Below are positions 1 to 33,637 of a DNA stretch of 33,637 bases, in pieces. A model generated the notes under the pieces. That model saw only the letters and a program-made list of their open reading frames with translations. It searched no databases and was not told the origin of the DNA. The position numbers were made by a program, and so were the translations under genes. This DNA comes from Limisphaerales bacterium (lineage in GTDB: Bacteria; Verrucomicrobiota; Verrucomicrobiia; Limisphaerales; UBA11358), in contig PLYV01000155.1 of NCBI GenBank assembly GCA_003151855.1, positions 1 through 33,637 on the forward strand, written 5' to 3'. Numbering within the stretch: the first letter of the stretch is position 1; each line of letters begins with the position of its first letter.

Positions 1-1
1 G

Positions 2-1972
2 ATCGGCACCAAGATCGGCCCTTACAAATTGCTCCAAAAACTTGGCGAGGGCGGCTGCGGCGTGGTTTACATGGCCGAGCAGGAGAAACCGGTTCGCCGC
101 CGCGTGGCGGTCAAGGTCATCAAACTCGGGATGGACACGAAGAATGTCATCGCGCGGTTCGAGGCGGAGCGGCAGGCGCTGGCGTTGATGGATCATCCGA
201 ACATCGCGCGGGTGCTGGACGCGGGCGCGACGGAGACGGGGCGTCCGTATTTCGTGATGGAACTGGTGCGCGGCGTGCGCATCACGGAGTATTGCGACGA
301 GAATAATTTCGACACGCGGCAACGGCTGGAATTGTTCATCCAAGTCTGCCATGCCCTTCAGCACGCGCACCAAAAAGGCATCATTCACCGGGACATCAAG
401 CCGTCGAACATTCTGGTGACGCATCACGATGGCGTGCCGGTGCCGAAGGTGATTGATTTCGGGATCGCGAAGGCAATCGAGGGCAAGCTGAGCGAACTGA
501 CGCTGTTCACGGCCTACGAGCAATTGATCGGGACGCCGGCCTACATGAGCCCGGAACAGGCCGAATACAGCGGACTGGACGTGGACACGCGGAGCGACAT
601 TTATTCGCTCGGCGTTTTGCTCTATGAATTGCTCACGGGCAAGACGCCGTTCGACCACAAGGAAATGATGCAATCCGGCGTCGAGGGCGTGCGGCGCACG
701 TTGCGGGAACGCGAGCCGCAGCGGCCGTCGGGCATTTTGACGACGTTGCACGGGACGGAACTGACGGCGACCGCCGCGCATCGGCACTCCGACCCGCCGA
801 AGTTGATTTCTTTGTTGAAAGGCGACCTGGACTGGATCGTGATGAAGGCGCTGGAGAAAGACCGCAAGCGGCGTTACGAAACCGCGAACGGCCTGGCGAT
901 GGACGTGCAGCGCTATTTGAGCAACGAGCCGGTGGTGGCACGTCCGCCCAGCCGGCGGTATCGCTTCCAGAAACTGGTGCGCCGGAACAAAATTGTTTTC
1001 ATCTCCGGCGGGCTGGTGTTGTTGTCGCTGCTGGTCGGCCTGGGGTTGTCCACCTGGCTTTTCTTTCGCGAACGCGAGGCGCGCCATGAACAGATGATTC
1101 TGCGCGAAAAGGCGGTGATCGCGGAGCAGCGCGCCGAGGCCAGGGAAAAAATCAACCAGGCGGCGATTTATGTGCATCAGGGAAAATTTGACGAGGCCAG
1201 CACGCTGCTGGGCGAGGTGAAATCGCCGCTGCCAAAACCCAGTTTCGACGGCGTGTTGGCCTATCGCACCGTGGGCGAATGGCTGGCGCTGCAAGGCCGG
1301 TGGGATGAGTCCGCCAAGCGCTATCTCGGTCTGATGGAAATTGACAAGCTCGACCCGTGGGGCGCGGTGACGCTGGATTATCAGGCCTGCGGCGTGGTGC
1401 TGATGGAAAGTGGCAAAGTGTGGGAATACGATGTCTTTTGCCGGGCTTCGGTTGACAGTTTTGCGACGACCACCAATGGCGACGCCGCCGGGCGGGTCCT
1501 GAAAACGTGCCTGCTGTTGCCACCGGACGCGAATTTGTTGTGGCACATGCAACCGCTCGGCGACGCGGCAGAGAAATATTTCCGAAGCTTGGGACCGCAG
1601 TCGCTCTGGACCTGGTCGGCCGTCCCGGTTGGATTGTGGCAATACCGCACCGGCAACTATGACAAAGCGATCGAAAGCTGCCGCCGGTGCCTGAACGAAA
1701 AAGACAAGACGAGCGCGCAAAACGCGACCCTTCGCATCATTTTGGCGATGTCCATTTACCAAAACGGCGCTACGGCGGCCGCCCGTGTTCAACTGACCCA
1801 GGCCAAGGAGGCGATTGAAGCCTGGTTCAAAAATGGGATCAAAAGCGGCAACGACAGTAATGGGCATTGGTATGACTGGATTTTTGCACGCCAGTTGTTG
1901 TGCGAAGCCATGGCGCTGATTGAAACAGTGCCGCCGTCGTCTGTTTTGCCTGTCGCCCCGCCAGCAAAGTGA
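2..1972 (+). CDS. Ser/Thr protein kinase with transmembrane and helical-repeat C-terminus (5' partial)
   Basis: Probable membrane-anchored Hanks-type Ser/Thr kinase. The reading frame is open to the left edge, so the true start lies outside; the first possible start inside is TTG at 29, which falls in the glycine-rich loop and is too late. Counting from 29: glycine loop GEGGCGVVY (6-14), ATP-binding Lys29 in VAVK, catalytic loop HRDIKPSN (120-127), DFG (143-145), activation-segment end [10 protein letters not shown] (168-177) and [15 protein letters not shown]. One hydrophobic segment at about 322-346 splits the cytosolic kinase from a C-terminal half rich in TPR-like helices, for example [12 protein letters not shown]. 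All key catalytic residues are present, so it is probably active. In planctomycetes and verrucomicrobia such kinases often follow an ECF sigma factor gene, but the upstream neighbour is out of view. The substrate is unknown. Confidence 0.95.
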
Positions 1973-2412
1973 CGTTCGGATTTTTCGGAGGGATTGCTAT
2001 TTTTCAACACCTAGCCGATGGCCGGTTCCCCGGGCTTTGTATTTATTCGTGCCAATGCGGGGTGTCTTTCTGGGATGAAAAATGGCAACGCCTGATGCGT
2101 TCCCCAAGATCTGCAATTTACTTGCTCCAAGCTGTTGTCGCGGCGGCATTTTTCAAGGCCAGAGCAATTTTATAATTTATTTGGCAGGTTTTCTCGGGGC
2201 AATACCGCGTGTATGAATGAAGCCCTAATGTTTAACCGCCACCAAGGCCATTTACGCGACGAGATTCTCTCTCGGTTGCGGTGGCCTGTGGTCGTTGGGG
2301 TGTCTTGAGTGAAGAAAGTCCAGTTCAAGTAAACAGCCAGCCTATGTCAACAGCCATGAAACCCTCCTCGTTCAGTCAACTCAGCCGGTTTTGCTCTCGC
2401 AATCCCAACCCC
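1973..2412. other. Intergenic region, 440 bp, likely holding the promoter of the next gene
   Basis: No convincing coding sequence is seen. A 68-residue frame at 1969-2175 has no recognisable features and overlaps the kinase stop. The region is more AT-rich than its surroundings around 2150-2190 and contains an exact TATAAT. The downstream reading frame is open from 2281, and ATGs at 2344 and 2356 could in principle extend the next protein, but the signal peptide begins properly only at 2413. Confidence 0.6.
2151..2176 (+). promoter_or_regulatory. Possible sigma-70-type promoter
   Basis: A perfect -10 hexamer TATAAT lies at 2171-2176 inside an AT-rich stretch. The best upstream -35 candidate, TTTCAA at 2151-2156, matches weakly and its 14-base spacer is too short, so only the -10 is persuasive. 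It would leave a leader of about 230 bases before the start at 2413. Confidence 0.3.
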
Positions 2413-5400
2413 ATGAAAACCCCCATGAAACAATCAGTCATAAATCTGTTCGGCGCCCTTGCGTTTGTGGCGCTTTCAACCAGCTCCGTCCAGGCCGTCA
2501 GCGACACTTGGTCGGGCAGCGTCAACAGCACGTGGGATATCAGCACGTTGAACTGGAACAGCGGGGCGAGCGCCTTCACCAGCGGCCATGAAGCGCTGTT
2601 CACCGGCACGCCGGCGAACAACGTGACAGCCGCGACGGGCCTCACCATTGGCGCGATCACGCTGGACAACACTTTCACCGGCTCGGTGGCGCTGACCGGT
2701 GCCAACACCGTGGGCGGCGCGACCACCATCAGCGCCGGCACGCTTTCGCTGGCCAATAGTGCGACCGCGGCAGGATCAAGTGCGATTACGGTCAACAGTC
2801 CCGGCAAACTGGCGCTTAACGCCAGCACCACTGCCGATATGACCTATGCCAACACCGTGGCCGGCGCGGGGAAGGTTCAATTCCTCTACGTCAGTTCCGG
2901 CGGCCATGACATATTCCTCCATAACTTAGGCAGTTTTACCGGAACCATCCAGCTGTCCCTCGCTTCAGGGTCGAGTTCCACCGGAGGCAAGGCTCGGCTT
3001 ACCACCACTGATGCGACCTTGAGCGGCACGTCCTCGCTCATCATTGACGGCGGCACACAGTTGTATATGGGGACCGGTAATAACGCGACGTTTGCTAACA
3101 TCCAGGTCAGCGGAACCGGCAATACTGAGAATCGCGGTGCCATCCGGTTTCAGAGTGGCATGCTGACCAGCCCGATTTCGTTGATGGGCGACACCACTTT
3201 TGGCACCGAAGGTGCCACGCTTCCGAGCGGCAGCCCGATCTCTGCTGGCTCCAGCGGCCTCAAGACACTTACTTTGGGCGGTGCCTCTGATAAGACCAGC
3301 GGCAATCTTACCATCAACAGCATCATCAGTGATGGCAGCGGTCAGGTGGGTTTGAACCAATTAAACACGGGCACGCTCACACTTTCCGGCGTGAATACCT
3401 ACGGCGGCGGGACGACGATCAGCGCGGGCACGCTGTCGGTGGGGAATAGCAGCGCGCTGGGCAGCGGGACGGTCGCGTTTGCGGGTGGTTCATTGTCGGA
3501 TTCCACCGCCGTGACGCTTCCCAACAACTTCTCCACGGCAACGAGCGCCGGCACGTTTAGTCCGTCGAGTGGAGCCATGGTTCTCAACGGGAATATCACC
3601 GGGGGCAACTCCTTGACCTTGAATCCGACCAGCAAGATTACCCTTGCTGGAGCCAACAGCTTCGGGACGACTGCCGCTTTTGGCAGCTTGGCCGTAAACG
3701 GCGGTGCCGGTGGCGTGGATATTACCGGCTCCACGGCTGTGGCGAACGGGAATAGCGCCGGTAATGCCGGTTACGTTAATGTGTCCGGGACGGTCACAGT
3801 CACCGTGCAATCAGGCGGTTCGTTTGCGTTCGGCGCGACCACCGGTGCCACGCCCTCCGGCTTTATCGGGCAGAATGCGGCGGGCACGAGCACGCTGCTG
3901 GTGAACGGGGGTTCGCTCTCAATTGGTGGCAACCTGGGGCTTGGCCTCGGCAACAACATCGCCACCGCCATCGGCGTGCTGACGATTACCAATAATGGTA
4001 TGGCGACTATCAGCGCCGGCAGCACGACGCTTCAGGATCAGCGGAATTTCATCGCCATGGGGCGTGACAATGCGACAGGCATCATCAATCTCGCCCCTGG
4101 CACGCTGGCGTGCGGGCGGCAGTTTGTGCGCGACGGTTCCAGTGGCGGCACGGCGGGCAGCGGCACGGCCTCCTTCAATTTCAACGGCGGCAAACTCCAG
4201 GCTCTGGCCAACCAGACCGCCGGCAATGGCTGGTTTGAAACCGCCACCACCGGCAACTTCCAGGTCGTCACCACCACGATCATGGACGGCGGCGCAACGA
4301 TTGACGCGAACGGTTTTGGCGTGAACATCAACACCGTGCTGGCCCACGGCGGCGTGGCGGCGACGGACGGCGGCCTGACGCTGACCAATTCCAGCGGCAC
4401 CGGCACTTTGACCCTCGGCGGCGTTTCGACTTACACCGGGCCGACCGTTGTGAAGGCCGGCACCTTGAAAGTCACCGGCACAGTGCCGACGGCCACGACC
4501 GTCAATCCCGGCGGCGCCATCGGCGCGTCGAGCGGCACGTTCGGCGCTTTGGTGACGCTGGCGGCGGGCAATTCGGCCGTCAATCAGCAGGATGGCTCGG
4601 CCAGCACCACGACCTTCGCCAACGGGCTGACCTTGAACAATGGCAACGTCCTTGCCTTTGACCTGGGTTCTTCTTCGGATCAGATTTCCGTCGGCGGCAC
4701 GTTCACACATAACGGCACGACCACGATCAATCTCGCCGTCCTTAGCGGCTTTTCCGCCACCACTTACACCTTGATCACTGGCGCGAGCATCACGGCCACC
4801 AACGGATTTGTGCTCGGCAGCGTGCCGGCCGGTTTTTCGGGCACGCTGGTTTCCGACGGTGCTAATTTGCAGGTGATGATCACGCAAAACGCCCCGAGCG
4901 TGGCGTTCTGGAAGGGCGACGTTGACAATAAATGGAACAGCGTCACCGGCGGCAATAATTCCAATTGGGCGACAGACTCTTCTGGTGCCACGGACACGGT
5001 TGTGCCGCCGAGCACGCCGTCGTCAGTGACCTTTGCCGCCACGGGCGCGGCCAACTTCAGCACTGTTCTCGGTGCGAACTTCGTGATCAATGACCTGACG
5101 CTTTCCACGGCGAACAACGTCACCATCGCCGGCACGACCAATTCCCTTACGCTCGTCAACGGCCTGCTGAACGACACCACGGCGCTGAACAATACGCTGA
5201 GTGTGAGCAACGTCGTGCTGGGCGGCAGTCAGACGTGGCAAAATAATTCCGCCAATCCGTTGACGGTGAGTTCGCTCATCAGCGGTTCTTCCGCGCTCAC
5301 CATTGGTGGCACCGGCACGATCGTGCTGACGAGCACGAACAACAATTACAATGGCGGCACGGCCATCAGCGCGGGCACGCTGCAACTCGGCGACGGCACG

Positions 5401-8400
5401 GCCAGCAACGGCGCGGTGTCCGGCACCGTCACGGACAACAGCGTGCTGGTCTTCGCGAATCCGGCGGCGCAGACATTCTCCGGCGCCATTGGTGGTGTCG
5501 GTCAGTTGGTGAAAACGGGCGCTGGTATTTTGACCTTGTCCTCCTCGAACAGTTACAGCAGCGGCACAATCGTCAGCAACGGCACGTTGCAACTCAACGT
5601 CAACGCCGCAGCCGGTTCCGGGGCGATCACGGTTAACAGCAATTTGAACCTGAACATTTCCACCGTCGCGGACGCCAGCCTCGCCAATACGGTCAACGGC
5701 GGTGGCACGATCAATGTCCTGCTCGCGGGCAACAACAAAACCGTCTTTGCGGGCGACATGTCCGGCTTCACCGGCGCGATCAAAGTCGCCAGCAGCGGCG
5801 GGCTTGGCTCCAAAGCCGCCATCACGAGCGGCGCGGTCAATCTTAGCTCCGCTGCCAGCATCACTGTCTCCAACGGCGGCACCTTCTATACGGAAATCGC
5901 CAACATAGCCGCGACCATCAATGTTTCCGGAACCGGGAACAACGAAGGCTTGGGCGCGTTGCGCGTTGACAACGGTGCCAACATTTCCGGCCCGGTGAAT
6001 CTGCAAGGCAACGCGACCATCGGGGGCTTCGTTGGTGTCGGCACGATCAGTGGGGTGATTGACGATAACAACCAAGGCTATGGCATTGGCAGCGGCAATG
6101 CGGGAACGATTAACGTCACGGCCTTGAATGAAGTGCTTGCAGGCGCGAACACCTATCATGGTGTTACGCCTTGGAATCGCCCCACCTTCACCCTGAATCT
6201 GGCCAATGAACTGGCGTTGCAGAACAGCACTTTGAACTATACGGCCGGCAAGTTGCAGTTTGATAGTTCAGTAGGAGCGAATGCCTTTACTTTCGGCGGC
6301 CTGACTGGCTCGGCCAACATCACGCTCACCAATACTGGCGGCGCGTCCATCACCTTGAGCGTCGGTAATAACAACAGCAGCACGACTTACTCTGGCAATT
6401 TGAGCGACAATGCCCTCGGCAGTTCGCTGACGAAAGTTGGCAGCGGCACGTTGACGCTCTCCGGCGCGAACAGCTACAGCGGCACCACGACCGTTGCGGG
6501 CGGCAAACTCATGCTGAACACCTTGCAGACGAACGCCACGACGGAAATTGCGGTGAATGATGGCGCGACACTGGCGGTGAATGTTTCCGGCACGAACCAG
6601 CTTGCGCCGGCCAGTTACACGCTGGGCAGCAGCGTCGGCCCGGTGGTGAATGAATTTGTCAGCTTGAACAGCACGAACTTCGCGCCGGTGAATGCCGGCA
6701 CGCTCACGCTGAACGGCCAGACCACCATCAACATCATCGGCGGCAGCTTTGTGGTCGGCAAAAAGTATCCGTTGATCGCCTATACCAGCATCGGTGGCGC
6801 AGGTGGTTTTGTGATTGGCGCTTTGCCGCGCGGCCTCGTTGCCAACGTCATCACCAACGGTGCCAACAACGCCATTGTGCTGAATGTCACAGCCTCCAAT
6901 CCGGTATCGGATGTTTGGACCGGTTCCATCAGCACCAACTGGGACATCGCCACCACGGCCAACTGGCTGACCAATGGCGTGGCGACCTTCTATCTTGACG
7001 GGGACAACACCCGCTTCGACGACACGGCCACCGCGACGAACGTGTTTGTCACCACACCGGTTATTCCGAACAGCGTGACCGTCAGCAACGTCAGCAAAAC
7101 GTTCACCTTCACCGGCAGCGCCATCGGCGGCGCGGGCAGTTTGACCAAGCAGGGCAGCGGTTTGCTTGTGCTCAGCCAGGCCAATACTTATAGCGGCAAC
7201 ACCGTGGTCAGCAACGGCACCTTGAAGGTCGCGACGGCGAATGCGATTCCCAACGGCGCCGGCAAGGGCGATGTGGTGGTGGGCGGCACGCTGGATCTCA
7301 ACACCAACAGCATCACGATCAACGGCCTGTCCGGCAACGGCACGGTGGACACCGTCGCGGGCGGCACGCCCACGCTGACCGTTGGCAATAACAATGCCAG
7401 CTCGACCTTCAGCGGCACTTTGCAAAACAGCTCCGGCAGCCTGGCGCTGACCAAGACTGGCAATGGCACGCTCGTTCTCTCGGGAACAAACGCTTACACC
7501 GGCGCAACGGCGGTCAATCAAGGAAGCTTGAATTACACCGGATCCCTCGGCATCGCCCCGGCGACCGCCGCCGGATTGCTCACGATCAATAACTCGGGCA
7601 ACAATGCCATTGTGAATGTGAGTGCGCCGGCGAACCTCCAGTTCAACAACAACAATCCGCTCATCGGCAACAACGCCGCGGGTGCCGGCGCGCTCTACCA
7701 GAGCGGCGGCACGCTCAGCGGCGTCAACCAGTTCCAGTTGGGTGCGGTCACCGGCGGTTCGTATGGCTATTACAAACTATCCGGCGGGACGAACACCATG
7801 GCGGAGCTGGACCTGGGCAGCTTCAACGGTGCTGCCGTGGGCGTCCTTGATATGTCTGGCGGCACGATGAACATCACCTCGTGGTTTGTGCCATCACGTG
7901 GCAACGCGGCCATCGGCATGTTGAACATGACTGGCGGCACGTTGAACTTCTCAGGTCCGGTTGGCCAATTCCAAGGCAACTGGAATGGCGGCGTGGGAAC
8001 GGCGGTCATCAACCTCGCCAATGCGAGCCTGCTTGCGCCCTCGGCAAACGTCTCCCTGATGCAAACGGGCGTGGCCGGGAAACTGGGTGAAATCAATCTG
8101 CTCACGGGCGGATTGCTCCAAGCAAATAGTATTGCTCCGAACTCGGCCACCGGGAGCAGCGTTCTCAATTTCAACGGCGGCACGTTGAAGGCAAACACCG
8201 CCAACGCGACGTTCATTACGGCCAACAACACGGCGGTCAACGTCTATGGCAACGGCGGCACGATTGATAACAACGGCGCCAACATCACGATTCCGGTTCC
8301 GCTGTTGGCCCCGGCGGACGATGGCATTAATGATCCGGTCACCGTGGACAATGGTGGCAGCGGTTACATTGGCGCACCGGCGGTCACGTTCTCAGGCGGC

Positions 8401-9294
8401 GGTGGCGTGGGAGCGGCGGGTTACGCGGTCATGTCGGGTGGCAGCGTGGCGAGCATCGTGATGACTTCGCCCGGCTATGGCTATTCCTCCGCACCCACCG
8501 TGGTGCTGACGGGCGGCGGCGGCAGCGGTGCGAGCGCCACGGCCCCGGCTCCGACCCCGAACACCAGCGGCGGCATGACGTTCACCGGCGCGGGCACGAA
8601 CATTTTGACGGCGGCCAATACCTACACCGGCAACACCACCGTCAGCAGCGGCACGTTGCTGGTGAACGGTTCAACATCCACCGGAGCGGTCACCGTCAAT
8701 GGTGGCACCTTGGGCGGCACCGGCACGATTGGCGGCGCGGTGACGGTCAACAGCGGCGGCACGCTGGCTCCCGGCGCGGGCATCGGCACACTCACCATCA
8801 GCGGCAACCTCACGTTGAACGCCGGTTCCACGAACGCCTTCGAGGTGGATGGAACCGGGCCGGCTAATGACATGGTCGCGGCCGGAGCGAGTGTGACCTA
8901 CGGCGGTGTCTTGAACATCGTGCCCACCGGCACCTTCAGCAGCGGTCAGACCTTCACCCTGTTCAGCGGTGGCGGTGCGGCCAGCGCCAGCAACTTCTCC
9001 AGCATCGCGGGCAGTCCGGGCAGCGGACTGGGATTCACTTTCACCAACGGCGTGTTGAGTGTCGTCACGACTGGACCGAGCGGTCCGGCGACAATCACCA
9101 ACAGCGTCAGTGGCGGCGTGTTGAGCCTCTCGTGGCCCGCCGGCCAGGGCTGGCGGTTGCAGATGCAGACCAACAGTCTGGCCACCGGGCTTGGCACCAA
9201 TTGGACCTACATCACCGACGGAAGCCTGAGCAGCACCAACATCACGATTGATCCAAGCAAACCCACGGTCTTCTATCGTTTGGCTAATCCATGA
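2413..9294 (+). CDS. Giant secreted autotransporter-associated beta-strand repeat protein
   Basis: Secreted or cell-surface protein of 2293 residues. ATG 2413 is chosen because it gives a standard Sec signal peptide (MKTPMKQ, hydrophobic core LFGALAFVAL, likely cleavage after SSVQA, residue 28); the frame stays open upstream to 2281. The body is Gly/Ser/Thr/Asn-rich with about nine beta-strand repeat cores of the type GTLTLSGANSYSGTTTVAGG, near 2690, 3370, 4405, 5325, 5525, 6450, 7165, 7465 and 8600. Three segments start with a W-x-G ... W ... NW signature (near 2505, 4900 and 6910). A Gly-rich tandem motif (GSGYIGAPAV, then GYGYSSAPTV) sits at 8332-8545. The C-terminus (about 9110-9294) carries GWRLQMQTNSL and ends FYRLANP, as in two other proteins here. 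No autotransporter beta-barrel is visible. Probably a passive fibre, adhesin or scaffold; no enzymatic domain is recognised. Confidence 0.92.
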   Translation: MKTPMKQSVINLFGALAFVALSTSSVQAVSDTWSGSVNSTWDISTLNWNSGASAFTSGHEALFTGTPANNVTAATGLTIGAITLDNTFTGSVALTGANTVGGATTISAGTLSLANSATAAGSSAITVNSPGKLALNASTTADMTYANTVAGAGKVQFLYVSSGGHDIFLHNLGSFTGTIQLSLASGSSSTGGKARLTTTDATLSGTSSLIIDGGTQLYMGTGNNATFANIQVSGTGNTENRGAIRFQSGMLTSPISLMGDTTFGTEGATLPSGSPISAGSSGLKTLTLGGASDKTSGNLTINSIISDGSGQVGLNQLNTGTLTLSGVNTYGGGTTISAGTLSVGNSSALGSGTVAFAGGSLSDSTAVTLPNNFSTATSAGTFSPSSGAMVLNGNITGGNSLTLNPTSKITLAGANSFGTTAAFGSLAVNGGAGGVDITGSTAVANGNSAGNAGYVNVSGTVTVTVQSGGSFAFGATTGATPSGFIGQNAAGTSTLLVNGGSLSIGGNLGLGLGNNIATAIGVLTITNNGMATISAGSTTLQDQRNFIAMGRDNATGIINLAPGTLACGRQFVRDGSSGGTAGSGTASFNFNGGKLQALANQTAGNGWFETATTGNFQVVTTTIMDGGATIDANGFGVNINTVLAHGGVAATDGGLTLTNSSGTGTLTLGGVSTYTGPTVVKAGTLKVTGTVPTATTVNPGGAIGASSGTFGALVTLAAGNSAVNQQDGSASTTTFANGLTLNNGNVLAFDLGSSSDQISVGGTFTHNGTTTINLAVLSGFSATTYTLITGASITATNGFVLGSVPAGFSGTLVSDGANLQVMITQNAPSVAFWKGDVDNKWNSVTGGNNSNWATDSSGATDTVVPPSTPSSVTFAATGAANFSTVLGANFVINDLTLSTANNVTIAGTTNSLTLVNGLLNDTTALNNTLSVSNVVLGGSQTWQNNSANPLTVSSLISGSSALTIGGTGTIVLTSTNNNYNGGTAISAGTLQLGDGTASNGAVSGTVTDNSVLVFANPAAQTFSGAIGGVGQLVKTGAGILTLSSSNSYSSGTIVSNGTLQLNVNAAAGSGAITVNSNLNLNISTVADASLANTVNGGGTINVLLAGNNKTVFAGDMSGFTGAIKVASSGGLGSKAAITSGAVNLSSAASITVSNGGTFYTEIANIAATINVSGTGNNEGLGALRVDNGANISGPVNLQGNATIGGFVGVGTISGVIDDNNQGYGIGSGNAGTINVTALNEVLAGANTYHGVTPWNRPTFTLNLANELALQNSTLNYTAGKLQFDSSVGANAFTFGGLTGSANITLTNTGGASITLSVGNNNSSTTYSGNLSDNALGSSLTKVGSGTLTLSGANSYSGTTTVAGGKLMLNTLQTNATTEIAVNDGATLAVNVSGTNQLAPASYTLGSSVGPVVNEFVSLNSTNFAPVNAGTLTLNGQTTINIIGGSFVVGKKYPLIAYTSIGGAGGFVIGALPRGLVANVITNGANNAIVLNVTASNPVSDVWTGSISTNWDIATTANWLTNGVATFYLDGDNTRFDDTATATNVFVTTPVIPNSVTVSNVSKTFTFTGSAIGGAGSLTKQGSGLLVLSQANTYSGNTVVSNGTLKVATANAIPNGAGKGDVVVGGTLDLNTNSITINGLSGNGTVDTVAGGTPTLTVGNNNASSTFSGTLQNSSGSLALTKTGNGTLVLSGTNAYTGATAVNQGSLNYTGSLGIAPATAAGLLTINNSGNNAIVNVSAPANLQFNNNNPLIGNNAAGAGALYQSGGTLSGVNQFQLGAVTGGSYGYYKLSGGTNTMAELDLGSFNGAAVGVLDMSGGTMNITSWFVPSRGNAAIGMLNMTGGTLNFSGPVGQFQGNWNGGVGTAVINLANASLLAPSANVSLMQTGVAGKLGEINLLTGGLLQANSIAPNSATGSSVLNFNGGTLKANTANATFITANNTAVNVYGNGGTIDNNGANITIPVPLLAPADDGINDPVTVDNGGSGYIGAPAVTFSGGGGVGAAGYAVMSGGSVASIVMTSPGYGYSSAPTVVLTGGGGSGASATAPAPTPNTSGGMTFTGAGTNILTAANTYTGNTTVSSGTLLVNGSTSTGAVTVNGGTLGGTGTIGGAVTVNSGGTLAPGAGIGTLTISGNLTLNAGSTNAFEVDGTGPANDMVAAGASVTYGGVLNIVPTGTFSSGQTFTLFSGGGAASASNFSSIAGSPGSGLGFTFTNGVLSVVTTGPSGPATITNSVSGGVLSLSWPAGQGWRLQMQTNSLATGLGTNWTYITDGSLSSTNITIDPSKPTVFYRLANP

Positions 9295-9355
9295 GTCTGG
9301 TTGACTGGACGAAATGAATTTGCTGCGAGACATGGGGCTTGCAGTAAAAACAGTG

Positions 9356-9389
9356 ACGGGGTGCCGGTTTGGGTTCCGGCACCCCGTTT
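9356..9389 (+). terminator. Rho-independent terminator
   Basis: A perfect 12-bp inverted repeat, ACGGGGTGCCGG (9356-9367) and CCGGCACCCCGT (9376-9387), encloses an 8-base loop and runs into TTTA. It lies 62 bases after the stop of the beta-strand-repeat gene and 29 bases before the pseudopilin start, so it probably ends the first transcript and separates it from the operon that follows. The T-tract is short, so some read-through is possible. Confidence 0.8.
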
Positions 9390-9417
9390 AGTTCATTGAT
9401 TAACATTGCAAAAAAAG

Positions 9418-10287
9418 ATGAAGAAAATGAAAAGTTCGTGGAAAATAGACCTGCGGTTTAAGTCCGCCAAGGCGGGATTCACATTGATTGAACTGCTGGT
9501 GGTCATCGCAATTATCGCAATTTTGGCGGCCATGCTGCTGCCGGCCTTATCCAAGGCCAAGATGAAGGCCCAGTCGATTCCGTGCATGAACAACAGCAGG
9601 CAAATCGCCCTCGGCTGGCGGATGTATGCGGATGAAAGTGGCGATCGTCTGCCTTACGCGGGAACTGATTCTACCGGTCAACGTCCCAACTGGGTCACCG
9701 GCATTTTGGATTTCACCGCCGATAACCCGGTCAATTGGGATGTCAATAATGACCTGACCAAAAGCCCGGTTTATTCCTATGTGAAAAGCACGAAGGTTTG
9801 GTTGTGCCCGGGTGACAAATCAACCGCCATTCACAATGGCGCGGCAGTTCCCCGTGTTCGGAGCATTTCCATGAGCCAGGTATTTGGCGATGGCGAATGG
9901 TTGGACGACGGTCCGAATTCTGCGCAGACGGTTTATCGAACTTACGCCAAACTTACTGCCGTGGTTCGCCCGGTAAACACCTGGGTGACAATAGATGAGC
10001 ATCCCAACAGCATCAATGATGCGGATTTTGCGGTTGTTTGTGTCAATGCCACGTCCGCGACCGGTTGCAAAATTGTTGATTACCCGGCGCCATTTCACAA
10101 TGGTGGAGCGGGACTTTCATTTGCAGACGGACATGCCGAAGTTCATAAATTCAAGAGCAGCCCCATTTTCAATGCGCCGGTAAATTGGACGGCAACTCTC
10201 CTGATGCTTCCCCAAAACGGGACTGCCGCCAACGGTTTGGTAAATGATATTAGCTGGCTGGCTGATAATACCACTGTGTTGAGGTGA
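9418..10287 (+). CDS. Type II pseudopilin-like protein with H-X9-DG motif
   Basis: Secreted or membrane-anchored pseudopilin-like protein of 289 residues. ATG 9418 is preferred over an in-frame TTG at 9406. The basic leader ends at Gly20, followed by the classical prepilin peptidase site [19 protein letters not shown], with the conserved Glu at mature position 5. Next comes the [18 protein letters not shown] segment common to verrucomicrobial and planctomycete members. Near the C-terminus, H227 starts an H-X9-DG motif ([13 protein letters not shown]). These families are very expanded in such genomes and most have no tested function; a role with a type II secretion-like machine is inferred from the leader. 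The next gene starts 4 bases after this stop, with its Shine-Dalgarno site overlapping the end of this gene, so the two are probably translated together. Confidence 0.92.
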
Positions 10288-10288
10288 G
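10281..10288 (+). promoter_or_regulatory. Shine-Dalgarno site overlapping the upstream stop codon
   Basis: GAGGTGAG sits five bases before ATG 10292 and contains the TGA (10285-10287) that ends the pseudopilin gene. It is one of the few clear ribosome binding sites in the window, and it supports both the start at 10292 and translational coupling of the two genes. Confidence 0.7.
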
Positions 10289-10291
10289 CTG

Positions 10292-12076
10292 ATGAATTCC
10301 TTTTTCAAACTATTCTTAATAACTCAAAAGATCGCCTGTGTTCTGGCGGTTTCTGCCGCCGCCCGCACATTGCCCGTCTTGCCGCCGATGCCGGCGATTT
10401 CCAAGCCGCTGCCGCCAGACAGCGTGTCGATGGGCGCGCTGATGAATTCGCCCGAAGTGAAACTGGATTTGCCGATTGCGCCGGGACCGTTTGCGTCGAC
10501 GTGGGCGTCCATCGAGAAAAATTATCCCGGCACGCCGGACTGGCTGCGGCAGGCGAAGTTCGGCATCTGGGTGCATTTCGGCCCGCAGGCATCCGGCGAG
10601 AGCGGCGACTGGTATGCGCGCAAAATGTATGTGCCCGGCACCACGGCCTACAATAATCATCTCAAGAAATACGGCCCGCCGTCCGAGTCCGGCTACAAGG
10701 AAGTCCTGCGCGATTGGAATCCAGACAAACTCGATCCCGCCAAGTTGACGGAGATTTACAAGGACGCCGGCGCGAGGTTCTTGATGATCCAAGGCGTGCA
10801 TCACGACAACTTTGATTTGTGGAATTCGCATTACCAGCCGTGGAATGTCGTCAATCTCGGCCCGAAGCGCGATTTGCTTGGCGAATGGGCCAAGGCGTGT
10901 CGCGCGGACGGCATGCGTTTCGGCGTGACGTTTCATCATGAATACACCTGGTGGTGGTGGCAGACAGCTTTCGGCGCTGACAAGGACGGCAGCCTGACGC
11001 TCGCTGACGGCAAGGGCAAATGGTGGGAAGGTCTCGACCCACGCCGGCTTTACGGCATTGACCTGCGCGAATACAAAGGTGTGACCGAAGCGGCGTATTC
11101 GCCGTGGAGTCCGCCGCCGGCGGGGATTTTCTCGCAACACCTCGATTACGCCAAATGGTATGCCACGCAATGGGCGTTGCGCATGATGGACGTCGTTGAC
11201 CAATATAGTCCCGATTTCATCTACACCGACGGCACGGACCAGCAGCCGTTCAGCGGCAGCGGCACGGGCACCGGCATCAAGGCCGACGCCATGCAGACCG
11301 TCATTGCGGATTTTTATAATACGACGCTGGCCCGGCGTGGCAAGGTGGACACGTTCAGCATCGTGAAGTTCCGCAAAAAAACCAACGGCACGGTGACGAC
11401 CGAGGAGTTCGGTCTGCCGGATCACATCCGCACTGACCAGGCGTGGATCGGCGAGACGCCGGTGGGCGACTGGTTTTACGCGCCAGGCTTCACCTGCGAC
11501 TCCGGCATGATGATCCGTTACATCACCGAAGCCGCGTCGCGCGATGGCAACGCCGCCATCTGCATCTCGCTGCTGCCGGACGGTTCGCTGGATGACGGTT
11601 GCAGGAAAATGCTCAAGGAAGTCGGCGTCTGGATGCGTTGCAACGGCGAGGGCATCTACGGCAGCCACGCGTGGAAAATTCCCGGCGAAGGCGAAATCGT
11701 GAACGGCAAGCTCAAGCAGTTGCCTGGCGGCGCGCTGCGCCAGCACCACGCCGATTTCAAATTCAGTCCGCAGGATTTCCGTTTCACTGTTGGCACGAAC
11801 GGGTGTCTTTATGCCTATTGCCTGACGGTTCCCGCGCCGGGCACGCAACTGAAAATCACCTCGTTCGGCACCGATGCCAAATTGCTGGCCGGACCGGTTC
11901 AATCGGTTTCGCTTTTGGGCGGAACTGACAAGCTGGTTTGGAAACAGGAGCCAGACGGCTTGGTGATTGATTGTCCGAAGCAGATGCCGTTTCGGACCGC
12001 CGTGGGCTTCAAGGTTGAACTGAATCAACCTATTATCAGCGCGTCGGCCAGAAATGATTTTCCGCTCAAGAATTGA
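10292..12076 (+). CDS. Alpha-L-fucosidase-like glycoside hydrolase, family GH29
   Basis: Predicted secreted alpha-L-fucosidase of 594 residues, releasing terminal L-fucose from glycans. An N-terminal hydrophobic stretch (FFKLFLITQKIACVLAVSAAA) looks like a signal peptide. The catalytic barrel begins near residue 83 (WLRQAKFGIWVHFGPQ) and includes GVHHDNFDLWNS and FHHEYTWWWW. The FIYTDG strand places the likely nucleophile at Asp313, equivalent to the WSDG/WNDM Asp of characterised GH29 enzymes. A C-terminal beta-sandwich (about 496-580) follows, with no extra binding modules. The usual Lys of the KHHD motif is replaced (GVHHD), so substrate preference may differ from classical fucosidases. 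It has the same N-terminal leader and domain order as the next gene, so the pair is a tandem duplication. The downstream start is 4 bases after this stop. Confidence 0.88.
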   Translation: MNSFFKLFLITQKIACVLAVSAAARTLPVLPPMPAISKPLPPDSVSMGALMNSPEVKLDLPIAPGPFASTWASIEKNYPGTPDWLRQAKFGIWVHFGPQASGESGDWYARKMYVPGTTAYNNHLKKYGPPSESGYKEVLRDWNPDKLDPAKLTEIYKDAGARFLMIQGVHHDNFDLWNSHYQPWNVVNLGPKRDLLGEWAKACRADGMRFGVTFHHEYTWWWWQTAFGADKDGSLTLADGKGKWWEGLDPRRLYGIDLREYKGVTEAAYSPWSPPPAGIFSQHLDYAKWYATQWALRMMDVVDQYSPDFIYTDGTDQQPFSGSGTGTGIKADAMQTVIADFYNTTLARRGKVDTFSIVKFRKKTNGTVTTEEFGLPDHIRTDQAWIGETPVGDWFYAPGFTCDSGMMIRYITEAASRDGNAAICISLLPDGSLDDGCRKMLKEVGVWMRCNGEGIYGSHAWKIPGEGEIVNGKLKQLPGGALRQHHADFKFSPQDFRFTVGTNGCLYAYCLTVPAPGTQLKITSFGTDAKLLAGPVQSVSLLGGTDKLVWKQEPDGLVIDCPKQMPFRTAVGFKVELNQPIISASARNDFPLKN

Positions 12077-12080
12077 TTTA

Positions 12081-15000
12081 ATGAAACTGAACCGTCGAAC
12101 TTTCGCGCTCCCCGCTGCCATCCTGTTTTCCGCTGGTGTCATCTCTGCGGACGCCTACACGTTGCCGGCTTTGCCGGCGATGCCGGCCGTCAGCGCGCCG
12201 CTGACGCCCAATTCCGTGCCGATGGGCGACCCGGCGGTCTTCCCGGAGGTGAACATGGATTTTGCGATCGAGACCAACGGGCCGTTCGCGCCGACATGGA
12301 CTTCCATCGCGGCGAATGTTCCCGGCAACGGCACACCGGCATGGTTGCGCCAGGCGAAGTTTGGCATCTGGTTTCACTATGGGCCGGAAGCCAATCTCGC
12401 TAGCGGCGACTGGCCCGCCCGGAAGATGTATCAGCCGGGAACAACCGCTTACAACAACCACCTCGCGAACTTTGGCCACCCGACGACGAACGGTTACAAG
12501 GAGGTGGTGAAAGCGTGGAATCCCACCAACTACAGTCCCGCCGGCATGGCGCAGCTTTTCTACAACGCCGGTGCGCGCTTCGTGCTGGTGCAGGGCGTGC
12601 ATCACGATAATTTCGACAACTGGAACTCGCGTTACAATCCGTGGAACATGGTCAACTTCGGGGCGAAGCGCGACACGATGGCGGAATGGACCAACGCCAT
12701 TCGCAACCTGGGCATGCACATGGGCGTGGCGTTTCATCATGAATATAATTGGTGGTGGGACCAGCCAGCCTTTAGCAGCGACAGCACGGGCGCGTTCGCC
12801 GGCATTCCTTACGACGCCGTCACCGCGACAAACGGCACGGGCCTGTGGTGGCAAAACTATGACCCGCGCCGCCTCTACGACATCAATCTGCGCGAATACC
12901 AAGGCATTGATTCACTTCAGTATAACCTGACGCAAGGCATCTTCACGAATCACCTCGGCTTCGCGCACTGGTATGTGACGCAATGGGCGCTACGGATTTT
13001 GGACGTGGTGGAAAATTACGATCCGGATTTCATCTATACCGACGGCAATTCGACGCAGCCGTTCAGCGGCTACCTGAGCGGCAGCGGTTACAAGTGCGAT
13101 GGGATGCAGCGCGTCATTGCGCATTTCTACAATCGCACCTTGGAGCGACATGGGAAACTGGACACGCTGGCCGTTGTCAAATTTCATGATGTAAACCACA
13201 ACAACGGCGGCCTAAGCGGCGATCACATCGGCACGACTTACGAAGGCAACTTCTCCTCGACCATCAAGAGCGACCAGCCGTGGTTTGCGGAAATGGCGAT
13301 TGGAGATTGGTTTTGGTATCCCGGTATTTCCTATGACAACGGCGGCTCGATTGTCTATCGCCTGCTCGAAGCGATTTCGCGCGACGGCGCGATGATGGTG
13401 AACATTCCCAACCGCCCCGATGGCGCGCTGGACAGCGGCGCAACCAATATGTTGCAAGGCGTGGGCCAATGGATGGCCATTCACAGCGAAGGTGTTTACG
13501 GCAGCCGCGCCTGGGGCAAGCCGACTGAGGGCAATTTCCGTTTCACCGTTGGCACCAACGGATGTCTTTATGCGTTTTATGAAGGCATTCCTTCGGGCGG
13601 AACCAAGATGACCATCGCTTCGCTCGCCACGAGTTCAAATCTGCTCGTCGCGCCGATCACTTCCGTTTCATTGCTCGGCAGCGCCAGCGCGTTGACTTGG
13701 TCGCAGACTTCAACCGGGCTAGTCGTGACGTTGCCGGCGACAATGCCCAGCTTGCCGTCGGGCACGGCGATTGGTTTGAAGATCGGCCCGTCCACGGCCG
13801 TCGGCAGCGCCACGCCGGCGAATGTCATCGCTTTGCCGAAAACCAATCAAATCAACTTGTCATGGTATTGCCCGTCGGCCACGGCGACATTCAACGTGAA
13901 ACGCTCGCTGACGCACGGCGGATCATACACGGCCATTGCGACGAACCTCACGGCAATGGCTTTTAACGACACCAATGTTTCGCCCGGCGCGCTTTATTTT
14001 TATGTCGTCACCGCCGTGGACGCTGCCGGCGAATCTGTGAAATCTTCCGAAGCCTCCGCGTCGCTGGTCGCCGCGCCTTCGACCAACTGGTTGACGGAAG
14101 ATGTCGGCGCGGTCGGGGCGACGGGTTCTTTTGGTTTGACCAACAGTATTTTCACTATTCAAGGTTCCGGCGCGGACATCTGGAATTCAGCCGATGGATT
14201 CCGCTATGTCTTTCAGGCGTTGACCGGCGATTGCTCCCTCACGGCGCGCGTGCTGAACCTGCAAAACACCGCTGGCTGGGCCAAGGCTGGCGTGATGATC
14301 CGTGAAACGCTCGATGCCTCGTCACAATATGTCATCAACTTCATGTCGCCGGCAAATGGCACGGCGCTCCAACAACGCAGTGGCACCGGCAGCTCGGCTG
14401 CCGGCGTGACCGGAAACACCGGCTTGGCCGCGCCGTATTGGCTGCGGCTGGTTCGCACCAACGACACGTTTACCGCGTTTATTTCGGCCGACGGCACCAA
14501 TTGGATTCAGTCCGGCACCACCACCGTGGCGATGAACGCCAATGTCTATATCGGCCTCGCCGTGTGCAGCCACGTTGACGGCACGCTCTGTCAGGCGCAG
14601 TTCGACAACGTGACATTTTCCAATTCGTCTTCCCCGGTGATTGCCTCGCCACTGCCGCCGTTGATCCATCGCTACAGTTTCGACGAAGCCAGCGGCGGCA
14701 CGGCCCACGATTCTGTCGGCGGGGCGGACGGCACCTTGAATGCCTCTGCGACCTTCGACGGCGGCGGCCGCGTGGTTTTGGATGGCACCAGTGGAACTTA
14801 CGTCACGTTGCCGGCCAACTTGCTCGCCGGCCTTTCCACGGTCACCATTGACGCCTGGTTTTCCCTGACCGTGCCGAACAACAATGTGCATCTGTTTTCC
14901 ATGGGCAACGGCAATGGCACCGGTTCCGGCGGCAGTTACCTGCGCTATAACCTCTTCGACAGCGGCCATGGCCACGGCGGCACGAATTTTTTTGAAAGCG

Positions 15001-15533
15001 TCATTTCGTCGAGCGGCAACCTCCTGCATGGCGGGGCGGTATTGCCGACGAACAACACGCCGGTGCATGTCACGCTGGTCTATGATCCGGTCGGCGGCAT
15101 GAAATCCATTTACCTCAACGGCGCGCTGTCCTCAACTTACAGCGGGCCGCTCGCCGCGTTGAGCAGTTATCCGCAAAATTTCTTTGCCTTGGGCCGCTCG
15201 CCCTGGAACAGCGACCCGAACTTGAAGGGAACGATTGATGAATTCCGCATTTACTCCGGCGTCCTGACGCCGCCAGACATCGCGGCCGCGCAAACGGTCG
15301 GACCGGATGTCCTGCTCACGACCAATGTTTCGCTGGCCGTTTCCCAAGGCAACGGATCGCTGACACTAAACTGGCCGGTGGCCGGTTCAGGTTTCACGCT
15401 GGTATCCAGTTCCACCTTGGGCACCAATGCCGTTTGGACTCCGGTCAACCTCACGCCCTCCGTCATCGGCGGAAACAACCAAGTGCCTGTCAGCATGACC
15501 AATACAACCCTGTTCTTCCGGTTGCAGAGATAA
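12081..15533 (+). CDS. Multidomain secreted GH29 alpha-L-fucosidase with FN3, DUF1349-like and LamG modules
   Basis: Predicted secreted fucosidase of 1150 residues. ATG 12081 is chosen, 4 bases after the previous stop; an in-frame ATG at 12054 would overlap that gene. The leader MKLNRRTFALPAAILFSAG has a twin-Arg followed by T-F, so Tat export is possible. Domains: GH29 barrel (about 87-483; VHHDNFDNWNS, FHHEYNWWW, likely nucleophile Asp321 in FIYTDG), beta-sandwich (486-572), fibronectin III (579-665), a DUF1349-like concanavalin fold (669-850; WAKAGVMIRETL), LamG/pentraxin-like lectin domain (860-1068; GTIDEFRIYSGVL), and a C-terminal domain ending in FFRLQR. The extra modules suggest carbohydrate binding or matrix attachment. 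It resembles the preceding gene closely through the catalytic part. The substrate is inferred only from family. Confidence 0.9.
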   Translation: MKLNRRTFALPAAILFSAGVISADAYTLPALPAMPAVSAPLTPNSVPMGDPAVFPEVNMDFAIETNGPFAPTWTSIAANVPGNGTPAWLRQAKFGIWFHYGPEANLASGDWPARKMYQPGTTAYNNHLANFGHPTTNGYKEVVKAWNPTNYSPAGMAQLFYNAGARFVLVQGVHHDNFDNWNSRYNPWNMVNFGAKRDTMAEWTNAIRNLGMHMGVAFHHEYNWWWDQPAFSSDSTGAFAGIPYDAVTATNGTGLWWQNYDPRRLYDINLREYQGIDSLQYNLTQGIFTNHLGFAHWYVTQWALRILDVVENYDPDFIYTDGNSTQPFSGYLSGSGYKCDGMQRVIAHFYNRTLERHGKLDTLAVVKFHDVNHNNGGLSGDHIGTTYEGNFSSTIKSDQPWFAEMAIGDWFWYPGISYDNGGSIVYRLLEAISRDGAMMVNIPNRPDGALDSGATNMLQGVGQWMAIHSEGVYGSRAWGKPTEGNFRFTVGTNGCLYAFYEGIPSGGTKMTIASLATSSNLLVAPITSVSLLGSASALTWSQTSTGLVVTLPATMPSLPSGTAIGLKIGPSTAVGSATPANVIALPKTNQINLSWYCPSATATFNVKRSLTHGGSYTAIATNLTAMAFNDTNVSPGALYFYVVTAVDAAGESVKSSEASASLVAAPSTNWLTEDVGAVGATGSFGLTNSIFTIQGSGADIWNSADGFRYVFQALTGDCSLTARVLNLQNTAGWAKAGVMIRETLDASSQYVINFMSPANGTALQQRSGTGSSAAGVTGNTGLAAPYWLRLVRTNDTFTAFISADGTNWIQSGTTTVAMNANVYIGLAVCSHVDGTLCQAQFDNVTFSNSSSPVIASPLPPLIHRYSFDEASGGTAHDSVGGADGTLNASATFDGGGRVVLDGTSGTYVTLPANLLAGLSTVTIDAWFSLTVPNNNVHLFSMGNGNGTGSGGSYLRYNLFDSGHGHGGTNFFESVISSSGNLLHGGAVLPTNNTPVHVTLVYDPVGGMKSIYLNGALSSTYSGPLAALSSYPQNFFALGRSPWNSDPNLKGTIDEFRIYSGVLTPPDIAAAQTVGPDVLLTTNVSLAVSQGNGSLTLNWPVAGSGFTLVSSSTLGTNAVWTPVNLTPSVIGGNNQVPVSMTNTTLFFRLQR

Positions 15534-15614
15534 ATTGCCGGTTTATGTTTCATGACAAGACCACACCGCACGTTAACAAAATCAATTTCGCAACCACGTC
15601 CATTTGAAAAACCA

Positions 15615-18600
15615 ATGAAAAAAATCACCATCAGCCTGCTTGCTGCGATTGTCCTGGCTTTTGCTCCGGCCGCCGTCGCCCAAAGCTTGCAGACCTATTT
15701 TAACTTTACGACCTATGGCACCCAGAGCGGCGGGGCCGCGCTGGCGGATTTGACGGGGCACACGACGGCCACCCTGAATACGGAAGCGCATACGACCTTG
15801 ACGGGCAGCGGCCTGACCATCAGCAGTGGCGGAAGTTCTTTGAGCACCGGCGTGACGATCGGCAGCGCGGCCATGAGCGGCTTCACCGGAGCCTTCTCGA
15901 TCCAACAGTGGGTCACGCTGGCGGCGGTGAATAATAATCAGGTTTTGTTTGGAGCCAATAACGGCGCCGTTAACTTATACGTCGGCGATGGTATCACCAT
16001 CAGCACCGTGATCGGTGCGATCCGGGGTGGAGTTATCAGCGCTTACGTTGGCGGCAGAACGCCAAGTTATGTTCAAGGTGGCTATGGGGTTGCCGATGGT
16101 TCCGGCGCCGCTTCCACGGCGACCCTCTATGACGTGGTGTTGACCTACGACGGCACCTCTTTCCGCGAATATGTTAACGGCACTTTGAAAGGCACATTAA
16201 ACATGCCCACCTTCGGCAGCCTGGCCCAGGCCTGCTCGACCGATTCCTACACGGGCAAGAGCGGTTTTGCCATCGGCGGCGGGCTGAATGACCCTTTCAC
16301 CGACACCACCCTGCCTGAAACCACGAGCGACTTCCTGCTTTACAACGGGGCGTTGAGCCTGGCCCAAATCACTTCGCTTCACAATCTCGGTGCGGGAGCC
16401 AGTTTGAGTGCCGTCACCAATGTTTTTGCACCGTCCGCCAAAGATGTTTGGAGCGGCGGTGGCGGTGACAACACTTGGACCAATGTGGCCAACTGGGTGT
16501 CGGGCAGCGCGCCCAATGGCGGCGACTATGTGACGTTCGCGGGGACGGCGCAAACCAATGTGAACCTGGTCGCCAGTATTTATTTGGGATCGCTGACCTT
16601 CAGCAACAATGCCGGCAGTTTCACCATCACCAACAGCAGTTGCACGCTGACGCTGGCGGGCGGCCTGACGAACAATTCGGCGAACCCGCAAACCGTGGCG
16701 GTGCCGGTCAGTCTGGGCACGAACCAAATCATCAATGCGGCGGCGGGAAATGTGGCGCTCACCGGCGGAGTTTCCGGCAGCACATTGACGATTGTGGGCA
16801 ACGGCCGGATGGTGACGCTTTCGGGAGCGAACACTTACGCGGGCAACGTGGCCATTCAGGGCAGCAGCCTTTTGGTGCTGGGGAACACCGCCGCCCAGAC
16901 CAACTCGGGCGCGGTCACCGGCACTGGCATATTGGTGAAGAGCGGGGCGGGCACTTTGGTGCTGGCGGGCACGAACAATTTTACGGGAACGACGACGGTG
17001 AGCAACGGCACGTTGCTGGTGACGCAGGTGTCCGGTCAATCGCTGGGCACGAACCTCACCGTGCTGGGCGGGGCGACGTTCGGGATCACGGCCTCGGCGG
17101 ATGCGAGTTATTTGTCGCCGGCAACAATGAAGGTTGGAAGCGGCAGCAGCGGGGCGACGTTGCAGTTTGGCATCGCGGGCACGAACAATGCGCCGCTGAA
17201 GCCGACCACCTTGACATTGAGCGGGACGACGACGATCAACATCACCCAATGTCCGTATGCCCTGACGAATTTTCCGCTGTTCACCGGTTACACCGCCGGC
17301 ACGCTGGCGCTGGGCGCGCAGCCGACGGGATGGACGGGGCAGTTGACGGTCAGCGGCGGGACGGTTTATTACACGGTGACCAGTTTGGATCCCAATTTGA
17401 AGCCGTTTGTGCATCCGGGGTGTTTGAGCACGCTGGCGGACTTGCAACGCATGAAGGCAAAGGTGCAGGCCGGGGCGCAGCCGTGGGCGGCGGCCTTTGA
17501 TGCCCTGGCCAACAACCCGAAATCATCCGCCAGCTATACGGCCTATCCACATCCGAATCCCTGTCGGGGCGGCGCCTGCACCAGCATGGGCTTTTCGCAA
17601 GACTACCTGACCATGTGCCGCGATGCGAACGCGGCCTACCAATGCGCCTTGCGTTATCGGATCACCGGGGATCCTGCGTTTGCCGACGCCGCCGTCCGTA
17701 ACATGGACGGGTATGTGGCCACCGTGGTGTCGCTGGAAGGCGATTCCAACATAACGCTGATGCAGGGTGCGCAAGGCTATCAATGGGCCTGCGCGGCGGA
17801 ATTGATGCGGGATTATCAACCTTGGGTTGACTCGGGCGGCTTTGGGCGGTTTCAGAATTTTCTGCTCACGAAGTTTTGTGATGGTCTGGTCCGGTTTCTG
17901 CAATACCACAACGGCACCTGCTGGTCGCATTACTGGTTGAACTGGGATTTGTTTACGATCGACGCCGTCGCGGCCATCGGCGTGGTCTGCGACCGGCGCG
18001 ACATCTACAATGAGGCGATCAACTATTACCAGAGCGGCGTGGGCAACGGCAATGCCCATAATGCCTTGTATTTCATGCATCCGGGCTATCTGGGGCAGTG
18101 TCAGGAGATCGGACGCGATCCGGGGCACTCCTCGGCGGATGCCGTTTTGCTGGGACAGTTTTGCGAGGTGGCTTGGAACCAGGGCGACGATATGTATGCC
18201 TACAACAACAACACCTTGCTGGCCATCAGCGAATACACGGACAATATGATGACAACGTGGTGGAATACCCCCTGGGTCAACTACGTCGGTTGCGACGTGG
18301 CGCAAGTGCAAGTGGCCTTTGGCACCCAGTATCGTCCCGGCGCGGATTTGATTTGGAATCATTATGTGAACCGGAAGGGATTGGCGGCCCCCTTCACCAT
18401 GCCGTGGGCCATTGGTGGGCGGCCGGAAGGCGGCGGTGGCAATTATGGCGAGACCAGCGGTGGCTATGACCAGATCGGTTTCACCACGCTCACCCACGCG
18501 CTGGATCCGATTACGAACTCGCCCGCGCCGAGCGGAGTGGTGGCGGAGGCGCGCAATGCGAACGAGGCGCTGGTGTGGTGGTGGGGCAGCGCCTATGCGA

Positions 18601-21600
18601 CGAGCTACAAGGTCAAGCGGTCCACTTCCATCAACGGGCCGTTCACCCAAGTCGGCACGGTTGCGGGCAATTGGACACTCCTGTTCACGGATTATTGCCT
18701 AACGCCGGGAACGACCTATTACTATGTGGTGTCGGCGGTGGTGAACGGCGTGGAGACGACCAACAGCCTGCCGGCGAGCGTGCTGGCGAATCAGCGGTTG
18801 ACCGGCTGGGTGATCGGCACGTCCGGCGCCTCCACCTACGGCCAGGGGATAGCTCAGCTTTTTGATAACGCGCCCATCACCTTTTTTGACGCCCCCACTG
18901 CGAGTGGCGGTTGGGGTGGGCTGGATTTGAGCGCCCCTTATGTCATCACCAAGGTGGGCTATTATCCGCGCGCCAGTTTTGCTTGGCGGATGACGGACGG
19001 CCAGTTTCAAGGGTGCAACGTGGCGGATTTCAGCAGCGGCGTGGTGACGCTTTACACGATTGGCAGCCAACCGGCGGATGGAACGACGACAGTGCAGACT
19101 GTCTCCAATCCCGGTGCGTTCCGTTATGTGCGTTACATCGGGCCGGACAACGGCTATTGCAACGCGGCGGAAATCCAGTTCCAAGGCTATCCGAGTCCGG
19201 CGCTGGCGCCATCGGTGCCGTGGGGCTTGGCGGCTGCCGAGGGCAGTGCGCAAGTGACGCTGACGTGGAGCGGAGCCGCTGGCGTCACCGGATTCAACTT
19301 GAAACGCGCCACCACCTCCGGCGGACCTTACACCCAGATCGCGACCAACCTGACATCCGCCTATTACGTGGATACGAACGTGTTGAATTACACGACGTAT
19401 TACTATGTGGTGACAGCCATCAATGCGACCGGTCAAAGCGGCAATTCATCTGAAGTGAGCGCGACGCCGTCGGACATGGCGTTTTACTACAAGTTCGACG
19501 AGAGCAGCGGCACGACGGCGGCGGATGCAAGCGGCAATGGCAACAGCGCCAGCCTGATGAGCGGGGCCACTTGGACGACCGGCATTTTCAGCAACGCGGT
19601 TCATTGCGACGGCACCACCAACGGCTATCTGACTCTGCCGTCGGGAGTGGTCAACGGAATCAGCGATTTCACGGCGTCGGTGTGGGTAAAGACGGATGTG
19701 AGTGCGATGTGGGCGCGGGTGTTTGATTTTGGTTCCGGAACGGGGACGTATATGTTCCTGGCCCCGGTCAACAGCGCGGGCAAGGTGCGCTACGAGATTA
19801 TCAACGGAGGCGTCGTGCAGGATCTTGACAGTCCATCGGCCATGTCCGTTGGCGTTTGGCATCACCTGGCGGTGGCGCAGTCGGGCACGACGGGCATTCT
19901 GTATGTGGACGGCGTGGCGGTCACGACCAACAGCAGCATGACGCTCAATCCGTCCAGCCTCGGAAACACAACGCTAAATTACATCGGCAAATCGCAATGG
20001 GCATCCGATCCCAATTTGACCGGCAGCGTGGATGATTTCCGTGTTTACACCCACGCCTTGAAATCATCGGAAGTTCTCGCCCTGGCGCTGACGCCTTCCA
20101 TTCCGGGCGGATTGACGGCCGTGCCGGTGCCGGGCAATACGCAAGTGGCATTGAGTTGGAACGCCGTGAGCGGAGCGACGAGTTACAACTTGAAACGCGC
20201 GCCGGTGAGCGGCGGAAGTTACACCACCGTGACTAACATTACCGGAACCAGCTTCACGAACACTGGGTTGGTGAACCTGACGACGTATTACTATGTGGTC
20301 GCAGCGGTGACAGCCAAGGGCGAAACGCCGAATTCGGCGGAAGTGAGCGCCACGCCTTACAACAGCGCGCCGCCGGTGCCGTTGAACCTGACGGCCACGC
20401 CGGGAAACGGACGCGCGATCCTGCGCTGGAACGCCGCCTTGACCGCCAGCGGATACAAACTCTGGCGTTCGACGACGAGCGGCAGCGGCTATGCACAGAT
20501 CGGCAGCCCCTCGGGCACCAGCTACCTTGATTTGGGGGTGACGAACGGGGCGGTTTATTACTACGTCGTATCGGCGACGAACAATCTGGGCGCAAGCGCC
20601 ACCTCGACGGAGGCGAACGCCACACCGCATTTGATCACGGTGGTTTGGAGCGCGGCGCTGAACAACATTTGGGATTCCACCTCGACCAACTGGCTGGATG
20701 GCGGGACGCCCACGCTTTATCAGGATGCGGACACGGTAACGTTTGACGACAGCGCCACCGGCTCGACAACGATCTCGATTCCGGCAGCGGTCACGCCCTT
20801 GCAGGTCAATGTCAACAACACTGCGGTCACTTATGCCATCAACGGCAGCGCGATTGGCGGAACGGGGAGCCTAGTCAAGTCTGGTTACGGAACCTTGGCC
20901 TTGAACAGCGCAAACAGCTATAGCGGCGGCACGACGAACAATGGCGGAACCATTAACCTGGGCAATGGCGGAGCCTTGGGCACGGGTCCGTTGGTGCTGA
21001 ACGGCGGCGTGCTGGGGAACCTGGTGCAAATGACCTTCGCCAACAACATCGTCATCGGCAGCGGCGCCAATGCGATTCAACTGGCCAGCGGGAACAACCT
21101 GACGTTGCCGGGAACAGTGTCGGGGAATGGCTCGCTGACGCTGGGCAACAGCGGCAACGGGTCCTCGCTGTATCTGTCTGGCACCAACGCGATGAGCGGC
21201 GGCATGGTGCTCGTGGCCAACAACGCCAACTATGTGCGCTTTGCCTCGCCGGCGGCCGGCAATGCCAACGTGGACTGGCTGTTCCTCAACGCGAACGCCT
21301 GGCAGACGTCGTTTGATTTTGGGAGCGGCACGATCAACTTCGGCTCGCTGTCGGGCGACGGAGGCATGCAGGACAACGTCATCGGTTCGATGAATGTGAC
21401 CCTGCAAGTGGGTGGCAACAACCACCCGGCGACCTTCTCCGGTGTCATCCATGACAATGGCACGGGCACGGGACCGATTGGGCTGACGAAGATCGGCACG
21501 GGCACGCAGTGGCTGACCGGGGCGTGCGATTATTCCGGCGCGACCATTGTGAGCAACGGCGAGTTGGTGGTTTCCACGGCGCTGGCCGGCATGAGCAGTT

Positions 21601-23801
21601 GCAGTGTCAGCAGCGGTGCCACCTTGGGCGTGACCAACCTTTCATCCAGTGCGGGCACGATCTCAAACCTGACGTTGGCGGCGGGCAGCACTTTGGAACT
21701 GATGAACATGACGAGCCTGGCGGTGCCATTCCTGACGGGCAGCAATGTGGTGGTGAGTGGCGTTTGCACGGTGAAGGTCACCCAGGCGGCCTCGACGATT
21801 GCGCAGGGCACCTATCCGCTGGTGAACTATGCGGGCAAGTTCCAGGGCAGCTTTGCAAGTCTGCAGTTGCAGTTGCCGTCGGGCATCAGCGGCGTGCTGG
21901 TGAGCAATGCCAATCAGATTGCGTTGACCATCACGACGGTTACCGTGCCGCCGGCCCCGGCGACGCTGGCGGCCATTGCCGGCAGTGCGCAAGTGACGTT
22001 GAACTGGAGTTCGGTCTTCAGCGCCACCGGTTATAATATTTGGCGCTCCACGACCAGCGGCAGCGGGTATTCGCTGGTGGCCGGCAACTCTGGCACCAGC
22101 TACACCGACACGGGTTTGGTGAACAATCAGACCTATTATTACGTCGTGACCGCCACCAACATTGCCGGTGCCAGCGGCTATTCCCCCGAAGCCAGCGCCA
22201 TGCCACAACTGAGTTCGGTCTGGACGGGCGCGACCAATGCCAACTGGGATTTCACGACCACCAATTGGTCTCGCAATGGCACCACCGCCACCTATGCGAA
22301 CAATGGGATCACGCGTTTTGACGACACAGTATTAAGCAACGCCACCATCAATGTTGCGACGACGGTGTCGCCGATGATGATGGTGGTGAGCAACTCTGTT
22401 CAAAGCTATGCCTTCTCCGGCAGCCCCATCACCGGCACCGGCAGCTTGAGTAAGTGGGGTTCCAATCCGCTGACGATGAGCGGCGCGAACACCTACAGCG
22501 GCGGAACCACCAATTACTCCGGCAGCATCGTTTTGGGCGCCAGCTCCACCGGCAGCGGCAACAGCGTCACGTCCGGCCCGTTGGGCACCGGCAAGGTGAC
22601 CTTGAGTGGCGGCACGTTGCAAATGAACGCTCAAACGCTGGGCAATAATCTTTTCGTCTCATCCAACACCACGAGCATCGTGGAAAATAGTGTCAACAAC
22701 GGAACCCTTGGCGGGAATGTAACTGGCAGCGGAACCATCACCATTCAAAACTCCAGCGGCACCAGTCTTTCTGATATCCTTACCGGCGACTGGAGCGGGT
22801 TCGCCGGCACGGTGAGCTATTATGCCTCGGCTAGCATTAGGACCATCAATCTCTTCGCGCAGGCCGCCAGCGGCACCTTTGTGGCGACCAATTCGATCTG
22901 GAGCCTTTCCAGTCCATCGAACACTGGCTCGCGGCTGTCTGCCGGCAACGCCGGCACGACGAATATTCTGCTCGGCGCGCTTTCCGGTCCTAGCGGTTAC
23001 CTCGATGACAATAATTTTGGAGCCGGCAACATCCTCACTTTTTACATCGGCTACTTGAATACCAACACGACGTTTGGAGGCATCATTGAAAATCAGTATG
23101 CCGGCACGACGGCGCTGACGAAGGTCGGCACGGGCACGTTGACGTTGACCGGCGTGAACACCTACACCGGCAACACGACGGTGAGCAATGGCATGCTGCT
23201 CATCACCACCGTATCGGCGGCGAAGGGAAATTACACCGTGGCCAGCGGCGCGACGCTCGGCGTCAATAACACGTCGAGCAGCTCGGCCTTGGTTTCCAAT
23301 CTCACCGTTGTGGCCGGGTCAAAACTGGAGTTTCAGAACGTCGCCAGCCCAACGATGTCGCTGATCGCCGCGAGCAACGTGACCGTGAGCGGCAGTTGCG
23401 CGGTGAAGCTCACGGGCACGGGCGGGCTGGCGGCTGGCAACAGCTATCCGCTGGTCAGTTACGCCGGCACGTTGGGTGGCACTTTTGCGAACCTGCAATT
23501 GCAGATGCCCTACGGCTGGCGCGGCACGCTGGCGCAGGTCGGCAAACAAATTGTGCTCACCAACGTGGCGGTGGTTTCAACCGTGCCGCCGCAAATGAAT
23601 CTGGCGATATCCAACCAGCAATTCCAAATTGTCTGGCCGCAGGCCAACACCGGCTGGCGATTGCAGGCGCAGACCAATTCGCTGAATTCAGGACTTGGCA
23701 CCAACTGGGCGGACGTATCGCTCGCGGTTTTCACCAACCAGATCACCGTTCCGATGGTAATCTCTAACGGCGGCGTCTTTTACCGGCTGATTTATCCATG
23801 A
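15615..23801 (+). CDS. Giant secreted protein with alginate-lyase-superfamily domain, LamG, FN3, discoidin-like and beta-strand repeats
   Basis: Secreted protein of 2728 residues. ATG 15615 gives a clean signal peptide (MKKITISLLAAIVLAFAPAAVAQS); the frame is open to 15552. Approximate domains: LamG-like (20-270); first beta-strand-repeat block opening WSGGGGDNTWTNVANW (275-590); alginate-lyase-superfamily alpha-toroid (592-964); FN3 (966-1060); discoidin/F5-8C-like (1063-1193); FN3 (1196-1286); LamG (1290-1494); two FN3 (1495-1673); beta-strand block (1676-2112); FN3 (2113-2196); beta-strand block (2200-2655); C-terminal domain ending FYRLIYP. The lyase part starts HPGCLSTLADLQRMKAKV and has GQCQEIGRDPGHS (R834, H838) and AWNQGDDMYAYNNNTLL, typical of the family. 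Probable beta-elimination of a uronate polymer (alginate, glucuronan or another); specificity cannot be read from sequence. It follows the fucosidases with an 81-base gap and is likely in the same transcript. Confidence 0.88.
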   Translation: MKKITISLLAAIVLAFAPAAVAQSLQTYFNFTTYGTQSGGAALADLTGHTTATLNTEAHTTLTGSGLTISSGGSSLSTGVTIGSAAMSGFTGAFSIQQWVTLAAVNNNQVLFGANNGAVNLYVGDGITISTVIGAIRGGVISAYVGGRTPSYVQGGYGVADGSGAASTATLYDVVLTYDGTSFREYVNGTLKGTLNMPTFGSLAQACSTDSYTGKSGFAIGGGLNDPFTDTTLPETTSDFLLYNGALSLAQITSLHNLGAGASLSAVTNVFAPSAKDVWSGGGGDNTWTNVANWVSGSAPNGGDYVTFAGTAQTNVNLVASIYLGSLTFSNNAGSFTITNSSCTLTLAGGLTNNSANPQTVAVPVSLGTNQIINAAAGNVALTGGVSGSTLTIVGNGRMVTLSGANTYAGNVAIQGSSLLVLGNTAAQTNSGAVTGTGILVKSGAGTLVLAGTNNFTGTTTVSNGTLLVTQVSGQSLGTNLTVLGGATFGITASADASYLSPATMKVGSGSSGATLQFGIAGTNNAPLKPTTLTLSGTTTINITQCPYALTNFPLFTGYTAGTLALGAQPTGWTGQLTVSGGTVYYTVTSLDPNLKPFVHPGCLSTLADLQRMKAKVQAGAQPWAAAFDALANNPKSSASYTAYPHPNPCRGGACTSMGFSQDYLTMCRDANAAYQCALRYRITGDPAFADAAVRNMDGYVATVVSLEGDSNITLMQGAQGYQWACAAELMRDYQPWVDSGGFGRFQNFLLTKFCDGLVRFLQYHNGTCWSHYWLNWDLFTIDAVAAIGVVCDRRDIYNEAINYYQSGVGNGNAHNALYFMHPGYLGQCQEIGRDPGHSSADAVLLGQFCEVAWNQGDDMYAYNNNTLLAISEYTDNMMTTWWNTPWVNYVGCDVAQVQVAFGTQYRPGADLIWNHYVNRKGLAAPFTMPWAIGGRPEGGGGNYGETSGGYDQIGFTTLTHALDPITNSPAPSGVVAEARNANEALVWWWGSAYATSYKVKRSTSINGPFTQVGTVAGNWTLLFTDYCLTPGTTYYYVVSAVVNGVETTNSLPASVLANQRLTGWVIGTSGASTYGQGIAQLFDNAPITFFDAPTASGGWGGLDLSAPYVITKVGYYPRASFAWRMTDGQFQGCNVADFSSGVVTLYTIGSQPADGTTTVQTVSNPGAFRYVRYIGPDNGYCNAAEIQFQGYPSPALAPSVPWGLAAAEGSAQVTLTWSGAAGVTGFNLKRATTSGGPYTQIATNLTSAYYVDTNVLNYTTYYYVVTAINATGQSGNSSEVSATPSDMAFYYKFDESSGTTAADASGNGNSASLMSGATWTTGIFSNAVHCDGTTNGYLTLPSGVVNGISDFTASVWVKTDVSAMWARVFDFGSGTGTYMFLAPVNSAGKVRYEIINGGVVQDLDSPSAMSVGVWHHLAVAQSGTTGILYVDGVAVTTNSSMTLNPSSLGNTTLNYIGKSQWASDPNLTGSVDDFRVYTHALKSSEVLALALTPSIPGGLTAVPVPGNTQVALSWNAVSGATSYNLKRAPVSGGSYTTVTNITGTSFTNTGLVNLTTYYYVVAAVTAKGETPNSAEVSATPYNSAPPVPLNLTATPGNGRAILRWNAALTASGYKLWRSTTSGSGYAQIGSPSGTSYLDLGVTNGAVYYYVVSATNNLGASATSTEANATPHLITVVWSAALNNIWDSTSTNWLDGGTPTLYQDADTVTFDDSATGSTTISIPAAVTPLQVNVNNTAVTYAINGSAIGGTGSLVKSGYGTLALNSANSYSGGTTNNGGTINLGNGGALGTGPLVLNGGVLGNLVQMTFANNIVIGSGANAIQLASGNNLTLPGTVSGNGSLTLGNSGNGSSLYLSGTNAMSGGMVLVANNANYVRFASPAAGNANVDWLFLNANAWQTSFDFGSGTINFGSLSGDGGMQDNVIGSMNVTLQVGGNNHPATFSGVIHDNGTGTGPIGLTKIGTGTQWLTGACDYSGATIVSNGELVVSTALAGMSSCSVSSGATLGVTNLSSSAGTISNLTLAAGSTLELMNMTSLAVPFLTGSNVVVSGVCTVKVTQAASTIAQGTYPLVNYAGKFQGSFASLQLQLPSGISGVLVSNANQIALTITTVTVPPAPATLAAIAGSAQVTLNWSSVFSATGYNIWRSTTSGSGYSLVAGNSGTSYTDTGLVNNQTYYYVVTATNIAGASGYSPEASAMPQLSSVWTGATNANWDFTTTNWSRNGTTATYANNGITRFDDTVLSNATINVATTVSPMMMVVSNSVQSYAFSGSPITGTGSLSKWGSNPLTMSGANTYSGGTTNYSGSIVLGASSTGSGNSVTSGPLGTGKVTLSGGTLQMNAQTLGNNLFVSSNTTSIVENSVNNGTLGGNVTGSGTITIQNSSGTSLSDILTGDWSGFAGTVSYYASASIRTINLFAQAASGTFVATNSIWSLSSPSNTGSRLSAGNAGTTNILLGALSGPSGYLDDNNFGAGNILTFYIGYLNTNTTFGGIIENQYAGTTALTKVGTGTLTLTGVNTYTGNTTVSNGMLLITTVSAAKGNYTVASGATLGVNNTSSSSALVSNLTVVAGSKLEFQNVASPTMSLIAASNVTVSGSCAVKLTGTGGLAAGNSYPLVSYAGTLGGTFANLQLQMPYGWRGTLAQVGKQIVLTNVAVVSTVPPQMNLAISNQQFQIVWPQANTGWRLQAQTNSLNSGLGTNWADVSLAVFTNQITVPMVISNGGVFYRLIYP

Positions 23802-23848
23802 TGCGGCTGGCCAAGAAATTTATCGGCAACCTCGACGAGGAAATCATC

Positions 23849-23866
23849 CGTGAAATGACTTTCACG
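23849..23866. repeat. Hairpin, 7-bp stem
   Basis: CGTGAAA (23849-23855) and TTTCACG (23860-23866) pair perfectly around a 4-base TGAC loop, 48 bases after the stop of the giant gene. There is no T-run, so it is not a standard Rho-independent terminator, but it is the first hairpin in the convergent spacer. Confidence 0.5.
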
Positions 23867-23941
23867 AGACATCGCAGCCAGACCGTTCCGGGACGCGTCG
23901 GCTGGGGCGACAGCCGAATCCATGCAGTTGGATTTGGGGGC

Positions 23942-23982
23942 GCACGCGTCCCGCGTGCTGCCGACGGCGTCGCGCCGTCGGC
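23942..23982. repeat. Double hairpin, REP-like
   Basis: Two back-to-back perfect hairpins: GCACGCG/CGCGTGC (23942-23948 with 23952-23958, 3-base loop), then GCCGACGGCG/CGCCGTCGGC (23960-23969 with 23973-23982, 3-base loop). The tight loops, high GC and intergenic setting resemble REP/BIME-type dispersed elements. The second shares the 11-mer GACGGCGTCGC with a hairpin at 32709-32733. Confidence 0.65.
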
Positions 23983-24057
23983 TTCGTTCCACCAGCTTCC
24001 ACACCGTTCAGTGAAAGAAAGTTTGTGGAACCGGGTTTTTGGCGCGACGCCGAAAAC

Positions 24058-24076
24058 CACACGCCAGAGGCGTGTG
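24058..24076. repeat. Hairpin, 8-bp stem
   Basis: CACACGCC (24058-24065) and GGCGTGTG (24069-24076) form a perfect stem with a 3-base AGA loop. It is the last of the GC-rich hairpins in this spacer and may belong to the same composite element as those at 23942-23982. Confidence 0.55.
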
Positions 24077-24106
24077 TGCTCCCCATTTCTACTGCATGGT
24101 TCCGGC

Positions 24107-24161
24107 TTAATCGTAATCGGCAGAAAACAGGGATTAAGATTAGGATTACGATTGAGATTAG
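24107..24161. repeat. GATTAN hexamer tract with inverted copies
   Basis: Five consecutive hexamers GATTAA, GATTAG, GATTAC, GATTGA, GATTAG occupy 24132-24161. Two hexamers in the opposite orientation (TTAATC, GTAATC) lie at 24107-24118, so AATCGTAATC (24109-24118) can pair perfectly with GATTACGATT (24144-24153). The tract is AT-rich within a GC-rich spacer. Confidence 0.65.
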
Positions 24162-24209
24162 GACACTGCCGGCAAGATCGCCCGTTGGCGGGGAGCCCAT
24201 CCGTCCGGC

Positions 24210-26594
24210 TTAATTGTCGTTCTTGTCCAGGCAGTCGCGGACGATCTTGGTGAGTTCGGCGGTGCCGTAGGGCTTTTGGATGAAGCTGGCGTGGGTGCGC
24301 TGGAGAATTTCGCTGTTCACCTCATCGGCCGTGTAGCCGCTCATGAAGACGACCTTGAGCTTGGGCGATTCGGCGGTGAGCTGCTCGGCGAGTTGCAAGC
24401 CGGAGACGCCTTCGGGCATGACCATGTCGGTGAGCAGCAGGTCAATCTGGTCGGGGTTTTGCTGCCAGACCTTAAGGGCTTCGCGGCCGGAGGCGGCTTC
24501 GAGGATCTGGTAGCCGGCGTCCCGCAGGATTTCCCGCGCGAGTTCGCGCAGCATCGGCTCGTCCTCGACAATCAGAATGCATTCGTGGCCGCCGGCGGCG
24601 GGCGCGGCGGCGGGGGCCTCGGCGGGAAGGGCTTCAACCGTGGTTTCCGCATTGGCCGGGAGATAGACGGTGAAGGTGGAGCCGCAGCCGGGCTGGCTCA
24701 GGACTTCCACCCAGCCGCCGTGCTGGCGGGCGATGTTGAACACGGTGGCGAGGCCGAGGCCGGTGCCTTTGCCGACGTCCTTGGTGGTGAAAAAGGGCTC
24801 GAAAATATGGGCGCGCGTGGCCTCGGTCATGCCGCAGCCGGTGTCGGTGACCTCGAGCTTCACGAAATGGCCGGCGCTGGACTCGGGATGCTGCTCGGCG
24901 TGTTCGGGACCGACGAAGGTCTCGGAAATCTCGATGATGAGCGTGCCGCCGTTCGGCATGGCGTCGCGGGCATTGCTGGCGAGGTTCATCACGACCTGCT
25001 CGATCATGCTCTGGTCGGCGTGGACGAAGGGCAGGATGGCCGGGCTTTTGAATTGCAACTGGATGGTTTCGCCGACGAGGCGTTCGAGCATCTTGCTGGT
25101 GCTGCCGACGACTTCGCGGAGGTCGAGCGGCTTGGGCTGCATGACGTTTTTGCGGCTGGTCAACAGCAGTTGCCGTGTCAGCCGCGCCGCGCGGTCGCCG
25201 GCGGAATAAATCTGCGTGAGCTGTTCCTTGGTTTCGGCGGGAAGTTTTTCATCGGTGAGCAGCTTGCTGGCGTGGCCCTGGATGATGGTGAGCATGTTGT
25301 TGAAATCATGCGCGATGCCGGCGGCGAACTGGCCGAACGTCTTCATCTTCTCTGATTGCATCAACTGCGCTTCCAGGTTCAGCCGCGCGGTGATGTCCTC
25401 GCCGTAGCCATGCACCACCTCGCTCGCCAGCACCGGGAGGAATTGCCAGGCGATGGTGTGGCCGTTGAGCTTGGTGAGCAGGCCGGTGCGCGGCAGGCCG
25501 GTGCCGAGGCAGTTGCGCACGATGCCGCCGATGTCTTCCGGCAAAATCTGGCGCGGGTGTTCCACGTCGAGCGACCGCGCCAGCTGCTCGGCGGCGACGT
25601 TGAAATAATTCACCGAGCCATCGGCGGCCAGTTCCAGCGCGGCATTGGGGTTTTCCTTCACGAACGCCGCCAGCTTCCCGGTCTCCGCCTCGGCGCGGAT
25701 GCGTTCGGCGGCCATGCCCACGACGTTGGCGATGGCGAGGAGGAACTGGATGTCGTCCGGCGAAAAATCCCGCTGGTGCGTGGAGTGCGCGGCGAGCACG
25801 CCAAAGGGTTTGCTGCGCGTGGGGATCGCCACCGCCGCGCCGCTGACCACGCCGAGTTCCACCAGCAGCGGCGACTTGGCGAAGATGGTTTCCTGGCTCC
25901 AATCATTGACTACGGAAACTTCGCCCGTCTCCGCCGTCCATGACATCTGCGATTGTTTCGGCTGGGGAAATGTGTTGTTGTCATCGGCCTTGGGAACCAG
26001 CCCATAGACCGCCAGCGGCTGCAACCGTCCGTCCGGCAGCCGCTGGTAGAGCATGGCGTATTCCACGGCGAACATTTCCGCCACGCGATGCACGGCCTGC
26101 TCGTAGATGACCGACAAGTCGCGGTTCGTCAGCGCGCATTGGCCGACGGCGGCGACGGAAGTCTGCTGCATGGTGCGGTTGAGAAATTTCCGTTCCGCGT
26201 CGTCGCGTTCCTTCTGGCGCTGCTGCAATGCCGCCGCCATCTCGTCGAATTTTTCCGCGAGCAGGCCGATTTCGCCCTCGGCCTCCTTCAAGCCCGAGCG
26301 CGCCGCGAAATCGCCGGCGGTCAGCCGCTGCACCGCGCGGATGAGCGCCCGCACCTGCCGCAAAATAAAATGCTCGCCGCCATACCACGCCGCGACGAGC
26401 GCGAGCACGCCGACGATAAAGCTTTCCCATGGCACGTTTAGCGCGTAGCGACGCAGCCAGTCCGGCGCGTAGTCCCAGAACCAGTTCTGGTTGACGATAA
26501 ACGTCAGCACCAGCGCCGGCGAAATCCAGAGAAATACACTCGCCACCAGCTGCATCCGCACGCTGGAGAATTTTTTGACGAGTTGGGGGATCAT
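24210..26594 (-). CDS. Hybrid sensor histidine kinase with C-terminal receiver domain
   Basis: Membrane sensor kinase of 794 residues. ATG 26594 is preferred; a TTG eight codons upstream is the only alternative. Order: TM1 (about 15-34), short periplasmic part, TM2 (57-73), HAMP-like linker (75-125), GAF-like domain (about 160-300), PAS-like domain (305-410), HisKA with H429 in GIAHDFNN, HATPase_c (N-box NLASNARDAMP, G-box GKGTGLGLATV), an Ala/Pro-rich linker, then a receiver domain with phospho-acceptor Asp723 in LLLTDMVMP. It probably autophosphorylates on His429 and passes phosphate to its own Asp723. No partner DNA-binding regulator is encoded next to it, so its output is unknown. It is the last gene of the minus-strand run, 46 bases after recO, and may be cotranscribed or independent. 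Confidence 0.93.
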   Translation of the reverse strand: MIPQLVKKFSSVRMQLVASVFLWISPALVLTFIVNQNWFWDYAPDWLRRYALNVPWESFIVGVLALVAAWYGGEHFILRQVRALIRAVQRLTAGDFAARSGLKEAEGEIGLLAEKFDEMAAALQQRQKERDDAERKFLNRTMQQTSVAAVGQCALTNRDLSVIYEQAVHRVAEMFAVEYAMLYQRLPDGRLQPLAVYGLVPKADDNNTFPQPKQSQMSWTAETGEVSVVNDWSQETIFAKSPLLVELGVVSGAAVAIPTRSKPFGVLAAHSTHQRDFSPDDIQFLLAIANVVGMAAERIRAEAETGKLAAFVKENPNAALELAADGSVNYFNVAAEQLARSLDVEHPRQILPEDIGGIVRNCLGTGLPRTGLLTKLNGHTIAWQFLPVLASEVVHGYGEDITARLNLEAQLMQSEKMKTFGQFAAGIAHDFNNMLTIIQGHASKLLTDEKLPAETKEQLTQIYSAGDRAARLTRQLLLTSRKNVMQPKPLDLREVVGSTSKMLERLVGETIQLQFKSPAILPFVHADQSMIEQVVMNLASNARDAMPNGGTLIIEISETFVGPEHAEQHPESSAGHFVKLEVTDTGCGMTEATRAHIFEPFFTTKDVGKGTGLGLATVFNIARQHGGWVEVLSQPGCGSTFTVYLPANAETTVEALPAEAPAAAPAAGGHECILIVEDEPMLRELAREILRDAGYQILEAASGREALKVWQQNPDQIDLLLTDMVMPEGVSGLQLAEQLTAESPKLKVVFMSGYTADEVNSEILQRTHASFIQKPYGTAELTKIVRDCLDKNDN

Positions 26595-26640
26595 TGGCCG
26601 GGGAAGAATACAACGCAAACTTTCGGCGGCAAAATATATT

Positions 26641-27291
26641 TCAACCGGCCGCCGCCAGCGCCGCCGAGCGCCCGCGCGGCAGTCGTTCCAGGTGAAAAAT
26701 CAAAAAGCCGTGCAGCCAGTCGCGCAGTTCATCCACCTGCGCGGCCGACAGCTTCAACCGCGTGCTGTCGGGCGCGTCGTTGGCGAGCATCGCGGCGACG
26801 ATTTTCTTCGCGCCCGGCGTCAGCCGCGCGTCCGTCAGGTCTGGCTCCTGTCCCAGTTCCCGCAGCAGCCTGAGTTCAAAGGCGAAGATATTTGGCGCGG
26901 ACGGGGTTTGTCCGCACAGCGATTGGAGAAAGCGCCGCGCGAGTTGGTAGATTTTCGGCAATGGCGTTTCCGTTTCCGTCGCCTGCACGATGAAATTGGC
27001 CGCGTAGGCCGCCTGTTGCAATTTCACGATGTCCGTGCGGATGGCGCTGTGCGACTCCAGCAGCTTCACTTCGCGGAGATTGTGCAAATCAGAGCTGCGG
27101 CTGCGGCTGAAGGAAAAATCCGCCGCGTAAAACAAATCCAGCTTGCCGGCGAACGGCGATTTCGGACGGCGCGCACCCTTGGCCACGGTGGCGATGCGGC
27201 CAAGTTCCGGCGTGAGCCAGTGGACAATGAGGCTGGTTTCTGTGAGCGGACGGGTGCGCAGGATCAGGCCGCTGGCGGTTTCGGTTTTCAT
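26641..27291 (-). CDS. recO: DNA repair protein RecO
   Basis: Recombination mediator of 216 residues, acting with RecR to load RecA on SSB-coated single-stranded DNA. ATG at 27291. The N-terminal OB-fold reads ETASGLILRTRPLTETSLIVHWLTPELGRIATVAKGARRPKS in two adjoining segments, typical of RecO. The helical C-terminal part holds FELRLLRELGQEPDL, the FElrLL..lG motif of the family. The four-Cys zinc site found in many RecO proteins is absent; only one Cys (in SLCGQ) is present. It is slightly short for the family, which is usually about 230-250 residues. It is separated from the upstream DUF502 gene by a 75-base spacer containing an inverted-repeat element. Confidence 0.88.
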   Translation of the reverse strand: MKTETASGLILRTRPLTETSLIVHWLTPELGRIATVAKGARRPKSPFAGKLDLFYAADFSFSRSRSSDLHNLREVKLLESHSAIRTDIVKLQQAAYAANFIVQATETETPLPKIYQLARRFLQSLCGQTPSAPNIFAFELRLLRELGQEPDLTDARLTPGAKKIVAAMLANDAPDSTRLKLSAAQVDELRDWLHGFLIFHLERLPRGRSAALAAAG

Positions 27292-27297
27292 CGAAAC

Positions 27298-27373
27298 GAG
27301 GATGGAGGATGGAAGATTGAGGATGGCATGAAGCGCGGCGCGTTTCTATCCTGCATCCACCATTTTCTATCTT
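27298..27373. repeat. Imperfect inverted-repeat spacer element, copy A
   Basis: Begins with GAGGATGGAGGATGGAAG and ends in CACCATTTTCTATC. The left arm (27307-27326) pairs imperfectly with the complement of 27352-27371. It matches copy B at 28526-28601 over most of its length, for example ATGGAGGATGGA, then a GATGGCATG core, then GGCG followed by a T-rich CTAT. It fills the gap between recO and the DUF502 gene and supplies the TAG stop of the latter (27367-27369). Confidence 0.65.
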
Positions 27374-28038
27374 CGCTTTTCCGCCAACGGCGGAAGTTCC
27401 GGCGCAATGGAACCGAGGCTGACGATGTATTTGATGCCGTCGGCCACGCTCATGTCGAGCTTGGTGACTTTTTCCTCCGGCACCAGCACGAGGAATCCGG
27501 AGGTCGGGTTCGGCGTCGTGGGGATGAACACGGCGACGACTTTTTCCTTCGTCTTCTGCTGCACCTCGCCGCGCTGCTCGTTCGTGATGAAGCCGATGGA
27601 ATACATTCCTTCGCGCGGAAATTCCACCAGCACGACGGTCTTGAAGGAATCCTTGTTGCCGGAGAACGCCTCGTTGACCTGCTTGATCGCACCGTAAAAC
27701 TTGTTCACCACCGGCACGTTCATCATCGCCGTGTCGAGCCATTCGAGCATCCGCTTGCCGATGTAATATTGCGCCGCCACGCCGACGGTGGTGATCATTG
27801 CCGCCGCCAGCACGAGCGCCAGCAGGCTCCAATACCAGAACATCGCGCCGTCCAGACCGTTCGCGTAGATAAGCTTCGGCGCGAGGCAATACGGCAGGAA
27901 AAATAGCAGCGTATCGGTGAAGCTGGAGATCGTTCCAAAAATCCACTTCACCGCCGCCAGCGTCAGCAACGCCGGCAGCGACACCGCCAGTCCAGTCAGG
28001 AAACTGCGGCGCCAGCGGGCAAAAAAAGTTTTTCTCAC
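27367..28038 (-). CDS. DUF502 family membrane protein
   Basis: Inner-membrane protein of 223 residues with two transmembrane segments (about 13-35 and 67-90), followed by a soluble domain. The family marks are NVPVVNKFYGAIKQV, VVLVEFPREGMYSIGFITNE and VFIPTTPNPTSGFLVLVP. DUF502 proteins have no established biochemical role. The start is GTG 28038, and its bases GTGA overlap the TGA stop of ybeY by 4 bases, so translation is probably coupled. The stop codon lies inside the spacer repeat, which suggests the element inserted at or replaced the original 3' end. Confidence 0.9.
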   Translation of the reverse strand: MRKTFFARWRRSFLTGLAVSLPALLTLAAVKWIFGTISSFTDTLLFFLPYCLAPKLIYANGLDGAMFWYWSLLALVLAAAMITTVGVAAQYYIGKRMLEWLDTAMMNVPVVNKFYGAIKQVNEAFSGNKDSFKTVVLVEFPREGMYSIGFITNEQRGEVQQKTKEKVVAVFIPTTPNPTSGFLVLVPEEKVTKLDMSVADGIKYIVSLGSIAPELPPLAEKRR

Positions 28039-28553
28039 GCGCCGAGTTTAGCCGGGCGCGACAGTTGTGCGAATGAAAATCTTTGCGCCAGCCGCCGCAC
28101 CAGCCGGTTTTCCTCGCGTTTCATCGTGCGCCGCAAAGCCGGCTTCAAATCGTCGTAGCCAAGCAGATGCAAAATGCCATGGACGACGTAGCGCACCACT
28201 TCCGCCTGCCAGCTGGTGCCAAATTCTTTTGCCTGCTTGATGGCGTCATCCACACAGACAAACAACTCGCCGTGCAATTGTTTCCGCTTTCCGCTTTCCG
28301 CCTTCCGCTTTTCCGAGTGGTCGAACGTGATGACATCCGTCGAGCCTTCATGCTGGAGAAATTGCCAGTTCACCCGCGCCATTTTCTTCGCGCCGACGAG
28401 GTGGATGCCGAGTTCCGCCTCGGTGATTTCAAGTTCCGTGAAAAGTTCGGCCACGATCTGCTTCAAAAAGCGCGCGCTGATTTTCTTCGTCCTTTGGCGG
28501 TTGGCGACACTTACCAGCAGCAAGCATGGAGGATGGAAAATTGAAGATGGCAT
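28035..28553 (-). CDS. ybeY: Endoribonuclease YbeY (rRNA maturation factor)
   Basis: Single-strand endoribonuclease involved in 16S rRNA 3' maturation and ribosome quality control. Seen here: VANRQRTKK near the N-terminus, ADxx-type STDVITFDHS, GELFVCVDDA, and the metal-site motif HGILHLLGYDD (H125, H129, D135 counted from ATG 28553). The family consensus ends GYDH, so the third ligand is Asp instead of His. The start is uncertain: ATG 28553 lies inside the spacer repeat and gives 172 residues with a Pro/Phe-rich extension, while TTG 28523 gives 162 residues beginning LLLVSVANRQR, closer to normal YbeY length. A heptamer DNA repeat at 28281-28315 encodes an unusual basic loop KRKAESGKRK between two conserved strands. 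It sits between phoH and the DUF502 gene, the usual ybeY-phoH pairing. Confidence 0.9.
   Translation of the reverse strand: MPSSIFHPPCLLLVSVANRQRTKKISARFLKQIVAELFTELEITEAELGIHLVGAKKMARVNWQFLQHEGSTDVITFDHSEKRKAESGKRKQLHGELFVCVDDAIKQAKEFGTSWQAEVVRYVVHGILHLLGYDDLKPALRRTMKREENRLVRRLAQRFSFAQLSRPAKLGA
28281..28315. repeat. Heptamer microsatellite TTTCCGC inside ybeY
   Basis: Five near-perfect tandem heptamers: TTTCCGC three times exactly (28281-28301), then CTTCCGC and TTTTCCG. They lie within the ybeY coding region. Because 7 is not a multiple of 3, gain or loss of one unit would shift the reading frame. Confidence 0.85.
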
Positions 28554-28601
28554 GGCGAGCAGGGCGTTTTTCTATTCTCCATCTTCCATTATCCATCCTC
28601 G
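28526..28601. repeat. Imperfect inverted-repeat spacer element, copy B
   Basis: Arms 28531-28550 and 28579-28598 are 20 bases each and complementary at 18 of 20 positions, with a 28-base loop. The sequence is clearly related to copy A at 27298-27373. It covers the gap between the phoH-like gene and ybeY, reaching to within 2 bases of the phoH stop, and contains the ATG at 28553 that would start the longer YbeY form. Confidence 0.75.
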
Positions 28602-28603
28602 TT

Positions 28604-29572
28604 TCATTTCGGCTCCGCGCCACGGCTGCGATGGTTTTCGTAGGCTGCGATGATGCGCTGCACCAGCGGATGCCGCACCACGTCGCGCTTGGAAAACTCA
28701 ATGATGCCAATGCCTTCCGTGCCGTGCAGCGCACGGTGCGCTTCGGCGAGGCCGGAGTGTTTGTGCGACGGCAAATCCACCTGCGATTCGTCGCCGGTGA
28801 TGACCGCCTTCGAGCCGTGGCCGAGCCGCGTGAGAAACATCAGCATCTGTTCCGTCGTGGAATTTTGCGCTTCGTCCAAAATGATGAACGCTCCGTTCAG
28901 CGTGCGCCCGCGCATATAGGCGAGCGGCGCAATCTCAATCGTGCCGCGCTCGGTGAGCTTCACAATTTCCTCCGTCGGCATCATGTCCTGCAACGCGTCG
29001 TGCAGCGGGCGCAGATAAGGCGTGATTTTTTCGAGCAAATCACCCGGCAAAAACCCCAGCGCCTCGCCGGCCTCGACCGCCGGGCGCGTCAAAATGATCC
29101 GCGACACCGTGCCTTCGCGCAGCGCGGACAAAGCCATCGCCACGGCCAGATAGGTTTTGCCCGTGCCCGCCGGCCCGATGCCGAACGTCACGTCGTGCTG
29201 GCGGATGGCGTCGAGATATTTTTTCTGGCCGACGGTTTTGGCGGTCACGCCGGGCTTGCGTTCGTGCGTGGTCACGCGGTCGCTGACCATGTCCTTGAGC
29301 GTGGTGCCGCCCTCGTGCTTCACCACGTTCAGCGCATGCAGGAACTCGCGGTTCTTCACCGGCGATCCGGTTTTCAACAGGCTTTCCAGCGATGTAAATA
29401 AATGCTTGGCGCGCTCAATGTCAGCCGCCGTGCCTTCCAATTTAATCCAGCCTTCGCGGGAAGTCGCCTTGACGCCCAATTCGAGTTCAAGCGTCGCCAG
29501 ATTGCTCGGCTCGTGGTTGAACAACTGCTGCGCGAACCGCGCGTTCTCGTAATGAAGGGTTTCAGTGGCCAC
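28604..29572 (-). CDS. PhoH family ATPase (PhoH-like, YbeZ type)
   Basis: Cytoplasmic P-loop ATPase of 322 residues, length normal for the YbeZ/PhoH-like family. Walker A GPAGTGKT at 133-140, Walker B IILDEAQN at about 230-237, with AFIILDEAQNSTTEQM and VITGDESQVDLP characteristic of PhoH. An N-terminal KH-like region (about 20-65) precedes it. It has been linked to RNA metabolism together with YbeY, which is encoded next downstream. The start is GTG 29572, 9 bases after the HIT gene stop; no Shine-Dalgarno is evident. The C-terminal codons end just before the inverted-repeat spacer element. Confidence 0.95.
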   Translation of the reverse strand: MATETLHYENARFAQQLFNHEPSNLATLELELGVKATSREGWIKLEGTAADIERAKHLFTSLESLLKTGSPVKNREFLHALNVVKHEGGTTLKDMVSDRVTTHERKPGVTAKTVGQKKYLDAIRQHDVTFGIGPAGTGKTYLAVAMALSALREGTVSRIILTRPAVEAGEALGFLPGDLLEKITPYLRPLHDALQDMMPTEEIVKLTERGTIEIAPLAYMRGRTLNGAFIILDEAQNSTTEQMLMFLTRLGHGSKAVITGDESQVDLPSHKHSGLAEAHRALHGTEGIGIIEFSKRDVVRHPLVQRIIAAYENHRSRGAEPK

Positions 29573-29581
29573 AGATGAAAT

Positions 29582-30067
29582 TTATTTTAACAGTTCTGCC
29601 CGCAGTTTCGCCGCGATCTCCTTCAACGCATCGGGCACGACGCTCGTATTCGCAAGCACCGGCATGAAATTCGTATCGCCATTCCAGCGCGGCACGATGT
29701 GGACGTGCAGATGTTCCGCGATGCCCGCGCCGGCGACCTTGCCGATATTGATGCCCACGTTGAATCCATCCGGCTTCATCACCGCCGACAAGGCATTGCT
29801 GCAACGCCGCACGAGTTTCCACAAGTCGGTGAGTTCCTCGTCCGTCAGCCCGTTCAAATCCGGCACTTCTTTGTAAGGCACGACCATCAGGTGCCCGCCG
29901 TTGTAGGGATAACGGTTAAGGAGCGCAAAACAGGTGCGCTCGCGCACGACGACGAGATTTTCCACGTCATCGGACGATTGCGCGATGCGCGCGAACAAGC
30001 CTTCCTTCAGTTCCGGCTTGGGCGACAAAATGTATTCGATGCGCCACGGCGCGTGGAGTGAGTCCAT
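29582..30067 (-). CDS. HIT family nucleotide-binding hydrolase
   Basis: Histidine-triad protein of 161 residues. The catalytic motif HLHVHIVPRW supplies H119, H121 and H123, and NRYPYNGGHLMVVP is the other conserved strand. FNVGINIGKVAGAG precedes the triad, as in Ap4A phosphorylase-like HIT proteins. The likely activity is hydrolysis or phosphorolysis of a dinucleoside polyphosphate or nucleotide conjugate; the exact substrate is unknown. ATG 30067 is followed by MDSLHAPWRIEYI, the usual beginning of this group. The gene lies between a small membrane protein and the phoH-like gene in the same direction. Confidence 0.93.
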   Translation of the reverse strand: MDSLHAPWRIEYILSPKPELKEGLFARIAQSSDDVENLVVVRERTCFALLNRYPYNGGHLMVVPYKEVPDLNGLTDEELTDLWKLVRRCSNALSAVMKPDGFNVGINIGKVAGAGIAEHLHVHIVPRWNGDTNFMPVLANTSVVPDALKEIAAKLRAELLK

Positions 30068-30109
30068 GGGGGAAAAGTTAAAACGCGGGGCGAATAAGGA
30101 AAGCCAAAA

Positions 30110-30364
30110 TCACTTCCGTCCCCGAAACAGATACTTCGCAAATAAAATTAATCCGGAGAATTTATAATTGGGATCCACGTATTTCTCGATGACGTAAAAC
30201 GCGAAATAATAAAATCGGCAAAAACTCCAGATGGTCAACGCGAGCAATACGGCTGTCTGCCATTTCAAGTTGTCGAGCAGCAGCAACACGGTTGCGATGA
30301 TGCCGATGAGCAGGAACAGTAGTCCCTTGAGCTTGATCCAAAATGGATTCGACAGGTCTTTCAT
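30110..30364 (-). CDS. Small membrane protein of unknown function
   Basis: An 84-residue protein that I do not recognise. It has two hydrophobic segments (about 14-30, GLLFLLIGIIATVLLLL, and about 36-59, QTAVLLALTIWSFCRFYYFAFYV) and a basic tail ending FRGRK, so it is probably an inner-membrane protein with two helices and a cytoplasmic tail. Its ATG (30362-30364) overlaps the lpxB TGA stop by 4 bases (ATGA), which strongly suggests real translation coupled to lpxB. The position next to lpxB makes a link to envelope or lipid A biogenesis possible, but that is inference only. Confidence 0.75.
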   Translation of the reverse strand: MKDLSNPFWIKLKGLLFLLIGIIATVLLLLDNLKWQTAVLLALTIWSFCRFYYFAFYVIEKYVDPNYKFSGLILFAKYLFRGRK

Positions 30365-31527
30365 GCGAACAGACTCAACACCGCCGTCGCCGCGCGTCCC
30401 GCCGCGCCGGGCGCGCCGAGCGAGGCCACGATTTGGGCAAGCTGCGCCTTGATTTTTGCTCGTTGAACTTCGTCCTGCAACAGTTTCAGCGCGGCCTGCG
30501 AAAGATTTTCCGGCGTGGCTGCTGACTGGATGAATTCAGGATAAACTTCCTCGCCCGCGAGCAGGTTGGGCATCGTCAGCGATTTCACCGTCACAATGCG
30601 CCGGGCTATCTGATAGGTGAGCCACGAAGTTTTGTAGAGCGTCACCGTCGGCACGCCGAAGAACGCGCACTCCATCGTCACCGTGCCCGTCGAGGCGAGG
30701 GCGACATCCGATTCCGCCAGTGCCCACGGCAGTTCGCCGATCTGGATTTCCAGATTCGTCGCGCCGAGCGATTTTGCGAGCGTCACCAGCGCCGGATTCG
30801 GCAAAACCATCTTCGCCTTCGCCGCCGGCAATTTTTCCTGAATCAACTTCAGCGCCGCCAGCATCACGGGCAGATGTTTTTTGATTTCGCTCGTCCGGCT
30901 GCCGGGCAGCAACAGAATTTGCGGTTGGCGATTGGCGATTGACGCGCCTCCCGCCGATCCGCTCGTAAATCGCAAATCGTCATTCGCAAATCTCCCGATC
31001 ATCGGGTGTCCGACAAACTCCACGCGCAGTTTCGGCGCGCGCCGTGCATACCAGTCTTTCTCAAACGGGAAAATGCTCAACAGCAGATCGTAGTCGCGCG
31101 CCAGCTTGTCCGCGCGGCCGGGCCGCGACGCCCACACCTGCGGCGACACGAACTGGACGATTTTCGGATTCCACTTGGAAAAGGGATTTTCGCGGACGTA
31201 TTTTTTGATAGCCTGGCCGAACCGCAGGTTGAATCCGCCAAAATCAATGCCGATGATTATTTCCGGCTTGCGCTCGATGGCCAGCGCGAGCAGTTGATTG
31301 AACAGCCGGCGGAACTCAAAATATTTCTTAAGCACGTCCGTGATGCCAATGACCGAATGCTGGGTGAGGTCGAAAGCCAGTTCTACGCCGGCGGCGGACA
31401 TCTTCGCGCCGCCCGCGCCAAAAAACTTCGCGTCCGGCAACTGGCCGCGCAAGGCGGACACCAGTTCCGCCGCGAGCAGATCTCCGCTCGCTTCCCCGGC
31501 GATGAGCATGAAAGTTTTCGGTTTCAA
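30361..31527 (-). CDS. lpxB: Lipid-A-disaccharide synthase LpxB
   Basis: GT19 glycosyltransferase of 388 residues that joins UDP-2,3-diacylglucosamine and 2,3-diacylglucosamine-1-phosphate to make the lipid A disaccharide at the inner membrane. Family marks: MLIAGEASGDLLAAEL, FGAGGAKMSAAGVEL, IGIDFGGFNLR (commonly IDsPdFN), QFVSPQVWASRPGRA, EFVGHPM, LLLPGSRTSEI and STGTVTMECAFFGVPTVTLYKTSWLTY. Start TTG 31527 gives MKPKTFMLIAGEASGD; the next in-frame ATG at 31509 would begin directly at MLIAGEASGD and is possible. No clear Shine-Dalgarno is seen. It is the first gene of the minus-strand run and shows the organism makes lipid A. Confidence 0.96.
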   Translation of the reverse strand: MKPKTFMLIAGEASGDLLAAELVSALRGQLPDAKFFGAGGAKMSAAGVELAFDLTQHSVIGITDVLKKYFEFRRLFNQLLALAIERKPEIIIGIDFGGFNLRFGQAIKKYVRENPFSKWNPKIVQFVSPQVWASRPGRADKLARDYDLLLSIFPFEKDWYARRAPKLRVEFVGHPMIGRFANDDLRFTSGSAGGASIANRQPQILLLPGSRTSEIKKHLPVMLAALKLIQEKLPAAKAKMVLPNPALVTLAKSLGATNLEIQIGELPWALAESDVALASTGTVTMECAFFGVPTVTLYKTSWLTYQIARRIVTVKSLTMPNLLAGEEVYPEFIQSAATPENLSQAALKLLQDEVQRAKIKAQLAQIVASLGAPGAAGRAATAVLSLFA

Positions 31528-31540
31528 TTGTTGATTTGGC

Positions 31541-31562
31541 AGGAGACGACGTGATGTGTCTC
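31541..31562. repeat. 22-base direct repeat, copy 1
   Basis: AGGAGACGACGTGATGTGTCTC, matching the copy at 31604-31625 at 20 of 22 positions. Each copy has AGAC near the left end and GTCT near the right end, so it can form a small hairpin. It lies between the lpxB start and its predicted promoter. Confidence 0.75.
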
Positions 31563-31603
31563 TAGCTTTGATTTTGTTTTCATCCAGTTCGCGTTTAATT
31601 TGT

Positions 31604-31625
31604 AGGAGACGACGTGAGGAGTCTC
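31604..31625. repeat. 22-base direct repeat, copy 2
   Basis: AGGAGACGACGTGAGGAGTCTC, exactly 63 bases after copy 1, or about six helical turns. GAGAC and GTCTC at its two ends are complementary. It lies just downstream of the predicted minus-strand promoter. Confidence 0.75.
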
Positions 31626-31637
31626 AAACTTATTTTC

Positions 31638-31667
31638 ATTGTATAGATATACTTGCAGACTTGTCAC
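31638..31667 (-). promoter_or_regulatory. Putative sigma-70 promoter for the lpxB run
   Basis: On the minus strand, GTGACA (31667-31662) is a 5 of 6 match to the -35 consensus and TACAAT (31643-31638) a 5 of 6 match to the -10, with an 18-base spacer. Transcription would start near 31631 and give lpxB a leader of about 100 bases containing both 22-base repeats. This is prediction from consensus only. Confidence 0.4.
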
Positions 31668-31841
31668 TCCGTCGTCGGTAAAAAATGTTGTGGAAATCAG
31701 GTGTTTCAGGACTGTTGCTGCCGGTGTTTTTGCCGCTGCCGAAGCCAAGCTGCCATTTGGAATATTTGTATTTCCAGATGGCGGAGTCATTTTTCTATCC
31801 ACCGGTAGGAAGTTATGGAATAGATTGGGCGAGATTCCCCG

Positions 31842-32393
31842 ATGAAGAAAAAATCATTCCCGCTCTCGGAAGTCTATCGGCTGCTCGAACCCGGCCCGGT
31901 CGTGCTGGTCACGACGAGCCGCGCCGGGCGGGCGAACGTCATGCCGATGTCTTGGCACACGATGCTGGAATTCGAGCCGCCGCTTGTCGGCTGCGTCGTC
32001 AGCAACCAGAACTACTCGTTCGCCACGCTCAAGGCCACCAAAGAATGCGTGATCAACATCCCGACGGTGGAACTCGCGAAAAAAGTGGTGGCTTGTGGAA
32101 ATCTTTCCGGCGCGGACACGGACAAGTTCCGCGCCGTCGGCCTCACGCCAGTGCCGGCAACCTGCGTCCGTCCGCCGCTCATCGCCGAATGTTATGCGAG
32201 TCTGGAATGCAAGGTCGTGGATGCGAAACTGGTCAGCAAATATAACTTCTTTATCCTCGAAGTCGTGGCGGCGTGGATTGACTCATCGCGGAAACGGCCG
32301 CGCACCATCCATCATCAGGGCGAAGGCGTGTTCATGGTGGCGGGACGGACACTGCATCTGCCGTCGCCCATCACTTCCCGGGGTGGCAGTTGA
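31842..32393 (+). CDS. Flavin reductase family protein
   Basis: Cytoplasmic FMN-binding split-barrel protein of 183 residues, of the flavin reductase-like (PF01613/DIM6-NTAB) family. Motifs: GPVVLVTTSRAGRANVMPMSWHTMLEFEPPLVGCVVS, read in two parts (PVVLVTTSRAGRANVMP and MSWHTMLEFEPPLVGC), then KECVINIPT and FRAVGLTPVPA, then EVVAAWID near the end. Members reduce free flavins with NAD(P)H or bind FMN for other redox steps; which applies here cannot be told. ATG 31842 is followed by a basic MKKKSFPLSEVYRLL. It is transcribed divergently from lpxB and stands alone, with no gene following for 520 bases. Confidence 0.9.
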   Translation: MKKKSFPLSEVYRLLEPGPVVLVTTSRAGRANVMPMSWHTMLEFEPPLVGCVVSNQNYSFATLKATKECVINIPTVELAKKVVACGNLSGADTDKFRAVGLTPVPATCVRPPLIAECYASLECKVVDAKLVSKYNFFILEVVAAWIDSSRKRPRTIHHQGEGVFMVAGRTLHLPSPITSRGGS

Positions 32394-32913
32394 CGGATTG
32401 GCGACAGCGGCGTTTGCGGACAAGCAATGGGCCGGTGAGGCTATCGGGCATCCGCATGGGTCACTTTTGCTTCCCGCCTGAGTCTCATCGGCCTGATGAA
32501 ACATAGTCCCGTTCCGCCGGTTTTCAAGGGGCGCAAGTTCCGGATGTGCCGGCTACCGGTCGCGTCTGGTTCTTGGAAAAAGAGTGAGCCATTTTCTGGA
32601 TAAATTGTTTGAACGAAAGACCAGCCCGGCAGTCGAACTCTGCGTATCTGACCAACTGATCTTTTGTCAGCAGCGACGACAATCTGGCAAAGGGCTTTTC
32701 TAAATCAACGGGACGGCGTCGCTGTCCGTCCCGACAATTTCTCTTCGTTTCGTCCGCTGGATTGCATGGCTGTCGGCGGCTATTTTTTTTGCGCCAAGTG
32801 AAAAATTTCACAAACTTTTCTTGCGGTGCCGGTGCCGGATTGATAAATAAGGCGGACGATTTTTGTTTAGCAGCGCAGCTTTTAATGGGCTGCGGTTTTA
32901 ACTTTTAGACGAA
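32394..32913. other. Intergenic region, 520 bp, upstream of the Alternative Complex III genes
   Basis: No supported gene. A minus-strand 95-residue frame (32524-32811) starts at GTG and has no recognised family. The region contains a GC-rich hairpin (32709-32733), a symmetrical GTGAAA-AA-TTTCAC element (32798-32811) about 100 bases before actA, and a small hairpin CGCAGC/GCTGCG (32874-32894) in the actA leader. TTGCGG at 32821 and TAAATA at 32844 are 17 bases apart but match promoter consensus poorly. Confidence 0.6.
32709..32733. repeat. GC-rich hairpin, possible terminator or dispersed repeat
   Basis: CGGGACGG (32709-32716) and CCGTCCCG (32726-32733) pair perfectly around a 9-base loop, followed by a pyrimidine-rich ACAATTTCTCTT. 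It could terminate transcription from the flavin-reductase gene 315 bases upstream. It shares GACGGCGTCGC (32712-32722) with the hairpin at 23960-23982. Confidence 0.55.
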
Positions 32914-33576
32914 GTGATTTTCCCGAAGTGGACAAATAGTTTGCCTTTTCTGCTGGCCGCCGGCGCGGCTTTCGCAGGCATAGGCGTTGCCGCTGGCGTG
33001 ACGATTTATCTCACGCCCAAATACACCCGTGCGGGCTATCAGCCGGTGCAGCCGGTGCCGTTCTCGCACAACATCCATGCGGGCCAGCTCGGCCTGGACT
33101 GCCGCTTCTGCCATAACGGCGTGGAGCGTTCCTGGTTTGCCAATCTTCCCGGTGCGTCCACCTGCATGAACTGCCACAACGTCGTGCTCAAGGATGACCC
33201 GCGCCTGCAGATCGTCCGCGACAGCGCGGCGAACAACACGCCGATTCCGTGGGTGCAGGTGCACAAGACGCCGGACTACGTTTATTTCAACCACGAAGTC
33301 CATGTGGATCGCGGCATCAGTTGTGTGAAATGCCATGGGCGAATTGACCAGATGGACGAGGTGCGCCACGAGAAGTCGCTCAGCATGAGTTTCTGTCTGG
33401 ATTGCCATCGTGATCCGGCGGCGAACATCCGCCCGACGGACAAGGTCACCAAACTGGACTGGCAGTGGAGCACCAATGCCGCTGAAGCTGACAAGCTGCA
33501 AACTGTCGAAGGTAAGAAACTTGTGGAACACATGCGCGTCGAATCGCTGCAAAGCTGCTCGGCCTGCCACCGTTAA
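32914..33576 (+). CDS. actA: Alternative Complex III pentaheme cytochrome c subunit ActA
   Basis: Multiheme c-type cytochrome of 220 residues, a subunit of Alternative Complex III (quinol oxidation linked to cytochrome c or oxidase). One N-terminal membrane anchor or uncleaved signal (about residues 10-33, LPFLLAAGAAFAGIGVAAG), then five CxxCH heme sites: CRFCH (63-67), CMNCH (84-88), CVKCH (137-141), CLDCH (161-165) and CSACH (215-219). His residues in FSHNIHAG, YFNHEVH and similar are candidate distal ligands. The start GTG 32914 gives MIFPKWTN, a usual ActA beginning. The last heme motif ends one residue before the stop. The next gene starts directly after the TAA without spacing. Confidence 0.92.
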   Translation: MIFPKWTNSLPFLLAAGAAFAGIGVAAGVTIYLTPKYTRAGYQPVQPVPFSHNIHAGQLGLDCRFCHNGVERSWFANLPGASTCMNCHNVVLKDDPRLQIVRDSAANNTPIPWVQVHKTPDYVYFNHEVHVDRGISCVKCHGRIDQMDEVRHEKSLSMSFCLDCHRDPAANIRPTDKVTKLDWQWSTNAAEADKLQTVEGKKLVEHMRVESLQSCSACHR

Positions 33577-33637
33577 ATGAATCCGAATCCGACCAATTCA
33601 ACGCCCGCGAACGGCCGCCGTTACTGGCGCAGCCTCG
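33577..33637 (+). CDS. actB: Alternative Complex III iron-sulfur/molybdopterin-like subunit ActB (3' partial)
   Basis: Only 20 codons are in the window. ATG 33577 immediately follows the actA stop, and the visible sequence contains RRYWRSL. The YWRSL element is the common beginning of ActB, the large subunit that resembles molybdopterin oxidoreductases fused to a ferredoxin-like part. The identification relies on this short motif and on the fixed actA-actB gene order; the remainder lies beyond the right edge. Confidence 0.7.
   Translation, partial: MNPNPTNSTPANGRRYWRSL

Follow-up and report, generated by a model that had tools for sequence, protein, structure and literature searches.

Propeller-type histidine kinases are one kind of sensor in Bacteroidota polysaccharide loci. 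For Verrucomicrobiota without SusCD in such loci, the delivery and holding of polysaccharide-degrading enzymes is, to our knowledge, an open question. Passages of a report on Verruconatronum describe an alginate gene cluster with a pulG-like pseudopilin, which has 67 homologous proteins in the genome, and report that growth on alginate raises the expression of a pseudopilin gene, among others (PMC13274419). In passages of another source, Fn3 loops are a secretion determinant of Pel3 and PelI, pectate lyases secreted by the T2SS (PMC7949064).

The window analyzed here, a stretch of 33,637 nucleotides, lies on one contig (C228) of an uncultured bacterium of the Limisphaerales, the order in which NCBI taxonomy places Verrucomicrobia subdivision 3; the genome comprises 3.82 Mb in 331 contigs and is 70% complete. 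The initial annotation proposed a polysaccharide-degradation operon of four consecutive plus-strand genes, and the genes, their stop-to-start gaps (4, 4, and 81 bases) and their domains bear out that description. Both GH29 proteins score well above the Pfam cut-off of 25.2 bits (216.9 and 200.2), the giant protein carries an alginate-lyase-superfamily domain (PF05426 Alginate_lyase, 30.7 bits against a cut-off of 22.2), and export signals are apparent as a prepilin motif (TIGR02532) in the pilin and, by eye only, in the three larger proteins. None of the 18 window ORFs scanned encodes a SusC/SusD family member, a sulfatase or a transporter, as had also been claimed, so the locus is not a SusCD-type PUL. 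The unit was, however, drawn too narrowly. An upstream giant, overlooked at that stage, has a C-terminal domain in common with the products of two of the four genes, and fits a larger layout of sensor kinase, tailed non-enzymatic repeat giant, hairpin, pseudopilin, and enzymes, some of them tailed (Table 1); the window holds one instance of this recurring arrangement. The kinase at the contig edge likely acts as the sensor of this cassette. The true start of the PATR giant possibly lies downstream of 2281, and, despite the PATR repeats, no translocator family of type V autotransporters was found in it or in the lyase giant.

Table 1. Features of the cassette, with positions in the window.
Feature	Position	Strand	Evidence and remarks
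Ser/Thr protein kinase with TPR repeats	2..1972	+	Pkinase 162 bits, TPR; 5' end truncated by contig edge
PATR repeat giant, 2,337 aa	2281..9294	+	Nine PATR stretches, no other Pfam families; FYRL tail 9085-9291, E 6.3e-24
Conserved hairpin in gap from tail giant to pseudopilin, resembling a terminator or attenuator	9356..9387	+	
Prepilin-type (pseudopilin) protein, DUF1559-like	9418..10287 (ORF 9406/9418)	+	TIGR02532, N_methyl, DUF1559
GH29a glycosidase (alpha-L-fucosidase or alpha-L-galactosidase), untailed	10292..12076	+	Pfam GH29
GH29b glycosidase	12081..15533 (longest ORF from 12054)	+	fn3-, DUF1349- and LamG-like regions; FYRL tail 15321-15530
Lyase giant, 2,728 aa	15615..23801 (longest ORF from 15552)	+	Order: PATR, lyase domain, fn3, CBM-like, LamG, PATR, FYRL tail (23586-23798); six PATR stretches in total
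Predicted uronate-lyase-fold domain of lyase giant, (alpha/alpha) toroid	17400..18560	+	
Carbohydrate-binding-module-like domain of lyase giant	18792..19196	+	2yb7 E 9.8e-30, 5g56 E 6.7e-48

Downstream of the cassette, the opposite strand encodes a hybrid histidine kinase (24210-26618; HAMP, GAF, HisKA, HATPase, and receiver domains) as well as housekeeping genes. This kinase is convergent with the cassette, and may be a second regulator or unrelated. GATTA-type words recur, by eye, in the intergenic region between the two (24100-24170), and a TTTCCGC tandem repeat (7-base unit, 4.4 copies; 28281-28311) lies within the ybeY gene (28035-28553).

The common C-terminal end of the PATR giant, GH29b and the lyase giant, hereafter the FYRL tail, spans ~70 aa; in an alignment of ten sequences two W, an F and an L are invariant, and R is almost so (F-x-R-L). 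Pfam and NCBIfam matches are absent for these ten tails (the best, at E 0.042, is to an unrelated family), and none of the ten matches the PEP-CTERM or T9SS sorting-domain models. A profile search of the same genome returned 44 tail matches at E <= 0.01; stop proximity was assessed for the best 30 of these, those with loci, and all 30 end no more than 6 aa from the stop, while weaker, internal matches also occur (5 of 26 in one set). AlphaFold2 models the tail as a small all-beta domain (pLDDT 83.1, pTM 0.67), whose likeness to Ig/Fn3 domains is at background level only. Tails were found in 111 of 116 sampled Limisphaerales genomes, the present one included, with up to at least 52 matches per genome when the best 52 candidates of each were scored; outside the order they occur in 20 of 144 genomes of a phylum sample, 19 with 1-5 matches and one with 15. 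Among 80 named loci near relatives of the lyase (1.57 Mb; 74 not labelled Verrucomicrobia), three contain tails, all labelled subdivision 3, and a fourth (L250, Verrucomicrobiia) contains one at a looser setting only. Small PEP-CTERM-type proteins are encoded divergently, upstream of tail genes, at L099 (1435-2226), L105 (1745-2494) and L144 (492-1298), the first assigned by a Pfam match and the other two by eye.

Tails are also paired with pilins far beyond expectation. In the window's genome, a same-strand pilin start lies within 500 bases after 9 of the 44, against ~0.15 expected by uniform placement. Three genomes from three other families have at least 6 of 46, 6 of 38 and 7 of 55 tails paired within 800 bases, where 0.21, 0.13, and 0.22 pairs, respectively, would be expected; these counts are lower bounds because the pilins considered there were the best 150 of 204, and opposite-strand pairs are absent from all three. 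Across four genomes of four families, at least 28 of 183 tails are thus paired with a same-strand pilin, several by virtue of weak tail matches (e.g., C38, E 0.0018), and all four order genomes examined show tail proteins, pseudopilins and enzymes in this arrangement. No pilin directly follows the other 35 tails of the window's genome. Six of its paired pilins are open (C228, C312, C274, C56, C201, and C38), two contain undetermined bases where the pilin begins (C59, C256), and one is a remnant (C310). The undetermined bases in this repeated start, at L144 6305-6306 and in the C59 pilin within L146 (9749-10900), suggest that near-identical starts may break assembly.

Recognized glycosidase or lyase genes follow 15 of the 28 pairs, a link which is descriptive; 28 of 48 downstream genes were Pfam-scanned, and those of C312 and C274 and the C310 lyase giant were named by similarity to window proteins. 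Enzymes follow six of the nine pairs in the window's genome: GH29 in the window and C312, GH62 in C56, GH5 in C38, a lyase giant plus GH29 in C274, and a lyase giant plus GH31 in C310. The others comprise C256, where the contig end cuts off the sequence, C201, where a 208-aa gene of no family follows, and C59, with no co-directional neighbor in reach. In the other genomes, 9 of 19 pairs precede enzymes (GH76, GH106, GH115, PL11 with GH2, GH16, GH38 with a sugar transporter, GH2, GH78, and GH127), and the remaining 10 precede a sigma factor, an AraC regulator, a di-haem oxidoreductase, BNR repeats and two PATR proteins, or have no co-directional gene (three pairs) or too little sequence (one). 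At C321 a tail is followed by a pilin remnant only, the next gene being a GH43 with LamG. Putative regulators also recur upstream: C310 has an ECF sigma factor together with a LamG-bearing kinase, and C56, C59, and C38 have propeller histidine kinases, with LuxR-type regulators beside those of C56 and C59. A genome of the same genus (G022) encodes a kinase, a LamG tail protein, a pilin, a GH29 and a tailed GH29, in that order. A tail-pilin pair at L143 is preceded by a Ser/Thr kinase with a C-terminal LamG (574-3579), which has an ECF sigma factor as its neighbor and is possibly a polysaccharide-sensing receptor kinase.

The window pilin exceeds the Pfam cut-offs for N_methyl (34.7 bits) and DUF1559 (28.0 bits), and carries a prepilin cleavage/methylation motif (TIGR02532, 32.2 bits against a cut-off of 16.3), whereas its scores against GspG/H/I models fall far under their cut-offs. 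It falls short of the models for the GspG major pseudopilin (TIGR01710, 26.7 against 88.85 bits) and for the Verru_Chthon pilin cassette (TIGR02596, 23.8 against 70 bits; TIGR02599, 13.8 against 256.5 bits).

The "strong terminator" that the initial annotation placed ahead of the pilin is half right. Its stem is exceptional, with 12 pairs of which 10 are G-C, and RNA folding of 9330-9420 yields -35.9 kcal/mol (z -4.36), but the plus-strand T-tract 3' of the hairpin is weak (GTTTAGTTCA). Terminator-like sites between 8000 and 25000 number 20 against a shuffled mean of 19.8, so that the hairpin is set apart solely by that stem. Eight copies of the stem-loop at 9358-9385, with up to three mismatches, occur in the genome, each oriented as its pilin. 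No more than ~400 nt downstream of each comes a pilin motif (C228, C256, C274, C312, C222, and C293) or the remnant of a pilin (C310, C321), and six of the eight lie 62-76 nt past a tail-gene stop. Across nine copies, including one from the related locus L220, the hairpin is 96-100% identical, while flanks have 20-88% identity to the window. In 48 other genomes of the genus there were four single matches with one to three mismatches, and one for a reversed control pattern. The element looks like a lineage-specific terminator or attenuator, either kept by selection or spread by recombination.

As an enzyme set, the window operon is ordinary. The lyase domain has, in its predicted model, the toroid lyase fold of the PL5/PL17/PL38 superfamily, which supports its designation as a uronate-lyase fold; it is far in sequence from solved alginate lyases, with 12-14% identity to those of PL5, PL17, and PL38 and a best profile match to PL5 (E 0.0013). 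Sequence-level membership of PL5 itself was not supported, as His192 of A1-III faces Trp, and Tyr246 stands opposite a gap or Thr, in the profile alignment read by eye. The closest named relative of the domain (80% identity) is in L220 (CAIQKM010000197.1), from an uncultured Verrucomicrobia subdivision 3 MAG, where the window's order is preserved: PATR giant (82.5%, partial), hairpin, GH29a (78.3%), GH29b (81.0%) and lyase giant (82.8% over 2,741 aa). No pilin was found in L220: homology ends shortly past the hairpin, and the pilin of the window gave no tblastn match there. The paralogous lyase giant of C274 is split between two frames (L110 6886-13828), by a real frameshift or an assembly error, and its pieces were searched separately.

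The two GH29 proteins share 56% identity across 450 aa. GH29a has paralogs in C312 (90% identical) and C88 (86%), and these three copies within a single genome (86-100% identity, window copy included) are, judging by that similarity, a recent expansion. For both window proteins the nearest solved sequence is BpGH29, an exo-alpha-L-galactosidase (7ljj, 7lnp, 7snk). In GH29a both HHD and an Asp, which we take to be the catalytic nucleophile, align with 7ljj; in GH29b the HHD part alone falls within the printed alignment to the solved member. The network cluster of BpGH29 also includes fucosidases, according to passages of PMC11189522. Because the nearest solved relative is an exo-alpha-L-galactosidase, we leave the "fucosidase" label for this pair open, and from the fucose- and uronate-containing substrate first proposed we retain polysaccharide degradation, GH29 and a uronate-lyase fold, but not fucose.

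Judged from sequence, the layout, the C-terminal tail family, its pairing with pilins in four genomes, and the enzyme families and predicted folds are established. We consider the chances roughly even that this genome has several paralogous PUL-like cassettes free of SusCD, the locus among them, whose tailed proteins exit by a pseudopilus-type system. Under such a scheme, the sensor would detect the polymer, whereupon the tailed repeat giant would be made and exported; proteins would reach the periplasm via Sec, and the pseudopilin would join a type II secretion-like pseudopilus. Secretin matches number four in the window's genome and five in each of the three others, with one under the cut-off. 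Precedents elsewhere, namely the pseudopilins of Verruconatronum (PMC13274419) and the Fn3 loops of Pel3 and PelI (PMC7949064), also favor this reading. The tail would be the part handled by export or surface-attachment machinery, and the repeat giant may keep the polymer at the cell surface, where tailed and untailed enzymes would work outside the cell, GH29 taking off terminal L-fucose or L-galactose and the lyase domain cleaving a uronate-containing backbone by beta-elimination. The hairpin may keep the pilin and the enzymes at a lower expression level than the giant. Against this scheme, L220 has no pilin, C310 and C321 keep only remnants of one, and 35 of the 44 tails lack a pilin directly after them, so that pilin function would have to be shareable. 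More tentatively, and with rather less confidence, we propose that Limisphaerales share, throughout the order, a previously undescribed route of export and surface display for which the FYRL tail acts as sorting domain. Pseudopilins of the cassettes would pass the tailed proteins, binders as well as enzymes, through type II-like machinery; paired with the tail, they would take SusCD's role and mark glycan loci across the order.

A somewhat unlikely alternative is that the tail is a mere structural end-cap, akin to a terminal Fn3-like domain, and that the pseudopilins build adhesive or polymer-catching fibres, making these loci islands of attachment and digestion with no special export route. 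The Ig/Fn3 likeness (background level) would agree with this, as would the abundance of LamG, PATR, and Ig-like domains in partner proteins and the many tails without an adjoining pilin; yet a structural cap sits less easily with a domain that is borne by enzymes as well as repeat proteins, almost always forms the very C-terminal end of proteins that are otherwise unrelated, and is largely confined to one order.

We regard as improbable the reading of the initial annotation, that this is an ordinary operon for a polymer containing fucose and uronic acid, in which the pseudopilin would be a standard type II component and the tail of no relevance. Two GH29 genes and a uronate-lyase fold within one gene run, short intergenic gaps, and a gene order kept in L220 all suit it, but the pseudopilin is remote from the GspG/H/I models, the closest solved GH29 is an L-galactosidase, and elsewhere the tail-pilin unit precedes GH62, GH5, GH43-, GH106-, and GH115-type genes and therefore has no fixed link to fucose. 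Recent duplication and recombination could alternatively have copied the 3' end of the tail gene, the hairpin and the pilin start as a cassette, with frequent pilin decay and little functional coupling. Paralogous GH29 copies (86-90% identity), a near-invariant hairpin amid divergent flanks, and the remnants and loss of pilins at C310, C321, and L220 are in keeping with such copying; we nevertheless judge it very improbable, as the pairing recurs in three other families with unrelated enzymes following, and the hairpin was not seen in their tail-pilin gaps.

Among the matches listed from the open-licence literature, there was no prior description of the tail, the pairing or the cassettes. As a C-terminal domain spread across the lineage and coupled to pseudopilin genes, the tail offers a marker for finding glycan loci in Verrucomicrobiota without SusCD in such loci. 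Like Bacteroidota SusCD-type PULs, the cassette co-locates a sensor, a large presumed binding protein, and glycosidases or lyases, and three other cassettes of the genome share with those loci their propeller-type histidine kinases upstream; unlike them, the window cassette has a pseudopilin and tailed repeat giants, and no SusC/SusD or transporter among the scanned ORFs. The end domain of these big proteins, which falls outside the family libraries searched, hints at delivery unlike that of the gut Bacteroides system. The alginate operon of Verruconatronum alginivorum is alike in that a pseudopilin is in, or co-induced with, a verrucomicrobial lyase operon, among dozens of pilin homologs per genome; that organism is, however, Opitutales-related and not of the Limisphaerales, and the passages of its report mention neither a shared C-terminal domain nor a tail-pilin pair (PMC13274419). 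Although the ten FYRL tails match no type IX CTD or PEP-CTERM model of Pfam or NCBIfam, and a PEP-CTERM protein adjoins one cassette (L099) as a separate gene, the FYRL tail resembles both of these sorting signals in being a short, extreme C-terminal domain, carried by many unrelated proteins of one lineage.
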